A stretch of DNA of 64,000 bases from a gamma proteobacterium HTCC2207. GTDB lineage: Bacteria; Pseudomonadota; Gammaproteobacteria; Pseudomonadales; Porticoccaceae. Each line of letters starts with the position of its first letter. The first letter of the stretch is position 1. The DNA lies in NCBI GenBank assembly GCA_905182855.1, contig CAJJDA010000010.1:1-64000 (forward strand), written 5' to 3'. This document shows positions 1 through 64,000 of the stretch, piece after piece. The notes under the pieces are model-generated. The model saw only the letters and a list, made by a program, of their open reading frames with translations. It was not told the DNA's origin and ran no database searches. Position numbers and translations under genes: made by a program.

Positions 1-77
1 TGGCGGACCGGACGGGACTCGAACCCGCGACCTCCGGCGTGACAGGCCGGCATTCTAACCAGCTGAACTACCGGTCC
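1..77 (-). tRNA. tRNA-Asp (GUC)
   Basis: The reverse complement folds as a standard 77-nt tRNA with an encoded 3' CCA (complement of bases 1-3). The acceptor stem begins GGACCGG. The anticodon loop reads CTGTCAC, giving anticodon GUC for aspartate. The T-arm GGGTTCGAGTCCC is canonical. It lies 17 bases downstream of tRNA-Val on the same strand, and both are probably co-transcribed from the promoter at 187-214. Confidence 0.97.
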
Positions 78-94
78 GTAAATCTTTTCTCTCA

Positions 95-170
95 TGGTGG
101 GTGGTACAGGGATTGAACCTGTGACCCTCGCCTTGTAAGGGCGATGCTCTACCAGCTGAGCTAACCACCC
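95..170 (-). tRNA. tRNA-Val (UAC)
   Basis: The reverse complement gives a 76-nt tRNA with acceptor stem GGGTGGT paired to ACCACCC, an encoded CCA, and anticodon loop CTTACAA with anticodon UAC for valine. It is the first gene of a short tRNA-Val/tRNA-Asp unit read leftward. Confidence 0.97.
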
Positions 171-186
171 CCTGAGAGAGCGACGC

Positions 187-214
187 ATTCTACCGAACTG
201 GTTATGTCTGTCAA
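187..214 (-). promoter_or_regulatory. Sigma-70 promoter of the tRNA-Val/tRNA-Asp unit
   Basis: On the minus strand a perfect -35 box TTGACA (214-209) is followed by a 16-base spacer and a -10 box TAGAAT (192-187). The GC-rich sequence GCGTCGC follows, like the discriminators of stringently controlled stable-RNA promoters. The mature tRNA-Val begins at base 170, a suitable distance downstream. Stringent control is inferred from the discriminator only. Confidence 0.8.
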
Positions 215-294
215 ACATTATCTGCTGCTATATACATATTGGCTCGGCAGCCCTAAGATGCGGCTTAATTCTAGCGCTTTTGACCGCCAATATA

Positions 295-654
295 ATGCAA
301 ATTTACAAAGAATTTAGTATCGAAGCCGCTCACCGGCTGCCCAATGTGCCTGAGGGCCATAAATGCGCGCGTTTGCACGGCCATTCTTTCCTCGTTTCGA
401 TCCATGTTGAAGGCACTGTTGACTCTAAAACAGGCTGGATTATGGACTTTGGTGACATTAAAACCGCGTTTGCGCCTATTTATGAGGAGCTTGACCATCA
501 TTATCTCAATGATGTTGTCGGTCTTGAAAATCCCACCAGTGAAAATCTGGCACTGTGGATTTGGCAGAAGTTAAAGCCGGAATTACCCTTATTAAGTGCG
601 GTCAAAATCAAAGAAACCTGCACTAGCGGCTGCGTCTACCGTGGCGAAAGCTAG
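295..654 (+). CDS. queD: 6-carboxy-5,6,7,8-tetrahydropterin synthase QueD
   Basis: QueD converts 7,8-dihydroneopterin triphosphate to 6-carboxytetrahydropterin, the second step of queuosine (preQ0) synthesis. The 119-residue product matches the family in length and across nearly its whole sequence: [21 protein letters not shown] near the N terminus holds the zinc histidines and catalytic cysteine, with [14 protein letters not shown] and the end [12 protein letters not shown]. The ATG at 295 is preferred because it matches the usual start; a TTG at 280 would add five residues. No good ribosome binding site is visible. The 3' end overlaps the convergent MFS gene by 63 bases. Confidence 0.95.
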
Positions 655-1848
655 ATCATTAGTTTGTGCTTTAGTCGAGTCAGTGGCGTCCCTAATAAGC
701 ACTATAATCATTAAAGCAACAGGTATTAGGCAGCCCAATAGCATCTGTTGCCAGGATAGGGAACTGATTGCCCAGCCGGCGGACAGTGCTGCGATGGCCG
801 AGATTGAAAAAACTGTAAAATCATTGAGTCTCTGTGCTTTAAATTTATCCTCTTCGCGATGAGAACTTGGCAGCAGCGCGGTGCCTGCGACAAACAGAAA
901 GTTCCAGCCCATGCCAAGCAGCACTAGCTGCAGCCAGAAGCCGCTGACGGAGGTGTCGAAAAAGCCAATTATAATAGTGGCGCAGTAGCAGACCAGTCCC
1001 AGCACCATCATGCCTTTAATATTTAGACGTTTGAATAAGAACGGCGCTATAAACGATGGTAGAAACATGGCGGCGATATGGCTTTGAATAACCCATTTAG
1101 TATCGATTAGCGAATGCCCATGGATGTGGTGCATGCTAATGGGCGTGCCTGTCATTACAAATGACATGACAACATAGGCAACCGATGCGCTGGCTAGAGC
1201 TAAAAAGAATGAGGGGTTTCGGAGTAATTCTGTGGCTGTAACTGTACTTTTCTTCGGCGCAATAGCTATGGCTGCAACAGACTTAAATAAGGCTAGTATG
1301 GCTGCGGCGATTCCGAGGCACAGTGCGGTTAATAGAAACGAGCCCTGGTAGTCGATCGCTGTGATCTGGATGCCGATAACGGCGAGTTCGGGCCCAATAA
1401 ACGCGGCTATGATACCGGCACCCATCACCATCGATGCGGCTGTTGGTTGATTTTCGAGACTGACAGACTCCATGGCCGTAAACCGAGACTGAAGTAACCC
1501 CGAGCTAGAGCAACCGATTATCAGAGAGGCCGTGCAAAACAGCACAAAACTCGAATACTGCAGTGCTATGATCGCTACCAAGCAGCCTCCTAAGCCTAGG
1601 CCAAAAAATAGAAATAGGCCCCATTTTCGTCCTAGTCGGTCCATTGCGTGGGTCGCAGGGATCATGCCAAATGCGGTGCCCGTCGTCATAATAGCGACCG
1701 GGACCATTGCCCACTCCGTGTTGGGCGTCAAGCTAGCGCCCACCAGACTGCCTAAAAACACCATAAGAGTGGCTAAAGAGCTGGCCAGCGCGGTACTGAG
1801 GCTGATTATCCAGACATTAGTGAAATCTTTACTTAGGATGCTACTCAT
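592..1848 (-). CDS. MFS transporter
   Basis: About 418 residues of alternating hydrophobic segments, consistent with a 12-helix major facilitator. The loop between the second and third helices reads DRLGRKWG, the classic MFS motif-A form. I cannot name a substrate. The start at 1848 is favoured over 1863 because GAGAT lies a suitable distance upstream. The last 21 codons run antisense to the end of queD. That tail, rich in Ala and Asp and ending FFDFDRT, is probably not functionally important. The gene stands alone, divergent from cvfB. Confidence 0.8.
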
Positions 1849-2028
1849 ATGACGATATCTCATTTATTTTAAAGGTTGCCAGTCTAAAGGGCGACTTCCA
1901 AGTGCTTTTGTCAGGTTGGGTGGACCTAAAGCGCCGTTGGCCTAACGAACTATACGCCGGCTACTGTATACTGAACTTAAGAACAATCCCCTCTTAAAAT
2001 TGCCTAATCCCTTCCGTGAGTTAAAACT

Positions 2029-2862
2029 ATGGTAAAAGTTGGAACGTTTAACAAGCTTCAAGTGGTCAAAGAGGTGGACTTTGGTGTCTACCTTGATGGC
2101 GAGGAGCTAGATACTATTTTATTGCCTAAGCGCTACGTTCCCGCTGGTTGCGAGCTGGGTGATTGGATTGATGTATTTCTATATTTTGATTCTGACGATC
2201 TGCTTATCGCTACCACTGAAAAGCCGAAGGTTGAAGTTGGCTGCTGTGAAATGCTCACCGTGGTAGATATTAACCACGCTGGTGCCTTTATGGATTGGGG
2301 TCTGCCCAAGGATCTGCTAGTGCCCTATAACGAGCAACAGAAACCTATGGAGGTGGGTTATTCCTATGTCGTGCATGTTTTTCATGACGCTACCTCAGAT
2401 CGCCTTGCGGCCTCAACCAAGCTCAATCATCACTTAGATGAGGAGCCCGTATTTTTAAAGCTTCGCGAGAAAGTCAATTTGCTGATCGCCAGTCGCACGG
2501 AGTTGGGCTATAAAGCGGTAATAAACAATGAATCTATGGGCTTGATCTTTCGTGATGATGCTTTTAGGCCACTTAAAATCGGCGAGCGATTACCTGGTTT
2601 TGTCAAAGCGATCCGTGGGGATGGCAAGGTTGATCTGGTCATCTCTCAAAGCACGCTGCAAGGAGATCATGATCTCGGCGAACAGATTGTTAGCCATTTA
2701 AGGGATGCAGGAGGACGGTCTGCGCTTACCGATAAAAGTGATCCCGAAGAAATCTATCGGACGTTTAAGGTCTCCAAGAAAAAGTATAAACAGGCCTTAG
2801 GGTCCTTATATAAAAGTAAGCGAATAATAATTAATGTGGGAGATATTCAGCTTATTAATTGA
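2029..2862 (+). CDS. cvfB: CvfB/YitL-family S1-like RNA-binding protein
   Basis: 277 residues. The opening GTFNKLQVVKEVDFGVYL and the later GAFMDWGLPKDLLVP are typical of CvfB proteins. These carry several S1-like OB folds followed by a C-terminal winged helix; here the end EIYRTFKVSKKKYKQALG is the winged-helix signature. Relatives bind RNA and affect virulence or general gene expression in Firmicutes; the role in Gammaproteobacteria is poorly known. The gene is monocistronic, between the MFS gene and a 376-bp non-coding stretch. Confidence 0.85.
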   Translation: MVKVGTFNKLQVVKEVDFGVYLDGEELDTILLPKRYVPAGCELGDWIDVFLYFDSDDLLIATTEKPKVEVGCCEMLTVVDINHAGAFMDWGLPKDLLVPYNEQQKPMEVGYSYVVHVFHDATSDRLAASTKLNHHLDEEPVFLKLREKVNLLIASRTELGYKAVINNESMGLIFRDDAFRPLKIGERLPGFVKAIRGDGKVDLVISQSTLQGDHDLGEQIVSHLRDAGGRSALTDKSDPEEIYRTFKVSKKKYKQALGSLYKSKRIIINVGDIQLIN

Positions 2863-3238
2863 TTTAATTTTGGCGCTGATTATCTTATTGGCATAACTTT
2901 CGGCGTATTAATCTGCTTTTTAAGCTCAGTAGACTCTGCGATGCTCCGAGGCTGGCTTGGTTATACTTTTAGTGTGTGATACGATATCTCGGTAGTTTCG
3001 AAGCTCTTAGCGGTTAATGCACCCGCAAATCAACTGTCAGGAAGGCTGGCAGATGTCTAAGTTTTATAAGTAAAAATTATAAATCAAGTTGATTTTTTAA
3101 TTTGTCTACAGCTAAGTCCTAGCGGAGTATTGCTAAGGATATTAGCTACATCGGTTTCAATTAAAAATAAAATCAAATAGTGCAGTCTGGCTACCAGACC
3201 AACGAGTAAGCTTTATTCATTTAATTTGGGGAAAAGAT
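2863..3238. other. Non-coding leader region upstream of the TonB receptor
   Basis: 376 bases without a credible gene. A perfect 6-bp inverted repeat with a 3-base loop (GTCTGG cta CCAGAC) lies at 3185-3199, about 40 bases before the receptor ATG. It may be an operator or mRNA hairpin. No Fur box or known riboswitch was recognised. The sequence TTTGGGGAAAAG before the ATG can act as ribosome binding site. Confidence 0.4.
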
Positions 3239-6070
3239 ATGTTTCACAAGACAAAGCTAAATAAGGCCGTCATCACAGCAATTGCTGCTGGCATGGCCGC
3301 CAGTGCGGGAAGCCTAGTAATGGCTGCTGGTATCGAAGAAGTGATAGTAACCGCAACCAAGCGTGCAGAAAACATGCAAGATGTGGCTATCGCCATTTCC
3401 GCTTTGGGTGGCGATTCGCTTAAAGAACTTGGCGTACAAACCTTTGATGAATATGTAGAGTATCTACCTAACGTCGTTAGTGCGGGAATTGGCCCAGGAG
3501 CCAAAGAAATATATATCCGTGGTTCTGCATCTGAGCAGGCATCACTGTCGGTTTCGTCAGCGCAGGGTTCTGCACCTGGCGTAGCACTTTATCTTGATGA
3601 TATGCCCGTTTCATTTGGTGGACGAAATCTTGATTTATACGCGGCTGATCTTCAACGTGTAGAAGTTTTAGCGGGTCCTCAGGGTACGTTATTCGGTGCG
3701 AGCTCGCAGTCGGGCACAGTCCGAATGATTACTAACCAGCCCGTTATCGGTGAGTTTGAAGGCCGAATCGATTTAGGGATTAGCACGACGGCTGGTGGCG
3801 GAGATAGCAATAAAGTGGAAGCCATGATTAACCTTCCAATAAGCGAAAATGTCGCACTGAGAATGGTCAGCTACAGCGACAATCAGGGTGGATGGATTGA
3901 TAACGTAGCCGGTAGCTTCACTCCAAGTGGTCCGGTTATCGATCGTAACTCTCTGGGTTACGGGCCGTACTTCAAAGATTTTCCGCTGACAACTAAGCAA
4001 ACAATTTATAACGATGATCTGGCAGAAGAAGACCATAACGAGGCTAGCTATAACGGCTATCGCATAGGTCTGGCTGCCGATCTAAACGAAGACTGGAGTG
4101 TTCTGGTTCAGCATACATCTCAAGAATTGGATGTTGAAGGCTCCTTTTTGATTGACCCCCGTCTAGGTGATGATAAATCAGAGAAGTTCTCGCCTGAACG
4201 CACCCAAGACGATTTTGGGTTGACGACATGGACACTTGAAGGACGTGTTGCTAACTTAGATGTGGTTTATACCGGGGGCTATTTAGATCGCGAAGTTGAC
4301 GCAGTGATTGATTACACTCACTACAACAATGGCGGTGGGTACATCACATATTATATGTGTAGTGGTAACATTTATACCTCTGACAAGACTATTGCAAAAA
4401 ATAGCTGTTTTAACCCGACCAAGACTTATGTCGATCAAAGTGAAAACGAGCGTACGACTCACGAGTTCCGTATTAGCACAGACGCAGATAATCGCGTTAG
4501 ATTGCTCGGTGGTGTTTATATGAGCGACGTCGACACTAAAACGCTTGGTCAATTCCAGTACTTAAGTGCCGGTGACACGTTTAGCGAATTTAATCAGATT
4601 TACTACGGTAATCCTGATTACCCGAGATACCAGCTGGGTAATGTTACTGTAGACACTGCAGGTACCAACAAAGTTGGACCTACCAGCCCCGCTACTGTGT
4701 TTTATAATGACTTTACGCGAACAGAAGAAGAGATCGCCTTTTTTGGTGAAATTGCCTTTGACTTTACTGACAAGTTAACCGGTGCAATAAGTGCGCGTAG
4801 ATATGAGTTAGATACGCAGTTACAGGGCGCATCTAACTTCTCCTTTGGCTGTCGCTACAATGGCGGCAAAGCAGAAGGTGGTGCTGCAACTGGAACTGTT
4901 GCGACGGCTCCCCTGTGCACCAGTGAAAAGTTTAGTAATGATGTGAGTGCTCGCTTTACGACGCTCGGTGCCTATGGTGCAACTGGTGACGAAGCTCCTC
5001 TGTTGGCTGCGACAAGCCCGTCAGGTGAGAAAGAAATGTTTCGTGGCGGTGGCAGTAATGCTGCAACCTTAGCGGCGATCAAGAGTGGTAAGCTTGACAT
5101 CAGTGATATTAACGCCGATGGATCCACTACTGAGGAAGATACTATTATTAAGGTGTCTTTGAACTATAAACTCAGTGATGATGTCATGCTTTATAGCGTG
5201 TACTCGGAAGGTTATCGTCCAGCGACACAAAACCGAAATGCGGGCCAACTATCAACCAATCAGTCCGGTGTTTATACCGGTTATGTTGTGCCTGCTGTGG
5301 CAGTAACGGATACGTTGGAGAACATTGAATTTGGTATGAAAGGTACCTTCCTTGACAACACGCTACGGTTCAATGCGACCTACTACCAGGCCGAGATTGA
5401 CAACTTGCAGGTGTCTCGGTTTGACCCATCCAACGTAGCCTTCTTGGTATTTATGGAAAACGTTGGTGATGCCGAGTCTTCAGGTATCGACGCTGATTTT
5501 CAGTGGGCCGCGACGGATCGCTTAACTATCTCGGGCGCCTTTAGTGTCCTAGATACTGAGCTTACGCGAATAAATGGCCAGCTCGAGGGGATTGCAGTAC
5601 CTGTTGGCTCTGACTTGCCGTTGGCCTCTGACTTCTCTGGTAACCTGCGTGCTCGCTACGACTTCACGATGGATAGCATGGCTGCAGACGCATTTGTCGC
5701 GGCTTCTATAACGTATCGTGGAGAGACTCTTGCAGGCGTTGTAGGTAGTGCGGCATTTATGGATGACACTAGCTTACTGGCTTATGGCGCAGCATCAGGC
5801 ATTTCGACTTCAAAGGAAGGCGGCAACTTCGGTACGGTTAATGACTCAACGGGTGCATTGCCACTGAATACGCGCTTTGTTAACGACGCTACGACTACAC
5901 TGAATGTCAGCATGGGTATGTCCAAAGACAACTGGAATGCAGAGTTCTATGTTAACAACCTTACTAGCGAAGAAGGTGCTATGACTCAGACGGCAGGTAA
6001 GTTTACACCTGAGCAGAGTGTTATGCGTCCACGTACTATGGGTCTTCGATTCTCGTACAACTTTGAATAA
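3239..6070 (+). CDS. TonB-dependent outer-membrane receptor
   Basis: 943 residues. A signal peptide of about 29 residues ends near LVMAA and is followed directly by the TonB-box-like stretch EEVIVTATKR. The plug domain follows (residues about 35-170, with IYIRGSASEQ, VALYLDDMPV, DLQRVEVLAGPQGTLFGAS and SGTVRMIT). The rest is a long beta-barrel with many aromatic strands, ending in RFSYNFE as outer-membrane proteins do. It would import a scarce substrate using TonB energy; the substrate cannot be read from sequence. It belongs to the large 'VTATKR' receptor group abundant in sphingomonads and OMG gammaproteobacteria. A strong terminator separates it from the TPR-sulfotransferase gene. Confidence 0.93.
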   Translation: MFHKTKLNKAVITAIAAGMAASAGSLVMAAGIEEVIVTATKRAENMQDVAIAISALGGDSLKELGVQTFDEYVEYLPNVVSAGIGPGAKEIYIRGSASEQASLSVSSAQGSAPGVALYLDDMPVSFGGRNLDLYAADLQRVEVLAGPQGTLFGASSQSGTVRMITNQPVIGEFEGRIDLGISTTAGGGDSNKVEAMINLPISENVALRMVSYSDNQGGWIDNVAGSFTPSGPVIDRNSLGYGPYFKDFPLTTKQTIYNDDLAEEDHNEASYNGYRIGLAADLNEDWSVLVQHTSQELDVEGSFLIDPRLGDDKSEKFSPERTQDDFGLTTWTLEGRVANLDVVYTGGYLDREVDAVIDYTHYNNGGGYITYYMCSGNIYTSDKTIAKNSCFNPTKTYVDQSENERTTHEFRISTDADNRVRLLGGVYMSDVDTKTLGQFQYLSAGDTFSEFNQIYYGNPDYPRYQLGNVTVDTAGTNKVGPTSPATVFYNDFTRTEEEIAFFGEIAFDFTDKLTGAISARRYELDTQLQGASNFSFGCRYNGGKAEGGAATGTVATAPLCTSEKFSNDVSARFTTLGAYGATGDEAPLLAATSPSGEKEMFRGGGSNAATLAAIKSGKLDISDINADGSTTEEDTIIKVSLNYKLSDDVMLYSVYSEGYRPATQNRNAGQLSTNQSGVYTGYVVPAVAVTDTLENIEFGMKGTFLDNTLRFNATYYQAEIDNLQVSRFDPSNVAFLVFMENVGDAESSGIDADFQWAATDRLTISGAFSVLDTELTRINGQLEGIAVPVGSDLPLASDFSGNLRARYDFTMDSMAADAFVAASITYRGETLAGVVGSAAFMDDTSLLAYGAASGISTSKEGGNFGTVNDSTGALPLNTRFVNDATTTLNVSMGMSKDNWNAEFYVNNLTSEEGAMTQTAGKFTPEQSVMRPRTMGLRFSYNFE

Positions 6071-6092
6071 GCTTTAGCTATTGTTAGACTCT

Positions 6093-6123
6093 ATAGGGCG
6101 AACTTCGGTTCGCCCTATTTTTT
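6093..6123 (+). terminator. Rho-independent terminator after the TonB receptor
   Basis: An 11-bp perfect stem (6093-6103 with 6108-6118) closed by a TTCG tetraloop is followed by five Ts. It starts 22 bases after the receptor stop and is a very stable terminator. Some read-through to the next gene is possible, since that gene begins only 17 bases beyond. Confidence 0.93.
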
Positions 6124-6140
6124 AATGCCGAGAAAATACT

Positions 6141-8147
6141 ATGAACCAACCAATTTCGTCAACAGCAGCGGATATAGAGCGAGCGCAAAGACTGCTGGGG
6201 GCTGGTAATCTTGAAGACGCCGATAAGCTTATTAATACCATCCTTTCTGACAGTCCAGATAACGTCGATGGGCTGTATACCTTTGCTGTGATCCAACGAT
6301 TGAAAAAAAATCATGTAGAAGCATTAAAAACCTTGGGCCAAGTATTGCAGCAGCAACCTAATTTGGCTCGGGCCTATCAGGAGCGCGCGCTCAATGAGCT
6401 TTCCCTTAATAATCCTATGCCTGCGGGCGCAGCGTTAGAGGCAGCCGTAGAATTAGATCCGGCGCTATTAAAAAGCTGGCAGTTGCTAGTGCCGCTTTAT
6501 AAAGCCAGTGGTAGCAGCAAGGCACGTGATGCTGAAACGCAGGTGGTTTTTTTGAAAACGCTACCCAGTGAGCTCCTTACTGCCATCAGTTACATGTCAG
6601 CCGGTCGGCTACTCGAGGCAGAGAAAGTGTGTCGCGGTTTTTTAATGCAAAATAAAACTCATGTAGAGGGTATGAGGCTGTTAGCTGAAATAGCCACACG
6701 AAACAATATTCTTGAAGACGCTGAGTTCTTGCTTGAAAGCGTTATTGCGTTTGAACCCGATCATATGGATGGCAATATTCAATTTGCGCATATATTACTG
6801 CGCCGGCAGCGCTTTCATCGGGCTTATGACCAGGCTAAAAAAGTATTTGATAATTACCCCGAGGCTAGGTCGCGTACTCAGACAGTCTATGCTTCTGCCT
6901 GTTTTGGTGTTGGTAGAAACGACGAGGCGATTGAACAATATCTCGAAATGATCGCGTTAGACCCCAGTAATGCGCAGTTATTTGTCTCTTTAGGTCATAT
7001 TTATAACTCGCAGGGCGATCCGGCCAAGGCTGCTGAGGTATTTATGCAGGCCTATAAGGTAAGCCCCAATTTTGGTGATGCTTATTGGAGTCTGGCTAAC
7101 ACAAAATCGTATAAGTTTGATGATCAGCAAATTAGTGCGATGCAGGCGTCCGAAGCCAGCGGGGATACCGAAGCACTGGATCAGATTCAAATCAATTTTG
7201 CGCTTGGCAAAGCCTTTGAAGATCGTCGCGACTATAAGCAGGCATTTCATCATTATGCCAAGGGCAATGATCTCAAGAAGCCGACGACACATTATGCGGC
7301 GGGGCAGTTGCAGCGACGAATAGATTCGCAAATTTCAGTCTGCACCTCTGAATTTCTCACTTCAAAACAGGGCCTAGGTAATAGTTCTGCGGATCCTATT
7401 TTTATCGTAGGGTTACCCCGATCAGGCTCGACATTGTTGGAACAAATTCTGGCTTCGCACTCACAGGTGGATGGCACCATGGAGCTGCATAATATATTGG
7501 ACCTAGCCAAACGTCTGCGTGGGAGAGATAGCAAAGATGATGAGAATCCTAGGTATCCGCAGATAATCACCGAGTTGGATGACAGCTACTTTGATCGATT
7601 TGGGACTCAATTTATGCAGGACACCAAGGTTTATAGGGACTCTGCGCCATTTTTTACCGACAAGATGCCGAATAACTTTTTCCATATTGGTTTGATAAAG
7701 CTAATCTTGCCAAATGCAAAAGTCATTGATGCTCGGCGGCACCCGATGGCCTGCTGCTTTAGTGGCTTTAAGCAACTGTTTGGCGAAGGGCAGGAGTTCT
7801 CCTATGGCCTAGCTGATATAGGTAATTACTACCGCCAGTACGTCACTCTGATGGATCATTGGGATAAGGTATTACCTGATTTTGTGCTGCGCGTGCAGCA
7901 TGAGGATGTTGTCGAGGATCTCGAAACTCAGGTACGTCGCATGCTCGATTTCTGTGGGTTGCCATTTGAAGAGGCCTGTCTAGACTTCCATAAAACTGAA
8001 CGCAGCGTGCGCACGCCCAGTGCGGAGCAGGTACGTCAGCCGATTTATAAAACCGGTCTGGATCAGTGGCGCAACTTTGAAGAGCATCTTCAGCCATTGA
8101 TCGATTCTTTGGGACCGGATGTTTTGAAACGCTATCCGATTAATTAG
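6141..8147 (+). CDS. TPR-repeat sulfotransferase
   Basis: 668 residues in two parts. Residues about 10-390 are tandem tetratricopeptide repeats (for example AIEQYLEMIALDPSNAQLFV). Residues about 415-665 form a sulfotransferase domain: IFIVGLPRSGSTLLEQIL is the 5'-phosphosulfate-binding loop that holds PAPS, and DARRHPMACCFS fits the 3'-phosphate-binding region. Such proteins transfer sulfuryl groups to peptides, sugars or small molecules; the repeats probably hold the substrate or a partner. The stop is followed almost at once by a second sulfotransferase gene, so the two are likely one transcript. No signal peptide is visible. Confidence 0.88.
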   Translation: MNQPISSTAADIERAQRLLGAGNLEDADKLINTILSDSPDNVDGLYTFAVIQRLKKNHVEALKTLGQVLQQQPNLARAYQERALNELSLNNPMPAGAALEAAVELDPALLKSWQLLVPLYKASGSSKARDAETQVVFLKTLPSELLTAISYMSAGRLLEAEKVCRGFLMQNKTHVEGMRLLAEIATRNNILEDAEFLLESVIAFEPDHMDGNIQFAHILLRRQRFHRAYDQAKKVFDNYPEARSRTQTVYASACFGVGRNDEAIEQYLEMIALDPSNAQLFVSLGHIYNSQGDPAKAAEVFMQAYKVSPNFGDAYWSLANTKSYKFDDQQISAMQASEASGDTEALDQIQINFALGKAFEDRRDYKQAFHHYAKGNDLKKPTTHYAAGQLQRRIDSQISVCTSEFLTSKQGLGNSSADPIFIVGLPRSGSTLLEQILASHSQVDGTMELHNILDLAKRLRGRDSKDDENPRYPQIITELDDSYFDRFGTQFMQDTKVYRDSAPFFTDKMPNNFFHIGLIKLILPNAKVIDARRHPMACCFSGFKQLFGEGQEFSYGLADIGNYYRQYVTLMDHWDKVLPDFVLRVQHEDVVEDLETQVRRMLDFCGLPFEEACLDFHKTERSVRTPSAEQVRQPIYKTGLDQWRNFEEHLQPLIDSLGPDVLKRYPIN

Positions 8148-8149
8148 TA

Positions 8150-8773
8150 GTGATAGTTTCTCATGCCAAACAGTTTATCTTTTTCGCGGTGCCGAAAACT
8201 GGTACCCATGCGGTTCGTGAGCTATTGCGTGTCCATAAGGGCCCAGATGACTGGGAGCAGCAAATTCTGTTCGGTAAACAATGTTTGCCAATACCAGAGA
8301 TAGCGAAAATTCAACATGGACATATCAGTGTCCAGCAAATCTCGCCCCATCTTGAAGCGGCTATTTGGCAAAACTATTTGAAATTTGCGATTGTGAGAAA
8401 TCCCTTCGATCGATTTATCTCAATCTGTTTTTTCTTGAATCGTAAAAACCCCCTGTTTATCGAGACGCCGCTGCAGTGGATGAAATCAGCGATTAAGGTG
8501 CCGCAATTTAGAGAGCGGGTCCTAGTAAAGCCTCAATACCTTCAGTTGATAGATGCTCAAGGCGAAATAGCAATGGACTATGTTGGTCGCTATGAGCATT
8601 TGCAGTTATCAGTTGATGAGATTTGTAATAGGCTCCAGATCAAGGCGGTGCCTTTGGAGATAAGAAACGCCTCAGCGCATAAGCAGTATCGCGAGTACTA
8701 TGATGACGAACTCAAATCTGCAGTTGAAATGGTTTACCGCGAAGACCTTAAGCAATTTAATTACTCCTATTAG
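8150..8773 (+). CDS. Sulfotransferase family 2 protein
   Basis: 207 residues from a GTG codon two bases after the preceding stop, indicating translational coupling. VPKTGTHAVRELL near the N terminus is the PAPS 5'-phosphosulfate loop. AIVRNPFDRFIS is the 3'-phosphate-binding motif of carbohydrate-type sulfotransferases (Sulfotransfer_2). The protein is short and has no membrane anchor, so it should be cytoplasmic. Its acceptor is unknown. Pairing with the TPR-sulfotransferase suggests two sulfation steps, or two acceptors, in one process. Confidence 0.85.
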   Translation: MIVSHAKQFIFFAVPKTGTHAVRELLRVHKGPDDWEQQILFGKQCLPIPEIAKIQHGHISVQQISPHLEAAIWQNYLKFAIVRNPFDRFISICFFLNRKNPLFIETPLQWMKSAIKVPQFRERVLVKPQYLQLIDAQGEIAMDYVGRYEHLQLSVDEICNRLQIKAVPLEIRNASAHKQYREYYDDELKSAVEMVYREDLKQFNYSY

Positions 8774-8869
8774 TATAGGCGTTCATTTGCTCGACATTGA
8801 GTGCGGCATTGATTAAACGTTGCATTATAATCGGGTTTAGGCCAACTTGGTTGCTGCCATGGTGTAGCG

Positions 8870-9748
8870 CTAAGGGTTTCTGTCGAGCTGGTTTGCAGTG
8901 TACCTCAATAGCGCTCTATACTCCGCCCAGCCTGCTTCTTCGTAGCCATAGAGATGCCAGATCTGACGCCAGTCTTTGGCCAGGTTTAGGAGTATTATTT
9001 TGTATCTCGCAGCGATCTCTGGATCATTTTTAGGATTATTTTCAATATCACCAATTAGCTCGTTGGCAATGGCTTCAAGTTCGCCTGGGGCCATAACGGG
9101 CGCTATATTGTAACGCTCCGTCTTAATGCTGCTTTGCAGGCCAGGTTGGTAGGGGTGCGCATTAATCTTAGTCTGGAGCAGCGGGGTATCTCCGTTTATC
9201 CCAAAGGATTCCATCTGGCGCACAGTCTCCCAAAAGCGTGAAGAGCCTGAGGTATCTATTACTAGATGAACACGATCTTGGTCACTATTATTGATGACTT
9301 TATGGCGACGCCAAGAGTCAAATATCCAGCATTCACCGGCACGCATATGAATCGCTTGATCACCACAATGAAAGATGACCTGTGGGTTGGTAATAATCGG
9401 AATATGGATTCTAACCCTGCTATACCAGTGGTAATTAAAATCAACATGCTCGCTTACCTCAGCACCAGCGTTAAGACGCATTAGCCTAGACCTGGCCAGA
9501 ACCTCACCAAAGCTGGCCATCACTTGTTGCATATATTCGCATCTCAGCAATTCTGGCGTGGAGGCCATAGGCCCATTAAAATCATTATTGCGCTGACCGT
9601 TTAGAGAGATCAATGGTATTGCAAGGTTACCAACCAATTTAGAGGGATGTTCCATCCACGCGTCGTCTGAGAGCTCAGCAATTTCTCGTCCTAATTGAAG
9701 AGCATCGAATTGATAGGGTAGTCGCACAAAAGGTTGAGCTAGCTTCAT
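8870..9748 (-). CDS. Aspartyl/asparaginyl beta-hydroxylase family dioxygenase
   Basis: A 2-oxoglutarate/Fe(II) dioxygenase fold is visible: HVDFNYHWYSRVRIHIPI supplies the HxD iron ligands, and RAGECWIFDSWRRHKVIN supplies the distal His. Family members hydroxylate Asp or Asn side chains in peptides or free amino acids. The ATG at 9748 (292 aa) is chosen because family proteins usually start close to the LPYQFD region and because the upstream ATG at 9904 leaves only 38 bases to the divergent gene. The longer form would be 344 aa. The gene is convergent with the sulfotransferase pair and may share its substrate. Confidence 0.82.
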   Translation of the reverse strand: MKLAQPFVRLPYQFDALQLGREIAELSDDAWMEHPSKLVGNLAIPLISLNGQRNNDFNGPMASTPELLRCEYMQQVMASFGEVLARSRLMRLNAGAEVSEHVDFNYHWYSRVRIHIPIITNPQVIFHCGDQAIHMRAGECWIFDSWRRHKVINNSDQDRVHLVIDTSGSSRFWETVRQMESFGINGDTPLLQTKINAHPYQPGLQSSIKTERYNIAPVMAPGELEAIANELIGDIENNPKNDPEIAARYKIILLNLAKDWRQIWHLYGYEEAGWAEYRALLRYTANQLDRNP

Positions 9749-9942
9749 AGAATTTATTGGATTCTCGTTAGCGTTGATTATAGTCAACAGTCCCGGCTTT
9801 TTTGCCGCCGCATTCCAGAGTATAAGCCGCGCCCGTAAATGGTGCAATTTAGATGCTGCTTTTAGAACTTTAATTAACAAAACTGTATAATTTATGAATG
9901 ACATTATATGCCCAAATTGTACCTAAATATAAGAGGTGATGT

Positions 9943-10962
9943 ATGTCTGACATAAAAATGACCGAACGAGAAGTTCAACAGCTAGTGGAGGGTTGCCTGA
10001 TGGCCAATGGCTGTAACCATGAAAACGCTGCGGCTCTGGGTCGCACTATTGCGTCAGCGGAGCGCGATGGTAGTGCGTCGCACGGCCTGTTTAGAATGCC
10101 GGGCTATATTGCCTCGCTGCGTAGCGGAAAGGTTGATGGCAATGCCGAGCCCACAGTGACGCGTATAGCGCCCTCGGTGATTAAAGTTGATGGCCATCGC
10201 GGCTATGCGCCACTGGCGCTCGAAAAAGGGCGCGAAGCGCTGATAGAAGCGGCTCGTGAGAATGGTATTGCGGCGATGGCGTTGGTCAATGTGCATCATT
10301 TTGCGTCGCTCTGGGTTGAGGTAGAGCCCATAGCTGAAGCTGGTCTGGCGGCCATGGCCTTTACCACCTATAAACCCGCTGTAGTGCCCGCTGGCGCTAA
10401 AGAGCCGTTATTTGGCACCAATCCCATGTGCTTTGGCTGGCCCCGTGGCGACAGGCCACCGCTGGTCTTTGATCAGGCCTCAGCCTCTATGGCTCGTGGT
10501 GAAGTGATGATTGCCGCTCGTGACGGTCACGCCGTGCCCGCGGGGACTGGGGTTGATGCAGATGGTAATCCCACCACAGATGCGCAAAAGATTCTTGATG
10601 GTGGGGCACTGCTGCCCTTTGGCGGTCATAAAGGCTCTACCATTGCCATGATGATTGAGTTGTTGGTCGCCGGTCTTACTGGCATGGACTTTAGTTACGA
10701 AGCGCAGAAAAATGATAACAATGATGGTGGCCCACCTAATGGCGGCGAATTTATGCTGGCGATAGACCCGAATAAATTTGGTGATACTGAGGGCTGGTTA
10801 GATCATTCCGAGGCGTTTTTACAGCGACTAGCAGGTATGGAAGGGTCGCATATGCCGGGTAACCGTCGCTATGCCAATCGCGCCAAAAGCACCGTTGAGG
10901 GGATCACTGTCAGCGAAAAGGTACATGCTAGTTGTATTGAATTTATTAATACTGCCAGCTAG
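9943..10962 (+). CDS. LDH2/MDH2-family oxidoreductase, Delta1-piperideine-2-carboxylate / pyrroline-2-carboxylate reductase (DpkA)-like
   Basis: 339 residues, aligning by eye with Pseudomonas DpkA throughout: ASAERDGSASHGLFRMPGY contains the catalytic SHG histidine, with HHFASLWVEVEP, PLFGTNP, ILDGGALLPFGGHKGS and the family end. DpkA reduces cyclic imines of 2-oxo amino acids with NADPH and can also make N-methyl amino acids from 2-oxo acids and methylamine. A good ribosome binding site (AAGAGGTGAT) precedes the ATG. The gene is convergent with the lysR-like gene and sits beside the aldehyde dehydrogenase-M19-BCCT operon, suggesting a reductive step on an imine intermediate there. Confidence 0.8.
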   Translation: MSDIKMTEREVQQLVEGCLMANGCNHENAAALGRTIASAERDGSASHGLFRMPGYIASLRSGKVDGNAEPTVTRIAPSVIKVDGHRGYAPLALEKGREALIEAARENGIAAMALVNVHHFASLWVEVEPIAEAGLAAMAFTTYKPAVVPAGAKEPLFGTNPMCFGWPRGDRPPLVFDQASASMARGEVMIAARDGHAVPAGTGVDADGNPTTDAQKILDGGALLPFGGHKGSTIAMMIELLVAGLTGMDFSYEAQKNDNNDGGPPNGGEFMLAIDPNKFGDTEGWLDHSEAFLQRLAGMEGSHMPGNRRYANRAKSTVEGITVSEKVHASCIEFINTAS

Positions 10963-11851
10963 TTAGAGCATGGTTAATCCGTATTTCTCTGCCTGCTGAG
11001 GTGTCTCTCGTGTAATGGTATCGATCATTGCTTCCGCTGCTGGCGATAGTGTCCAGCCCTTGCGCGTAATTAGGTAGATATTGCGCGATTCAGAGGGTAC
11101 CAGCGATCGTGACACTAAATCATTGGTTGATTTGGGTACGGCTAGGTTCCTCTTACGGATACGCCAAGATTAGATCTCAGCATAGCCACTAATGTGGTGA
11201 TATTGGGAAAATTAAACTTGGACTCGCCGGCGTCATGGCGGGCTCTTAATGTTTTGGTAATACCTGTATCTAAAAAAGTCACATTATCCAGCTGCGTCCA
11301 TGCGATTGCTGCGGTATTTTGAGCCAGCTCATGATCACGATGGCAGATTAATTCTAGCTTATCAGCAAATAGCGGTGTGAACTTGAGCACCTTGTTGGGC
11401 TTCCACATACTGCCTATCCCGAAGTCGACTTCATTGCGCTCCACTCGGTGTTGGACGCCACGGGAACTATCATCATCGAGATGCAGGTTAATGCCGGGAA
11501 ACTCAGCGGCAAATGTTTTAATGATTTCTGGTAACAGGTTGGTTGCTACTGAGGGGACAACGGCCATACTGACATGGCCACTGCGCCGCTCTGAGGTGGC
11601 TCTAAGGTCATGGATAGCTGCGTCGAAATCTCGCACCAGACGCTCGGCAATAGGCAGGAAATTTTCACCCTCAGTGGTGGTGCTGACGCTGCGAGTTGTG
11701 CGTTCGATCAGTTTCAAGCCAATAAACTCTTCGAGCTGTTTAACCGCCAGAGTGATAGCGGGTTGAGTGCGGGACAGCTTTTCTGCGGCACGATTAAAGC
11801 TACCTTCTTTGGCGACCACGATAAAGGTGCGCAGGTGTCGAAGAGTTACAT
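10963..11851 (-). CDS. LysR-family transcriptional regulator (reading frame broken twice)
   Basis: The helix-turn-helix (NRAAEKLSRTQPAITLAVKQ) and the LysR effector domain are clear. The main open frame is only 225 aa (11142-11819) and lacks both ends. At 11145-11148 a lost base makes the stop directly after VSVRGT; restoring it continues as LAVPKSTNDLV and ends KYGLTML at 10963. At about 11848 another lost base separates the ATG at 11851 from TLRHLRTFIVVAKEG. Restored length is 296 residues, normal for LysR. The gene is divergent from the aldehyde dehydrogenase operon, which it probably controls. Confidence 0.8.
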
Positions 11852-11926
11852 TTAAATGTTTGATATAAATACCTTTTGTTGTTTTTAGGGTAATTTTATA
11901 TAATCTGTAGAATAAATTAATTTAGC

Positions 11927-11942
11927 TTATATATCTATATAA
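11927..11942. promoter_or_regulatory. Candidate operator between lysR and the aldehyde dehydrogenase operon
   Basis: A perfect palindrome TTATATA-tc-TATATAA lies in an AT-rich 206-bp divergent promoter region. Its position between a LysR gene and the operon running away from it suits an autoregulatory binding site. AT-rich palindromes also occur by chance, so this is tentative. The downstream gene has a strong ribosome binding site, AGAGGAG, at about 12046. Confidence 0.4.
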
Positions 11943-12057
11943 ATTAGTCATTAGATTTATCGCTGATTAGAACCAAGAATACGCCGCTAAAGGGCGTGAT
12001 TAGATACATTTAGGCCGTTATTGCCGATTTTAAACATCAAAACAAAGAGGAGTAGTC

Positions 12058-13503
12058 ATGAGTCAGGAAATGTTCCAGAACTATATCAATGGTCAGTGGG
12101 TAGCTAGTGCAGCAGTCATCGAGAATATTAACCCGTCAGATACCAGTGATGTAGTGGGGCACTATGCCAAAGCCTCTCCCGAAGACTGTCTTGCCGCTAT
12201 TGCTGCGGCCAATGCGGCATTTGATGGCTGGTCACAAAGTGGTTTAGAGCAGCGCAAGCAGATACTGGATTTTATTGGTGCAGAGCTTATTGCTCGCAGC
12301 GGTGAAATTGGTGAGATTTTGGCGCGAGAGGAAGGTAAAACACGTGCCGAAGGCGTTGGTGAAGTTCACCGCTCGGGTCAGTTCTTTCAATATTACGGTG
12401 CCGAAGCACTGCGTCTGATGGGCGAAAACACCCAGTCCGTGCGTCCTGGGGTGGATGTTGAAGTACACCGCGAGGCCTTGGGCGTCATCGGCATTGTTAC
12501 ACCATGGAATTTCCCTCTGGCGGTGGCGGCATGGAAAGTGGCACCGGCATTGGCCTATGGTAATGCCGTGGTACTGAAGCCTGCCGAGTTGGTGCCAGCC
12601 AGTGCTTGGATACTGGCAGATATTATCAGTCGCAGTGGGTTGCCTGCTGGTGTCTTTAATCTAGTGATGGGTTCGGGCCGTGATGTGGGTGAAACACTCT
12701 GCACCTCCCCCGACATTCAAGCCGTAACCTTTACTGGTTCTGTAGGCGTTGGCCGTCATATTGCCCGCAATGCTATCGACAATATGGCCCGTGTGCAGCT
12801 AGAAATGGGCAGTAAGAACGCCCTCGTGGTGCTCGACGATGCCGATATTGACGTCGCCGTTAACTGTGCCCTTGCCGGCGGTTATTTTGGTACTGGGCAG
12901 AAATGTACCGCCTCCTCCAGAATTATTGTGCAGGCTGGTATCCATGATGCGTTTGTAGAAAAGCTGAGCACAGCAGTGGGCAAACTCGTAGTAGGACATG
13001 CGTTAGGCGAAGGATCCCAGATTGGGCCCGTTGTCGATGCACGTCAGCTTGCTCAGAACTTGGAATATATGCAGATTGCTAAGGATGAGGGCGCCCAGTT
13101 AGTTGTCGGTGGTGAGCGTTTGCAGTTAGACACTGAGGGTTACTTTATGTCGCCGGCACTGTTTATTAATACCACTAATCAGATGCGTATTAACCGCGAA
13201 GAAGTGTTTGGCCCCATCGCCTGTGTCATCAAGGTTGCCAGTTATGAAGAGGCGCTGGAGGTGTCGAATGATTCAGATTTTGGTCTGACATCGGGTATCA
13301 TTACCAGCTCGCTAAAGTATGCTGGGCACTTCAAGCGTCACTCCAAATCAGGTTGTGTGATGGTAAACTTACCAACTGCTGGAACCGACTATCATGTGCC
13401 CTTTGGTGGTCGTAAAAACTCCAGCTATGGTGCACGTGAGCAGGGTCAATACGCCCGCGAGTTTTACACTATTATAAAAACCAACTACAGCAAGCCATAC
13501 TAA
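12058..13503 (+). CDS. NAD(P)-dependent aldehyde dehydrogenase (2-oxoglutarate-semialdehyde dehydrogenase-like)
   Basis: 481 residues, a complete ALDH. IGIVTPWNFPLAV is the cofactor entry motif, VTFTGSVGVG the nucleotide loop, VQLEMGSKN holds the general-base Glu, and FGTGQKCTASSR the catalytic Cys. The pattern around the catalytic Cys (GYFGTGQKCTASSR) resembles 2-oxoglutarate-semialdehyde (2,5-dioxopentanoate) dehydrogenases of sugar-acid and hydroxyproline catabolism more than betaine aldehyde dehydrogenases; this is judged from memory of the family. It is the first gene of a five-gene operon. The product would be a dicarboxylate feeding central metabolism if the substrate inference is right. 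Confidence 0.82.
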   Translation: MSQEMFQNYINGQWVASAAVIENINPSDTSDVVGHYAKASPEDCLAAIAAANAAFDGWSQSGLEQRKQILDFIGAELIARSGEIGEILAREEGKTRAEGVGEVHRSGQFFQYYGAEALRLMGENTQSVRPGVDVEVHREALGVIGIVTPWNFPLAVAAWKVAPALAYGNAVVLKPAELVPASAWILADIISRSGLPAGVFNLVMGSGRDVGETLCTSPDIQAVTFTGSVGVGRHIARNAIDNMARVQLEMGSKNALVVLDDADIDVAVNCALAGGYFGTGQKCTASSRIIVQAGIHDAFVEKLSTAVGKLVVGHALGEGSQIGPVVDARQLAQNLEYMQIAKDEGAQLVVGGERLQLDTEGYFMSPALFINTTNQMRINREEVFGPIACVIKVASYEEALEVSNDSDFGLTSGIITSSLKYAGHFKRHSKSGCVMVNLPTAGTDYHVPFGGRKNSSYGAREQGQYAREFYTIIKTNYSKPY

Positions 13504-13516
13504 CCGGGAGTTTCTG

Positions 13517-14512
13517 ATGAACAAAGATATACTCCTGATTGATGGCTTGCAGTACGTCAATTGGAATCGCGGGCTATTTGAAAATGCTCAGCAGTCTGGG
13601 ATACATGCCATTCATGTCACTATTGCCTATTGGGAAAATAGCCGCGAGACCTTGGAAAATATTGGGCATTGGAACCGTCATTTTCTGGATCATGGCGATC
13701 TCATTATGCCGATACACTCGGCGGCCGATATCTTAGAGGCTAGGCGTCTGGGTAAAGTAGGTATCATTTTTGGGTTCCAAAATTGTTCGCCGATTGAAGA
13801 CGATGTCAAAATGGTACAAATTCTTCACCAGCTGGGTGTGCGTATTATGCAGCTCAGTTACAATAATCAGAGCCTTTTGGCGACCGGTTGCTATGAGGAA
13901 CAGGACGGCGGTATAACCCGATTTGGTAAACAGGTAATTAAAGAGATGAACCGCGTCGGCATGGTTATTGATATGTCTCACAGTGCTGAAAAGTCCACGC
14001 TTGAAGCTATCGAAATTTCTGAGCGGCCCATTGCAATTACCCATGCCAACCCAACATTTTTTCATGGTGCACTGCGCAATAAATCAGATCATGTGCTGCG
14101 CGCGATTGGTGACTCTGAAGGTATGCTCGGTTTTAGTATGTATCCTTTTCACTTGAAAAATGGCTCAGATTGTACGTTGCCAGAATTTTGTCAGATGATT
14201 ATGCAGACAGCAGAGATGATTGGTGTTGACCGTTTAGGTATCGGCTCTGATCTGTGTGAAAATTGGGACTACTCGGTATTAGAGTGGATGCGCAGTGGCC
14301 GTTGGACCATGGGTGTCGATCATGGTGAGGGCACCGCAGAAAAACCGTCTTGGCCGCGTCAGCCAAATTGGTTCACTGGGCCAAAGGATATGCACACGAT
14401 CGCTCAGGGTCTTGAAGACACCGGCTTCAGTGAATCGGATGTGGCTAAAATCATGGGCCAAAATTGGCTTTCATTTTTTGAGAAATCATTTACGAGTAAG
14501 GATCAAATATGA
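13517..14512 (+). CDS. Peptidase M19 (membrane dipeptidase)-like protein with an incomplete metal site
   Basis: 331 residues with the M19 fold. The beta-metal ligands are present (IDMSHS and AITHANP), as is the substrate-binding Asp in GIGSD. The N-terminal HxD pair that normally follows VDGH is absent: the sequence reads LIDGLQYVNWN. The bridging Glu of the IEGG motif is replaced (IIFGFQN), and the substrate His is Tyr in QLSYNN. It is thus unlikely to be an ordinary binuclear zinc dipeptidase. It may hydrolyse or rearrange a small catabolic intermediate. It starts 13 bases after the aldehyde dehydrogenase and overlaps the BCCT gene by an ATGA. Confidence 0.8.
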   Translation: MNKDILLIDGLQYVNWNRGLFENAQQSGIHAIHVTIAYWENSRETLENIGHWNRHFLDHGDLIMPIHSAADILEARRLGKVGIIFGFQNCSPIEDDVKMVQILHQLGVRIMQLSYNNQSLLATGCYEEQDGGITRFGKQVIKEMNRVGMVIDMSHSAEKSTLEAIEISERPIAITHANPTFFHGALRNKSDHVLRAIGDSEGMLGFSMYPFHLKNGSDCTLPEFCQMIMQTAEMIGVDRLGIGSDLCENWDYSVLEWMRSGRWTMGVDHGEGTAEKPSWPRQPNWFTGPKDMHTIAQGLEDTGFSESDVAKIMGQNWLSFFEKSFTSKDQI

Positions 14513-16038
14513 GTGACGAGGTTACAGACAGCGTAACGACAACTATTGACTGGCCGGTGTTTATTTTGAGCGGTGGATTTCTAATGCTGTTTGTCGCCAC
14601 CGCAGTATTTGATATCGAATTTCTTTCCGCCACTGTTAGCCAGGCGTTTGGCGGAGCGACTCAGATGTTTGGTGCCTACTGGCAGGTGCTAATGCTGCTA
14701 ACCTTTGTGATCGCCTTAGGTGTTGCTGCGTCCGGTTCTGGCAGGGCTAGGTTGGGTAACCTCAGCGAACCTGATATTAGTACCTATAAATGGGTGGCAA
14801 TTATTATGTGTACGCTGCTGGCTGGGGGCGGCGTGTTCTGGGCCGCGGCTGAGCCCATGGCCCATTTTATCAACTCGCCGCCATTGTTTGGCGTCGAATC
14901 CTCGAGTCCAGCTGCGGTATATCCCGCTCTGGCGCAGAGTTATATGCACTGGGGCTTTTTGGCTTGGTCAATCCTAGGCAGTCTGACCGCAATTATTTTT
15001 ATGTACCTGCACTATGACAAAGGTCTGCCATTGAAGCCGCGTATATTGCTGTATCCGGTGTTTGGTGAGGTCGTGCTTCACGGATGGCTCGGTGCCCTGA
15101 TAGATGCCGCCTGTGTCGTTGCAGTGATTTCTGGAACGGTAGGGCCGATTGGGTTTTTAGGTTTGCAGGTGAGTTTCGGTCTCTCCGAACTGTTCGGTAT
15201 CAGCGATAGCTATAGTACACAGTTAGCGATTATTGTCGGGCTCATTGTGATTTACACTATTTCAGCGGTGTCCGGCGTTACCCGAGGTATTCAGATACTC
15301 AGCTCATTTAATATTGTGTTGGCTATCGGCCTAATGGTCTTTATCTTAATCGCTGGGCCAACCGCCTTTATTTTTGACAGTTTTATTCAATCAACTGGCC
15401 TGCTATTGACTGAGTTTATCCCCATGGCTACCTACCGGGCTGATGTCGGCTGGTTGAATGGCTGGACGGTATTTTTCTGGGGCTGGTTCATTGGCTATGG
15501 CCCGTTGATGGCAATGTTTATTGCGCGTATATCCCGCGGTCGAACGATTCGTCAGTTGATTATCACATTGTCACTCACTGCGCCCCTGGTAACGTACTTC
15601 TGGTTCACTATCGTTGGTGGTACCGGGATTGCCTTTGAACTGGCTGATGTTGGGGTGATCTCCGGGCCCTATGCCGAGTCTGGAATGCCAGCGGCTCTAT
15701 TGGCCATTACCCAGCAATTACCCTGGGGATTTCTGATCTCAGTACTATTTTTGGTGCTCACAACTATCTTCGTTGCGACCACGGGAGACTCCATGACTTA
15801 CACCGTTTCCATGGTGATGACAGGCACCGATAACCCGCCAACCGCGCTTCGTGTTTTCTGGGGCATTATGATGGGTGTGCTGGCGGCAATACTGATCTCA
15901 ATCGGCTCTGGTGGCGTATCCGCGCTGCAATCTTTTATTGTCGTAACAGCCGTTCCAGTGTCGCTTATATTAATGCCATCACTGTGGAATGCTCCTAAAA
16001 TGGCGCGACAGATGGCTGTCGAGCAGGGCCTCATTTAA
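14509..16038 (+). CDS. BCCT-family betaine/choline/carnitine-type transporter
   Basis: 509 residues with about 12 membrane spans. The signature WTVFFWGWFIGYGPLMAMF followed by IARISRGRTIRQ is the BCCT family hallmark, and FWAAAEPMAHF is a further conserved site. Members import quaternary ammonium or sulfonium osmolytes with Na+ or H+. The short N-terminal tail and lack of a long C-terminal extension suggest a catabolic carrier rather than an osmosensing one. The start overlaps the M19 stop, so the transporter is translationally coupled to catabolic genes, pointing to a betaine-like substrate for the operon. Confidence 0.92.
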   Translation: MSDEVTDSVTTTIDWPVFILSGGFLMLFVATAVFDIEFLSATVSQAFGGATQMFGAYWQVLMLLTFVIALGVAASGSGRARLGNLSEPDISTYKWVAIIMCTLLAGGGVFWAAAEPMAHFINSPPLFGVESSSPAAVYPALAQSYMHWGFLAWSILGSLTAIIFMYLHYDKGLPLKPRILLYPVFGEVVLHGWLGALIDAACVVAVISGTVGPIGFLGLQVSFGLSELFGISDSYSTQLAIIVGLIVIYTISAVSGVTRGIQILSSFNIVLAIGLMVFILIAGPTAFIFDSFIQSTGLLLTEFIPMATYRADVGWLNGWTVFFWGWFIGYGPLMAMFIARISRGRTIRQLIITLSLTAPLVTYFWFTIVGGTGIAFELADVGVISGPYAESGMPAALLAITQQLPWGFLISVLFLVLTTIFVATTGDSMTYTVSMVMTGTDNPPTALRVFWGIMMGVLAAILISIGSGGVSALQSFIVVTAVPVSLILMPSLWNAPKMARQMAVEQGLI

Positions 16039-16086
16039 CTAGGATGGGATGTACTGTGCAGCACTAATTCGCAGTCGACCAGCTTA

Positions 16087-17815
16087 ATGCAAGCGGATGG
16101 CAAACCACGCGTATTGCCGTTGCGTCCTGCCAGTCAGGTTATGCGGTTGGAGCGCTTGGGTAGCTTTCATCAGTCGCGACTGAGTTTTATGCGTACGCTC
16201 GTGCGACGAATGGTGATTGAAAACTGGCAGATTACCAGTCCAGTATTTGATCTAGATGATCAAGGTTACGGCACCGTGGTCTACCAGGTTGAGGCCAGAT
16301 TTGGCATCTTTAGCTACGTACTATTTTCGCATTATCTGGATCCGGATAGTCGCAATGATAGGGTGATCGCCAATCAGTGGGATCTAACTATGGCACTGTG
16401 CGAAGGTACAGTTGATGCCGATCAGTTAGCATTCTTGCGCACGAATGTGCCGAAGCAGGAAGCAGGCCGTGTTGACTCGCGGGTGCTGGTGCTATCTCGC
16501 GCCAATCGTAGTGGGCGCACATTTGAATATGTCGTCGATGAGTTGGCCGAGGGTCGTCAGCCCTGTATCGACGTGATCGCCGAAGTGGGCTATCTCTATC
16601 GTACCACTGCAGCTTACGGTAGTGGTAAGTTGGGTATGGCGGATTGGGAAAAAGTCTGGACCAAGCATCGAGATTTTGCCCGACCCTTTGCGGCGGAGAT
16701 GTTTACCTGTTTTATGCTTACGTCACTTTAGTATGCAGCAGGCTGACTATTTAGCGGCACAGCGCGCGCCGGAACCAAGGCGGTAATTTTGGATGAAGAT
16801 ATCAAGCGTTATATAGGTATTGGTAATTCTACTGGTCTGGGTATGGCACCTTTTTTAATCAACCATCCTATGTTAATTAACCAGTGGATTGAAATGCGTG
16901 AAACCGCATTGGCGAGAGTTATTCTCGCCAGCGAGTCTGGTGTTGATGAGTCTATATTTGTCCGCTTGGCGGCTTCAGTGCAGCGGGTAATCCAGCATCT
17001 GGGTGAGATTGTCACTGCTGACGAACGACAGAGTAGTTCTAATATTTTAGTGCGGCAAGATTTGGTGCTTTTGCACCAATGGCTCCAAGATGAGACTGCA
17101 GCGTTGGTGCGAGAAAATTATGACTGGGCTAATCTGGTTGAGTATGCGGAACGGTCCTTTCACTTAGAAACGCAGGAAGTGATTAATACATTATTAATTG
17201 AGCTCTATCCCGAGTTAGTTGATGACCTCGAGGAGCATATGGGTGTGGACGAATCTATTCGCGTAATGCCTGAGATGTCTGTCGCTCAGCTGTTGCAGAT
17301 TATCGAAGATAAGTATGATTGGGCGTTGGCTATAGATTTCAGTCAGTACGAATCAATGGGAGCATTTTGGTACCGATCCCAAGAAAAGATGGAGCCTCGT
17401 CTTGGGCCAGACCAACATTGATATGGGTATGGAAAAAGAGATGCCAATGGCCGTTGGCCGTCGTGTGCGAGAATGTTATGACCAAGTTAGTGCTTACAAT
17501 CTGACCTGTCCGCAACAGAATGTCGCCCACTTTATTATGAGAAATCCAAACTATAGTGGCATCGTCGGTCGCGTTCAAACTATGGCGCAGAGATGTTACG
17601 GAGATATACGTGAAAATTTGGTCCACTCCGACGTGCTGCCGATTCATTTGTTGCGCTGTAAGCTATCTTTTTTTGGGGTGAGTAAATTTGACCCTCGCTC
17701 ACGCCTATGGGTACGTAATACCATGTTCCAGGGTGCGCCTCTGATCAGTGATTTTGGTAAACCCTTTGCTGATGAGTGGCAGTTTCCTATCAAACCTGTT
17801 CTGACGTCCGGCTAA
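16087..17815 (+). CDS. Uncharacterised protein of about 575 aa (reading frame broken three times)
   Basis: I do not recognise a domain. Three collinear open stretches form one protein: 16087-16719, then 16721-16775, then 16777-17401, then 17402-17815. An extra base near 16720 (true reading MLRHFSMQQADYL), a missing base near 16776 (PE-x-KAVILDEDIKRY) and an extra base near 17402 (MEPRLGQTNIDMGM) restore a 575-residue chain. Conserved-looking stretches include PLRPASQVMRLERLG, GYGTVVYQVEA and RYIGIGNSTGLGMAPFL. No signal peptide or membrane span is apparent. It lies between the BCCT gene and a DUF3726 gene five bases downstream, so it is probably an enzyme of the same pathway. Confidence 0.6.
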
Positions 17816-17820
17816 GTCGC

Positions 17821-18552
17821 ATGAAAGTGTCCAAAAATGAATTGATGGCTTCACTTAAGAAGGCATTTGAGGGCTTGGGTTTCCATCCAGGCGACTATTA
17901 TGATGCCGCCGATATGGTGGTCTGGTTAGAGACTCATGGTCTCGATGGTTTTGATCGATTGCAGGCAGCTCTGGCCTATCTGAATACGACCGGACCGACC
18001 CATGCTGAACTTATTGAAGAGGATACGAGCTATTCAGTTTTGGATGGTAATGATAGCTCTATTTTACTCTGCGGTAGCGAGGCGATTGACCTGCTGAGTG
18101 CTCAGATAATGGAAGGTTCCGCGGCTGGATTACAGCTTAATAACTGCTATAACCGAACTTTTATTTTACAGCGATTAGTCAAGGCTGCACAACGCGATTT
18201 GGCTTTTATAGCCTACTGGCGGCAGGATGCTTGTTGCATCAAGGTCTCTATTGCGGCGGGTGCCGACCTTCCAGAGCATCAGACGTTTAGTCTGGCCGAG
18301 GTTATTGATCCGCAGTCGCTGACCGTTTTTGCCGGTACAGACTTAGTCGTTGTGGAGCAGCAATTTTCTGAGCAGATAGCAATCGGGGAGTTGATTGAGA
18401 CCTATTCATCGGCAGAAATGAGTATCTGCTATCAGGATTCGGTAGAGCAGGGCATCGAGATAGACGAGGTCCTTTGGTCAACTCTTGAGGGACTCGTTGA
18501 AAGAATATTAGTTGAGTCCACAGAGAGCTCCAGAGCGGGCGCCGGAGACTAG
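17821..18552 (+). CDS. DUF3726 domain-containing protein
   Basis: 243 residues from the ATG at 17821, five bases after the preceding stop. The N terminus (KVSKNELMASLKKAFEGLG, then YDAADMVVWLETHGLDG) fits DUF3726, a family of unknown function. The middle holds a paired-cysteine stretch QDACCIKVS. It is the last gene of the operon and ends 23 bases before the convergent LysR gene. Tight linkage to the 575-aa protein suggests the two act together, perhaps as enzyme and partner subunit. No catalytic motif is apparent. Confidence 0.65.
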   Translation: MKVSKNELMASLKKAFEGLGFHPGDYYDAADMVVWLETHGLDGFDRLQAALAYLNTTGPTHAELIEEDTSYSVLDGNDSSILLCGSEAIDLLSAQIMEGSAAGLQLNNCYNRTFILQRLVKAAQRDLAFIAYWRQDACCIKVSIAAGADLPEHQTFSLAEVIDPQSLTVFAGTDLVVVEQQFSEQIAIGELIETYSSAEMSICYQDSVEQGIEIDEVLWSTLEGLVERILVESTESSRAGAGD

Positions 18553-18575
18553 CCTAGCGCCGCCCTGTGATAGTA

Positions 18576-19484
18576 CTACTCTGGCATTTCCAGCTCAGCC
18601 TGGTTGATCAGCCAGTATCGAAAGGCCTCGACATGAGGATGGACATGCTGATTAACCGGCGTCGCTAAAAAGAAAGCCTCAGACGTTGCTAAGCGCTCAT
18701 TAAATGGCGCGATTAAACGTCCACTAGCTAACATTCCAGCTACCAGAGATGTTCTGCCTAATGCGATACCATGGCCCAGCGCGGCCATCTCCATAGCAGT
18801 AACGAGCGAGTCAAAGCTTATCCCCTGAGACGAATCAACCGCATGATAGCCAAATTGACTCAACCAGAAACCCCAACCCTCTTCGTAGCCAATCACATGC
18901 AATAGAGTGTGATCAGACAGCTCTTTAGGTTTTTTGGGTGGCTGTTCGGGAGATAGATCACCACCGACCAAGTCAGGACTGCAGACTGGGAAAAGTTCAT
19001 CCCAGGTCAGACGATTACTAGTGAATCCAGGCCATAGGCCTTTGCCATAACGGATTTCAATGTCGGCATCCTTGTCGGGATCGCCCACCCAAATATTACT
19101 GGTGAAACGCAGGCCAATGTCGGGGTGCTGTTCGCGAAAGTTTGCTAAACGCGGCGCCAGCCATGAGGTAAAAAATGCTAGATTGACGCGCACCGTGAGG
19201 GTGCGGCTACGCTCTTTACCAAATATTTCATCGGTTACGACGCCCAGCTTTTCAATAGCCTGACGGACACCTGGCGCATAGGCTCGGCCAGAATCAGTTA
19301 ACGCTAACCCTCTGGGTAGACGCTTGAATAGGGTACAGCCAAGTTGGGCCTCGAGGCCCTTGATCTGCTGACTGATAGCAGCTTGAGTCATATGCAGCTC
19401 AGCCGCAGCCTGGGTAAAATTAAGATGTCGGGCGGAGGCTTCAAACGAGCGCAGCCAGTTTAATGGAGGCAGTCTTTTTTTCAT
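18576..19484 (-). CDS. LysR-family regulator, GcvA-like
   Basis: 302 residues. The opening PPLNWLRSFEASARHLNFTQ and helix-turn-helix QAAISQQIKGLEAQLG place it in the GcvA-like group, followed by the substrate-binding domain with VRVNLAFFTSWLAPRL. It is read leftward 33 bases after iclR, at the end of the dddT-dddB-dddC-iclR unit. In Marinomonas a LysR protein (DddR) controls ddd genes; this one could have that role or control the convergent DUF3726 operon. The effector is unknown. Confidence 0.85.
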   Translation of the reverse strand: MKKRLPPLNWLRSFEASARHLNFTQAAAELHMTQAAISQQIKGLEAQLGCTLFKRLPRGLALTDSGRAYAPGVRQAIEKLGVVTDEIFGKERSRTLTVRVNLAFFTSWLAPRLANFREQHPDIGLRFTSNIWVGDPDKDADIEIRYGKGLWPGFTSNRLTWDELFPVCSPDLVGGDLSPEQPPKKPKELSDHTLLHVIGYEEGWGFWLSQFGYHAVDSSQGISFDSLVTAMEMAALGHGIALGRTSLVAGMLASGRLIAPFNERLATSEAFFLATPVNQHVHPHVEAFRYWLINQAELEMPE

Positions 19485-19517
19485 AATTAACGTCTCATTC
19501 TTTCTTTGACGTGCCCG

Positions 19518-20312
19518 TTAGGGCTGATCGTCGTCAGGATCATCGATTAGGCGGCCGAGTTCGTCGGCGGCTTGGCGCAGGATTGGCAGATAGCCAAGAA
19601 GCTCATCCAGACTCTTTCTAATCACTGGAGCATGAGTGAATAGACAGGCTAATAGCTTGCCACTGCTGTCCAATACAGGCACCGCACAGGCAACCATACC
19701 CTCGCAGAACTCTTCGTTGTCAGTGCCGACCTCGGTTTTCTTAATGCGTTGAAGTTCGGCTTCTAACGTCTTTGCGTCGGTGATGGTATTACGTGTGTAT
19801 CGCTCCATTGGTAGCAGATTAATAATTTTTAGACGACGTTGTTTTGGCAGAGAGCTAAGATACAGTTTGCCGCTGGCTGTGCACCAACTCGGGGTATGGC
19901 TGCCGACCTGTAAATTTATCTGCAAAGGCCAATCCGTCTGCACACGATCGTAATAAATCATCTCAGTGCCATTGGGAATGGCGATACCGCAGGTCTCGCC
20001 GGTGCGCTGAGTAAGCTGCGTGAGGATAGCCTGACGCACCGCTTTGAATCTGCTGTTATGCAGTAGCCCAAGTGCTACGCCATGCATGCGATTGCCGGGC
20101 AGTATTAGGCCACGCATCGAGGTAAGCAGATAGCCATCCGTCTCAAGTTGATTGATCAATCGGTGCACGCTGGGTTTAGGAATATCCAGCTGAAAAGAAA
20201 GATCGGCAGGCGATAAGGGACGCTCAGCCTTAGCAACAGCCTCTATGATCTCCATTACTCTGGAAATAGAGGAGCCTTTCTCTCTCGTGCTCACTGTGGT
20301 TCCGTCTGTCAT
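19518..20312 (-). CDS. IclR-family transcriptional regulator
   Basis: 264 residues: an N-terminal winged helix (LSPADLSFQLDIPKPSVHRLINQLE) and the C-terminal IclR effector domain (PSWCTASGKLYLSSLP, DNEEFCEGMVACAVPV). It starts 16 bases after the stop of the methylmalonate-semialdehyde dehydrogenase gene, so it is part of the dddTBC transcript. Such regulators often respond to an intermediate of the pathway they lie in, here perhaps 3-hydroxypropionate, malonate semialdehyde or acrylate. This is an inference from position. Confidence 0.88.
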   Translation of the reverse strand: MTDGTTVSTREKGSSISRVMEIIEAVAKAERPLSPADLSFQLDIPKPSVHRLINQLETDGYLLTSMRGLILPGNRMHGVALGLLHNSRFKAVRQAILTQLTQRTGETCGIAIPNGTEMIYYDRVQTDWPLQINLQVGSHTPSWCTASGKLYLSSLPKQRRLKIINLLPMERYTRNTITDAKTLEAELQRIKKTEVGTDNEEFCEGMVACAVPVLDSSGKLLACLFTHAPVIRKSLDELLGYLPILRQAADELGRLIDDPDDDQP

Positions 20313-20328
20313 ATGTTGACTCTGGAGT

Positions 20329-21825
20329 CTATTTCATCGTCGGCATGGAGAACATCGCACCTTCACGGATACCGGCAGATGGCCAGCGCTGGGTAATAGT
20401 TTTACGTTTGGTGTAAAAACGCACAGCATCTGGGCCATAGGCATGTAAGTCGCCAAACAACGAACGCTTCCAACCACCGAAGCTGTGGTACGCAACCGGT
20501 ACCGGTAATGGCACATTGATACCGACCATACCGACCAAAATCTGATCAGAAAAATAGCGTGCAGCTTCGCCGTCGCGGGTAAAGATGCAGGTGCCATTGC
20601 CGTATTCATGGTCGTTAATAATATCCATAGCTTCTTGCATGGTATCGACGCGCATGACTTGTAGTACTGGGCCGAAAATTTCTGCCTGGTAGCTGTCCAT
20701 CTCGACGGTGACATTATCAATAAGTGTGCCACCAACAAAAAAGCCATTCTCATAGCCTTGAATCTGCGGGTTGCGCCCATCGACCACAATGGTGGCACCC
20801 TGTTTTTCTGCACTGTCTATATAGCCAAAGACTTTTTGTTGATGTTGCCGAGTAATCACAGGGCCAAAGTCATTGCTGGCATTGGTGCAGGCGCCTACTT
20901 TTAACCCCTTCATGGCCTCTTGCATCTTGCTGACTAATGAGTCGGCTGCTGCGTCGCCTACGGCAACCACAACGGACAGTGCCATACAGCGTTCACCTGA
21001 AGAGCCAAATGCGGCGCCGAGTAACTGGGCAACGGTGTTATCCATGTCGGCATCTGGCATGACAATGGCGTGGTTCTTGGCGCCACCCAGTGCCTGACAG
21101 CGTTTGCCATTGGCATTTGCCGTGGTATAGATAGTCTCCGCAATTGGCGTGGAGCCTACAAAGCTAACCGCTTTAACATCCTTATGATGAAGTAGGGCAT
21201 CAACGGCTTCTTTATCGCCATTGACTACGTTCATGACACCATCGGGCAGACCGGCCTCTTTTAATAGGGAGGCAATAAATAGGGTTGAGCTAGGGTCGCG
21301 TTCTGATGGCTTGAGGATAAAGCAGTTACCGCAGACAATGGCCATTGGATACATCCATAGGGGTACCATTGCCGGGAAGTTAAATGGGGTAATGCCAGCT
21401 ACCACACCCAGAGGTTGAAATTCACTCCAGCTATCAATATTTGCCGCCACATTTTTACTGTGCTCACCTTTTAATAGTTCTGGTGCGCAGCAGGCATATT
21501 CAACATTTTCGATTCCGCGCTGTAATTCACCGGCCGCATCGTGACTGATCTTGCCATGCTCGTCGCCAATCAATGCACAGATTTTGTCGGCATTGCTCTC
21601 TAATAATTCTTTAAATTTAAACATGACTCGCGCCCGTTTAATGGCGGGGGTGTCACGCCACTCAGGAAAGGCGGCCTGAGCCGCATCAATCGCCAGCGCC
21701 ACTGTCGTCTGAGATGCCAGTGCTACCTGTTTGCTGACTTCGCCAGTGGCTGGGTTGTAAACGTCCTGAGTGCGATCATCGCTAGCGACCATCTGGCCGT
21801 TAATTAAATGTCCTACTAGTGTCAT
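20329..21825 (-). CDS. dddC: CoA-acylating malonate/methylmalonate-semialdehyde dehydrogenase (DddC-like)
   Basis: 498 residues from the ATG at 21825, which has a GAGG site upstream; the open frame extends to 21888 without support. ITPFNFPAMVPLWM, VSFVGSTPIA and SSGERCMALSVVV identify the MmsA family. Its Cys and neighbouring Arg mark the CoA-dependent decarboxylating enzymes. In ddd loci this enzyme turns malonate semialdehyde to acetyl-CoA and CO2. It is preceded by the Fe-alcohol dehydrogenase and followed by iclR on the same strand. The same enzyme serves valine breakdown, but the context here favours 3-hydroxypropionate oxidation. Confidence 0.88.
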   Translation of the reverse strand: MTLVGHLINGQMVASDDRTQDVYNPATGEVSKQVALASQTTVALAIDAAQAAFPEWRDTPAIKRARVMFKFKELLESNADKICALIGDEHGKISHDAAGELQRGIENVEYACCAPELLKGEHSKNVAANIDSWSEFQPLGVVAGITPFNFPAMVPLWMYPMAIVCGNCFILKPSERDPSSTLFIASLLKEAGLPDGVMNVVNGDKEAVDALLHHKDVKAVSFVGSTPIAETIYTTANANGKRCQALGGAKNHAIVMPDADMDNTVAQLLGAAFGSSGERCMALSVVVAVGDAAADSLVSKMQEAMKGLKVGACTNASNDFGPVITRQHQQKVFGYIDSAEKQGATIVVDGRNPQIQGYENGFFVGGTLIDNVTVEMDSYQAEIFGPVLQVMRVDTMQEAMDIINDHEYGNGTCIFTRDGEAARYFSDQILVGMVGINVPLPVPVAYHSFGGWKRSLFGDLHAYGPDAVRFYTKRKTITQRWPSAGIREGAMFSMPTMK

Positions 21826-21853
21826 TATTATGTCCTCAAAAATATCAGTCGGT

Positions 21854-23011
21854 TTACCAGAGCTTTTTGTAGATCTCAATGATCTCATCTGCGCTGGGCA
21901 CCCTTGGATTGTTCGCCGGGGATCCAGATGCCAATGCCTGCTCAGCCATCACCTCGAGATTATTAAAAAAGTGTGCCCGTTCGATACCAAATTGCTCTGG
22001 TGTCGGCACCTGTAGTTCTTTATTGATGGCGTATAACTCCGCCATCAGTTTTTCATTGGCTAGCTCGGTACTATCAGTTTGGTTGGCCACGCCCATGGCT
22101 CGCGCGCAGTCAGCGTAGCGCTCGGCAGCTGCAGGAATGCTGTACTCGGTAACCATAGGCAGTAACATGGCATTAGAGAGGCCGTGGGGTACATGATAAA
22201 AAGCGCCGATAGGCCGCGACATACCATGGACTAGCGCGACAGAGGCATTGGAAAATGCGATACCTGCCAAGGTCGATCCCAGCATCATTGCTTCACGAGC
22301 CTGCTGATCGCTGCCGTTGTGAAATACCTTGCGTAGGTTGGGCCCGAGCAGTTTCATAGCGGCAATGGCTTGGCTGTCACTGTAAAGGCTGGCCTTCTTG
22401 CTGACATAGGCTTCCATCGCATGAGTTAGGGCGTCGATACCTGTATCTGCGGTGGTTCGTGCCGGTAGACTTAGGGTCAGGCTATAGTCCACCAGTGCAG
22501 CCGTGGGCATAAAGCCAATGCCGACACAGAGCATTTTCTCATCATTAGTTTCGTCAGTAATAATGGTAACGCGGGTACATTCCGAGCCAGTTCCCGCCGT
22601 GGTGGGGATAGCAATAATGGGTAGACCAGGTTCACTGACTATGCGGGGGAATTTATAGTCGCGCATCACGCCACCATACTTACCCAAGATGGCAATAGCT
22701 TTAGCGCTATCGATGGGGCTGCCTCCGCCCACCGCGATAATGCTATCGTAGTTGCCATTGCGCGCCTGCTCCACGCCCGCCTGAATCGAGCGCTCTGTGG
22801 GTTCTGGAACAGTGTCATGGAATACATCAGAGTCGATGCCAGCGGCTGTTAAGCTTTCTTGCACTGCACCCACATAACCAAGTTGCACCATCATCTTGTC
22901 GGTAACAATTAATGGGCGCTGACATTCTAAGGCGATCAAAATAGTCCCCACTGCTTTACTGGCACCCTCGCCCACTTGCAAAATACGCGGGAGAATTATC
23001 TGTGTAGACAT
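21854..23011 (-). CDS. dddB: Iron-containing alcohol dehydrogenase (DddB-like, 3-hydroxypropionate dehydrogenase)
   Basis: 385 residues from the ATG at 23011, four bases after the BCCT stop. Group III alcohol dehydrogenase features are clear: AVGGGSPIDSAKAIA for the dinucleotide, TAGTGSECTR, and the histidine-rich iron site ALVHGMSRPIGAFYHVPHG. In DMSP-degrading bacteria DddB oxidises 3-hydroxypropionate to malonate semialdehyde. The position between a BCCT carrier and DddC, next to dddD, supports that role. The reaction is inferred from context since the family is broad. Confidence 0.87.
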   Translation of the reverse strand: MSTQIILPRILQVGEGASKAVGTILIALECQRPLIVTDKMMVQLGYVGAVQESLTAAGIDSDVFHDTVPEPTERSIQAGVEQARNGNYDSIIAVGGGSPIDSAKAIAILGKYGGVMRDYKFPRIVSEPGLPIIAIPTTAGTGSECTRVTIITDETNDEKMLCVGIGFMPTAALVDYSLTLSLPARTTADTGIDALTHAMEAYVSKKASLYSDSQAIAAMKLLGPNLRKVFHNGSDQQAREAMMLGSTLAGIAFSNASVALVHGMSRPIGAFYHVPHGLSNAMLLPMVTEYSIPAAAERYADCARAMGVANQTDSTELANEKLMAELYAINKELQVPTPEQFGIERAHFFNNLEVMAEQALASGSPANNPRVPSADEIIEIYKKLW

Positions 23012-23015
23012 AGTA

Positions 23016-24551
23016 TTACTCTTTATTGATAACAGGTTCGTTAAATAGTGCTTTAAATAGACCGTAAGCCGCGACAATTAAAACGATAGAAAATGGCAGT
23101 GCGGCGACAATTGAGGCAGTTTGTAGGGCCTCGAGACCTCCCGCATATAGCAGTACCGCGGCAACGGTGCCTATCGCCAGTCCCCAAAATAATCGATAGC
23201 CTGTGGCCGGCTCTGCGCTGCCCATGGAAATTAAGGTGCAGATAACCAGCGTTGCCGAATCGGCCGAGGTAACAAAGTATGTCACTAGCATGATGGTGCA
23301 GATACCGGCCATTGCTGTTGTCAGTACCGGACTCAAATTCATCAGGTCAATCGTTTTAAACAGCGCTGTGGTGGTATCGCTGTTCACTGCCTCGACCACA
23401 CCGCCGTCGCCGAATAGCTCTATAAACATGCCCGTACTGCCAAATATGGTGATCCATACAATCGCTAATGCAGTGGGTGCCAGCAGCACACCAAGTACAA
23501 ATTCGCGCAGGGTGCGGCCGCGAGATATGCGTGCAATAAAAATTGATACAAACGGTGACCAGGCTATCCACCAACCCCAGTAGAAAATGGTCCAGGCAGA
23601 CTGCCAGGTGCTAGCGGGATCGGAGTCAAGCCAGGTACTTGTGGCTGGTAGATTAATGATGTAATCAATACTGTTGTTAAAGAGTGAGCTGAGTTGATAG
23701 CTGGTGGGGCCGAAGACAAGGAACATAACCAATATCAATAATGTGAGTCGCATATTGAGCACGCTAAGAATTCGAATACCTCTATCAACGCCGGTAAGTG
23801 CTGAAATGGTGGCAATAACAGATATTCCGGCAATCAAAAAAATCTGATTCTGTATGGAAATCTCTGTATCCATCAGGTAGTTAAGTCCTGCATTCATCTG
23901 TTGGGCGCCCAGCCCCAATGACGTTGCTATGCCAAAGACTGTCCCAATGACCGCCAATAAATCAGCGATATGACCAATCGGACCATAAATGCGCTCGCCA
24001 AAAATGGGGTACAGACTAGATCTTATCGCAAGGGGAAGCCCTTTGCGGTAGGAGAAGTAGGCCAGTGATAGGCCTAATATGGCATAGAGCGCCCAGCCGT
24101 GCATGCCCCAGTGCATCAGTGTAATCCTGGTGGCGATAGTCGCGGCCTCTGGAGTCATTGAAAGTGCTGGATCGAGCAGTGGATTGGCCTGAAAGTGGGT
24201 AATCGGTTCGGCAATACTGTAAAAAAGTATACCAATACCTATGCCTGCTCCAAATAGCATGGAAAACCAGGCGAACAGGCCGAACTCAGGTTTGTCGTCA
24301 GAGTCACCCAACCGAATACTTCCAAAGCGGCTAAAAATGAGAAAGATCGATAGTAGAACAAATACATTCATCAGGCCGATGTAGTACCAAGACAGCTGGC
24401 TGGCAATAAAGTTTTTGGCGCCGCTGTACACCGAATCCGCGTATTGAGGATCGACAATGGTAAAAATAACAAATCCTAAGACTAATAGAGCAGAACCTAT
24501 CGCCATAATGGGATGGGCTCCGGATAAAAGGCCGTTGGGTTGGTTGGACAT
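23016..24551 (-). CDS. dddT: BCCT-family transporter, likely DMSP importer DddT
   Basis: 511 residues, about 12 membrane spans. SAWTIFYWGWWIAWSPFV and SIFIARISRGRTLRE form the BCCT signature, and YSIAEPITHFQ is the first conserved site. It is the first gene of the leftward dddTBC-iclR-lysR unit and is divergent from dddD across 299 bp. The same order of carrier, alcohol dehydrogenase and semialdehyde dehydrogenase beside dddD is known in Marinomonas. DMSP is therefore the likely substrate; glycine betaine cannot be excluded. It differs clearly from the BCCT protein at 14.5-16.0 kb. Confidence 0.88.
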   Translation of the reverse strand: MSNQPNGLLSGAHPIMAIGSALLVLGFVIFTIVDPQYADSVYSGAKNFIASQLSWYYIGLMNVFVLLSIFLIFSRFGSIRLGDSDDKPEFGLFAWFSMLFGAGIGIGILFYSIAEPITHFQANPLLDPALSMTPEAATIATRITLMHWGMHGWALYAILGLSLAYFSYRKGLPLAIRSSLYPIFGERIYGPIGHIADLLAVIGTVFGIATSLGLGAQQMNAGLNYLMDTEISIQNQIFLIAGISVIATISALTGVDRGIRILSVLNMRLTLLILVMFLVFGPTSYQLSSLFNNSIDYIINLPATSTWLDSDPASTWQSAWTIFYWGWWIAWSPFVSIFIARISRGRTLREFVLGVLLAPTALAIVWITIFGSTGMFIELFGDGGVVEAVNSDTTTALFKTIDLMNLSPVLTTAMAGICTIMLVTYFVTSADSATLVICTLISMGSAEPATGYRLFWGLAIGTVAAVLLYAGGLEALQTASIVAALPFSIVLIVAAYGLFKALFNEPVINKE

Positions 24552-24671
24552 CAGTAATTTCCCCTGTGATTTTTTAGTTATTAATTTATCTTAAAATGAT
24601 ACGATTCATATTGTTATACATAAAAAAGATTGATGCAACCCCTAAAAAAGTACTCTGTCACAGAGGCCGAG

Positions 24672-24719
24672 TAATGGTGCCATTAAAAAAATGATGACGA
24701 TCTATAAATCCATTAATGG
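24672..24719. promoter_or_regulatory. Paired inverted repeats in the dddT-dddD divergent promoter
   Basis: Two palindromes share the half-site TAATGG: TAATGG-tg-CCATTA at 24672-24685 and CCATTAATGG at 24710-24719, about 35 bases apart. They lie midway between the divergent starts of dddT (24551) and dddD (24851). That arrangement suits one regulator dimer or tetramer controlling both units; IclR or LysR are candidates. No binding consensus is known to me for this exact sequence. Confidence 0.45.
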
Positions 24720-24850
24720 CGGGGCCTGTAGCCCATATTAGGCATAAAAAAACACTGGCCTTAGGGGTGTTATTTATTGCTAGTCGGGGGTGACTTTGGT
24801 TCTTATTATCGCGTTTTCTCACTATTGATATTTAAAGCGGTCATTAAGGT

Positions 24851-27460
24851 ATGGACAATCTCAGGCATTTGCCTCTCTTGGGCGTAAGGGTTATCGACTT
24901 CGGTCAGCAAATTGCGGGACCAGCTGTCGCTATGGTACTGGCTGATTTTGGTGCTACCGTTATTCATATTGATCCCCCCTCAGGGCCTCAGTGGGTGCAT
25001 CAGGCGAATGCTATACTGAACCGCAATAAACAGTGTCTAAACATTGATTTAAAAACGGTTGAGGGTCTCGATCAGGCTCTTCAGCTAATAGATCAGGCGG
25101 ATGTGGTGATTGAATCATTTCGCCCGGGGGTCATGCAGCGCCTTGGAATTGATTTCGAACGACTGCGTGCCGTTCGTCCTGAGTTAATTACGCTCTCCGT
25201 GCCGGGCTTTGCCAGCAATGATCAGTTGCGTAGTCAATGGAAGGCAACTGAGGCCGTAGTTGCAGCTACAGCTGGAGCCTACACAGATATGGGCTTTAAC
25301 CGCGTGTTAATGGGTTTAAACCCCTGCTTCTCGCCGCTACCGTTAGCCTCGTCTTACACCACTACCCTGGCCGCCAGTTCGGTCGTTCTAGCGTTGTTGG
25401 CGCGGGAAAAAAGTGGCTATGGCGATCATATAGAAGTACCAGTGATTGCAGCGATGATGGAGGGGCTGTCTTACAATTCCTATCAGGTAGCCGGCCTACC
25501 GGAGCGCTACAAAACGATGCGTGAAATGGAGATTGAGCGACGTCGTGAGAACAATATTGAGTTTGATCTCAGTTACGAGGAGCTACAGGCTTACCTTGAT
25601 CCTTTTTACCGCAGTTATGAATGTGCCGATGGCCGTATGTTTTACGTTGTCTGTCCCTCTCATCGCAACCATGCACGCCGCTGTTTGCAAGCGCTGGGCC
25701 TCTACGAAGAACTGCTGGCTGAGGGTCTGCCCGAGGTAGACAATCTGCATCTACCGGTTAGTGAATGGACCGGCGAGACCTCTTTGGGTGTGTACCCACT
25801 ACCGAAAAAGTGGGCGGACATTATCGCTGAAAAAATTAAGTTGGTGATGCTGACTAAGAGCTCCTCAGAATGGGGCGCTATTTTTGGTGATAGCCAGATT
25901 CCCGGTGCACCCCATAGAACGACTAAAGAATGGGTTAACAGTAAAGCACTGTAATGATGCTGGGTTGATCGTTGAAGTTAATGATCCAGAATATGGTCTG
26001 ATGAAACAGCCCGGTCCAGTGGCCTGGTTAGAAGAGTCTGTGGGCCATATGGTGTCACCCAAAGCACGGGAATTTGTCTCTTTTGAGCAGGCTTTGGCTC
26101 GCTTGCCGCGGTGCCAGCAACGGCTATGATTCAAAAGCCAGAGGCAGATCTGACGAAAGGTTGGTTAGATGGACTGCGAGTATTAGACTTAACTAATGTT
26201 ATTGCTGGGCCACATTCCACGGCATTTTTAGCGCGATTTGGTGCAGAAGTTACTAAGGTTGAACCGGTGGTGCCTATGTATGATCCTCTGATCGGCACGT
26301 TGTTTGCCTTTCAGTCGGATATGGGTAAGCGCAGCGCGCTGGTAGATATTAATACGGCTGAGGGCCGCGAAGCCTTTAATCGCCTGGTACGCTCCGCAGA
26401 TCTGGTAGTGATAAACGCACCGGATCGTCAGATGAAAAGTCTCGGTTTCGATCATGATAGCCTGCAGCGAATTAACCCAGGTGTCTTGTTCTGTCGTCTG
26501 GATTGTCTCGGTGGGCCTATGGCGGCGGGCAAAACAAACTATATTGGCTATGACGACATTATTCAGGCTAACAGCGGGATCATGAGTCGCTTTGGTGGTG
26601 TAGATACGCCAGAAGAGCATGCCCATCTGGGTACCTTGGATGTAAACTGCGGCTTTGCCGGTGGCCTAGCCATGGCAGTGGGCCTGTATCACAAAGCCAA
26701 AACGGGACGGGTTAGCCGCGCTCGGACATCGCTGTCCGCGGTCACCAATCTAGCGCAGCTGCCGTTTTGTTTCGATTACGCGGGGCTGGAGGACTTTGAT
26801 GAGCCTTCGGGTCGTCAGGCCATGGGTAACCACGCTCTGTCTCACTTTTATGCTACTTCTGATGATTGGATCTTCCTCGATGCTGAGACCTCAGATCTCG
26901 AAAAATTAGAATCTATTGAAGGCTTGGCGGGTATTACTACCACGGCCGATATTCAGGTATTTTTGACCGTTGCCTTTCAACAGGCCTCTGCTGAAAAGTG
27001 GGTTCAGCGACTTCAGTTAGCAGACATTGCCGTGGCGCAGCCTCAGTCCATCGAGACTCTGCGTGATGACAATAGCCGCATTGCCGATGGCACTGTCGGC
27101 GTCGAGCGAGGCAGTTTTGCTTTTTCCGTTTATCCAGACCATCCCAGTGGTCACAGGCTGACTCAGATCGATCACTATGCGATCCGTCCAAAGAATGCTC
27201 ACATTAAGGCGATTACTCCGACGGAAGCTCATGGTCATTCTACCTGTGAGATTCTGGCTGATGTGGGTTACACCACTGAACAGATTGATTCGATGGTGGC
27301 GCGAGGCATTGTTGGCTTGGGCTGGGGAAAGACCTTCCTACCCGCTGACACGGCTGGTATGCCGGTTTCCGGTCTAGATGCTAGCTTCGGCGCAGTGGAT
27401 ACAGAGACTGTAAGTTGGATCGATACTGAGTCGACCGAAGGGGATCTGTTCATCACATAG
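24851..27460 (+). CDS. dddD: DMSP acyl-CoA transferase/lyase DddD (reading frame broken twice)
   Basis: DddD adds CoA to DMSP and cleaves it to dimethyl sulfide and 3-hydroxypropionyl-CoA. Two class III CoA-transferase (CaiB/BaiF) domains in one chain of about 869 residues are diagnostic. The first begins VRVIDFGQQIAGPAVAMVL; the second begins LRVLDLTNVIAGPHSTAFL and holds the candidate catalytic Asp in GTLDVNCGF, while the first lacks it (FSPLPLASSY). The frame breaks at about 25941-25950 (extra base after TTKEWVNS) and about 26106-26108 (missing base; LARL then VPATAM). The segment between reads NDAGLIVEVNDPEYG in the third frame. The last 87 bases overlap the convergent dksA-like gene. Confidence 0.9.
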
Positions 27461-27721
27461 GGTGCAATAGCCATAGTTGCCAGCGTCGATACGCAACAGT
27501 GCGCCGACAATTCTTTTCAGGGTCTGTTGGCGTCGGCGAGATGCTTCTTGTGACATGTTAACGGCTTGCATTGCGTCCATCCGTGATAACCGACCGACCA
27601 TAGATTGGTCCAGTTCTACGGGTTTTCGGGCATCTGCAGACATGGCCTCGAGTTTTTCCAACTCAACTCTCAGGTCAAGCAGTCGTTGGCGATTTTGGTC
27701 ATCGATAGCCTGGTTAGTCAT
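27374..27721 (-). CDS. TraR/DksA-family zinc-finger protein
   Basis: 115 residues. The N-terminal half is a predicted helical hairpin rich in Glu, Arg and Met. The C-terminal half has the C4 zinc finger YCTLCDEQIPFGRL followed by SLCIHCAEA, as in DksA and its short relatives. Those bind the RNA polymerase secondary channel or have related roles; true DksA is about 150 residues, so this is a paralogue. It starts four bases after the LysR stop on the same strand. The zinc-finger codons are antisense to the last 87 bases of dddD. Confidence 0.85.
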   Translation of the reverse strand: MTNQAIDDQNRQRLLDLRVELEKLEAMSADARKPVELDQSMVGRLSRMDAMQAVNMSQEASRRRQQTLKRIVGALLRIDAGNYGYCTLCDEQIPFGRLSIDPTYSLCIHCAEASI

Positions 27722-27725
27722 TGGA

Positions 27726-28703
27726 TTATATCAACGGCATTTTATTGATCGAGTAGGCCTGCTTATCGAGCCAGGGCGCTATCGCGCTCAGCTGAGGAAT
27801 AATTTTTTCACTATAAATAGAGCGACAATGTGCTGATATTTTCTGTGGTATGTCGCCTAATTCATTATCACGACAGAGCATCGTCAAATGCCTTGCATGG
27901 ACCCCATTAGCCAGAGGCATCACTCGGGTACCTGCGAGTAATTCAGGGTAACGCACCATGCACAGCCCGGTGGTGATGGCCCAGCCCTGACCGGACTGCA
28001 CAAAGCGCAGCAATGTCTGTGTACTATCCAATTCATAGGCGGTGTTCAAACTAAGCTCCATACGACGCGCAATTAGGTCAGTTAGTCTGCCCAACCCTGA
28101 ACCTCTGGTATATCTTACGAACGGAACATTGTCGGCTAACCAAGTAGCTGACACGGTACCGTCTTGCGCATAGCTTTCTGGCACGATCATAACAAAGGGG
28201 TCGCGCAAAATAGGGAAGCGCTGTAGTTCAGGATGCTCATCAATTGAGTCGCTAGTAATCAATATATCTAAATCACGATTTAATAAATCTTGTGACAGCG
28301 AGGAACCGAGCCCGGTGCGCAAAGTTAATCTAGAGGTAAAGGGTTTTACCTGCTGCATAAACTGCAGACCAGCCACATCACAAAATGAGTCGATCATGCC
28401 GACATTCAGGGGCAGTAAGCCGCCCTTGGAAACCATGCGTACTTCGGCAAGCATGCGTTGGGTATCATTGATAATTTGCTGGGCATAGTTTTTCAGTACC
28501 TGACCGCTTGGAGTCAGTTTAATCGGGCGCGATCGGGTAATGACTAACTGGGTTTCAGTTTGTTGCTCGATTTGCTTGAGGGCTTGCGAGACTGCCGACT
28601 GAGTAATGCCTATACGCTCAGCAGCTTGGGTCAGGGTATCAGCTTCGGTTATCGCGAAAAATATCTTTAGCGCACTGATTTCTATAGTCTTATTGTTTTT
28701 CAT
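27726..28703 (-). CDS. LysR-family regulator linked to sox genes
   Basis: 325 residues: an N-terminal winged helix (TQAAERIGITQSAVSQALKQIE) and LysR effector domain (LNVGMIDSFCDVAGLQF). It lies 34 bases after soxG and is read in the same direction, so it is probably the tail of the purU-soxBDAG transcript. The likely job is control of N-methyl amino acid oxidation. The effector is not known. Confidence 0.87.
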   Translation of the reverse strand: MKNNKTIEISALKIFFAITEADTLTQAAERIGITQSAVSQALKQIEQQTETQLVITRSRPIKLTPSGQVLKNYAQQIINDTQRMLAEVRMVSKGGLLPLNVGMIDSFCDVAGLQFMQQVKPFTSRLTLRTGLGSSLSQDLLNRDLDILITSDSIDEHPELQRFPILRDPFVMIVPESYAQDGTVSATWLADNVPFVRYTRGSGLGRLTDLIARRMELSLNTAYELDSTQTLLRFVQSGQGWAITTGLCMVRYPELLAGTRVMPLANGVHARHLTMLCRDNELGDIPQKISAHCRSIYSEKIIPQLSAIAPWLDKQAYSINKMPLI

Positions 28704-28737
28704 AGGACAAAGTATAGAGCAAAGTACGGCTTATAGG

Positions 28738-29421
28738 TTATCCCTCTGCGGCAAGTTCTCGCATAGACGCAACACCCACGGGGCCACCGTCATACTCCAG
28801 CATTGCGTCGATTAGGCAGTCCCAGAGAAATTCAGCGGCACTGACATCGGTAAGGACGTAGAAACAGTGTGTCGTACCGAGATCATGACGAACAACAATG
28901 GCACTAGCTTTGGCAACGGAGGTTTGCGCGACCGCGTTATTGGCAAACTTATGTGGGCGCAGGTCAACACCACAGACCTTGGAGAACATCTCTGCGGCCT
29001 GACTGCCGGTGACCGCAAGCCAACAGTGACTGTCTGCTCTGGGCAGTGTGTATGTCTGCGGGCCAACAGCCATGCTGTCTAATCGTTCTATCTGTGTCGA
29101 TAAGGGATCTATATTACTTAGGATCAGCAGTTCGTGATAGGAAAGTCTTACCACCAAGCTCTGGTCCTTTTGGAGCAGCGCAAGATTGGGTCGCTCGGGA
29201 ATTTTGACGCCCTGACTTGTGGCCCACGTAGTCGCTCCGGCACCTTTAAATCCGGTGCGTGGCAATGTCGATAAATCAATCAATGCCAAACTTTTTGCCT
29301 GCGCGATCTCCTCAGAAGAGCCATAATTACTAACCAGTAATGTATCGCCAATCTGCTCGAACTCGGCACCGAGGGCAATGTGGCGACGAGATAGCTGGCT
29401 GCGTCTAAGTAAGGTGGTCAT
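28738..29421 (-). CDS. soxG: Sarcosine oxidase gamma subunit family protein
   Basis: 227 residues. The C-terminal part (LPRADSHCWLAVTGSQAAEMFSKVCGVDL and LWDCLIDA) fits the gamma subunit, a GcvT-like small subunit of the heterotetrameric enzyme. It starts two bases after the alpha gene. Gamma subunits diverge quickly, so the identification rests mainly on gene order. It works in the cytoplasm with the B, D and A subunits to oxidise an N-methyl amino acid. Confidence 0.85.
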   Translation of the reverse strand: MTTLLRRSQLSRRHIALGAEFEQIGDTLLVSNYGSSEEIAQAKSLALIDLSTLPRTGFKGAGATTWATSQGVKIPERPNLALLQKDQSLVVRLSYHELLILSNIDPLSTQIERLDSMAVGPQTYTLPRADSHCWLAVTGSQAAEMFSKVCGVDLRPHKFANNAVAQTSVAKASAIVVRHDLGTTHCFYVLTDVSAAEFLWDCLIDAMLEYDGGPVGVASMRELAAEG

Positions 29422-29423
29422 AG

Positions 29424-32324
29424 CTACAGCTCCTGTCGCAATGTGTTTGGGTCATAAAAGGGTAGAGCGACCACCTCTGCGGTAACTCTCACTCCACCAG
29501 ACGATTTTATAGTAATTTTGCTTCCCGCCTGCGCGCTCAAAGGGTCGACGTAGGCCATGCCTATTGGCTTTCCCAGTGTCGGCGAATAGTTACAGGACGT
29601 GACGCGCCCAGACATCTGTTCGCCTTGCAGTACTAAATGGCTCTCAAGAGGAATAGGTGCGCTGAGATCATCGACGACAAAGCCCACCAAACTACGCAAG
29701 GGTGTTTTTTTCTGTAGTTCGGCTATCGTTCTGCCGCCGACAAAGAATGGCTTCTTGCGGCTTATCGCCCAACCCATCTGTATCTCCATGGGATTGGACA
29801 TAGCGTCAGTATCCTGACCGATAATAATATGACCTTTTTCTAGCCGCAACACTCGTTGTGCTTCAACGCCAAAGGGTTGAATACCTTGATCCTGCCCAGC
29901 CGTAATCAGGGCATCCCAAAGAGCTTCGCCATAATGCTGGGGGACGTGGATTTCATAGCCCAACTCACCGACAAAGCCTACCCGAATTACCCTTGCCGGT
30001 ATGCCAGCGACGGTACCTTCACGGACACCCATATAGGGAAAAGCCTCGGCAGACAGATCAATATCTAAACAGAGCTTGATCAGTACATCGCGTGCCTTGG
30101 GGCCAGCAATATTGACGCCACAATACGCCGATGTCACATTGGCAATATCGATATCTAAACGCCACTGGGCATTCCACTTAAGCATACTTTGATAGACGCG
30201 ATCGACGCCACCGGTAGTGGCCGTGACATAGTAATGGTTATCACTAAAACGACAGGCTACCCCGTCATCAATGACCACGCCAGCTTCATTGGTGAGCAGC
30301 GCATAGCGCGCCCGACCGACAGGTTGCTTGAGAAAAGCAAAGGTATAGAAACGGTTGAGAAATTCACCAGCATCCTTACCACGCACCTCAATACCGCCCA
30401 GAGTAGAGACATCCACTAAGCCTACGTTGTTACGCACATTAACCACTTCATTATTAATGCAAGCTTCACGATCATTGGCTGAGCCATAAAAGGCAGGGCG
30501 ATACCATTCGCCGGCTTGCAGCATCTGTGCGCCAGCTTCGACATGCCGATAATGCATATTGCTTCGCCGCGCAGGATAAAAACTGCGTCCAGCACTGTGA
30601 CCTAACTGTTCTGGTGCAAAAGGCGGTCGTGCTGTGGTCACGCCAGTTTGGGCGACGGTGCGCTTGGTTGCTGCAGCCACTAATCGTGCCGCTGCCAGTG
30701 CGGAGTGACGTCCCTGAGAAGGCCCCATCCCACATGTAGAGTAACGCTTGACTAGCTGAATATGCTCGTAGCCATCGCGGGTAGCATTGATAATGTCGGC
30801 TATGGTGAGATCCTCATCAAAATCGACAAACTCTTTACCGCTGGGATGAGGGAAAATAGGCCATGGATGGTTGGGGCTAACGCCTGTCTTAGCAATTATT
30901 TCTGGTATGGTGGTCTCAGTAAAACCCAGTGCATTTGTGGCCAGGATTGCTGCGCGCGAGGCCTCTGCTAAGCAGGCATCGAGGTCCCAATGGCTGTTGA
31001 CCGAGCCTGCTACTTGCATCGCCTCGGGACAGTTGGTCAATGTAAACATGGCGCTGGAGTCGTCATAGCTTAGCTGCCCGCCAGCCTGACAGACCAGCTG
31101 ATAGGTTGGCGTGTACCCAACAGCCATACACAGCAGATCGCAAGAGATCGACTCAGATTGCGGACCACAGATTCCCGTGCTGGTGATGGGGCGAATGTCG
31201 ACACCAGATAAATGATTGTTAGTTTTCTGCGCCGCAAAGACGGCATGACCAGTCAGAATGCGAACGCCACGTGCTGCGATTGCCTTGCTAATAGCATCCT
31301 GCGTAGGAGTATCACGTAAATCGACAATGGCCTTCACCTGAACACCGGCATCGAGCAAGTCCAGAGCATTGGCGTAGCCATCATTATTACCCGTGACAAT
31401 CACAGCAGCACTTCCTGGACGAATACCATAGAGGTGGATCAATCGCTGCGCGGCGCTACTCATCATGACACCGGGTAGGTCGTTATTGTGGAAAACGGCC
31501 TGCTGTTCCAAGGCGCCAGTGCAGAGAATCACTTGTTTGGCGCGTACCTTATAGAGTCGTTTACCACGAATGATCGGCAACCAGTTATCGGCAAACCAAG
31601 CGTTACAGACTGCGTCGGTCATGCTGGTAATGTTGTTATTGGCATCGATTTGTTGAAGAAGTTGATCACGTAGCTGTTGACCCCGCAGACCCTCTGCGTC
31701 AAATCGAGCATAGTTTAATGAGCCTCCCAATGTTGGGTTCTCATCGACCAGCAATACCTCGCAGCCGTCCACTGCAGCGGTGAGGGCAGCTTGCAGTCCC
31801 GCTGGGCCAGCGCCGACAACGACGACGTCAAAAAATTTGTATTGCTTGTCGTAATAGTCAGGCTCTAGCTGCTGATTAATCACGCCCAGACCCGCTTTCT
31901 TACGGATTAGTGGCGCCCACTTTTCCCACATACCTCGCGGCTTAAAAAAAGCTTTGTAGTAAAAGCCCACGGGTAAAAAACGTGAGAATAGACCTAGCAG
32001 GGCACCACGATCTCGTTTTAGGCTACCGCTATAGTTCTGCGCCATCACTCTCAGGTTTTCGCTAATGAGCTCGCGGTCTGCCAGCGCGTTGGGGTTGGAC
32101 TGAAGCTGAATCATGGTGTTGGCATCTTGCCCGGCCATAGTCAGGGTGCCCCGGGGGCGGTGATATTTAAATGAACGGCTTAGTAACCATTGATTGTTGG
32201 CTGCCAAAGCGCTGGCGATACTGTCGCCCAGGAACCCTTGGTAGGCAGTACCTTCAAAGCTAAATTTGATCGGCTGATCACGGTTGATCAGACTGCCATA
32301 GGGCTTAGCGAGACGTTGATTCAT
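29424..32324 (-). CDS. soxA: Sarcosine oxidase alpha subunit family protein
   Basis: 966 residues, as expected. The order is an N-terminal 2Fe-2S-like/ubiquitin fold (FSFEGTAYQGFLGDSIASAL), a NAD/FAD domain (VVVVGAGPAGLQAALTA, residues about 165-470), then a GcvT-like folate-binding domain (residues about 590-960, with EVRGKDAGEFLNRFYTF). In sarcosine oxidase the methyl group passes to tetrahydrofolate in this last domain. The start overlaps the soxD stop by four bases. N-methylglutamate dehydrogenase has a homologous large subunit, so the substrate is not certain. Confidence 0.9.
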   Translation of the reverse strand: MNQRLAKPYGSLINRDQPIKFSFEGTAYQGFLGDSIASALAANNQWLLSRSFKYHRPRGTLTMAGQDANTMIQLQSNPNALADRELISENLRVMAQNYSGSLKRDRGALLGLFSRFLPVGFYYKAFFKPRGMWEKWAPLIRKKAGLGVINQQLEPDYYDKQYKFFDVVVVGAGPAGLQAALTAAVDGCEVLLVDENPTLGGSLNYARFDAEGLRGQQLRDQLLQQIDANNNITSMTDAVCNAWFADNWLPIIRGKRLYKVRAKQVILCTGALEQQAVFHNNDLPGVMMSSAAQRLIHLYGIRPGSAAVIVTGNNDGYANALDLLDAGVQVKAIVDLRDTPTQDAISKAIAARGVRILTGHAVFAAQKTNNHLSGVDIRPITSTGICGPQSESISCDLLCMAVGYTPTYQLVCQAGGQLSYDDSSAMFTLTNCPEAMQVAGSVNSHWDLDACLAEASRAAILATNALGFTETTIPEIIAKTGVSPNHPWPIFPHPSGKEFVDFDEDLTIADIINATRDGYEHIQLVKRYSTCGMGPSQGRHSALAAARLVAAATKRTVAQTGVTTARPPFAPEQLGHSAGRSFYPARRSNMHYRHVEAGAQMLQAGEWYRPAFYGSANDREACINNEVVNVRNNVGLVDVSTLGGIEVRGKDAGEFLNRFYTFAFLKQPVGRARYALLTNEAGVVIDDGVACRFSDNHYYVTATTGGVDRVYQSMLKWNAQWRLDIDIANVTSAYCGVNIAGPKARDVLIKLCLDIDLSAEAFPYMGVREGTVAGIPARVIRVGFVGELGYEIHVPQHYGEALWDALITAGQDQGIQPFGVEAQRVLRLEKGHIIIGQDTDAMSNPMEIQMGWAISRKKPFFVGGRTIAELQKKTPLRSLVGFVVDDLSAPIPLESHLVLQGEQMSGRVTSCNYSPTLGKPIGMAYVDPLSAQAGSKITIKSSGGVRVTAEVVALPFYDPNTLRQEL

Positions 32325-32617
32325 GCTTGGTCCTCTATGACGCTAAACGCTTTTCGTTGACTAAAAACTTCACTGGCTTCGAAGGTTCGAATAACCTGAT
32401 CAGTAATTGTATTGCGCTCCGCTAGAAACCAAAACGTGCTAGCTGTATGGCACCACCATTCAGTAACTACGCCAGCAGCATTATCATGAAAGAAGACATA
32501 CTCCGCCCACTGACGGGCATCCGTTTTATTCTGGTCTGGCATCAAATGGAACTCTCCGCCATAGGTAAACTCTGAAATATTGCGCGGACCATTGAGGGGG
32601 CAGGTTAATAGTTTCAT
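32321..32617 (-). CDS. soxD: Sarcosine oxidase delta subunit family protein with a degenerate zinc site
   Basis: 98 residues, normal length. The opening LLTCPLNGPRNISEF and RQWAEYVFFHDN fit the delta family. The usual zinc ligands CPxCG and HAHGC are mostly missing: the second Cys of the first pair is Asn, and the second site reads CHTAS. Only the first Cys remains in place. A structural zinc is therefore unlikely. The gene overlaps soxA by an ATGA and follows soxB by 11 bases. Confidence 0.85.
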   Translation of the reverse strand: MKLLTCPLNGPRNISEFTYGGEFHLMPDQNKTDARQWAEYVFFHDNAAGVVTEWWCHTASTFWFLAERNTITDQVIRTFEASEVFSQRKAFSVIEDQA

Positions 32618-32628
32618 TGCATGAGACC

Positions 32629-33870
32629 TTAGTGGCTAGCGGCAGTGGCGCCGGCTTCGTTTATTTGTTCAAACCGATAGAAGCGCTCTAATTCAAATGG
32701 CTTTATTAGGTCGGGAACCTTTTTGGTGGCGACCAGTTCAGCCATGGTTACACCGCAGATAGGTGTCGCCTTGAAACCCCAGGTGCCCCAGCCGGCATCC
32801 AAATAGTAATTTTCTACCGGACTGAGGCCCATGATCGGGCTGTAGTCTGGCGTCATGTCCGTGGTGCCTGCCCACTGGCGCAAAAGCCTAGCCTGAGCTA
32901 GAAATGGAAATAGTTCCATAGCCGCTGCGCTCAGTGACTCTCTTTGCTCTAGCGTAGCTCTGGTATGGTAAAGGGGGTAGGGGTCAGAACCACCACCGAT
33001 AACAAACTCACCCCTAGAGGTCTGGTGGACATAGACATGCACCTGCGGTGAGCTGACATGGGGCGTTAAGACAGGTTTGTAGGGTTGCGTCACCATAGCT
33101 TGCAACGGGTAGCAGTGAATCGGTAATGGGATGCCCGCTTTTTTAGCCACTATCGAACTGGCTCCTGCCACGGCCTGCACTACCGCACCACATTCAACAC
33201 GACCACGATTAGTTTTTACCGCCGACACGCGACCCTGAGTGATTTCTATGTCTTCAACTTCGGTGAGCTGATGTAATTCTACTCCCCGCTCGCAGGCACC
33301 TTTAGCGTAGCCCCAGGCCACAGCGTCGTGACGTGCTGTAGCACCGTCCTCATGCCAGAGGCCGGCCATAATAGGAAAGCGACTATCTTCAGACATATTT
33401 AGATTGGGGACTAACTCGGCAATAGTCTGTCGGTCAACTAGTTCTGAGCGCACACCCAGATGCTGGTTCACTTCGGCTCTCCAACGAAAGCTGCGGATCG
33501 CCGCGTCGCTATGGGCCAAGGTAAGCTGGCCACGATTTTCCATCATCACGTTGTAGTTAAATTCATTACTCAGATTATTAAACAGCTTGACTGATTCACT
33601 ATAAAAATTAACCCCAGCCTCGGTTAAATAGTTGGAACGAATAACCGCCGTATTACGAGCGGTGTTGCCACCACCTAAATAGTTTTTTTCAAGAATCGCA
33701 ATATTGGTAATACCATGGTATTTGGCAAGATTATAGGCGATGGCAGTACCGTGACCGCCGCCGCCAATAATCACTACGTCGTAGTGTTTTTTAAGCTCCG
33801 TAGCCGGTGTAAAGTGATGTTTCGCTGGGTAATCAGTGCTGAGTCCATACTTTAGTAATCCAAACGGCAT
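32629..33870 (-). CDS. soxB: Sarcosine oxidase beta subunit family flavoprotein
   Basis: 413 residues. The dinucleotide motif VVIIGGGGHGTAIAYNLAK is at residue about 30. ATARHDAVAWGYA contains the His that carries covalent FMN in this family. The C-terminal flavin site reads GWGTWGFKATP, where typical sarcosine oxidases have GWGTGGFKATP. This subunit holds the substrate site for oxidation of the N-methyl amino acid. It is the first sox gene and follows purU by 52 bases. Confidence 0.9.
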   Translation of the reverse strand: MPFGLLKYGLSTDYPAKHHFTPATELKKHYDVVIIGGGGHGTAIAYNLAKYHGITNIAILEKNYLGGGNTARNTAVIRSNYLTEAGVNFYSESVKLFNNLSNEFNYNVMMENRGQLTLAHSDAAIRSFRWRAEVNQHLGVRSELVDRQTIAELVPNLNMSEDSRFPIMAGLWHEDGATARHDAVAWGYAKGACERGVELHQLTEVEDIEITQGRVSAVKTNRGRVECGAVVQAVAGASSIVAKKAGIPLPIHCYPLQAMVTQPYKPVLTPHVSSPQVHVYVHQTSRGEFVIGGGSDPYPLYHTRATLEQRESLSAAAMELFPFLAQARLLRQWAGTTDMTPDYSPIMGLSPVENYYLDAGWGTWGFKATPICGVTMAELVATKKVPDLIKPFELERFYRFEQINEAGATAASH

Positions 33871-33922
33871 AGTGTTTATCTTCCCATTCGCTTTCTTGCG
33901 AATACTATTACATTGCTAATGG

Positions 33923-34829
33923 TTAACCTGCGAGAAACACCACAGTTTTGTTACCGTCGAGAAATACTCGGCGTTCAACGTGATACTTAACGGCCTTAGC
34001 TAGCGCCATACATTCATTGTCTCGGCCTACTCGGACCAGATGTTCAGGACCGTAGCAGTGATCAACACGGGTCAGAATCTGTTCAATAATCGGACCCTCA
34101 TCAAGATCAGAGGTCACGTAATGTGCTGTGGCACCAATCACTTTCACTCCGCGATCATAGGCCTGGTGGTAGGGCTTAGCGCCTTTAAAGCCAGGCAAAA
34201 ATGAATGGTGGATATTTATGCAGCGACCCGATAGCTTCTTAGTCAGGTCGTTAGACAAAATCTGCATATAGCGCGCCAGCACCACCAGTTCAGATTCTGT
34301 CTCGTCAATGATCTCCAGCAGGCGGTTTTCCTGTTGCGTTTTAGTCTCTTTGGTCACGGGTAAATGAATGAAGCGGATTCCCTCACGCTCAACCATCGGC
34401 CGCAGATCTTGGTGATTGGAGACTACTGCAGTAATCTCGACGTTAAACTCACCTTTGCGGCTGCGGTAAAGGAGATCGTCTAGGCAGTGATCATATTTAG
34501 ACACGAGTAGCAGCGTCTTTGCTGGCTCTGCCGGATTGTGAAACTTCCAATCCATATAGAACTTTCTCTGAGATCTCGATGAAAGCCTCAGTCATTGCCT
34601 CAATGGAGGGAGACTCTTCCTGTCTGCGGAATACGGCGCGCATGAAAAATTTATTAGTAGATTCATCATCAAACTGCTCAAGTGCACAGATGTAGCAGTC
34701 TCGATCAGCGAGAAAACTAGTGACCGCTGCAACAACGCCACTACCGGCTTGACAGGTTCCGGTAAAAATAAAGTGTTCGTCGTTATGAATTATCATATTA
34801 TGGGCCTTTGAGTTTGTGGTATTGGACAT
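33923..34829 (-). CDS. purU: Formyltetrahydrofolate deformylase PurU (one frameshift)
   Basis: PurU releases formate from 10-formyltetrahydrofolate and restores the folate pool when N-methyl groups are oxidised. The N-terminal ACT-like domain (EHFIFTGTCQAGSGVVAAV, FFMRAVF) and the catalytic domain (VVLARYMQILS, INIHHSFLPGFKGAKPYHQA, IGATAHYVTSDLDEGP, GNKTVVFL) are in different frames. One extra base at about 34555-34558 breaks them between EKV and MDWKFHNP. Restored length is about 301 residues. The ATG at 34829 has GAGG six bases upstream. It leads the sox transcript. Confidence 0.88.
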
Positions 34830-35056
34830 TCTAAGCCTCAACAGCCAATTGCAACAGATAAATTAGATCCATCTAGCCGTCGTACATCATGGGCAGACTA
34901 AGCAAACTGGTCAATTTAAACAGCCAGTAATAAGCAACATTAATAGAAACATTTTGTATCGTCTAATAATATATGGAATACTCGTTTAGCGTTTGTCAGA
35001 TCGTGATTAGGTGAGGATTAAAGCCCGAGAATATTGTGTCAGAGACAGGCAGGGAT

Positions 35057-35191
35057 ATGGCCAGAGATTATATTAACGAGGACGAATTGCGCGCTCTGTT
35101 ACCCGGTCATTCAGTTGACAACTCGTGGGCGCAACACCATCATCAGCCAAGTCTTGCAGCACTGATTCAGCAGTGGAGGGCTGTCCTTTAG
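35057..35191 (+). CDS. Possible small protein, 44 aa
   Basis: A 44-codon frame opens at 35057 with GGCAGGGAT upstream: MARDYINEDELRALLPG, then a His-rich stretch and LAALIQQWRAVL. I do not recognise the product. It lies between the purU promoter and the SLT lipoprotein gene, on the latter's strand. The acidic-hydrophobic pattern and the ribosome-binding-like sequence make it plausible, but length alone gives little support. Confidence 0.3.
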   Translation: MARDYINEDELRALLPGHSVDNSWAQHHHQPSLAALIQQWRAVL

Positions 35192-35247
35192 GTGTTTTTT
35201 TAAAAGCTAACTTGATTATAGGCGGTAAGAGTATCTTTTTTTTCCTA

Positions 35248-35861
35248 TTGAGTATAAACAGACGATTTGTGTGGTTACTTGTGGCTATCACTATTGGAGT
35301 TTCTGGCTGTTCCACCTATCAGCCAACCCAGACTAATGACGTCTGCAAAATCTTTTGGGGTGAGACTGACTGGTACAAAGACGCCCGTAAATCGAGTAAG
35401 CGCTGGGGTACGCCGATCGCGATTATGATGGCTATCATCAACCAGGAGTCCACCTTTCGTCCCTGATGTCAGGCCTGAGCGTCCAAAATTCCTGTTCATC
35501 CCTTTGCCGCGTAAATCCTCAGCCTATGGCTACGCGCAGGCCCAGGATCCCGGTGTGGGGTGACTACCGAAAAGACACCGGTAACTGGAGTCATGATCGT
35601 GACAATTTTGCTGATGCGATCAATTTTGTTGGCTGGTATACCGACGTCACTCAGCGGCGTCTCGGGGTTTCGAAATGGGATGCCCAAAGGCAGTATCTGG
35701 CTTACCACGAAGGCTGGGGTGGGTATTCTCGCGGGTCGTTTAATAAAAAGCCTAGCCTCAAGAAAGTGGCTCTCAAAGTTAAGCGTCAGGCAGACACCTA
35801 CGGAGCACAACTCAAACGGTGCAGTGGGGCGTTAGATAAGTCAGTGAAGGGTTGGTTTTAA
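35248..35861 (+). CDS. SLT-type lytic transglycosylase lipoprotein (two frameshifts)
   Basis: The start is probably TTG at 35248, giving a lipoprotein signal RRFVWLLVAITIGVSGC with lipid-modified Cys. AIMMAIINQESTFRP holds the catalytic Glu of the transglycosylase fold. Two extra C bases, both in CCC runs (35461-35463 and 35549-35551), break the frame. The middle piece reads DVRPERPKFLFIPLPRKSS, then AYGYAQAQDPVWGDY, and the end includes YLAYHEGWGGYSRG. The restored protein has about 203 residues and would cut peptidoglycan from the periplasmic face of a membrane. Confidence 0.8.
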
Positions 35862-35958
35862 TTGATTCCCTCATTAACCTGTCTCCACAGTGACATCAAA
35901 AATTGTCGCTAGCACTTAATATAAAGCTCGAGCAGGTCAACTAATTTAAGAGAAAACC

Positions 35959-37419
35959 ATGGCTACAAAGCATGTCGACGTCATTATTATTGGCGCGGGT
36001 CTTTCTGGTATAGGCGCAGCCTGCCATCTTGAGAAGGACAGTCCGAATAAGAGCTACGCCATTTTAGAGGGGCGCAAGGCCATGGGTGGAACCTGGGATT
36101 TGTTCCGCTATCCGGGGATTCGCTCTGATTCTGACATGCATACCTTAGGTTACAGCTTCAAACCGTGGATACATGAAAAGTCTATTGCCGATGGTTCGGC
36201 GATTCTTGACTATATTCAGGCGGCTGCCAAAGACTATGAGGTCGAAAAGCATATTCGCTATAACCATCATGTGACCAAAATAGCCTGGGATACGAGCGCC
36301 GCTATTTGGACTGTGACGGTCACTGAAACAGGCAAGCGGGCAAAAAAAATGACCTGTAAGTTTATCTATAGCTGCACCGGGTACTTCCGTTATGATCAGG
36401 GCTATACCCCAGAATATCCCGGTGTCGGTCAGTTCAAAGGTCAGGTGTTCATCCTCAGAAATGGCCTGAAGACCTTGATTACAGAGATAAACGAGTCGTG
36501 TTATCGGCAGTGGCGCAACGGCCATTACACTGGTGCCGGCCATGGCCAAGGCAGCTAGACACGTGACAATGTTGCAGCGGTCGCCAACCTATGTGGTATC
36601 CCGCCCGGATAGAGATCAGTGGGCTATAACACTGGGTAAGTATTTGCCGGCCAAATTAGCCTACATGTTAGTTCGATGGAAAAATATTTCGCTGCAGGCG
36701 ATGATCTTTCAGTTTAGTCGTCGTCGTCCAGAAAAACTTAAAGCGATGCTCCGCAAAGGCGTGAGGGCTTGGTTGGGGTCAGACTTTGATATAGCTACCC
36801 ACTTTACGCCGAAATATAACCCCTGGGATCAGCGGCTGTGCCTAGTGCCCGATGGTGATTTATTCCGATCATTACGCAAAGGCACCAGCAGCGTTGTCAC
36901 TGATCAGATTAAAACGTTCACTAAAACGGGCATTAAGCTGGCCTCTGGCGCACTGCTCAAGGCCGATATTGTGGTCAGCGCAACCGGCCTTGAATTGCTG
37001 GCTATGGGTGGCATGGAAATCGTAGTTGATGCTAAGGTTGTCGCGATACCGGAAACCCTCGGCTATAAAGGCATGATGCTTAGCGATGTCCCCAATTTTG
37101 TTCTGGCGTCTGGGTATACCAATGCCTCTTGGACCCTAAAGTGCGACCTGACCAGCGAATATGTCTGTCGTATGTTGAATTACATGGACCACAAGAAATT
37201 CGATTACTGTGTTGCCCGCAATAATAATCCTGATATGGATCGGGTTAGGCTTTCATAGATCTGAACTCTAGTTATATCAACCGTTCGATTGACCAGTTCC
37301 CCAAGCAGGGAACTCTGTCACCTTGGCGCTTGCATCAGAATTATCTGTTGGATGTAATGAATCTAAGATTTGGTTCAATGAACGATGGCGTCATCGAATA
37401 TGGGTACAGGCCGCCCTGA
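35959..37419 (+). CDS. Flavin-containing Baeyer-Villiger-type monooxygenase (three frameshifts)
   Basis: The FAD site IIIGAGLSGIGAACHL and GGTWDLFRYPGIRSDSDM open the chain. Single missing bases occur at 36449-36451, 36500-36501 and about 37250. Repairing the first creates the fingerprint FKGQVFHPQKWP, which matches FxGxxxHxxxWP of Baeyer-Villiger monooxygenases. Repairing the second creates the NADPH motif VVVIGSGATAITLVPAM. Repairing the third extends the C terminus through RPFIDLNSSYINR to IEYGYRPP. Restored length is about 487 residues, normal for the family. It should insert oxygen into ketones or oxidise soft nucleophiles; the substrate is unknown. Confidence 0.88.
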
Positions 37420-37545
37420 CAGATGGTTAGGCTTGCGATCATGCCGCTCTATAGGCCTGTTAGCTTAGGCGGCTGGCTCGCTGCTCCGGCAGGTAGCCAA
37501 GGTTGCCGCTGCAGATTTCAGGAAAGGCATTGGACAGGTAAGCCT

Positions 37546-38382
37546 TTGTTAAGCTATAGACATTCTTTTCATGCTGGTAATTTCGCCGATCTTCTCAAGC
37601 ACATTGTGTTGGTTGAAATTCTGGACTACTTGATTCAAAAAGAAGCAGGCTTTGAGTATATCGACACTCATGCCGGCGCCGGTCTTTATAGTCTTTCGTC
37701 TGTAGAGGCCCAAAAACTGCAGGAATATGCAGGGGGAATTGGTAAATTAGACGCCGAAGACTTTCCCGAGTTGGCCCGCTATTTTGAAGTGGTAGGCTCA
37801 TTTAATCCTTCTAAGGAGCTGGAGTTTTATCCGGGTTCGCCGATGATCGCCAACTTTTTCCTGCGTTCGCAAGACAGGGCTTGGCTGCATGAGTTGCACC
37901 CGAGAGACTATGATTTACTTCGCGAGACTATGTCCGAGAGTACAATAACAAGGGTGCAGCGGCAGGATGGGTTTGAGGGGCTCAACGGATTACTGCCGCC
38001 AACGAGGCGGCGTGGACTGGTACTGATTGACCCCTCCTATGAAATCAAATCGGACTACGATCGCGTGGTTACGAACCTTGTCACTGGCCACAAAAAATTT
38101 AGTCAGGGTATTTTCGCCCTTTGGTACCCCGTAATCGACAGGCGCACCATTGATAAATTGCAGGCCAAACTCATTAAAAGTGGTATCAGGAATATTCAGC
38201 GTTTTGAACTGGGCATTTACGCCGATGATTACGCAAGAGGTATGACCTCATCTGGAATGATCGTGATTAACTCACCTTGGACGCTATTCAATAAGATGTC
38301 TCAGGTATTACCTAAGCTCGCCCAGCAAATTGGCGAGGCTAACAACGGCCATTTCAAATGTGACGTCATGGTGCCCGAGTAG
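37546..38382 (+). CDS. rlmJ: 23S rRNA m6A2030 methyltransferase RlmJ
   Basis: RlmJ methylates A2030 of 23S rRNA. The hallmark LLSYRHSFHAGNFADLLKH opens the protein, with YIDTHAGAGLY and YPGSPMIA for SAM binding and LIDPSYEIK for catalysis (DPPY-like). I chose TTG at 37546 because the product then begins exactly where family members do and has 278 residues. The frame extends upstream to 37423, but that part is not family-like. GGACAGGT lies upstream of the TTG as a possible ribosome site. Confidence 0.92.
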   Translation: MLSYRHSFHAGNFADLLKHIVLVEILDYLIQKEAGFEYIDTHAGAGLYSLSSVEAQKLQEYAGGIGKLDAEDFPELARYFEVVGSFNPSKELEFYPGSPMIANFFLRSQDRAWLHELHPRDYDLLRETMSESTITRVQRQDGFEGLNGLLPPTRRRGLVLIDPSYEIKSDYDRVVTNLVTGHKKFSQGIFALWYPVIDRRTIDKLQAKLIKSGIRNIQRFELGIYADDYARGMTSSGMIVINSPWTLFNKMSQVLPKLAQQIGEANNGHFKCDVMVPE

Positions 38383-39188
38383 CTACCCTGATCTCCGTCA
38401 CAAAGGCCCTCAAGCACAAGGCTTTGGGCAGACCTTTAGTCAAAAGCAAGGCACAAAAAAACCCATCATGTCTATGGGTTTATTCGTTACCGCTACTCGT
38501 ACTGAAACCTTAAAAAGGGGCGGGGGAGCTGCTAATTCCTTATGTTTGTTATGGTTCCCGCGCAGATAGGCTATAGGTGCTACACAGCCCTATTTAATAG
38601 CCTCAACATACTTCACAGTCAGGACAGCGCAGCAGCAGGCGTATTGTGAGACACTGAAATGCTCCGCAGGGCACTCTAATTAGGATCAATACATGCATTA
38701 CGCCACTAACCCCTAATTTATCTAGCTCTAGTGGCGAGTAGTCTGACGCGTATTAAGCGAAACTAATCCTCATGTAAAATCTTCAAACTAAGCGTTTAAA
38801 GCTCTATTTAATCGGGTCTTTTTGTCTCCAAAATAGCTTTATGGAGCGTACTGTCAGACACAGTAATAATGGCAATGCGATGGCACCTCTCATACGCCGA
38901 ACCCAACTTGGGTGACCTCCATTTTTGTCTACAGGGACTCCTCCAGTACCTAGTATTGCTAATACTCGGGAATGAATTACTGAACCAATAGCTATGACTA
39001 GTGCCGGTTATAGTTAATGATTAATTTATCATTAATTTGTCGCAATATGTCAATATAATGTCGCCAAAAGCCATATCAGTTGCCATCGAAAAGGTATCAT
39101 TCAACCCGCATTACTGGGAGTGCGGTGACAAACAGATGACTATCTGATCTTTATGGTCGTCTGTCCTAATTTTTTTGGATTGGAGAGT
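38383..39188. other. Gene-poor stretch of about 0.8 kb
   Basis: No credible protein gene was found on either strand. Apart from the minus-strand terminator at 38455-38481, I see only AT-rich sequence after about 38750, with stops in all frames. It may hold a small RNA read leftward to the terminator, or remnants of lost genes. Promoter-like AT-rich sequence at 39010-39060 precedes the cyclic-nucleotide-binding gene. Confidence 0.4.
38455..38481 (-). terminator. Rho-independent terminator on the minus strand with no matching gene
   Basis: The 8-bp stem AAACCCAT / ATGGGTTT (38459-38466 with 38474-38481) has a 7-base loop. On the minus strand it is followed by a run of Ts, complementary to the A run ending at 38460. 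On the plus strand only three Ts follow, so the leftward direction is favoured. No protein gene is seen upstream on that strand within 0.7 kb. It could still act weakly after rlmJ. Confidence 0.55.
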
Positions 39189-39950
39189 ATGATTACATTT
39201 AAGGAATTGCTGGAGGAATTTAAAGGTGCAGACAACCTCATTAAAGTTGGGCTTAAAGATAGCTTTGATTTTACAGGTAAAGATCAAGTTTTTTTGATTG
39301 AATCTGGCTCAGTCTTGGTCTACGGAGAAAAAGATCCTAAGACAGGCGTAAGGGTAACTCAAACCTTCGGGACACATGATCCAATAGGCTTTTCAGAGGC
39401 CATTGCCAGCCGTGAAGTACAACTTGAATTCAAGCCACTGACAGACTTAACGTTAGTGCGATTTGATGGCGCGGAGCTTAGAAAGCAAGTCAATACTGCT
39501 AATATATTTTCCAAGACGATCATAAAGTATAGCCTAGGAAGAATTTTTAATATAAAAAGAAGTGCTAATAATTTTGCATTTGAAGATGATTTCATTAACA
39601 AAAAAGATAAGCTATTTTCACGAATTAAATTTGCACAGGATCAAATTATATTTTCAGCTGGAAGTGATTCTAAAAAAATGTTTTTTATTGAAAAGGGATC
39701 AGTTCAAATCGTCTCAAAATCTGCGAAGATTATAGCTAACCTCAGTGGGGGCGAATGTTTTGGTGAGGCAGCATTGCTCAATAATAGACCCAGAAATCAC
39801 ACGGCAACTGCCCAAAAAGAATCCATTTTACTTGTAATTGAAGAATCCGTAGTCGACAAGGAACTGAGCAGGGACTCTCCACTAGTTCGGCTGTCGGTCC
39901 TAGTGCTTTTAAAACGACTAGAATTGATGAATAAAATGCGCATGTTTTAG
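39189..39950 (+). CDS. Protein with two cyclic-nucleotide-binding-like domains
   Basis: 253 residues from the ATG at 39189, preceded by TTGGAGAG; the frame opens at 39153 without better support. The first half (VFLIESGSVLVYGE, DPIGFSEAIA) is a degenerate cNMP-binding fold. The second (MFFIEKGSVQIVSK, then GGECFGEAALLNNRPRNHTATA) has a good phosphate-binding cassette with its Glu and Arg. No helix-turn-helix, kinase or transporter part is present. Codon use is AT-rich and Lys/Ile-rich compared with neighbours, which hints at transfer. It stands alone beside tRNA-Arg. The target is unknown. Confidence 0.75.
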   Translation: MITFKELLEEFKGADNLIKVGLKDSFDFTGKDQVFLIESGSVLVYGEKDPKTGVRVTQTFGTHDPIGFSEAIASREVQLEFKPLTDLTLVRFDGAELRKQVNTANIFSKTIIKYSLGRIFNIKRSANNFAFEDDFINKKDKLFSRIKFAQDQIIFSAGSDSKKMFFIEKGSVQIVSKSAKIIANLSGGECFGEAALLNNRPRNHTATAQKESILLVIEESVVDKELSRDSPLVRLSVLVLLKRLELMNKMRMF

Positions 39951-40208
39951 TAGACTTATAATCTATATTCGAATTCTTGTCAGAGCTAAAAATCGACTTC
40001 TATTGTATCTACGCAGGAACAGTAATAATCACAAGGACTCAGCAGGCTCCCCGCAGCCCAAAAATATTTGGCCCATGAGGAATACACAGGTTTGTTTTGT
40101 GTCAGTCTGATGGTAGACAAAATGATAGGCGTAAGTGCCCTCTTGACAATGACTGAAGGGCTGTCAACGTCAGTAGACACAAAAAAATCAATGGGTTACG
40201 TATTAAAG

Positions 40209-40227
40209 TGGTGCACTCGGGTGGATT
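40209..40227. repeat. 19-bp direct repeat of the tRNA-Arg 3' end (possible attachment-site remnant)
   Basis: Bases 40209-40227 are identical to 40386-40404, the CCA end, acceptor strand and part of the T-arm of tRNA-Arg. Copies of a tRNA 3' end next to the intact gene are typical of integrase attachment sites, but no integrase is present within the 158 bases between them. A decayed tandem tRNA-Arg is an alternative. Confidence 0.55.
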
Positions 40228-40347
40228 GACCAGAGACACCCTATGGGGTGTTTCTGCCTTGCAGGCTCACCGCTTTGCGGCTCGGGCCAAGCTTGCTGGA
40301 GCAAGTTAGTCGAACAGTGGTTCTCACCATCGTCGTTCCCCAGATAC

Positions 40348-40378
40348 AAAAAAACCCCACTGCATGCAGTGAGGTTTT
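40348..40378 (-). terminator. Terminator of tRNA-Arg
   Basis: On the minus strand the self-complementary segment CACTGCATGCAGTG, flanked by CCT and GGG, is followed by a run of seven Ts. It begins eight bases after the tRNA 3' end (base 40386), as expected for a stand-alone tRNA transcript. Confidence 0.8.
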
Positions 40379-40385
40379 GTGTATA

Positions 40386-40462
40386 TGGTGCACTCGGGTG
40401 GATTCGAACCACCGACCGCTCGGTTCGTAGCCGAGTACTCTATCCAGCTGAGCTACGAGTGC
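40386..40462 (-). tRNA. tRNA-Arg (ACG)
   Basis: The reverse complement begins GCACTCGTAGCTCAGCTGG and ends with an encoded CCA, 77 nt. The anticodon loop reads CTACGAA, giving anticodon ACG, which is deaminated to ICG and reads CGU, CGC and CGA. The acceptor stem GCACTCG / CGAGTGC is perfect. Confidence 0.97.
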
Positions 40463-40489
40463 ATTGGGGTCTCTTTTCAGAGGACGGCC

Positions 40490-40517
40490 ACTATAGGTGA
40501 GGCTTGGTTTGAGTCAA
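40490..40517 (-). promoter_or_regulatory. Sigma-70 promoter of tRNA-Arg
   Basis: On the minus strand TTGACT (40517-40512), a 16-base spacer and TATAGT (40495-40490) form a good promoter. The GC-rich GGCCG follows the -10 box. Transcription would begin about 20 bases before the mature tRNA end at 40462. Confidence 0.75.
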
Positions 40518-40542
40518 CAATTGAGGCGGTGTTTTGCGTGCT

Positions 40543-41037
40543 TTATTTACTGTAAGGCACGGGCACTGCCATAGTCTCTTTGAGTTCTTCCATAACCACG
40601 TAGCTGGTGGATTCCTGAACGGCTGGTAGCTTTAATATGCGATGTCCAAGCAGCTCTCTATAGGCTGCCATATCTTTGACTCTGGCCTTCAGAAGGTAAT
40701 CATAGTTGCCCGAAACCAAAAAGCAGCTTTGGATGTTTTCTAGCTCCAGTACTGAACTGCGAAACTCTTCGAAGTTTTTCTGTGAGGTATGATTGAGGCG
40801 GATCTGCACGAATACGACGAGACTCGCACCCAATCGCTCCGGGCTAACTCTGGCACTGTACCCCAAAATAAAACCCTTGCGCTCAAGACGCTTGACGCGC
40901 TCGATGCAGGGTGTCACCGACAGCCCAACCTCTCTGGCTAGGTCGGTATAGCTAATCCGGCCGTCCTTTTGCAGTAAACGCAATATGTTGCGGTCTATCT
41001 TACCTAGTTTCTCGAGTTCTGACGCCGATTCAGGCAT
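40543..41037 (-). CDS. Lrp/AsnC-family transcriptional regulator
   Basis: 164 residues. The winged helix (IDRNILRLLQKDGRISYTDLAREVGLSVTPCIERVKRLE) and the RAM/AsnC effector domain (VVFVQIRLNH, CFLVSGNYDYLLKARV) are both complete. It is close to global Lrp proteins. It is divergent from ald across 138 bp, the usual place of an alanine-responsive Lrp activator. Confidence 0.92.
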   Translation of the reverse strand: MPESASELEKLGKIDRNILRLLQKDGRISYTDLAREVGLSVTPCIERVKRLERKGFILGYSARVSPERLGASLVVFVQIRLNHTSQKNFEEFRSSVLELENIQSCFLVSGNYDYLLKARVKDMAAYRELLGHRILKLPAVQESTSYVVMEELKETMAVPVPYSK

Positions 41038-41111
41038 TGTAAAATATCCTTTTAATTTGGCTTTATTAAGAGATAATTTTGTATATTAGCGCAATAAGCG
41101 AAGATATATCG

Positions 41112-41128
41112 TTGTAAAATTTGTACAA
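41112..41128. promoter_or_regulatory. Candidate Lrp operator upstream of ald
   Basis: The inverted repeat TTGTA-aaatttg-TACAA lies in the AT-rich lrp-ald divergent region, 48 bases before the ald ATG. Lrp sites are AT-rich imperfect palindromes of about this size. Assignment to Lrp is an inference from position. Confidence 0.4.
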
Positions 41129-41175
41129 TTAAGGAAATTAACTATGACCTGAAAATTTTAAAAAGGGCTAAGACT

Positions 41176-42291
41176 ATGCTGATAGGTGTTCCTAAAGAGA
41201 TTAAAAATCATGAGTACCGTGTGGGGCTGACGCCAGCATCGGTCAATGAGCTGGCTAAGCGTGGGCATCAGATAATTGTCGAAACGGATGCTGGGACGTC
41301 TATTGATTTCCCTGATGGCGACTATGTGGCGGCTGGTGCGCAGATTGTTGCCTCGGCGGCGGAGATTTTTAGACGCGCCGATATGGTGGTAAAGGTCAAG
41401 GAGCCCCAGGAAAATGAGTGCAAGATGTTGCGCGAGGGTCAGATTCTCTATACCTATTTGCACCTAGCACCGGACCCCGCTCAGACCGCATTGCTAGTTG
41501 CCTCGGGTGCCACCTGCGTAGCCTATGAAACGGTTACCGACAATATGGGAGGCTTGCCACTGCTGGCTCCTATGTCTGAGGTGGCGGGCCGAATGTCAGT
41601 GCAGGCGGGGGCGCACCATCTGGAAAAGGCTCAGGGTGGTCGCGGTGTCTTGCTGGGTGGCGTACCCGGAGTTGCGCCAGCCAAAGTGCTCGTGATTGGC
41701 GGCGGTGTTGTGGGTGATAATGCCGCAGCTATGGCGGTGGGCATGGGCGCCGATGTGACTATTCTTGATCGGTCTATTTCACGACTGCGTGAACTAGATG
41801 CTAAGTATGAGGGTCGAGCCCGCTGCGTCTATTCAACGAATGCGGCGATTGAACAGTACGCTTTGGAAGCCGATTTAGTAATTGGTGCAGTGTTAATTCC
41901 CGGCGCTGAGGCGCCAACATTACTCAGCCATGACCTTGTGGGTCGCATGCAAAAGGGCGCGGTGGTGGTAGATGTTGCGATTGATCAGGGCGGTTGTTTT
42001 GAAACTTCTAGAGCAACGACCCATGATAATCCTACCTTTGTCGTCAACGATATTGTCCATTACTGTGTGGCCAATATGCCCGGTGGTGTGGCGCGCACTG
42101 CGACAATGGCGCTGAATAATGCGACCTTGCCCTATGCGCTGGCGCTGGCAGATGACCCCATCAACGCCCTTTTTCGAGATCAGAATTTACAGCAGGGTCT
42201 CAATGTTCATCGGGGCAAGGTCACGTACAAAGCGGTTGCCGATACGCTGGGCTATCCCTATGTGCCGGCAGATGAGGCCTTAAAGGCCTAA
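41176..42291 (+). CDS. ald: Alanine dehydrogenase
   Basis: 371 residues, family length. Ald oxidatively deaminates L-alanine to pyruvate and ammonia with NAD+. [20 protein letters not shown] opens the protein, with the substrate Lys in VVKVKEPQ, the catalytic His in YTYLHLAPD, the NAD loop [14 protein letters not shown], and the end [21 protein letters not shown] precedes the start. It is probably activated by the divergent Lrp-type regulator when alanine is plentiful. Its stop abuts that of the next convergent gene. Confidence 0.95.
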
Positions 42292-42993
42292 CTAGCTTAT
42301 AGCTATCCAAAGGTGTTCGGCTCTGGCGAGCACCTTCCCCTCAGCATTGGCTAATGCAGAGGCACAGAAATACTTACGGCCCTTTATGGCACGTTTCCAG
42401 GCATATACGATTAGGGGCTGATCGCCGCGCACGGGGTGATCGATTGAGGCGGTCATCTCACCCAACAAACAGATCTTGCCTGACTCCAATGGTATGCGTA
42501 GCGCCCAAAAGCTTGGGCAATCCAATGCGGACCAGACAAATTCGCCCTTAACATGGCCTGACTCATCCAAGAAGTCTGGGTCTGGCTGCCAGTCACTGGC
42601 GACTAGTTCTGTACCGTCTACAGCGCCGGTAAAAAGGCGCAGACCATCATGCTCTTTGCGGCTGCGGCCGCAAACAAAACAGCTGGCAAATACATGTTTC
42701 TCTAATCCGAGGTAACTATCTCGCGCACTGCGCGCCTGCTCCAAGGACGGCGGTGTTGGTGGCGTCATGGTCAAGAGTGCGGACATGGCGGTAGCAATGA
42801 GCTGCTCTTGCGACTTGAGATGCCAACTGCCGTTTTGCTCAGTGATAGTTAAAGCCGTATCCAGCGGCGGAGGGCTGTGCAACCTAACCTGCGCGGGGCC
42901 ATTGATATTTTGGGCAAGCATTCCGCTGCTATAGCCGCCGTTACCAGAGTTTGGTGGGCCGCAAAAGCGTTGCTTAATTATGACTGTTTGCAT
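42292..42993 (-). CDS. Hotdog-fold thioesterase-like protein
   Basis: 233 residues from the ATG at 42993, with AGGT upstream. RFCGPPNSGNGGYSSGMLA and the later FVCGRSRKEHDGLRLFTG, together with SALDCPSFWAL, fit a double-hotdog acyl-CoA thioesterase-like family, often annotated only as hypothetical. The paired Cys motif CFVCGR is characteristic of this group. Substrate unknown. It lies between ald and cmoB on the minus strand; no operon partner is evident. Confidence 0.65.
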   Translation of the reverse strand: MQTVIIKQRFCGPPNSGNGGYSSGMLAQNINGPAQVRLHSPPPLDTALTITEQNGSWHLKSQEQLIATAMSALLTMTPPTPPSLEQARSARDSYLGLEKHVFASCFVCGRSRKEHDGLRLFTGAVDGTELVASDWQPDPDFLDESGHVKGEFVWSALDCPSFWALRIPLESGKICLLGEMTASIDHPVRGDQPLIVYAWKRAIKGRKYFCASALANAEGKVLARAEHLWIAIS

Positions 42994-43041
42994 CAAACAC
43001 ACCTATTGTTTTGTCAGTTGTTAAAGGCTGCTGTTAAGTTT

Positions 43042-44028
43042 TCAGGGTGCCTCCGCCAAAAATACCGCCCTAACCGGCGCTGGATGCCCCTCAATGGTTT
43101 TGCTTTGGTCATCAGGATCAAGAAAGTCTGCCAGTGATTCAAATGTCATCCATTCCGTCGAGCGCTGTTCGTCGATGGTCGTGGTGCTCACATCTACCAT
43201 CCTGGGATTTTTTAAGCCGTTTTTGCGCATCCAGCTTAGTAATGTATCAGGTGAGGGGAGGTACCAGACGTTAGGCATTTTCGCATAGCGCCCTTCAGGC
43301 ACTAGAGTCGTTCCCTCTGGTCCGTCGATGACCAATGTTTCTAATACAAGCTGACCACCGGGCCTGAGTAATTCTCGCAATTCACGCAAATGGTCCATTG
43401 GCGAGCGACGATGATATAAAATTCCCATAGAAAAAACGGTGTCGAAGGCGCCAAGCTTGAGGGGCATTTCTTCGATACCGATAGGCAGTACGTCAATGGG
43501 CAGAGATTTTCCAGCAAAGTTTTTAATGGCCTGAAATTGGAATACAAATTTGGGCGAGGGGTCGATTCCAATGACACGCTTGGCACCGGCGCCAAACATC
43601 CGAAAACAATGGTAGCCGTTGCCGCACCCGACATCGAGGATGAGTCGATTTTGCAAAGACGACAAGTGGGGTAAGACTCGATCCCATTTCCAGTCCGAGC
43701 GCCACTCTGTGTCGAGAGGTAGGCCAAATAAATTATAGGGCCCTTTGCGCCAGGGATGCAGCCCCATTAGCGTGGCCTGCAATGCGAGTCGGCGACCCTT
43801 GTCCATCAAGCTAATGTCGCCAATCTGAACACTCTGCTCGAAATTGCAATGTAGCGGATCAATTTCGGGCAGACGTCTTAGTGTTTCTTCCCACTCAGGC
43901 ATGTCACCCCAGCGACCAGGGCGAAGTTGATGGGCAATTAGATCGGGTAGAGTGCAGCCCCAGTCACCGAGAGGTGACTCTTTTAGCCATTGAAAAAAAG
44001 GGCCATAATCGAGGGTTTTAGGAATCAT
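43042..44028 (-). CDS. cmoB: tRNA U34 carboxymethyltransferase CmoB
   Basis: CmoB moves the carboxymethyl group of carboxy-SAM to 5-hydroxyuridine-34, making cmo5U in wobble positions. LILDVGCGNGYHCFRMFGAGAKRVIGIDPS is the SAM site, with VFSMGILYHRRSPMDHL and EGRYAKMPNVW for carboxy-SAM and RNA. The ATG at 44028 (328 aa) matches family starts and has CAGG about ten bases upstream; the frame opens at 44055. The partner cmoA is 1.9 kb away rather than adjacent. Confidence 0.93.
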   Translation of the reverse strand: MIPKTLDYGPFFQWLKESPLGDWGCTLPDLIAHQLRPGRWGDMPEWEETLRRLPEIDPLHCNFEQSVQIGDISLMDKGRRLALQATLMGLHPWRKGPYNLFGLPLDTEWRSDWKWDRVLPHLSSLQNRLILDVGCGNGYHCFRMFGAGAKRVIGIDPSPKFVFQFQAIKNFAGKSLPIDVLPIGIEEMPLKLGAFDTVFSMGILYHRRSPMDHLRELRELLRPGGQLVLETLVIDGPEGTTLVPEGRYAKMPNVWYLPSPDTLLSWMRKNGLKNPRMVDVSTTTIDEQRSTEWMTFESLADFLDPDDQSKTIEGHPAPVRAVFLAEAP

Positions 44029-44119
44029 GGTTTTACCTGAAATTTTGACAGGCAATTATAGGTCATTTCAGCTATTGTAACCGCTGGTAAATAAATGCTT
44101 GTTTTAGGTCTGTAGGGAA

Positions 44120-44329
44120 ATGATGGAAAAACGATTTGAAGAACTTGAAGAAAAGTTAGCCTACCTTGAAATGGCGAGCGCTGAACTAGGCGAAGAAATT
44201 TTCCGCCAACAGAAAGAAATTGACGCTCTAACCAAGGCCCATCGGACTATACTGGAGCGCGTTGAGGTTTTACAAGATAGTGCTGCAGAAACAGCCATGG
44301 AAACGAGTGAAAAACCACCACATTACTAA
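44120..44329 (+). CDS. slyX: SlyX family protein
   Basis: 69 residues, almost wholly coiled coil: KRFEELEEKLAYLEMASAEL then EEIFRQQKEIDALTK, and the common ending EKPPHY. SlyX is a small conserved proteobacterial protein of unknown biochemical role, named for its place beside slyD in enterics. Here slyD is 11 kb away. TAGGG serves as ribosome site; two ATG codons (44120, 44123) are possible. Confidence 0.9.
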   Translation: MMEKRFEELEEKLAYLEMASAELGEEIFRQQKEIDALTKAHRTILERVEVLQDSAAETAMETSEKPPHY

Positions 44330-44414
44330 AGCGCTAATGTATTGAAGAGCGAACAATTTTAAAGACCGAGCAAAGCTAAAGCTAGGCCGGGTGTTTTTTT
44401 TGAGGAGACGAGCA

Positions 44415-45839
44415 GTGAGTGAGATTAAGAAGGCAGTCAAAACATCTATCGATAAGATATTCGCTGAGCAAAAATGCTATGCGCTAGAATTAAGGAAATC
44501 AGATTACCGCCAACGGCTCGATGTTCTGGAGAGATTTCAGCGAGTATTTAACGCCTCGCTGGACAAAATTTATGCGGCAGCAGCCGCTGATTTCGGCAAG
44601 CCTGAAGCCGAGGTGGCTATGGCTGAAATTATGCCGGTTGTGGCTGAGCTAAAACATATTCGGAAGAATCTTAAAAAATGGATGAAGTCAGAACGGGTTA
44701 TGCCGACTCTGACCACCTTTGGCACTCGATCTAAAATTATTAAAGAGCCGAAGGGCGTGACATTGGTCGTATCACCTTGGAACTATCCGTTTAATCTTAC
44801 CTTCGGGCCTATGATGTCATCAATCGCCGCGGGTAATACAGTGATTATCAAACCGTCAGAAATGACACCGAACATGTCTGGGGTTATCAGTGAAATTGTT
44901 ACCGAGGCCTTTAGACCCGAAGAGGTGGCTATATTTGAGGGCAAGTCTGAGGTCGCCAGCTATCTGACGAGCTTGCCATTTGATCATATTTTCTTCACGG
45001 GCAGCCCAACGGTGGGCAAGCATGTGATGGCCGCCGCCGCCAAGCACCTGACTTCAGTGACTCTGGAATTAGGCGGTAAGAGTCCTGTTATTATTGATAA
45101 ATCGGCCGATATCAAAAAGACCATCGGATCCATCGCTTGGGGTAAATTTACCAATAATGGGCAGACTTGTATTGCCCCGGATTATCTCTATGTACATGAA
45201 TCGATAAAAGACCGGGTGATTTCTGAGATGAAGGCCTGTATTGAAAAGCAGTACGGGCTTGGTGCAGACGCACGGGGCAATGATGACTATTGTCAGGTGG
45301 TTAATTCAAATCACCATAGCCGAGTTTCAGCGCTAATCAAGGACGCTCAGGCCAAGGGTGGGGTTGTGCTGACAGGTGGAGAAATGGTCAAGGCGGGGCG
45401 GTTTATTGCACCGACACTGATTGCGGGTATGAGTGATGATTCGGCAATTATGCAGGAAGAAATATTTGGCCCAGTACTGCCCATTATTACCTTCTCTGAT
45501 TTAGATGAGGCTGTGGCCTATGTAAATGCCAAGCCCAAACCTCTGGCGCTCTACATCTATGCGCAGGACAAGCAGGCTATTAACAAAGTGTTGCAGGAAA
45601 CCAGCGCGGGTGGCACCTGTGTCAACCAAACTATGATGCATTTCTTGCATCCTAACCTGCCCTTTGGTGGCGTCAATAATAGCGGTATCGGGAATTCTGG
45701 CGGAATGTGGGGCTTCAGAGCCTTTAGTCATGAACGTAGTGTGTTGGTTGAGAAGTTTAGCGCAGCCTCAATGCTGCATCCGCCTTACACGCCGAAGGTG
45801 ATGAAGCTGATTAAGACAACTATGAAGATGGTGTCCTGA
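44415..45839 (+). CDS. Aldehyde dehydrogenase (class 3 / coniferyl-aldehyde type)
   Basis: 474 residues from the GTG at 44415, seven bases after GAGGAG; the frame opens at 44391 without support. VTLVVSPWNYPFNL, FFTGSPTVGKHVMAA, VTLELGGKSPVII and NNGQTCIAPDYLYVH give the cofactor site, general base and catalytic Cys. The overall form is that of class 3 ALDHs, which act on fatty and aromatic aldehydes and often hold a C-terminal membrane-proximal tail. It may detoxify lipid-derived aldehydes. The gene is a single transcript between slyX and convergent cmoA. Confidence 0.88.
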   Translation: MSEIKKAVKTSIDKIFAEQKCYALELRKSDYRQRLDVLERFQRVFNASLDKIYAAAAADFGKPEAEVAMAEIMPVVAELKHIRKNLKKWMKSERVMPTLTTFGTRSKIIKEPKGVTLVVSPWNYPFNLTFGPMMSSIAAGNTVIIKPSEMTPNMSGVISEIVTEAFRPEEVAIFEGKSEVASYLTSLPFDHIFFTGSPTVGKHVMAAAAKHLTSVTLELGGKSPVIIDKSADIKKTIGSIAWGKFTNNGQTCIAPDYLYVHESIKDRVISEMKACIEKQYGLGADARGNDDYCQVVNSNHHSRVSALIKDAQAKGGVVLTGGEMVKAGRFIAPTLIAGMSDDSAIMQEEIFGPVLPIITFSDLDEAVAYVNAKPKPLALYIYAQDKQAINKVLQETSAGGTCVNQTMMHFLHPNLPFGGVNNSGIGNSGGMWGFRAFSHERSVLVEKFSAASMLHPPYTPKVMKLIKTTMKMVS

Positions 45840-45889
45840 AGAGGGAGTAACGAGCTCGGCTCTGTGCTGTTGGTTAAAATCGCTCAGGG

Positions 45890-46630
45890 CTATTTAATAG
45901 CGACTAGAGAACAAAAGTTAAAGCATTGAAACCAGGGGCTTGCGGACTGAAATCCGCAGGCCCTTAATCGTTGTATATGGGTGTCGAGAGTTTCTGGCAC
46001 TAGCACATTGTCAAGCGAATCTCTCTTTTGGCTAATTTCCAAATCGCTGTAGCCCTGTGCGCGCTTGAAGTCGTGGTGCAGTTCACTGAGCAGCGTATTA
46101 AGCGACGCAGGTTCAAAGCATAATTTCTCCGAAATAATCAAACAGCCACCTGGGTTCAGGCCCCGATAGATGTTTTGCAGGAGCGCGGCACGTTTCTCGA
46201 GAGGTACAAATTGCAGTGTAAAATTCATTACCACCAGCGAGGCATTGTTAATCTCGATATCACAGATATCGGCATTTACTAACTGAGTCTCGGTAGTTGT
46301 GTGGTTTGAGTCCAAAATGGTCTTGCACTTCTCGAGCATAGCGTCGGAATTATCTGCTGCGATAATTAATGCCTCCCGCCCTTCGATATTATCTCTTATC
46401 GCCAGAGTCGAGGCACCCAGCGAGCAACCAAGGTCATAACAGTTGCTGTTGCGTTGCACAAAGCGCGCTGCCAGTTCTCCAGTGTGGGCAATAATAGTTT
46501 CATAGCCGGGTACGGAGCGGCTAATCATATCTGGGAATACATCGACCACCGCCTGATCAAACATAAATCCGCGCACCGCCCCCAAGGGGTTGGCAAATAG
46601 GTTGTCGCGCTGAGATATGAGTTTACTCAT
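45890..46630 (-). CDS. cmoA: Carboxy-S-adenosyl-L-methionine synthase CmoA
   Basis: CmoA makes carboxy-SAM from SAM and prephenate for CmoB. YDLGCSLGASTLAIRDNI is the SAM motif, with VMNFTLQFVPLEKR and LIISEKLCFE. The ATG at 46630 gives 246 residues and starts one base after the stop of the PreP-like peptidase gene (TGATATG), so translation is coupled. The frame opens upstream at 46678, but that part overlaps the peptidase gene and is not family-like. Confidence 0.93.
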   Translation of the reverse strand: MSKLISQRDNLFANPLGAVRGFMFDQAVVDVFPDMISRSVPGYETIIAHTGELAARFVQRNSNCYDLGCSLGASTLAIRDNIEGREALIIAADNSDAMLEKCKTILDSNHTTTETQLVNADICDIEINNASLVVMNFTLQFVPLEKRAALLQNIYRGLNPGGCLIISEKLCFEPASLNTLLSELHHDFKRAQGYSDLEISQKRDSLDNVLVPETLDTHIQRLRACGFQSASPWFQCFNFCSLVAIK

Positions 46631-46631
46631 A

Positions 46632-49550
46632 TCAGAGGCTGATGATCTCGAGCCCTGTTCCAGCGGCGAGGTCGACATTGGTAATCACCGCTGTTTGCGC
46701 ACGGCCAGCAGTTAAATAGGTAGCGGCGACACGTTTGACATCGGCTTCAGTCACTGCGAGCACCCGATCTCTAAATTGTATGGTGCAAGCTTTACCGCGG
46801 CCGTTTAATTCAGAATGGAATGCCTGAATCGCTTCTCCTGCCGGTGACCCGGGTTTGTCAAGACTACCTATAACCCCAAGTATCGCCTCTTCAATTTTGT
46901 CGTAGCCCAGCGTATTTGCAGCAACCCATTCGATTGAATCGTCAAAGTCCTTTAAGGTTCCTGCAATCCGGGGGTCACGGTATGAGAAAAATCGAAAGGT
47001 GCCAGACTGATTGTCTTGCGATGCACCGCCCCCATAGGCACCACCCTGTTCGCGAACAGCGCGATGCAAGAAGCTGTTGCGCAGTACGCCACCGAGAATC
47101 GTCAATGCCGCTGAATCTGCATGGCCTGTGGGTACGGTAGGGTAGGCTTTGGCACAGAAACTCACCTGAGTATTAGTTGTCCAGCAATGATTAACGGCCG
47201 CCAAGTTGGGTCTATAATGGATAATATGACTGCTTTCAGCGGCAGCGGTGTGTGGGAAGCTATTTTGCATCACTTCGGTAAAACCGGCCAATCGCTCACC
47301 CTCTGCCACCAATAAATATTGGCGTGGCTGTTGCAATACCAACTGATGAATAGCGTCTAGCCTTGCAGCCAGAGATTCTAGTCCTTCATGGGTATTTAGA
47401 CTTTGATCCAGAGCCTTAATGCCCACTAGCCCGTCCATACCGCCCCAGCGTTGACTTAAATAGGCACTGGCAGATAGGCCGCTAGCAGCGGCCGTCATAG
47501 CAAGAGAATGACCGCTACCGGTAATAGACGACTCCCGGTAGGTACGTATCTGCGACACCAGTTCACGTAGTCTGGGCAATTCGTCAAAACGGGCTAGTTG
47601 CAAAGACTCCTGCATAAGTTCGCTCATTGCCTGTTGATTGCGCGCGAGACCTTTGCTCGTGAAATTAATCGTGCCATGGAGTTTATCCAAGCTGTCTTTG
47701 TCTGAGCGCACCGAAGCGGAGGCTGAATAGGCGCCGACAATACTCGAGTGCCAAAGTTGGGTCTGTTGATAATCTCTTGTGCCGACACCCATCTCTGTGA
47801 CACAGGTACTGTATAGAGGTAGCAAGTCCATTTGCTCTTCGGTTAATTCTGGCATCGGCATGACAATCTGCTGGTAGGCAATCCCATTGGTGCCGGCGCT
47901 ATAGCTGGTCAAAGGTATGGATTTGTTTGTGACTGCATATTTTTCAGCATAAGAGATATCTGAGGGCACGTCTTCAATACCAACCTTAGGCAGAATATCT
48001 AAGTTCTCCTCCATTTCTTGGCGTTCTTTCAGGGCTGCGGCGCCGTCGACGATAGCCTGCTTTTCACTATCGCTAAGACTCGCTTTGATGCTTGCTAAAC
48101 TGTCCTTTTCGGCCTGCTCTTTTTGTCGTGCCAATTCAGTGTCGGGTTTCATGACTAGGCGAATACGATGTTGATTGTTGAGCAATAGATCTTTGACCAG
48201 AGATTTGATGAACTCAGGATCCTGTATCTGCTGTTGCAGCTTTTCTAACACTGGATCTAGATTGAGCAATGCAATGGGATCGCCGCGATGGGTAGCGCTA
48301 GTCAAGCTAGTCAGAATGAGGTTGAGGCCATAGGGATAACCGCCGCCTGACACCTCGCGCTGAGACAGCTCAAGTTGATGTAAACTGGCTGCGACCTGCT
48401 CCAAGGGCAGGCCATTGTCGGCCACCTCACGCAGAACATCCAAAATCATCGCTTCCGCCGCATCGGCCTGTTCTGGGTTGGAGCCTTCAATGCCGCAGGC
48501 AAAAGCCAACTCTTTTTGTGAATCTTCAAGGCCGCACAGGGGCGATGGTGAGTTACCCAGGTCAGTGGTTTCCAATGCTTTTTGTAAAGGTGAACCGCTG
48601 TTGTCAAGCAATACGCTGGCCAGCAGTCGAGCCTGCATAGTGGCTTCGAGGTCAGTGGACTCGCCAAGCAGCCAAGACACAACAATATGGGTATTATTAT
48701 CGGTAGTACCCTGGTCGTCTTTATCGCAGGCGTAGCTCTCTTCAAAGTACTGCGGTTGGCTATAGCGCTGCTCATCAGTGACGGCAATATGGCAGTCGAG
48801 TTTGTCAAATCGGGCGAGTGCCTCGTCCTCAAAATGTGCCTGATGTTCCTCTGCAGGAATATCGCCAAAGGTGACAAAAATGGCGTTGCTCGGATGATAA
48901 TGGGTTTTGTAAAACGCCTTAAACTGCTCGTAACTGAGGTCGGGAATGTTAGCGGGCTCACCACCACTATTGTAATGATAGGTGCTGGTTGGGTAAAGAT
49001 GCTTGCTCAGAGTCTGCCAAAGCGTTGAGTTAATCGAACTCATGGCACCTTTCATTTCATTGTAAACGACTCCTTTGTAGGTCAGTTCAGATTTGGCATC
49101 AGTGGCATCAGCAAACTCGAGGCGATGGCCCTCTTGGGCAAAATCCAATGGATCTAGACGAGCAAAAAAGACGGAGTCCAAATATACCCCCAGAAGATTG
49201 TTAAAGTCTTTTTTGTTCTGGCTGGCAAATGGATAGGCTGTCCAGTCAGAACTAGTAAAGGCATTCATGAAGGTATTCAGTGAGCGCCGAATCATCATAA
49301 AGAAAGGGTCGCGCACCGGATATTTTTCACTACCGCAAAGGGCAGTATGTTCTAAAATATGGGCAACACCGGTAGAGTCCATTGGCACTGTCCGCAACGC
49401 TACCAAAAATACATTTTCCTTATTATCCGCGGCCATATGAATATGTTGTGCACCGGTGACTCTGTGACGATATTCCTGGTAACGCACTTTTAAAGAAGGA
49501 ATATCTTGCTGTTGCATTAGTTCAAAAGCGGGATGTGTGCTGTTGCTCAT
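46632..49550 (-). CDS. M16C insulinase-family metallopeptidase (presequence-protease-like)
   Basis: 972 residues, the size of PreP-like enzymes, with two halves of tandem M16 domains joined by a helical hinge. The inverted zinc motif HxxEH is GVAHILEHTALCGSEKYPVRDPFFMM (residue about 65), with the distal Glu in YNEMKGAMSS. PreP peptidases degrade free targeting peptides and amyloid-like fragments in mitochondria; bacterial relatives degrade short peptides, probably in the cytoplasm, since no signal peptide is seen here. It is coupled to cmoA downstream, with no obvious functional link. Confidence 0.9.
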   Translation of the reverse strand: MSNSTHPAFELMQQQDIPSLKVRYQEYRHRVTGAQHIHMAADNKENVFLVALRTVPMDSTGVAHILEHTALCGSEKYPVRDPFFMMIRRSLNTFMNAFTSSDWTAYPFASQNKKDFNNLLGVYLDSVFFARLDPLDFAQEGHRLEFADATDAKSELTYKGVVYNEMKGAMSSINSTLWQTLSKHLYPTSTYHYNSGGEPANIPDLSYEQFKAFYKTHYHPSNAIFVTFGDIPAEEHQAHFEDEALARFDKLDCHIAVTDEQRYSQPQYFEESYACDKDDQGTTDNNTHIVVSWLLGESTDLEATMQARLLASVLLDNSGSPLQKALETTDLGNSPSPLCGLEDSQKELAFACGIEGSNPEQADAAEAMILDVLREVADNGLPLEQVAASLHQLELSQREVSGGGYPYGLNLILTSLTSATHRGDPIALLNLDPVLEKLQQQIQDPEFIKSLVKDLLLNNQHRIRLVMKPDTELARQKEQAEKDSLASIKASLSDSEKQAIVDGAAALKERQEMEENLDILPKVGIEDVPSDISYAEKYAVTNKSIPLTSYSAGTNGIAYQQIVMPMPELTEEQMDLLPLYSTCVTEMGVGTRDYQQTQLWHSSIVGAYSASASVRSDKDSLDKLHGTINFTSKGLARNQQAMSELMQESLQLARFDELPRLRELVSQIRTYRESSITGSGHSLAMTAAASGLSASAYLSQRWGGMDGLVGIKALDQSLNTHEGLESLAARLDAIHQLVLQQPRQYLLVAEGERLAGFTEVMQNSFPHTAAAESSHIIHYRPNLAAVNHCWTTNTQVSFCAKAYPTVPTGHADSAALTILGGVLRNSFLHRAVREQGGAYGGGASQDNQSGTFRFFSYRDPRIAGTLKDFDDSIEWVAANTLGYDKIEEAILGVIGSLDKPGSPAGEAIQAFHSELNGRGKACTIQFRDRVLAVTEADVKRVAATYLTAGRAQTAVITNVDLAAGTGLEIISL

Positions 49551-49637
49551 AGGAAGTTGCTGCTCTGTGGGTGCGTGTAAAAAGATTGGCGCATTCTACT
49601 TCAAGTAAAGGCCTGTGGAAACGCTGCCGTTAGCGTA

Positions 49638-50639
49638 TTAACGTGACCGCCTCTGTCGGTACTCAATAGGTGTGGTTCCCTCCCAGCGTTTAAATGCTCG
49701 GTAAAAAGTACTGGGCTCTGAAAACCCCGTCAAATAGACAATTTCAGTAATTGCCTCATCAGTTTGTGATAGCAGCCGCTTTGCCAATCGATGCCGGTAT
49801 TCATTGAGTAGACGCTGGAAGCTGGTGCCCGCAATATCGAGCTGATGACGCAGATGTCTTGGGGTGACACCAATGCGTTGCGCTACATTTGCCAAGGTGG
49901 TTTCACCGCTTTCCAGCAGTGCACCCAGCTGGCCGCGCACCTCATTGATCAGATCTTGCTGTAAAAGAATGGCTAAACGCTGATCTGCCACCTGTATGTG
50001 AAGATTCAATAGCTCGGGTTCGGCGTAAAGTGATTTGTAGCCTAAAATACTGCTAGGGAAAAATAGCTGAAACGAGGGGGCGTTAAATTCTACGGGGCAT
50101 TGGAAAATACGCTGATACTCGGCTAAGTTTGTATTGGGCGCATGATTAAACACCACAAGATCTGGCTTAAAAGCACCGTTAGTGACAGCCTGAAAGACCT
50201 TGATTAGTCCTAATACCATAGCCTCTGCGAGGTGAGAGGTGGCGTATCGGTGCTCTGAGAAATAGCTGGTAAGGCAGGGGCTTGGTGTTTCGGTGACCTG
50301 GCCATGCAGGGCATCGCTGATTAGGCGCTGATAACTCACAACTCGGCGCAGGCCATCGCCAAAGGTCTGGCTGCTTAAGAACAGATATTCTAGTATTTGT
50401 CCCTTGTAAATAGGCATTTTCTCGCCCAGATGCAGGCCAATACAGGGGTCGCCAGAGAGTTCTACTGCCGCATTCCAGAACCTTGGCTGGGCAGAGAACT
50501 GAGTGCGCAAATTTTCCCGAGATAACTCTGCGGGATCCAGACCCGATCGGCGCAACACCTCGTCGGCATCTACCCCAAGTTCCAGCAAGCCGGTGTGGGC
50601 TAGGCGAACTAATGTGCCTGAATCAGTTAGACCTGTCAT
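49638..50639 (-). CDS. AraC-family regulator (Arabinose_bd/OruR type)
   Basis: 333 residues from the ATG at 50639; the frame opens at 50741 without support. The N-terminal sensor part (PRFWNAAVELSGDPCIGLHLGEKM) and C-terminal double helix-turn-helix (ANVAQRIGVTPRHLRHQL, EIVYLTGFSEPSTFYRAFKRWEGTTP) are typical. It is divergent from a MaoC-like dehydratase and an acyl-CoA dehydrogenase, so it probably controls fatty-acid or related oxidation. GAGAG is the probable ribosome site. Confidence 0.88.
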   Translation of the reverse strand: MTGLTDSGTLVRLAHTGLLELGVDADEVLRRSGLDPAELSRENLRTQFSAQPRFWNAAVELSGDPCIGLHLGEKMPIYKGQILEYLFLSSQTFGDGLRRVVSYQRLISDALHGQVTETPSPCLTSYFSEHRYATSHLAEAMVLGLIKVFQAVTNGAFKPDLVVFNHAPNTNLAEYQRIFQCPVEFNAPSFQLFFPSSILGYKSLYAEPELLNLHIQVADQRLAILLQQDLINEVRGQLGALLESGETTLANVAQRIGVTPRHLRHQLDIAGTSFQRLLNEYRHRLAKRLLSQTDEAITEIVYLTGFSEPSTFYRAFKRWEGTTPIEYRQRRSR

Positions 50640-50739
50640 ACTTTCGACTCTCGAAATGGACAGCCATAATACACCATTGGCCGAAATGACAAGCGTTGTT
50701 TTTTTCATGCCAATGATTAACCAGGAGAATGTAACCATC

Positions 50740-51633
50740 ATGCGAAATATGAATGAAGCCTCTCACACCCAGACGACACCTTCGGCAATCAAAGCGCCTA
50801 TGATTATGCGCGAGTTGCCCAGCATGCCGAGCCTGCTTGGGCAGGCAGTCTTTAAGTCGGGCTCCTACAATCTAGGCGACCCCCTTCCTGGGCTGAGTGC
50901 ACAGGTGAATGACCTAACTATCAAGCCTGAGCATTTGGCGGCCTACAAAAAGGTCTGTGAGTTTGATGCCGAGGGCAATCTGCCTGCGACTTATCTACAC
51001 ATGCTGGCATTTCCGTTGGTTCTAAAAATATTGATTCAGCAAGATTTCCCTTTAAGAGCTATGGGTCAGGTACACCTGCGTAATGAGATCTCAGTACTTG
51101 CGGCCTTTGACATTAAGCAGTCGATTAATATGATTGCTGGGGTTGGCGGCTCTGTATTGACTAGCCGGGGGTTGGAGTGGGATATAGACCTTGTTGCTAC
51201 GGTTGATAACCAGACGGTATGGACGAGTAAGTCGACCTTTTTACATCGCTGTAAAACTGCCATTGCCAAGGGGCGTATTAAAGCTGTTGCCGGTAAAGGC
51301 GAATCCCACAATTGGTCAGTTCCAGCAGATATCGGCCGACGCTATGCGCGCGTTTCTGGCGACTTCAACCCTATTCACCTAGCCGATATGACGGCTAAAT
51401 TATTTGGCTTTAAGCATGCCATAGCTCATGGTATGTGGAGCAAGGCTCGTTGTCTTGCCGCCTTAGAACAGCAGTTGCCTGAGGCGGGTTATTCCGTTGC
51501 TGTTAATTTTAATCGACCATTATTTCTACCTTCTCAAGCACTATTTTTTACACATGAGCTTAATGGTAAGCAGCAGTTCTCGCTCTTTAACCAAAGGGGT
51601 GACCAATCGCATCTCGATGGGCTAATTTCATAG
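50740..51633 (+). CDS. MaoC-like hotdog dehydratase family protein
   Basis: 297 residues from the ATG at 50740; CCAGGAG lies 12 bases upstream. The C-terminal MaoC domain has YARVSGDFNPIHLADMTAKLFG and AIAHGMW, which hold the hydratase Asp/His pair, suggesting enoyl-CoA hydratase activity. The N-terminal half (LPATYLHMLAFPLVLKIL) is a second, degenerate hotdog. It precedes the acyl-CoA dehydrogenase gene by nine bases, an arrangement seen in beta-oxidation sets under an AraC regulator. Confidence 0.85.
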   Translation: MRNMNEASHTQTTPSAIKAPMIMRELPSMPSLLGQAVFKSGSYNLGDPLPGLSAQVNDLTIKPEHLAAYKKVCEFDAEGNLPATYLHMLAFPLVLKILIQQDFPLRAMGQVHLRNEISVLAAFDIKQSINMIAGVGGSVLTSRGLEWDIDLVATVDNQTVWTSKSTFLHRCKTAIAKGRIKAVAGKGESHNWSVPADIGRRYARVSGDFNPIHLADMTAKLFGFKHAIAHGMWSKARCLAALEQQLPEAGYSVAVNFNRPLFLPSQALFFTHELNGKQQFSLFNQRGDQSHLDGLIS

Positions 51634-51642
51634 GATCTATCC

Positions 51643-53460
51643 ATGCCTAATTACAAAGTTCCTGTTAACGACTATCTCTTTTTGTTTAATGACGTGGTCG
51701 ATATGCAGCCAAAATTTCAACAAGTTGAGGGAGGGGAAGACGCTACGCCAGATATGGTGGAGGCTATCTTTACTGAGGCTGCTAAATTTTGTGAAAACGA
51801 GCTGGTGCCAATTTATCAGAGCGGTGATGAGGGCTGTCAGTGGGCAGATGGCGTGGTTACTACTCCTAAGGGCTTTAAAGAAGCCTATGCGAAATATATT
51901 GAGGCAGGATGGACGGGTTTGACCGGCAGCGCAGAGATGGGTGGCCAGGGCCTGCCGTCTTCGATTGGGGTGGCCATCAATGAAATGATGACGACGGCCA
52001 ATTGGGCCTGGGCCATGTATCCCGGTCTGAGTGAGGGCGCTATGGCGACGCTCGAAACCAGTGGCACCGATCAGCAGAGGAAAGATTACCTACCCAAACT
52101 TATTAGCGGTGTTTGGAGTGGCACGATGTGTCTAACTGAGCCACATTGTGGCACGGACCTAGGGTTGATGAAAACTAAGGCTGTACCCAAGGATGATGGT
52201 AGTTTTGCGATAGATGGTACCAAAATTTTTATCAGTGCTGGTGAGCATGACCTGACTGAAAATATTGTGCACATCGTTTTGGCAAAATTGCCTGATGCCC
52301 CTAAGGGTACAAAGGGTCTCTCGCTGTTCATTATCCCCAAGTTTCTGGTTGCTGAAGATGGGTCTGCTGGCGATCGCAACGGCGTGCGTTGCGGTTCCAT
52401 CGAACATAAAATGGGTATCCACGGTAACGGAACCGCAGTCCTTAACTTTGACAATGCCACGGGCTTTTTAATCGGCGAACCGCACAATGGTCTCAATGCG
52501 ATGTTTACCTATATGAACGTCGCGCGGATTGGTACTGCTAGCCAGGGTGCTGCAGCTGCTGAGCGCTCTTATCAGGGAGCTTCTGAATATGCCCGCGATC
52601 GCTTGGCCATGCGTTCTATCTCTGGCGTCAAGAACCCCGACGGGCCGGCCGATCCGATTATTGAGCATCCAGATGTGCGGCGCATGCTGCTGACCCAGCG
52701 AGTGATCGCTGAGGGCGGCCGTGCCATGGTGACCTATGCCAGTCAATTTGCCGATGTTTACCGTGGTGGTAAAACACCTGAAGCGAGAAATGCGGCGGAA
52801 GCGCGACTGGGGTTTTGCACACCTATTTTGAAAGGCTTTATCACTGAATTAGGGGTGGAAGCGGCTAATCACGGTGTGCAGGTTTTTGGCGGCCACGGTT
52901 ATATTCAGGAATGGGGCATGGAACAAATTCTTCGTGACAGTCGGATTGCGACACTGTACGAGGGGACTACCGGTATTCAGGCATTAGATTTAATAGGTCG
53001 AAAAGTTTTGGCCGATAAATTCAAGCAGTTGAATATGTTTACTGGGGATATGTTTAGGTTCGCGCGTCGGTTTTTGCCATGGAAGGACGAAGGTAAAAAT
53101 AAGGTCATGCGCAAGCAGGCTTGGACAGTGGTGAAATTGGCGATTAAATGGCGCCTCCTGTCCTTCAGGGTAGCCATGCGTGCCAAGCGAAATGCCGATA
53201 ATGCGGGTGCCGCGTCGGTCGATTTCTTGATGTTCTCAGGATATGCCTTCATGGCGTTTATGTGGGCCCAGATGAGTGCGGTGGCGACTAATAAATTACT
53301 GGCCGGTGAGGGTGATAAAGAGTTTCTCGAATCCAAGTTACACACCGCTGAGTTTTTCTTTCAGCGTATTCTGCCTAGGGCTGATGCCCACGCCAAGACG
53401 ATGGGCGCCAGTGTTGAGAGTCTGATGGCTATGCCGACCAGTTATTTCGACGCCACCTAA
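51643..53460 (+). CDS. Acyl-CoA dehydrogenase with C-terminal extension (FadE/DmdC-like)
   Basis: 605 residues. MPNYKVPVNDYLFLFNDVVD is the N-terminal domain of the long acyl-CoA dehydrogenase group, TEPHCGTDLGLMKT the FAD motif, and YEGTTGIQALDLIGRKV holds the catalytic Glu. An extra C-terminal domain follows residue about 470. This group includes DmdC, which oxidises methylmercaptopropionyl-CoA in DMSP demethylation, but most members act on fatty acyl-CoAs. No other dmd gene is in the window, so the substrate is left open. It follows the MaoC-like gene closely. Confidence 0.88.
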   Translation: MPNYKVPVNDYLFLFNDVVDMQPKFQQVEGGEDATPDMVEAIFTEAAKFCENELVPIYQSGDEGCQWADGVVTTPKGFKEAYAKYIEAGWTGLTGSAEMGGQGLPSSIGVAINEMMTTANWAWAMYPGLSEGAMATLETSGTDQQRKDYLPKLISGVWSGTMCLTEPHCGTDLGLMKTKAVPKDDGSFAIDGTKIFISAGEHDLTENIVHIVLAKLPDAPKGTKGLSLFIIPKFLVAEDGSAGDRNGVRCGSIEHKMGIHGNGTAVLNFDNATGFLIGEPHNGLNAMFTYMNVARIGTASQGAAAAERSYQGASEYARDRLAMRSISGVKNPDGPADPIIEHPDVRRMLLTQRVIAEGGRAMVTYASQFADVYRGGKTPEARNAAEARLGFCTPILKGFITELGVEAANHGVQVFGGHGYIQEWGMEQILRDSRIATLYEGTTGIQALDLIGRKVLADKFKQLNMFTGDMFRFARRFLPWKDEGKNKVMRKQAWTVVKLAIKWRLLSFRVAMRAKRNADNAGAASVDFLMFSGYAFMAFMWAQMSAVATNKLLAGEGDKEFLESKLHTAEFFFQRILPRADAHAKTMGASVESLMAMPTSYFDAT

Positions 53461-53476
53461 TTAAGGTTTACCCTTT

Positions 53477-53508
53477 AAGCTAGCGGCTTTTTTAGCGCTA
53501 GCTTTTTT
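53477..53508 (+). terminator. Rho-independent terminator after the acyl-CoA dehydrogenase
   Basis: A 9-bp stem AAGCTAGCG (53477-53485) pairs with CGCTAGCTT (53496-53504) and is followed by a run of Ts to 53508. It begins 17 bases after the acyl-CoA dehydrogenase stop and ends the MaoC-dehydrogenase transcript. Confidence 0.88.
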
Positions 53509-53582
53509 AATGGGCGCTGTATAGACAGATTTTGTGTCTATTGATACAGTCTTGCGACAATAAAAGTTTAACGGAAAAAAAT

Positions 53583-54254
53583 ATGGATTTTGCAGACGTT
53601 GTGCGTGGGCGACACTCAAGCCGTGGCTTTTTACCTAGAGTGGCGGATCAGGAAACATTAAAAGATATTTTTGAATTAGCCAGTTGGGCCCCCTCAAACT
53701 GTAATGTGCAGCCCTGGCATGTGCATGTTGTTTCAGGTGAAGCCTGCAACCGTATGCGTGAGAAAATGAAAGCGGCCGCCTTGGTAAGTACTGTCGGCAA
53801 TCCCGATTTCCCCTGGCAGGGCAAGTTTACCGGTGATTATAAGGCACGCCAGATCTGTTCTGCTCTAGGGCTTTGGGAGCATCAGGGCGTCACCCGTGAT
53901 AATACTGAGAGGCGCGCCTGGTCATGGATGCGTAATTTCGAGTTTTTTGATGCGCCCCATGTAGCCTTTATTTTTGTTACTGACCAGTTCCCTGAGCTGG
54001 TGCGACTGGCCGGCGATGTCGGTATGTATGCCCAGACATTGATGCTAGCAATAGAAAATGCGGGAATGGGATCATGCCCGCAGACGTCTGTTAGCTGCTT
54101 CCCTGATCTAGTTAGGGAAGAGTTAGGGGTGGAGAGTCATTTTAAATTGCTGATGGGTCTGTCGTTTGGCTATATCGATACCGCAGACAGTGCCAATAAC
54201 TTGCGCACTGAACGTGATGCTCTGGATAAAACAACCCAGTTTCACTCCGCTTAG
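53583..54254 (+). CDS. Nitroreductase-family flavoprotein
   Basis: 223 residues from the ATG at 53583. VVRGRHSSRGFLPR and LASWAPSNCNVQPWHVHVV form the FMN-binding opening, AIENAGMGSCPQTSVSCFPDLVREELG the second conserved part, and LLMGLSFGYID the end. Such enzymes reduce nitro compounds, quinones or enones with NAD(P)H. The substrate is unknown. It is separated from the preceding gene by a terminator and probably has its own promoter. Confidence 0.88.
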   Translation: MDFADVVRGRHSSRGFLPRVADQETLKDIFELASWAPSNCNVQPWHVHVVSGEACNRMREKMKAAALVSTVGNPDFPWQGKFTGDYKARQICSALGLWEHQGVTRDNTERRAWSWMRNFEFFDAPHVAFIFVTDQFPELVRLAGDVGMYAQTLMLAIENAGMGSCPQTSVSCFPDLVREELGVESHFKLLMGLSFGYIDTADSANNLRTERDALDKTTQFHSA

Positions 54255-54300
54255 GTATCCCGGTTAAATTCGAGCGGTTTGCGACTCGCTGCTTGGTTGA

Positions 54301-55098
54301 CTAAGCTATCACTTGAGCCAGACCAACAAAGCTGGTGCCTAGTAGGACCCATCCAAGAATTAGATAGAACTGGCGGTTATCCCGTTTAAGTAGGTCCTTG
54401 TGAAAATGAAGGCCAATAAAATGGCCAATACCGGCAAAGGGTAGCAGCCACAGTGCTGCCATGAGTTGAATATCGATCTTGGCAATCACAAACGCAATAA
54501 GTTTGATTGTGACCAGAACACACCAGAGCGCAAATAGAGTATTACGAAAATCTTCAGGCTTAACGTGCCGCAGAGCCACAGCAATCACCAAGGGGCCACC
54601 CATTAAGGAAGTACCGCTAATATAAGCAGCGACCACAAGAAATATGGTATCAAGCACGCGACTGTTGCTCTGCATCGGCTTATCGAGGATGTAGGTCAAT
54701 GAGTAACCGGCAATGAGAACAAAGATGATGATATTCATCAAGTCGGTTGGAAGTACCAGCAAGCCTATTACACCCGCCAATTTGGGGATAATCATGATGA
54801 GCAGTGCATAGCGCACAAAAGCCCAGTTGACGGTACTCTGACTGGTATCGGCACCCCCGCGCCTAAACTCCCCTTGAATGACAGTCAGCCCGGCAAAAAA
54901 CAATAAGTGGATAGAGGCAATGGGCAAAAAAACCAATGGATCATTATGGATAAGTAGTAGGAAGGGCAGTATGAAGAGCGCGCCACCGAAACCGAGACCA
55001 GAGCGGACAAAGCCACTCCAAATAAAAATTGCGGCAATCAGAGCATATTCGTACCCAGTTAGTTCAGGCATGAATACAGCCGCTGTCACCATGGACAT
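54301..55098 (-). CDS. TSUP (TauE/SafE) family membrane permease
   Basis: 265 residues if started at 55098, or 256 from the ATG at 55071. About eight membrane helices are seen with GFGGALFILPFLLL and the family repeat GTSLMGGPLVIAVAL. TSUP proteins export sulfite or carry organosulfur and small acids. The start overlaps the end of slyD by 35 or 8 bases; the shorter form is the more usual arrangement. A link to sulfonium metabolism is possible but unsupported. Confidence 0.82.
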   Translation of the reverse strand: MSMVTAAVFMPELTGYEYALIAAIFIWSGFVRSGLGFGGALFILPFLLLIHNDPLVFLPIASIHLLFFAGLTVIQGEFRRGGADTSQSTVNWAFVRYALLIMIIPKLAGVIGLLVLPTDLMNIIIFVLIAGYSLTYILDKPMQSNSRVLDTIFLVVAAYISGTSLMGGPLVIAVALRHVKPEDFRNTLFALWCVLVTIKLIAFVIAKIDIQLMAALWLLPFAGIGHFIGLHFHKDLLKRDNRQFYLILGWVLLGTSFVGLAQVIA

Positions 55099-55552
55099 GG
55101 CCGTGGGATATTTCTTCGTCTCGCGCTTTGCGTATATCTAAAATAGTCACTTCAAAGTGCAGGTTTTTACCCGCCAGCGGATGATTCATATCGACATCGA
55201 CATTAAATTTACCGACCTTGATAATAGAGCCAGGTTTAACCCCATTATCAGTGTTCACGCGGACATTTTTGCCAACAGTCAATTTACCTTCGTGCCTGAG
55301 ATATTTGCTGGGAATGCGTTGGGTATTATTGATATTGCGCAGCCCATAGCCCTGTGCAGGCATCACAGAAAAAATAAGACTATCGCCCACTGTTGCATTG
55401 GCTATGGCGGTTTCAAAGCCATCGATCATCTGCCGGCGGCCATGCAAGTAAACCATGGGCTTATCATCGTCGTAAGTGCTATCAATGAGTTCGTTATTAT
55501 CATCTGTAAGATTATAGTGAACGCTGATAACATGATTGGCAGAAACGTGCAT
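55064..55552 (-). CDS. slyD: FKBP-type peptidyl-prolyl isomerase SlyD
   Basis: 162 residues. ISVHYNLTDDNNELIDSTY and PMVYLHGRRQMIDGFETAI form the FKBP core with the inserted chaperone flap, as in SlyD. The end HGHVHGDSGCIHA is a short His/Cys metal-binding tail. SlyD assists folding and, in enterics, nickel delivery to hydrogenase; no hydrogenase gene is seen here. The gene is divergent from smr across 93 bp. Confidence 0.92.
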   Translation of the reverse strand: MHVSANHVISVHYNLTDDNNELIDSTYDDDKPMVYLHGRRQMIDGFETAIANATVGDSLIFSVMPAQGYGLRNINNTQRIPSKYLRHEGKLTVGKNVRVNTDNGVKPGSIIKVGKFNVDVDMNHPLAGKNLHFEVTILDIRKARDEEISHGHVHGDSGCIHA

Positions 55553-55645
55553 TTTTGGCTCCAGTATTTACGACGCCATCTTAACGCAAATAGTCCCATA
55601 ATAGTCATGCATGAGACCGTTTTTACGGCAGCAATAGGAACCCTA

Positions 55646-56251
55646 ATGTCATCCACAGACGATGATCTAGAACAGCAATTCAGTGCGTTATTTGGCGACG
55701 ATGTGCAGCCACTGCGTGGGAAAGGCGCTAATCATATTGCTAAGCCTGCTGAGTTAACGCCTGGCGTGTTAGCGCGGCGCAAGGCGGCCGAGGAGGAAAA
55801 CGATCCTGAGAGTAACTTCCTCGATGCCGTGAGCAGTATTGCCCAAGTTGATCCCTACGAATTTCTCGAGTTTGTGCGTCCTGGCGTTCAGCATGGAGTA
55901 TATCGGAATCTACGTATGGGAAAATACGAAATACACTCGCAGCTAGATCTGCATCGTCATACTGTCGAGCAGGCGCGAATTGCACTGTTTCAGTTCGTTG
56001 ACGAATGCCAAAAACATGGCGTGCGCTGCGCCTTGGTTACTCACGGCAAGGGCGCAGGGCTCGCGCAACCGGCACGGCTTAAAAGCTGCGTTAATCATTG
56101 GCTTCGGCAGTTTGATCAGGTTCTGGCATTTCATACTGCACAGAAACAGCACGGCGGCACTGGCTCGACCTATGTCCTGATTAAAAAGAATAATGCGGCT
56201 CGGCAAAAAACGACAGAAACCCTAGACCAAGCTCGGCGACTCAAGGGCTAA
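55646..56251 (+). CDS. Smr-domain protein (SmrA-like)
   Basis: 201 residues from the ATG at 55646, with AGGAA upstream; the same frame is open from 55157 but that part is the antisense of slyD. The Smr domain has LDLHRHTVEQARIAL, LVTHGKGAG and a C-terminal GGTGSTYVLIKK. Bacterial Smr proteins act as nicking endonucleases on DNA or, in some cases, on ribosome-stalled RNA. The N-terminal acidic tail (SSTDDDLEQQF) is typical. Confidence 0.9.
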   Translation: MSSTDDDLEQQFSALFGDDVQPLRGKGANHIAKPAELTPGVLARRKAAEEENDPESNFLDAVSSIAQVDPYEFLEFVRPGVQHGVYRNLRMGKYEIHSQLDLHRHTVEQARIALFQFVDECQKHGVRCALVTHGKGAGLAQPARLKSCVNHWLRQFDQVLAFHTAQKQHGGTGSTYVLIKKNNAARQKTTETLDQARRLKG

Positions 56252-56326
56252 AGGCCTCTGGGTCCTATGATCGGTTTGATACTGAGGGGCGTATAAATCT
56301 AATATTAAAAATGAGAATAGGGTTTC

Positions 56327-56866
56327 GTGAACCTACTTATAAATTTTTCGATTTTTCATCTTGGTTGGCTCGCCTGCGTCGTGGGTGCAGCTAACAATCG
56401 CGCCGCTGAGGGCTGCATCGCTGCCGTCGCACTATTAGCTGTGCATCTTTATCGGGCTGAATTGCGGCGCAACGAGCTTGCCCTCATTGTGGTCGCAGCC
56501 CTGACTGGTCTTTTTTGGGAGAGTGCTCTGCTGTCCCAGGGGTGGTTCGCGTATGCGGGGCAGTCACCGCTGTCGAACCTAGCGCCTTACTGGCTCCTGA
56601 TGATATGGGCACTATTTGCCACTACGATTAATGGGTCCTTGGCTTGGATGAAGGGGCGATTGGTTCTTTCCATGGTTATGGGCGCTGTCTTTGGCCCCAT
56701 GGCGTTTGTCGCCGGAGAAAAGCTTGGCGCTATAGTCTTTACCGATAGGCCTAGTGGTTTGCTGGCCTTGGCGCTAGGCTGGGCCGTTCTGATGCCGCTG
56801 GTGATGTGGATTGCCGACAGAATCAATAGGGATCCTGAGCATGAGGAGCCTCTGTCTGATGTCTGA
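56327..56866 (+). CDS. DUF2878 family membrane protein
   Basis: 179 residues from a GTG at 56327 with AGGG upstream. Several hydrophobic helices with HLGWLACVVGA and SNLAPYWLLMIWALFATT are typical of DUF2878. The family is often found beside cyclopropane synthase and DUF1365 genes, as here, and may serve lipid modification, but its function is unknown. Six genes from here to cfa run the same way with short gaps, so they are probably one transcript. Confidence 0.8.
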   Translation: MNLLINFSIFHLGWLACVVGAANNRAAEGCIAAVALLAVHLYRAELRRNELALIVVAALTGLFWESALLSQGWFAYAGQSPLSNLAPYWLLMIWALFATTINGSLAWMKGRLVLSMVMGAVFGPMAFVAGEKLGAIVFTDRPSGLLALALGWAVLMPLVMWIADRINRDPEHEEPLSDV

Positions 56867-56914
56867 GGCGTTGATGATTGCAGTGGCTTTAAGCTGCGTT
56901 GGAGAGATACGGTA

Positions 56915-57523
56915 ATGCGAGCCGTTTTTCTGGCGCTTATGTGCTGTGCCTCCTCGATCTGCGCCTTTGCCGAGCAGCAGAAACGCTGGGATTTTAACGT
57001 GTCACTGAATGGGCGCGACGTGGGCAGCCATAGCTTTGTGGTCAATGGGAAGGGGGATAATCGAACTGTTAGCTCCTCATTGCGACTTGATTTTCGAGTA
57101 TTACTAATTAAAAAAGTCAGCTACCAGCATCAGGCCAGTGAGGTTTGGCAAGACGGCTGCCTGACCGAGGTGAGCAGCGAAACTCAGCGCAATGGGAAGG
57201 CGCATTCGGTGCAGGCGAATGCAGTGGATGATGGGCTTTCAGTGACAAATAATGCTGGTGTAGAAGTCATTGAAGGCTGTGTGCGGGGCTTCGCCTACTG
57301 GCATCCGCAATGGTTGCAGGCGGTCCGTTTGTTGAATGTCGAGACCGGAGATTATGTGCCAGTCACCCTCAGTCAGACTGTCTCGCAGGACGACAATATC
57401 ACCCATCTGACGATTACGACAGCCAAAGCCGACATTTATCTGGAGTACGATGCCGCGGGTGACTGGTTGTCATTACAGACTAAGCTGCCGCTGGTCGGAG
57501 AGCTTAGGTATCAGCGTTATTAA
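56915..57523 (+). CDS. DUF6134-like secreted protein
   Basis: 202 residues with a signal peptide MRAVFLALMCCASSICAFA cleaved before EQQKRWDF. The mature part is rich in beta-strand (FNVSLNGRDVGSHSFVVNG, then WLSLQTKLPLVGELRYQRY), as in DUF6134 periplasmic proteins. The role is unknown. It lies 48 bases after DUF2878 and 17 before the lipocalin gene, which suggests a periplasmic partner in lipid handling. Confidence 0.7.
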   Translation: MRAVFLALMCCASSICAFAEQQKRWDFNVSLNGRDVGSHSFVVNGKGDNRTVSSSLRLDFRVLLIKKVSYQHQASEVWQDGCLTEVSSETQRNGKAHSVQANAVDDGLSVTNNAGVEVIEGCVRGFAYWHPQWLQAVRLLNVETGDYVPVTLSQTVSQDDNITHLTITTAKADIYLEYDAAGDWLSLQTKLPLVGELRYQRY

Positions 57524-57540
57524 TTAGGAGGGCGCCAGAC

Positions 57541-58074
57541 ATGAATAGATCCAAAGCGTTATGCATTGCCATATTATCAGTCATTTCCGGATGTAGTAAT
57601 CAGCATTCCATGACTCCCGTTGACTATGTTGATTTAGAACGGTTTATGGGCGATTGGTATGTGATTGCCAATATCCCCACATATTTTGAGAAGAATGCAT
57701 ACAACCCTCTCGAGTCTTACCGTCTAGACGAGGACGGATCAATTGCTACGACATTTAGTTTTAATGCGGGGTCTTTCGATGGTGAACAAAAGGTCTTTCG
57801 CCCTCGGGCCTTTATCACCGACCCTGTCAGTAACGCGGTTTGGGGTATGCAGTTCGTTTGGCCGATTAAAGCAGACTACCGCATTGTCTACTTAGATGAG
57901 GACTATCAAACTACGATTATTGGGCGCAATAACCTCGACTATGTTTGGATCATGGCGCGCAGCCCACAGATATCTGAGCAGAGTTATTCTGAGTTAGAGG
58001 CATTTGTTATGGCGTTAGGATATGACTCGACATTATTGATCAAAGCGCAACATCAGCTTACGACTTCACCCTAA
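57541..58074 (+). CDS. blc: Outer-membrane lipocalin Blc-like lipoprotein
   Basis: 177 residues. The lipobox VISGC follows the signal sequence. The family hallmark ERFMGDWYVIANIPTYFEKNAYNPLESYRL and WPIKADYRIVYLDEDYQTTIIGR are complete. Blc proteins bind lysophospholipids or fatty acids and are attached to the outer membrane. Placement between DUF6134 and the FAD oxidoreductase supports work on membrane lipids. A GGAGGG ribosome site precedes the start. Confidence 0.9.
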   Translation: MNRSKALCIAILSVISGCSNQHSMTPVDYVDLERFMGDWYVIANIPTYFEKNAYNPLESYRLDEDGSIATTFSFNAGSFDGEQKVFRPRAFITDPVSNAVWGMQFVWPIKADYRIVYLDEDYQTTIIGRNNLDYVWIMARSPQISEQSYSELEAFVMALGYDSTLLIKAQHQLTTSP

Positions 58075-58097
58075 ACTAAGATAACTAACTGGCATTT

Positions 58098-59337
58098 ATG
58101 CACATAGCAATTATAGGTACAGGCATCGCAGGTAATGTTGCGTCTTATCATCTCAATCGCCAACATGAGATTACGGTATTTGAGGCCAATGATTACATAG
58201 GGGGTCATACCCATACTCATGCCATCACCCACAATGGTGCCAGCTATCAGGTGGATACTGGCTTTATTGTATTCAACCACAAAACCTATCCTAATTTTAT
58301 AAAATTACTCGCTGAGCTCGGCGTGGAAGAGCAGCTATCGACTATGAGCTTTGGGGTTAAGTGCGAAAAGACCGGCCTTGAATATATGGGCTCCACCCTA
58401 AACAGCCTGTTTGCGCAGCGACGCAATCTGTTGCGCCCGTCGTTCTGGAAAATGATTATTGAAATTTTGCGGTTCAATAAAGAGGGTCGAGGGCTCGTGG
58501 TCGATGATATTGATGATATTACGTTGGGTGAATATCTTCAGCGCGGAAACTATAGTCAGGGGTTTATTGATTACTATCTAATCCCCATGGCGGCAGCTGT
58601 GTGGTCGGCAGACATGCAGATCATGTATCAGTTTCCGGCACGTTACCTGATTCGGTTCTTTCAAAATCATGGCTTGCTGAATGTTAATGATCGCCCAGAT
58701 TGGTATGTCATTAAGGGTGGTTCGAAAACCTATGCCAAGGCTCTAACCGCATCCTTTAACGATAAGATACGTTTGGACTGCTCCTGTGCAATCAATCCGG
58801 CGTGTCGACGATGGCGTTTTTATTACCAGCCGATTTGGTGAAGAAAAATTTGATGCAGTTTTTATTGCCAGTCATAGCGATCAGGCGCTGGCGGTGCTTG
58901 CGGACCCCAGTGAGACTGAGTTAGAAGTGCTGGGTGCGATTAAATATCAGGGCAATGAAGTACTGTTGCATACCGATGAGTCTGTCTTACCAACGCGCAG
59001 ACGCGCCTGGGCGGCGTGGAATTATCATTTGCTTGGTGGTAACCAAACGAGGGTGCCGGTGACCTATAATATGAATATTTTGCAGGGCTTTGATTGTCCG
59101 CAACAGTTTTGCGTGACATTGAATAATAGCGATGCGATTGATCCGAGTAAGGTGTTGAAACGCATGCACTATCAGCATCCAGTTTACACGCCAGAGTCTG
59201 TCGCCGCGCAGGCACGGCAGGCAGAGATCAATATAGGTCGAACCTTTTACTGCGGTGCTTACTGGCGCTATGGATTCCATGAAGACGGCGTTGTGAGTGC
59301 GCTTGCGGCTCTGAAACATTTCGAGCAGAGTTTGTGA
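58098..59337 (+). CDS. FAD-dependent amine-oxidase-fold oxidoreductase (one frameshift)
   Basis: The dinucleotide motif IAIIGTGIAGNVASYHL opens the chain, followed by DYIGGHTHTH. An extra C at 58783-58784 splits the protein between IRLDCS and VQSIRRVDDGVFITSRFGEE; the second part includes DAVFIASHSDQALAVL and the ending YWRYGFHEDGVVSALAALKHFEQ. Restored length is 412 residues, as expected for the COG2907 group of predicted NAD/FAD-binding proteins next to DUF1365 and cfa. It may desaturate or oxidise lipid acyl chains. Translation passes directly into DUF1365 by a GTGA overlap. Confidence 0.85.
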
Positions 59338-60113
59338 CGGGACGCAGCCGAATCTATCATGGAAGCCTAAGCCACTGCCGCAATATGCCGGTGATTAATC
59401 GGTTTCGCTACAGTCTCTTTATGCTTTACCTTGATCTCGAGGAGCTGGAAAAAATATTTTCAAAATACTGGCTCTGGTCTAGTAAAGGGATCAATTTTGC
59501 TTGGTTTAGACGCGCGGATCATGTCGGTTGTGTTGGGGAGTCTTTAGGCGAGACCATTCGTGACATGGTGGAACGGGAAACTGGCAGTCGACCGTCGGGG
59601 CCTGTCTGTCTATTAACTAATTTGCGGCATCTTTTTTATAAATCCAATCCGGTCAGCTTTTATTATTGTTTCGAGGCTGATGGTGAGACAGTGCAGGCCA
59701 TAGTTGCAGAGGTGACTAATACCCCCTGGGGTGAGCGATACTGTTATGTTTTGGGTGATGAACAACGGAACGACTGTGAGAATACCTCAATGCAACATTA
59801 CCGAACTAATAAGCAATTTACGGTATCACCCTTTATGCCTATGGATATGCATTATGAGTTCTATTTTTCACCGCCAGCAGAAACACTCATTGTGCAGATG
59901 GAAAACCATCGTCAGGGTGAGAAGGTTTTTGAGGTTGAATTGATGCTGCTTGGTGAGACGATTAGTTCATTGTCCCTAGCGAGAAATCTATTTCGGCTGC
60001 CATGGATTACAGCAAAAATAACAATAGCAATTTATTGGCAGGCGTTGAGGCTTTGGCTCAAGCGCGTGCCGTTTTTAGGTCATGGTGGTGAAGGTCAGCC
60101 ACAGAAAAAATAG
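59334..60113 (+). CDS. DUF1365 family protein
   Basis: 259 residues from a GTG overlapping the preceding stop. SRIYHGSLSHCRNMPVINRFRYSLFM is the family opening; LLTNLRHLFYKSNPVSFYYCF and NKQFTVSPFMPMDMHYEFYF are conserved. Function is unknown, but genes almost always lie between a COG2907 flavoprotein and a cyclopropane synthase, as here. It probably acts on membrane fatty-acid chains. Confidence 0.9.
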   Translation: MTGRSRIYHGSLSHCRNMPVINRFRYSLFMLYLDLEELEKIFSKYWLWSSKGINFAWFRRADHVGCVGESLGETIRDMVERETGSRPSGPVCLLTNLRHLFYKSNPVSFYYCFEADGETVQAIVAEVTNTPWGERYCYVLGDEQRNDCENTSMQHYRTNKQFTVSPFMPMDMHYEFYFSPPAETLIVQMENHRQGEKVFEVELMLLGETISSLSLARNLFRLPWITAKITIAIYWQALRLWLKRVPFLGHGGEGQPQKK

Positions 60114-61394
60114 GTGAGTTATCCATTGAGTGTAGATATTTCGGCGGTCATTCAAGTCAGTAAACCACGAAGAATTGACAAATATGCCCGTGCTAATGTG
60201 TTGGCGCGATTCGAAAAAATTAGCCGCGGACAAATTCGTATCATCGACAGTACCGGCGAGAGGGTATTTGGTCAATGTAATGCAGCCGATGACCTGCAGG
60301 TGGATATTCGGGTCATTGATCAGCGGTTTTATTCTGACCTGGCTTTTGGTGGGACTGTTGCGGCCGGTGAGTCCTATATGCAGGGCTGTTGGCATTGCAG
60401 CGATCTAACCGGTCTAATTCGAATAATGGTGCGCAATCGCAATATTCTAGAGGCTGTGGACGGTCGTCTATCATACTTTAAAAGGCCTATTCTGCGCCTT
60501 GGCCACTGGTTAAACCGCAACACTCAGTCGGGCAGCAGGCGCAATATCGAGGCGCATTATGACTTGGGCAATGACATGTTTGAGCTGTTTCTCGACCCTA
60601 CCATGATGTATTCGAGTGCCTATTATCCTGAGCCAACTTCAACACTGGGCGAAGCGGCTGTAGCTAAACTGAAGCGCATCTGTGATAAATTGCAACTGTG
60701 CAGTGACGACCATGTGATTGAAATCGGCACTGGTTGGGGCGGGTTTGCCATCTATGCGGCCAGTCATTATGGCTGTAAGGTCACGACCACCACTATATCC
60801 AAAGAGCAGCATGCCATGGCAGTCAGCCGCGTAGTCGCAGCTGGTTTGCAAGACAGAGTTACCCTGTTGATGGAAGACTACAGAGACCTGACCGGCGAAT
60901 ATGACAAGCTGGTGTCGATCGAAATGATTGAGGCGGTAGGTCATCAGTATCTGGATACCTATTTTTCCAAGTGTAGTTCTCTGCTAAAAGCTGAGGGTAT
61001 TATGTTGATACAGGCGATAACGATTGCCGATCAACAGTACGACAGCGCGGTTAACTCTGTTGATTTCATTCAGCGATATATCTTCCCTGGAGGGTTTATA
61101 CCTTCTGTGTCTGCCATCACTCAGTCGGTTAAGGTGTCAACCGATATGCGGCTGTTTCACCTTGAGGATATTGGGCCGCACTATGCCACTACATTGCAGC
61201 ATTGGCGCGAACGTTTTTTTGAGAATATTGACAGTATCAGAGCGCTAGGCTACTCCGAGCAGTTTATTCGCATGTGGGAGTTTTACCTCTGTTATAGCGA
61301 GGGAGGCTTTTTGGAACGAGTGCTTGGCGACGCGCATTTGGTGTTCATCAAACCAGATAACCGTATTGACTGGCGTCTGATGTCTACCCGATAA
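60114..61394 (+). CDS. cfa: Cyclopropane-fatty-acyl-phospholipid synthase family protein
   Basis: 426 residues from a GTG directly after the DUF1365 stop. The SAM motif VIEIGTGWGGFAIYAASHYGC, SIEMIEAVGHQYLDTYF, and YLCYSEGGFLERV are characteristic. The enzyme methylates or cyclopropanates double bonds of phospholipid acyl chains. Members in flavoprotein-DUF1365 clusters may make branched or furan-type fatty acids rather than cyclopropanes, which cannot be decided from sequence here. A weak hairpin AACCTA / TAGGTT with four Ts overlaps the stop and may end transcription. Confidence 0.9.
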   Translation: MSYPLSVDISAVIQVSKPRRIDKYARANVLARFEKISRGQIRIIDSTGERVFGQCNAADDLQVDIRVIDQRFYSDLAFGGTVAAGESYMQGCWHCSDLTGLIRIMVRNRNILEAVDGRLSYFKRPILRLGHWLNRNTQSGSRRNIEAHYDLGNDMFELFLDPTMMYSSAYYPEPTSTLGEAAVAKLKRICDKLQLCSDDHVIEIGTGWGGFAIYAASHYGCKVTTTTISKEQHAMAVSRVVAAGLQDRVTLLMEDYRDLTGEYDKLVSIEMIEAVGHQYLDTYFSKCSSLLKAEGIMLIQAITIADQQYDSAVNSVDFIQRYIFPGGFIPSVSAITQSVKVSTDMRLFHLEDIGPHYATTLQHWRERFFENIDSIRALGYSEQFIRMWEFYLCYSEGGFLERVLGDAHLVFIKPDNRIDWRLMSTR

Positions 61395-61505
61395 CCTAAT
61401 ATACCCTAGGTTTTGCGTCTAGCGAGGTGTATTTTCCGCGCAGATTTGGGTACCCTTGCATCCCAGTGATCATTAGATCCTTCCCGCAATTTTCTGGTTA
61501 TTGGA

Positions 61506-62821
61506 GTGCTAAAAATTTTGAATTCGATTACTTCCGAACTCTCGGCCCAGTCGCGTATCTTAGATAAAGACCAACAATTTGTCTGGCACCCCTATTCTTC
61601 CTTATCTGCACCGATTCCGGCTTATGAGGTGGTGTTCGCTGAGGGTGTTAACCTACATCTTGCCGACGGGAGCCAGTTGATCGATGGTATGGCCTCATGG
61701 TGGTGCGCGATTCATGGGTACAACCATCCTGCGCTTAATGCTGCAGCCAAGGCCCAGATTGATAAGTTCAGCCATGTCATGTTTGGCGGTATTACCCATG
61801 CCCCCGCCGTCGATCTCTGTGAAACGTTGGTCAACATAACACCGCGTGGACTAGACAAAGTCTTCCTGTCTGATTCGGGTTCTGTGGCGGTTGAAGTAGC
61901 CATAAAAATGGCATTTCAGTATTGGATATCTGTGGGTAAACCTGACAAAAATAAACTCCTCAGCCTCCACAATGGTTACCATGGCGATACCTTTGCTGCA
62001 ATGTCGGTGTGCGACCCAGTGAACGGTATGCACCATATGTTTGATCAGGTCCTGGCCAAGCACTATTTTGCGCCAGCGCCTCAGATTGGTGTGGATGAAC
62101 CATGGGATGAGGATGATATCGCTGAGTTTTCCGCAATAATAGCAGCCAAAAAAGATCAATTAGCCGCGGTCATTTTGGAACCTATTGTTCAGGGTGCCGG
62201 GGGTATGCGCTTTTATTCTCCGGAGTATTTGCGGCGGGTACGTGAACTCTGTGATGAGCACGATGTGCTGTTAATCGCCGATGAAATTGCTACAGGTTTT
62301 GGTCGTACAGGTAAGTTATTTGCCTGTGAATGGGCTGGTTTGCCCCTGACATTATGTGTCTAGGTAAGGCCATTACGGGCGGTTATATGACACTTGCGGC
62401 AACCCTTTGCAGTGCGGAGGTCAGCCGTGGTATCTGCGAAGGTGAGGCTGGTTGCTTTATGCATGGCCCCACTTTTATGGGTAATCCCTTGGCCTGTGCA
62501 GTGGCCAATGCGAGTCTTGAGCTACTCTTAAGCAGTGATTGGGAGGCAAATATAAGACGTATTGAGGCGTCGCTCAGTACTGAGTTGTTGCGCTTTGACG
62601 GCATTGAGGCTGTTGCACAAACAAGGGTACTTGGCGGCATTGGGGTTATCGAAATGAAAGTCGCTGTGAATCTGGCTGAAATTCAAAAACAGTTTGTGGC
62701 CGAGGGCATTTGGGTGCGTCCCTTTGGCAAATTGGTCTACGTAATGCCGCCTTATATCATAAAGGAGGAGGAACTCAGCAGACTGATGCAGGGTATTTTC
62801 AATGTCCTCTCGACAGCCTGA
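61506..62821 (+). CDS. bioA: Adenosylmethionine-8-amino-7-oxononanoate aminotransferase BioA (one frameshift)
   Basis: BioA makes 7,8-diaminopelargonate in biotin synthesis with SAM as amino donor. [52 protein letters not shown] and [22 protein letters not shown] lie in the first part. After a missing base near 62340-62343 the chain continues [22 protein letters not shown], holding the PLP lysine, then [19 protein letters not shown]. Restored length is about 438 residues. Translation may begin at GTG 61506 or TTG 61518, the latter better placed after TTGGAG. No other bio gene is in the window. Confidence 0.9.
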
Positions 62822-62905
62822 TTAAGCAATCTAAACACAGATCTCAGTACCTGTCGCCGCGGACCTGAAAATCTCCATTGGTGAAAGCCGCGTACTGCAA
62901 TTATA

Positions 62906-63793
62906 ATGAAAGCCTTTAACCAGTCGGATTGTTCGATGTCCATTCGTAAAAATCAGCTAGAAGCCAACAAGTTACAAAAGAGGCTGCGGCGTAACGTCGG
63001 TCAGGCGGTCGCTGACTACAATATGATCGAATCGGGTGACCGTATTATGGTTTGCCTGTCTGGCGGTAAAGATTCTTACGCCATGTTAGATATCTTAATG
63101 AACCTGCAAAAGAATGCACCTATCGATTTTGAGCTGATAGCGGTTAATCTCGACCAAAAACAACCGGGCTTTCCTGAGGCTGTTTTGCCAGCCTATTTAG
63201 ATGGTTTGGATATTGAATACCATATCCTTGAGAAAGATACCTATAGCATCGTTACTAGCAAGATCCCAGAAGGTAAAACCTATTGCAGCCTCTGTTCGCG
63301 TCTGCGTCGAGGCACCCTGTATGGTTTTGCTGAGCAGATTGGCGCGACGAAAGTGGCGTTAGGTCATCACCGAGACGATATTGTTGAAACGTTGTTTCTA
63401 AATATGTTCTTCCAAGGCAAACTCAAAGCTATGCCGCCGAAACTTCTTTCTGATGATAAGAAAAATATTTTAATTCGGCCTTTGGCTTATTGCCGTGAGA
63501 CCGATCTAATCGCACTGGCCGAACTTAAGCAATTTCCAATTATTCCCTGTAATCTCTGTGGGTCTCAAGATGGTTTGCAGCGCAACGTGGTGAAGTCGAT
63601 GCTGATTGGTTGGGAGCGAGAGTTTCCGGGTCGCATTGATAGTATATTTGGGGCTATCAAAAATATATCACCGTCTCAATTAGCAGATGTTAGCCTCTTC
63701 GATTTTACCGGACTGCAGTTGGATCGAGGGACGTTGAGTGACTCTGCTACCCTTGAGGTAGAGACGCATATTCGAGCGCTCAATCTTTCATAA
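62906..63793 (+). CDS. ttcA: tRNA 2-thiocytidine(32) synthetase TtcA
   Basis: 295 residues. TtcA thiolates C32 in certain tRNAs with an iron-sulfur cluster. [21 protein letters not shown], the PP-loop [15 protein letters not shown], and the two CxxC sites [14 protein letters not shown] and [12 protein letters not shown] match the family. The start at 62906 is accepted; ATG 62936 is an alternative with ten fewer residues. It is read in the same direction as the putP gene 18 bases downstream. Confidence 0.94.
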
Positions 63794-63811
63794 TAAAACT
63801 AAGAGGCCATT

Positions 63812-64000
63812 ATGCCCCCATTGTCTGCGTCAACCGTTATTGCTTTTATTGTCTATGTGGTTATCGTTTTAGCCATTGGTGTTTATGCCTATGTGCGCAC
63901 CAAAAATGCATCAGACTACTTTTTGGGTGGTAGAAATCTTTCTCCAGCTGTGGCTGCCATCAGTGCTGGAGCCTCCGATATGAGTGGTTGGGTTCTGTTG
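63812..64000 (+). CDS. putP: Sodium:proline symporter PutP (start only, cut by the window edge)
   Basis: The first 63 codons are present. MPPLSASTVIAFIVYVVIV, then ASDYFLGGRNLSPAVAA and GASDMSGWVLL, match the N terminus of PutP, a sodium/solute symporter for proline. AAGAGG precedes the start by five bases. The gene continues beyond base 64000, so its integrity cannot be judged. Confidence 0.9.
   Translation, partial: MPPLSASTVIAFIVYVVIVLAIGVYAYVRTKNASDYFLGGRNLSPAVAAISAGASDMSGWVLL

Follow-up and report, generated by a model that had tools for sequence, protein, structure and literature searches.

What compound does the gene cluster at 12058-18552 of this DNA break down, and by what route? 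The window analysed is a 64,000-nucleotide stretch of a contig from a SAR92 genome, that of gamma proteobacterium HTCC2207. SAR92 is a common ocean bacterium, and homarine (N-methylpicolinate) is a nitrogen-containing compound of algal origin. The first-pass annotation proposed a catabolic operon in this region, with homarine or proline-type betaines among its candidate substrates. A catabolic operon was supported; it is real, and its gene set lies far above chance. The locus is probably the SAR92 version of a bacterial operon for homarine catabolism, most likely the one of Ferrer-Gonzalez et al. (2026). The genes are listed below, with U denoting a protein without known homologues and V the DUF3726 protein.

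Features of the operon and its flanking genes in the window
Feature	Position	Strand	Evidence
Ldh_2-family DpkA-like imine reductase (Ldh)	9943..10962	+	Pfam Ldh_2 E 5.5e-100; best relative in PDB DpkA 1wtj, E 1.9e-90
LysR regulator, divergent from operon	10966..11876	-	ORF 11142-11819; frame change near 11150
Aldehyde dehydrogenase (ALDH)	12058..13503	+	near 2,5-dioxovalerate dehydrogenase families, below cut-offs; motifs LEMGSK, GQKCTASSR
M19 amidohydrolase-like protein	13517..14512	+	Pfam E 2.4e-74; without HxD, Gln at bridging-Glu site
BCCT transporter	14509..16038	+	Pfam E 1.6e-151; altered aromatic box W-F..Y
U ("575-aa" protein, no known homologues)	16087..17815	+	three pieces: 16087-16731, 16789-17421, 17402-17815
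V (DUF3726 protein, 243 aa)	17821..18552	+	Pfam DUF3726 E 5.4e-13

The gene order and the tight spacing described earlier were confirmed. ALDH and M19 are separated by 13 bases, M19 and BCCT overlap by 4 bases, and the U stop (17815) lies 5 bases before the likely start of V (17821; the mechanical ORF start is 17776). The Ldh gene stands beside the divergent LysR. From the end of BCCT to the first ATG of U there are 48 bases. U, however, is not one frame. The "575-aa protein" had been presented as an intact gene; in-frame stops and a frame change instead divide it into pieces. LysR is also split, near 11150. We compared 400 kb of sequence from one relative and mapped 39 of its open frames to the window (>60% identity and cover), with 9 flagged as interrupted. 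On rechecking, 6 genes were truly interrupted (U, LysR, and four others on the contig); the other three were set aside, one being antisense and two having their sole stop upstream of the called start. Among 38 further genomes from the genus, 26 have U. No internal stop was found in 25 of these copies, two of which are contig-end fragments, and the remaining copy, a fragment, has one stop. ALDH, M19, BCCT, and V are open in the window and 67-94% identical to those of the four relatives compared. The interruption of both LysR and U, in a source genome of 1.64 Mb that is 76% complete, could indicate that the operon is decaying and non-functional in this particular genome, but we regard this as improbable. 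Assembly error is the simpler reading because six mapped genes are broken contig-wide while ALDH, M19, BCCT, and V are open.

The first-pass annotation had suggested a search for conserved co-occurrence of these genes, and the set proved to be kept together in alpha-, beta-, and gammaproteobacterial records spanning SAR92, Vibrio, Caballeronia, Pseudomonas, rhizobia, and roseobacters. It consists of a divergent LysR, ALDH, an M19 protein lacking the metal site, often BCCT, U, V, and either a DpkA-like Ldh or RidA. Gene order was identical in 23 SAR92 loci as far as the DNA of each reaches, BCCT excepted. BCCT was present in 10 of these and absent in 12, and the last (L010) begins after the BCCT place. 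Ldh was found in 15 of the 23; in the other 8 the DNA stops before the Ldh place. Outside SAR92, 50 loci carrying U were examined, and 31 of them also had ALDH and M19 next to it; some genomes contribute two loci to this sample. A sample of 394 genomes from one roseobacter-containing family yielded U in 177. Diverged sets of U and M19 with other partners occur in Sinorhizobium, Aminobacter, and Neorhizobium.

In SAR92, the set adjoins a cluster of DMSP-type order (LysR, IclR, ALDH, Fe-ADH, BCCT, and pieces of CoA-transferase III), which is mostly kept across the SAR92 loci. The set could be part of this ddd-like cluster and act on a quaternary or sulfonium compound with an open chain, resembling carnitine or DMSP. 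We consider this very improbable: the cluster is absent at eight annotated non-SAR92 loci (L028, L062-L068), a separate LysR belongs to the operon, and from an imine reductase or RidA one expects a nitrogen on the oxidised carbon. Use of DMSP by this operon, and of carnitine, was considered and dropped.

The individual proteins were then compared with known families. The M19 protein belongs to its family (Pfam PF01244, 250.8 bits, cut-off 26), and the earlier description of it as metal-site-deficient was borne out, with the HxD pair and the metal-bridging Glu both missing. These ligands were absent in all 19 U-associated M19 rows; among four other M19 rows, both were present in two (L173 and L174), and the remaining two represent a different Vibrio subfamily. 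The best PDB match was the M19 "amidohydrolase" 2i5g (E 1.4e-66), which has the same HxD loss and the same Gln for Glu. We know of no activity for 2i5g, and its genomic setting, presumably among Pseudomonas glycine betaine genes, differs. We propose that the operon M19 is an N-deformylase or a ring-opening hydrolase. True dipeptidase activity was considered and dropped. BCCT was also clearly assigned (505.6 bits, cut-off 27). Its aromatic box is W-F..Y in all six operon BCCTs aligned versus W-W..W in the neighboring BCCT of the window; the operon BCCTs thus depart from the canonical betaine Trp box, the positions of which we take from BetP. A quaternary or betaine-like substrate, as first proposed, agrees with the BCCT in the window. 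It also agrees with the gene content of Roseateles, Pararhizobium, and Aminobacter, where ABC transporters of the ProU betaine type lie a short way downstream of the set.

The two best NCBIfam families for ALDH were 2,5-dioxovalerate dehydrogenase (493.6 bits, cut-off 750) and alpha-ketoglutaric semialdehyde dehydrogenase (484.8 bits, cut-off 770), both below cut-off, and the PDB search gave only broad matches to betaine-aldehyde and semialdehyde dehydrogenases. The earlier assignment as 2-oxoglutarate-semialdehyde-like agrees with the best of these matches. The imine reductase assignment also stood, the closest solved relative of Ldh being the Delta1-piperideine-2-carboxylate reductase DpkA. 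We propose that the operon Ldh is an N-methyl-2-iminoglutarate reductase.

U and V are less easily placed. Profile searches with 23 U proteins gave only weak, scattered matches in the PDB (best E 0.15) and no convincing match in NCBIfam (best E 0.047). A match to PFam54_60 (E 0.00076) in only 1 of the 23 members was taken as chance. The AlphaFold model of U, from a 15-row alignment, had a pLDDT of 54.7 and was left out of the fold search. The model of a V relative from H921 reached a pLDDT of 90.5 and has a predicted Ldh_2-like fold. In Foldseek, all 27 PDB matches of this model at E <= 0.001 were malate, lactate, ureidoglycolate, sulfolactate, or DpkA-type enzymes (best E 7.1e-11; query TM-score 0.49-0.69). 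V scored below the cut-off for Pfam Ldh_2 (19.6 bits, cut-off 38.8), and hhalign of V against the operon Ldh was non-significant (probability 1.6%) despite the matching predicted folds. V is fused to U in Mesorhizobium, and our literature search found no mention of DUF3726. The protein that takes the place of V in the diverged rhizobial sets had no DUF3726 match and a weak Ldh_2 match in 3 proteins (E 0.11). The V-place protein of Natrinema, a haloarchaeon, matched Ldh_2 at E 4.8e-9, just under the cut-off. One tentative reading, which we find possible but do not favor, is that U and V are a new kind of enzyme, in which U would have a fold of its own and V would derive from Ldh_2, and that this enzyme, with an M19 protein lacking the metal site, opens N-methylpyridinium rings without a recognisable oxygenase. 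The pathway would have a reductive ending (Ldh, N-methylglutamate, and N-methylglutamate dehydrogenase, Mgd) and a hydrolytic one (RidA, giving 2-oxoglutarate and methylamine). The diverged U sets would act on other N-heterocyclic betaines, the rhizobial ones together with M19 and a partner the size of V, the haloarchaeal one together with an Ldh_2-like partner. We hold this reading less firmly because the V-place protein of the diverged rhizobial sets has no DUF3726 match.

The end of the route is suggested by neighboring genes. A SoxBDAG-type operon with an AraC/GlxA-type regulator adjoins the set in Ruegeria TM1040, Phaeobacter, and Roseateles (the Roseateles record is flagged UNVERIFIED_ORG). 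An alpha-subunit tree of 36 rows, with identical rows dropped beforehand and a warning that long branches meet, placed the TM1040 and Phaeobacter subunits and a copy from genome G226 within one clade of 10 (100/100 support). The G226 copy adjoins AraC, glutamine synthetase, glutamate synthase, GXGXG, and GATase genes, which is the gmaS-mgs make-up. Because of this tree placement and linkage, we identify the TM1040 and Phaeobacter tetramers, by sequence, as Mgd. The Roseateles tetramer fell outside the roseobacter Mgd clade. A SoxA/Mgd-type gene was near the set in just 4 of the 50 loci (20-25 kb fetched), and no member of the roseobacter clade was found in the three SAR92 genomes searched, where the best copies were 45-46% and 36-38% identical. 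The first-pass annotation had the carbon skeleton ending near 2-oxoglutarate or glutamate; the exit suggested for TM1040 and Phaeobacter is N-methylglutamate and not 2-oxoglutarate directly.

The operon might instead degrade another N-methylated heterocyclic betaine (trigonelline, proline betaine, or pipecolate betaine), or several, with the Mgd neighbor reflecting general use of N-methyl amino acids. In Pseudomonas MPC6, the set lies beside two annotated mandelate-racemase-family enzymes, a second BCCT, and an FAD/2Fe-2S oxidoreductase set, genes that we take to resemble those for hydroxyproline betaine. Phaeobacter has a Rieske oxygenase and a DMGDH-like flavoprotein near the set, and the diverged U and M19 sets of Sinorhizobium, Aminobacter, and Neorhizobium also fit other betaines. 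However, Rieske-type genes were near U in only 3 of the 50 loci and DMGDH-like flavoproteins in 7, the link to the Mgd clade favors an N-methylglutamate exit, and trigonelline already has a different route through the oxygenase TgnA/TgnB (PMC8269262). We therefore judge another betaine unlikely. For the proline-type betaines named earlier, specific support was limited to the neighbors on one Pseudomonas plasmid.

Homarine, by comparison, was probably the right candidate, given the Mgd linkage and the report by Ferrer-Gonzalez et al. (2026, Nat Microbiol 11:1531) of a conserved homarine pathway that involves Mgd and is widespread in environmental bacteria; the earlier label "undescribed" is thus probably outdated. 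A paper citing that report states that Mgd takes part in homarine catabolism (PMC13390433). Homarine is described as abundant in algae (PMC8269262), and Ruegeria pomeroyi drew it down (PMC12817926), although this species grew less well on homarine than on trigonelline in an older test (PMC8269262).

We infer both the substrate, from gene linkage and the cited paper, and every chemical step. LysR would sense the substrate or an intermediate, and the betaine would be imported by BCCT where present, or by a ProU-type ABC transporter in other lineages. U, V, and M19 would break the N-methylpyridinium ring open and remove one of its carbons; the simplest way would be a cut between C5 and C6 that leaves C6 as an N-formyl group for M19 to remove. 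ALDH would oxidise the resulting five-carbon N-methylimine of 2,5-dioxopentanoate to N-methyl-2-iminoglutarate, Ldh would reduce this to N-methylglutamate, and Mgd, a sarcosine-oxidase-type tetramer, would demethylate it to glutamate. In RidA lineages, which have no Ldh, the imine would be hydrolysed to 2-oxoglutarate and methylamine.

Ldh and RidA alternate among the loci. Where U is accompanied by ALDH and M19 outside SAR92 (31 loci), Ldh alone was found in 11, RidA alone in 12, neither in 8, and both in none (Fisher p 0.0014, kinship ignored). The other 19 of the 50 loci do not show U in this company and did not enter the count, and identity thresholds were 50% for ALDH, 45% for M19, 34% for Ldh, and 55% for RidA. 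In three of the eight loci with neither (L110, L115, and L117), the opposite strand holds a RidA-like frame of weaker similarity (37-48%). Vibrio-type loci carry RidA where others carry Ldh. At E <= 1e-60, no Sox/Mgd alpha was found in 7 of 8 genomes with a RidA-type locus, whereas all four Ldh-type genomes searched (G115, G135, G313, and G055) had one, as did all five searched with neither gene (G099, G183, G083, G319, and G226). The Vibrio-type genome G098, its locus cut at a contig end, was excluded from the RidA-type genomes; it had no Sox/Mgd alpha and no Ldh match. The split tracks lineage and may be inherited rather than functional. If functional, the fork predicts which bacteria release methylamine to seawater and which retain the nitrogen as glutamate.

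In one North Pacific survey, homarine made up as much as 3% of particulate carbon (PMC8269262); a published correction states that concentrations were overstated. Genes that remove homarine would thus be a marker for its turnover. If U and V do open the ring, an enzyme type without known relatives would be present in nearly half of the genomes sampled from a large marine family.

Among known systems, DpkA (PDB 1wtj) is the nearest solved relative of the operon Ldh in both SAR92 and TM1040, although these two are only 36% identical to each other; unlike the cyclic imine of DpkA, the predicted substrate is open-chain N-methyl-2-iminoglutarate. The trigonelline pathway (Tgn, of Acinetobacter) likewise includes an aldehyde oxidation, at a later step. 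It also acts on an N-methylpyridinium carboxylate, with TgnA/TgnB as the ring-opening oxygenase (PMC8269262); unlike in Tgn, none of the operon proteins scanned matched a flavin-monooxygenase family. With the R. pomeroyi N-methylglutamate pathway (gmaS, mgsABC, mgdABCD, and tmaR), the common element is the tetramer, since those beside the set in TM1040 and Phaeobacter share a clade with a gmaS-mgs-linked copy. There, N-methylglutamate is made from methylamine, whereas here it would derive from the ring. The published homarine operon presumably bears the name homABCDER, which our literature search did not find; five genes plus a regulator would correspond to ALDH, M19, U, V, and Ldh together with LysR. 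In R. pomeroyi, tmaR (AraC type) is next to mgdABCD and described as upstream of it (PMC13390433), whereas TM1040, Phaeobacter, and G226 have the AraC gene at the tetramer's gamma end. Compared with the pathway of Ferrer-Gonzalez et al. (2026), as given in its title and a citing sentence, the three searched SAR92 genomes differ in having no member of the roseobacter Mgd clade and the Vibrio-type loci in having RidA for Ldh, and the points in common are the link to Mgd, seen here in TM1040 and Phaeobacter, and the wide spread among bacteria.

The genome that carries the operon is of the SAR92 type, its closest loci being Porticoccaceae/SAR92 records; it comprises 1.64 Mb in 14 contigs and is estimated to be 76% complete. 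The arrangement described in the first-pass annotation, with closely spaced genes behind a divergent LysR, was seen at 9943-18552. We call the 575-aa protein U, the DUF3726 protein V, the amidohydrolase-like protein M19, and the DpkA-like Ldh_2 protein Ldh. U is not one open frame here; it reads as three pieces with the frame changing between them, and the LysR gene is likewise split. We compared the window with 400 kb of a relative, G423, whose U is identical to that of the SAR92 isolate H921. Thirty-nine G423 open frames mapped to the window at >60% identity and cover, and 9 were flagged as interrupted. Three of the 9 were set aside: one is antisense (21131-21667), and in two the sole stop precedes the called start (29454 and 55570). 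The six real interruptions relative to G423 were LysR, U, a CoA-transferase gene, two genes between 35.2 and 37.4 kb, and a single gene between 61.5 and 62.8 kb. Within the genus, 27 of 39 genomes carry U, that of the window counted; 25 of the 26 others had no internal stop (two being contig-end fragments), and the last was a fragment with one stop. We read the interruptions, which are spread over the contig, as probable assembly error of this MAG rather than decay of the operon.

Features of the window, with strand and remarks
Feature	Position	Strand	Remarks
Ldh_2 (Ldh)	within 9943-18552	+	first in order
LysR	within 9943-18552	-	follows Ldh_2
ALDH, M19, BCCT, U, DUF3726 (V)	up to 18552	+	in that order; likeliest V start 17821, five bases past the U stop
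GcvA-like LysR, IclR, MmsA-type ALDH, Fe-ADH, BCCT	18576-27460	opposite	two CoA_transf_3 pieces on +
Interrupted CoA-transferase gene	24.8-27.5 kb		25952-26084 holds several stops compared with relatives
LysR and diverged sarcosine-oxidase-type tetramer	27726-33870		tetramer 28738-33870; same contig in H921 too
Interrupted genes	35212-37404 and 61518-62809		two to four frames each compared with G423

Adjoining the operon, the gene order at 18576-27460 resembles that of dddR/C/B/T/D for DMSP.

With V as query, 26 GTDB loci were recovered, 23 of them from SAR92, and these 23 share the same gene order as far as their DNA extends. Ldh was present in all 15 of the 23 whose DNA reaches its place; of the 23, 10 carry BCCT and 12 lack it, with 1 unclear. 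The set extends beyond SAR92, to Ectothiorhodospiraceae/Spiribacter MAGs (L024-L026), Pseudomonas, Vibrio, Caballeronia, roseobacters, and rhizobia; a record labelled Roseateles, but flagged UNVERIFIED_ORG, has it too. In a phylum-wide sample of 398 genomes, 29 had U (the window's own counted), as did 177 of the 394 sampled from one roseobacter-containing family. Plasmid records with U numbered 168, including diverged copies that share 27-31% identity. DUF3726 matched in none of 14 control genomes. The operon is real and very widespread. Since a single annotated CDS of 2445 bases spans U and V in Mesorhizobium, the two proteins probably work together.

Several related gene sets were observed. 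Sinorhizobium, Aminobacter, and Neorhizobium (L069, L070, and L072) carry a diverged module of IclR, a U-like protein, a 240-aa protein, M19, and an ABC transporter, partnered by an aminotransferase, succinate-semialdehyde dehydrogenase, acetolactate-synthase-like gene, and/or RidA; the protein in the place of V matched DUF3726 in 0 of these 3. A haloarchaeal (Natrinema) plasmid carries ALDH, U, an Ldh_2-like 317-aa protein, and BCCT, which suggests transfer to archaea. An Antarctic Pseudomonas also bears the set, on its conjugative plasmid pMPC6-328K, beside genes that resemble those for hydroxyproline-betaine catabolism. A second locus type has M19, U, and V with no nearby ALDH of the operon kind (L118, L120-L122, L124, L125, and L127); in L124 and L125, MttB-like and DMGDH-like genes adjoin M19/U/V.

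The loss of the M19 metal site was borne out, as all 19 aligned U-associated rows lacked the HxD pair and had Gln in place of the bridging Glu. L173 and L174, further M19 proteins encoded in genomes that have the operon, retain both features, and 2i5g, the closest solved protein, has ligand changes identical to those of the operon M19. Six aligned operon BCCTs have W-F..Y, compared with W-W..W in the window's neighbouring BCCT. The ALDH had been called 2-oxoglutarate-semialdehyde-like; its best-matching models are indeed 2,5-dioxovalerate dehydrogenases, but it scored under their cut-off. DpkA was nearest to Ldh (E 1.9e-90 in SAR92, 4.8e-53 in TM1040), in agreement with the imine reductase assignment. 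A relative of V from H921 gave a confident predicted model with the Ldh_2 fold; by sequence, V against Ldh_2 was weak in one comparison and negative in the other. U had no convincing match across Pfam, NCBIfam, and PDB, and its predicted model was poor.

Among the 31 non-SAR92 loci where both ALDH and M19 adjoin U, 11 had Ldh, 12 had RidA, 8 had neither, and none had both (Fisher p 0.0014, kinship between loci ignored). In three of the 8 with neither, the opposite strand has weaker RidA-like frames. Neither the SAR92 loci nor the window yielded a RidA. Alpha subunits of sarcosine-oxidase-type tetramers, at E <= 1e-60, were absent from 7 of 8 genomes with a RidA-type locus (G046 has two), and 6 of these 8 had no Ldh match (G066 one weak, G046 two). 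Such alphas were present in 4 of 4 Ldh-type genomes searched and also in 5 of 5 searched genomes with neither gene. A simple reading is that the pathway yields an N-methyl imine, which one group reduces and demethylates and the other hydrolyses.

A sarcosine-oxidase-type tetramer and an AraC/GlxA-type regulator adjoin the set in Ruegeria TM1040, Phaeobacter, and Roseateles; with P. porticola, tetramer-adjoining loci were 4 of 50 examined. In genome G226, a tetramer of this kind lies next to genes for AraC, glutamine synthetase, glutamate synthase, GXGXG, and GATase, a gene content that corresponds to gmaS-mgs. The alphas of TM1040, Phaeobacter, and G226 fell in one fully supported clade of 10, with those of Roseateles and both SAR92 types outside it. 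The tetramer in TM1040 and Phaeobacter is therefore most likely N-methylglutamate dehydrogenase (Mgd). No member of the roseobacter Mgd clade was found in the three SAR92 genomes searched. One SAR92 tetramer lies on another contig (45-46% identical) and the second is that of the window (36-38%); either could carry out the last step. The alpha of the latter scored 892 bits against a TIGR01372 cut-off of 1164 and formed a long separate branch, and this tetramer is a candidate N-methyl amino acid demethylase of SAR92.

In R. pomeroyi, tmaR adjoins mgdABCD, lying upstream of mgd (PMC13390433); the same paper states that Mgd takes part in homarine catabolism, for which it cites Ferrer-Gonzalez 2026. 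In an early test R. pomeroyi grew less well on homarine than on trigonelline (PMC8269262), and later work reported rapid drawdown of homarine (PMC12817926). Homarine, one of the substrates first proposed, is probably correct, given the Mgd clade link in TM1040 and Phaeobacter and the homarine pathway cited there.

We infer every chemical step that follows. Going from homarine, with seven carbons, to N-methylglutamate, with six, requires the loss of one carbon. A C5-C6 cut of the ring would leave C6 as N-formyl, and deformylation would give the N-methylimine of 2,5-dioxopentanoate, a substrate that suits an ALDH whose nearest models are 2,5-dioxovalerate dehydrogenases. Oxidation by ALDH would then yield N-methyl-2-iminoglutarate, which as an Ldh substrate fits a DpkA-like reductase. 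Ring opening would fall, by elimination, to U, V, and M19.

The operon had been considered undescribed; it most likely represents the homarine pathway that was published recently. Its interest lies in the unknown protein pair U/V and the Ldh/RidA fork, not in discovery of the operon. The operon of Ferrer-Gonzalez 2026 is reportedly named homABCDER, a name not found in the literature searched; its make-up of five genes and a regulator would, we presume, fit ALDH, M19, U, V, and Ldh with LysR.
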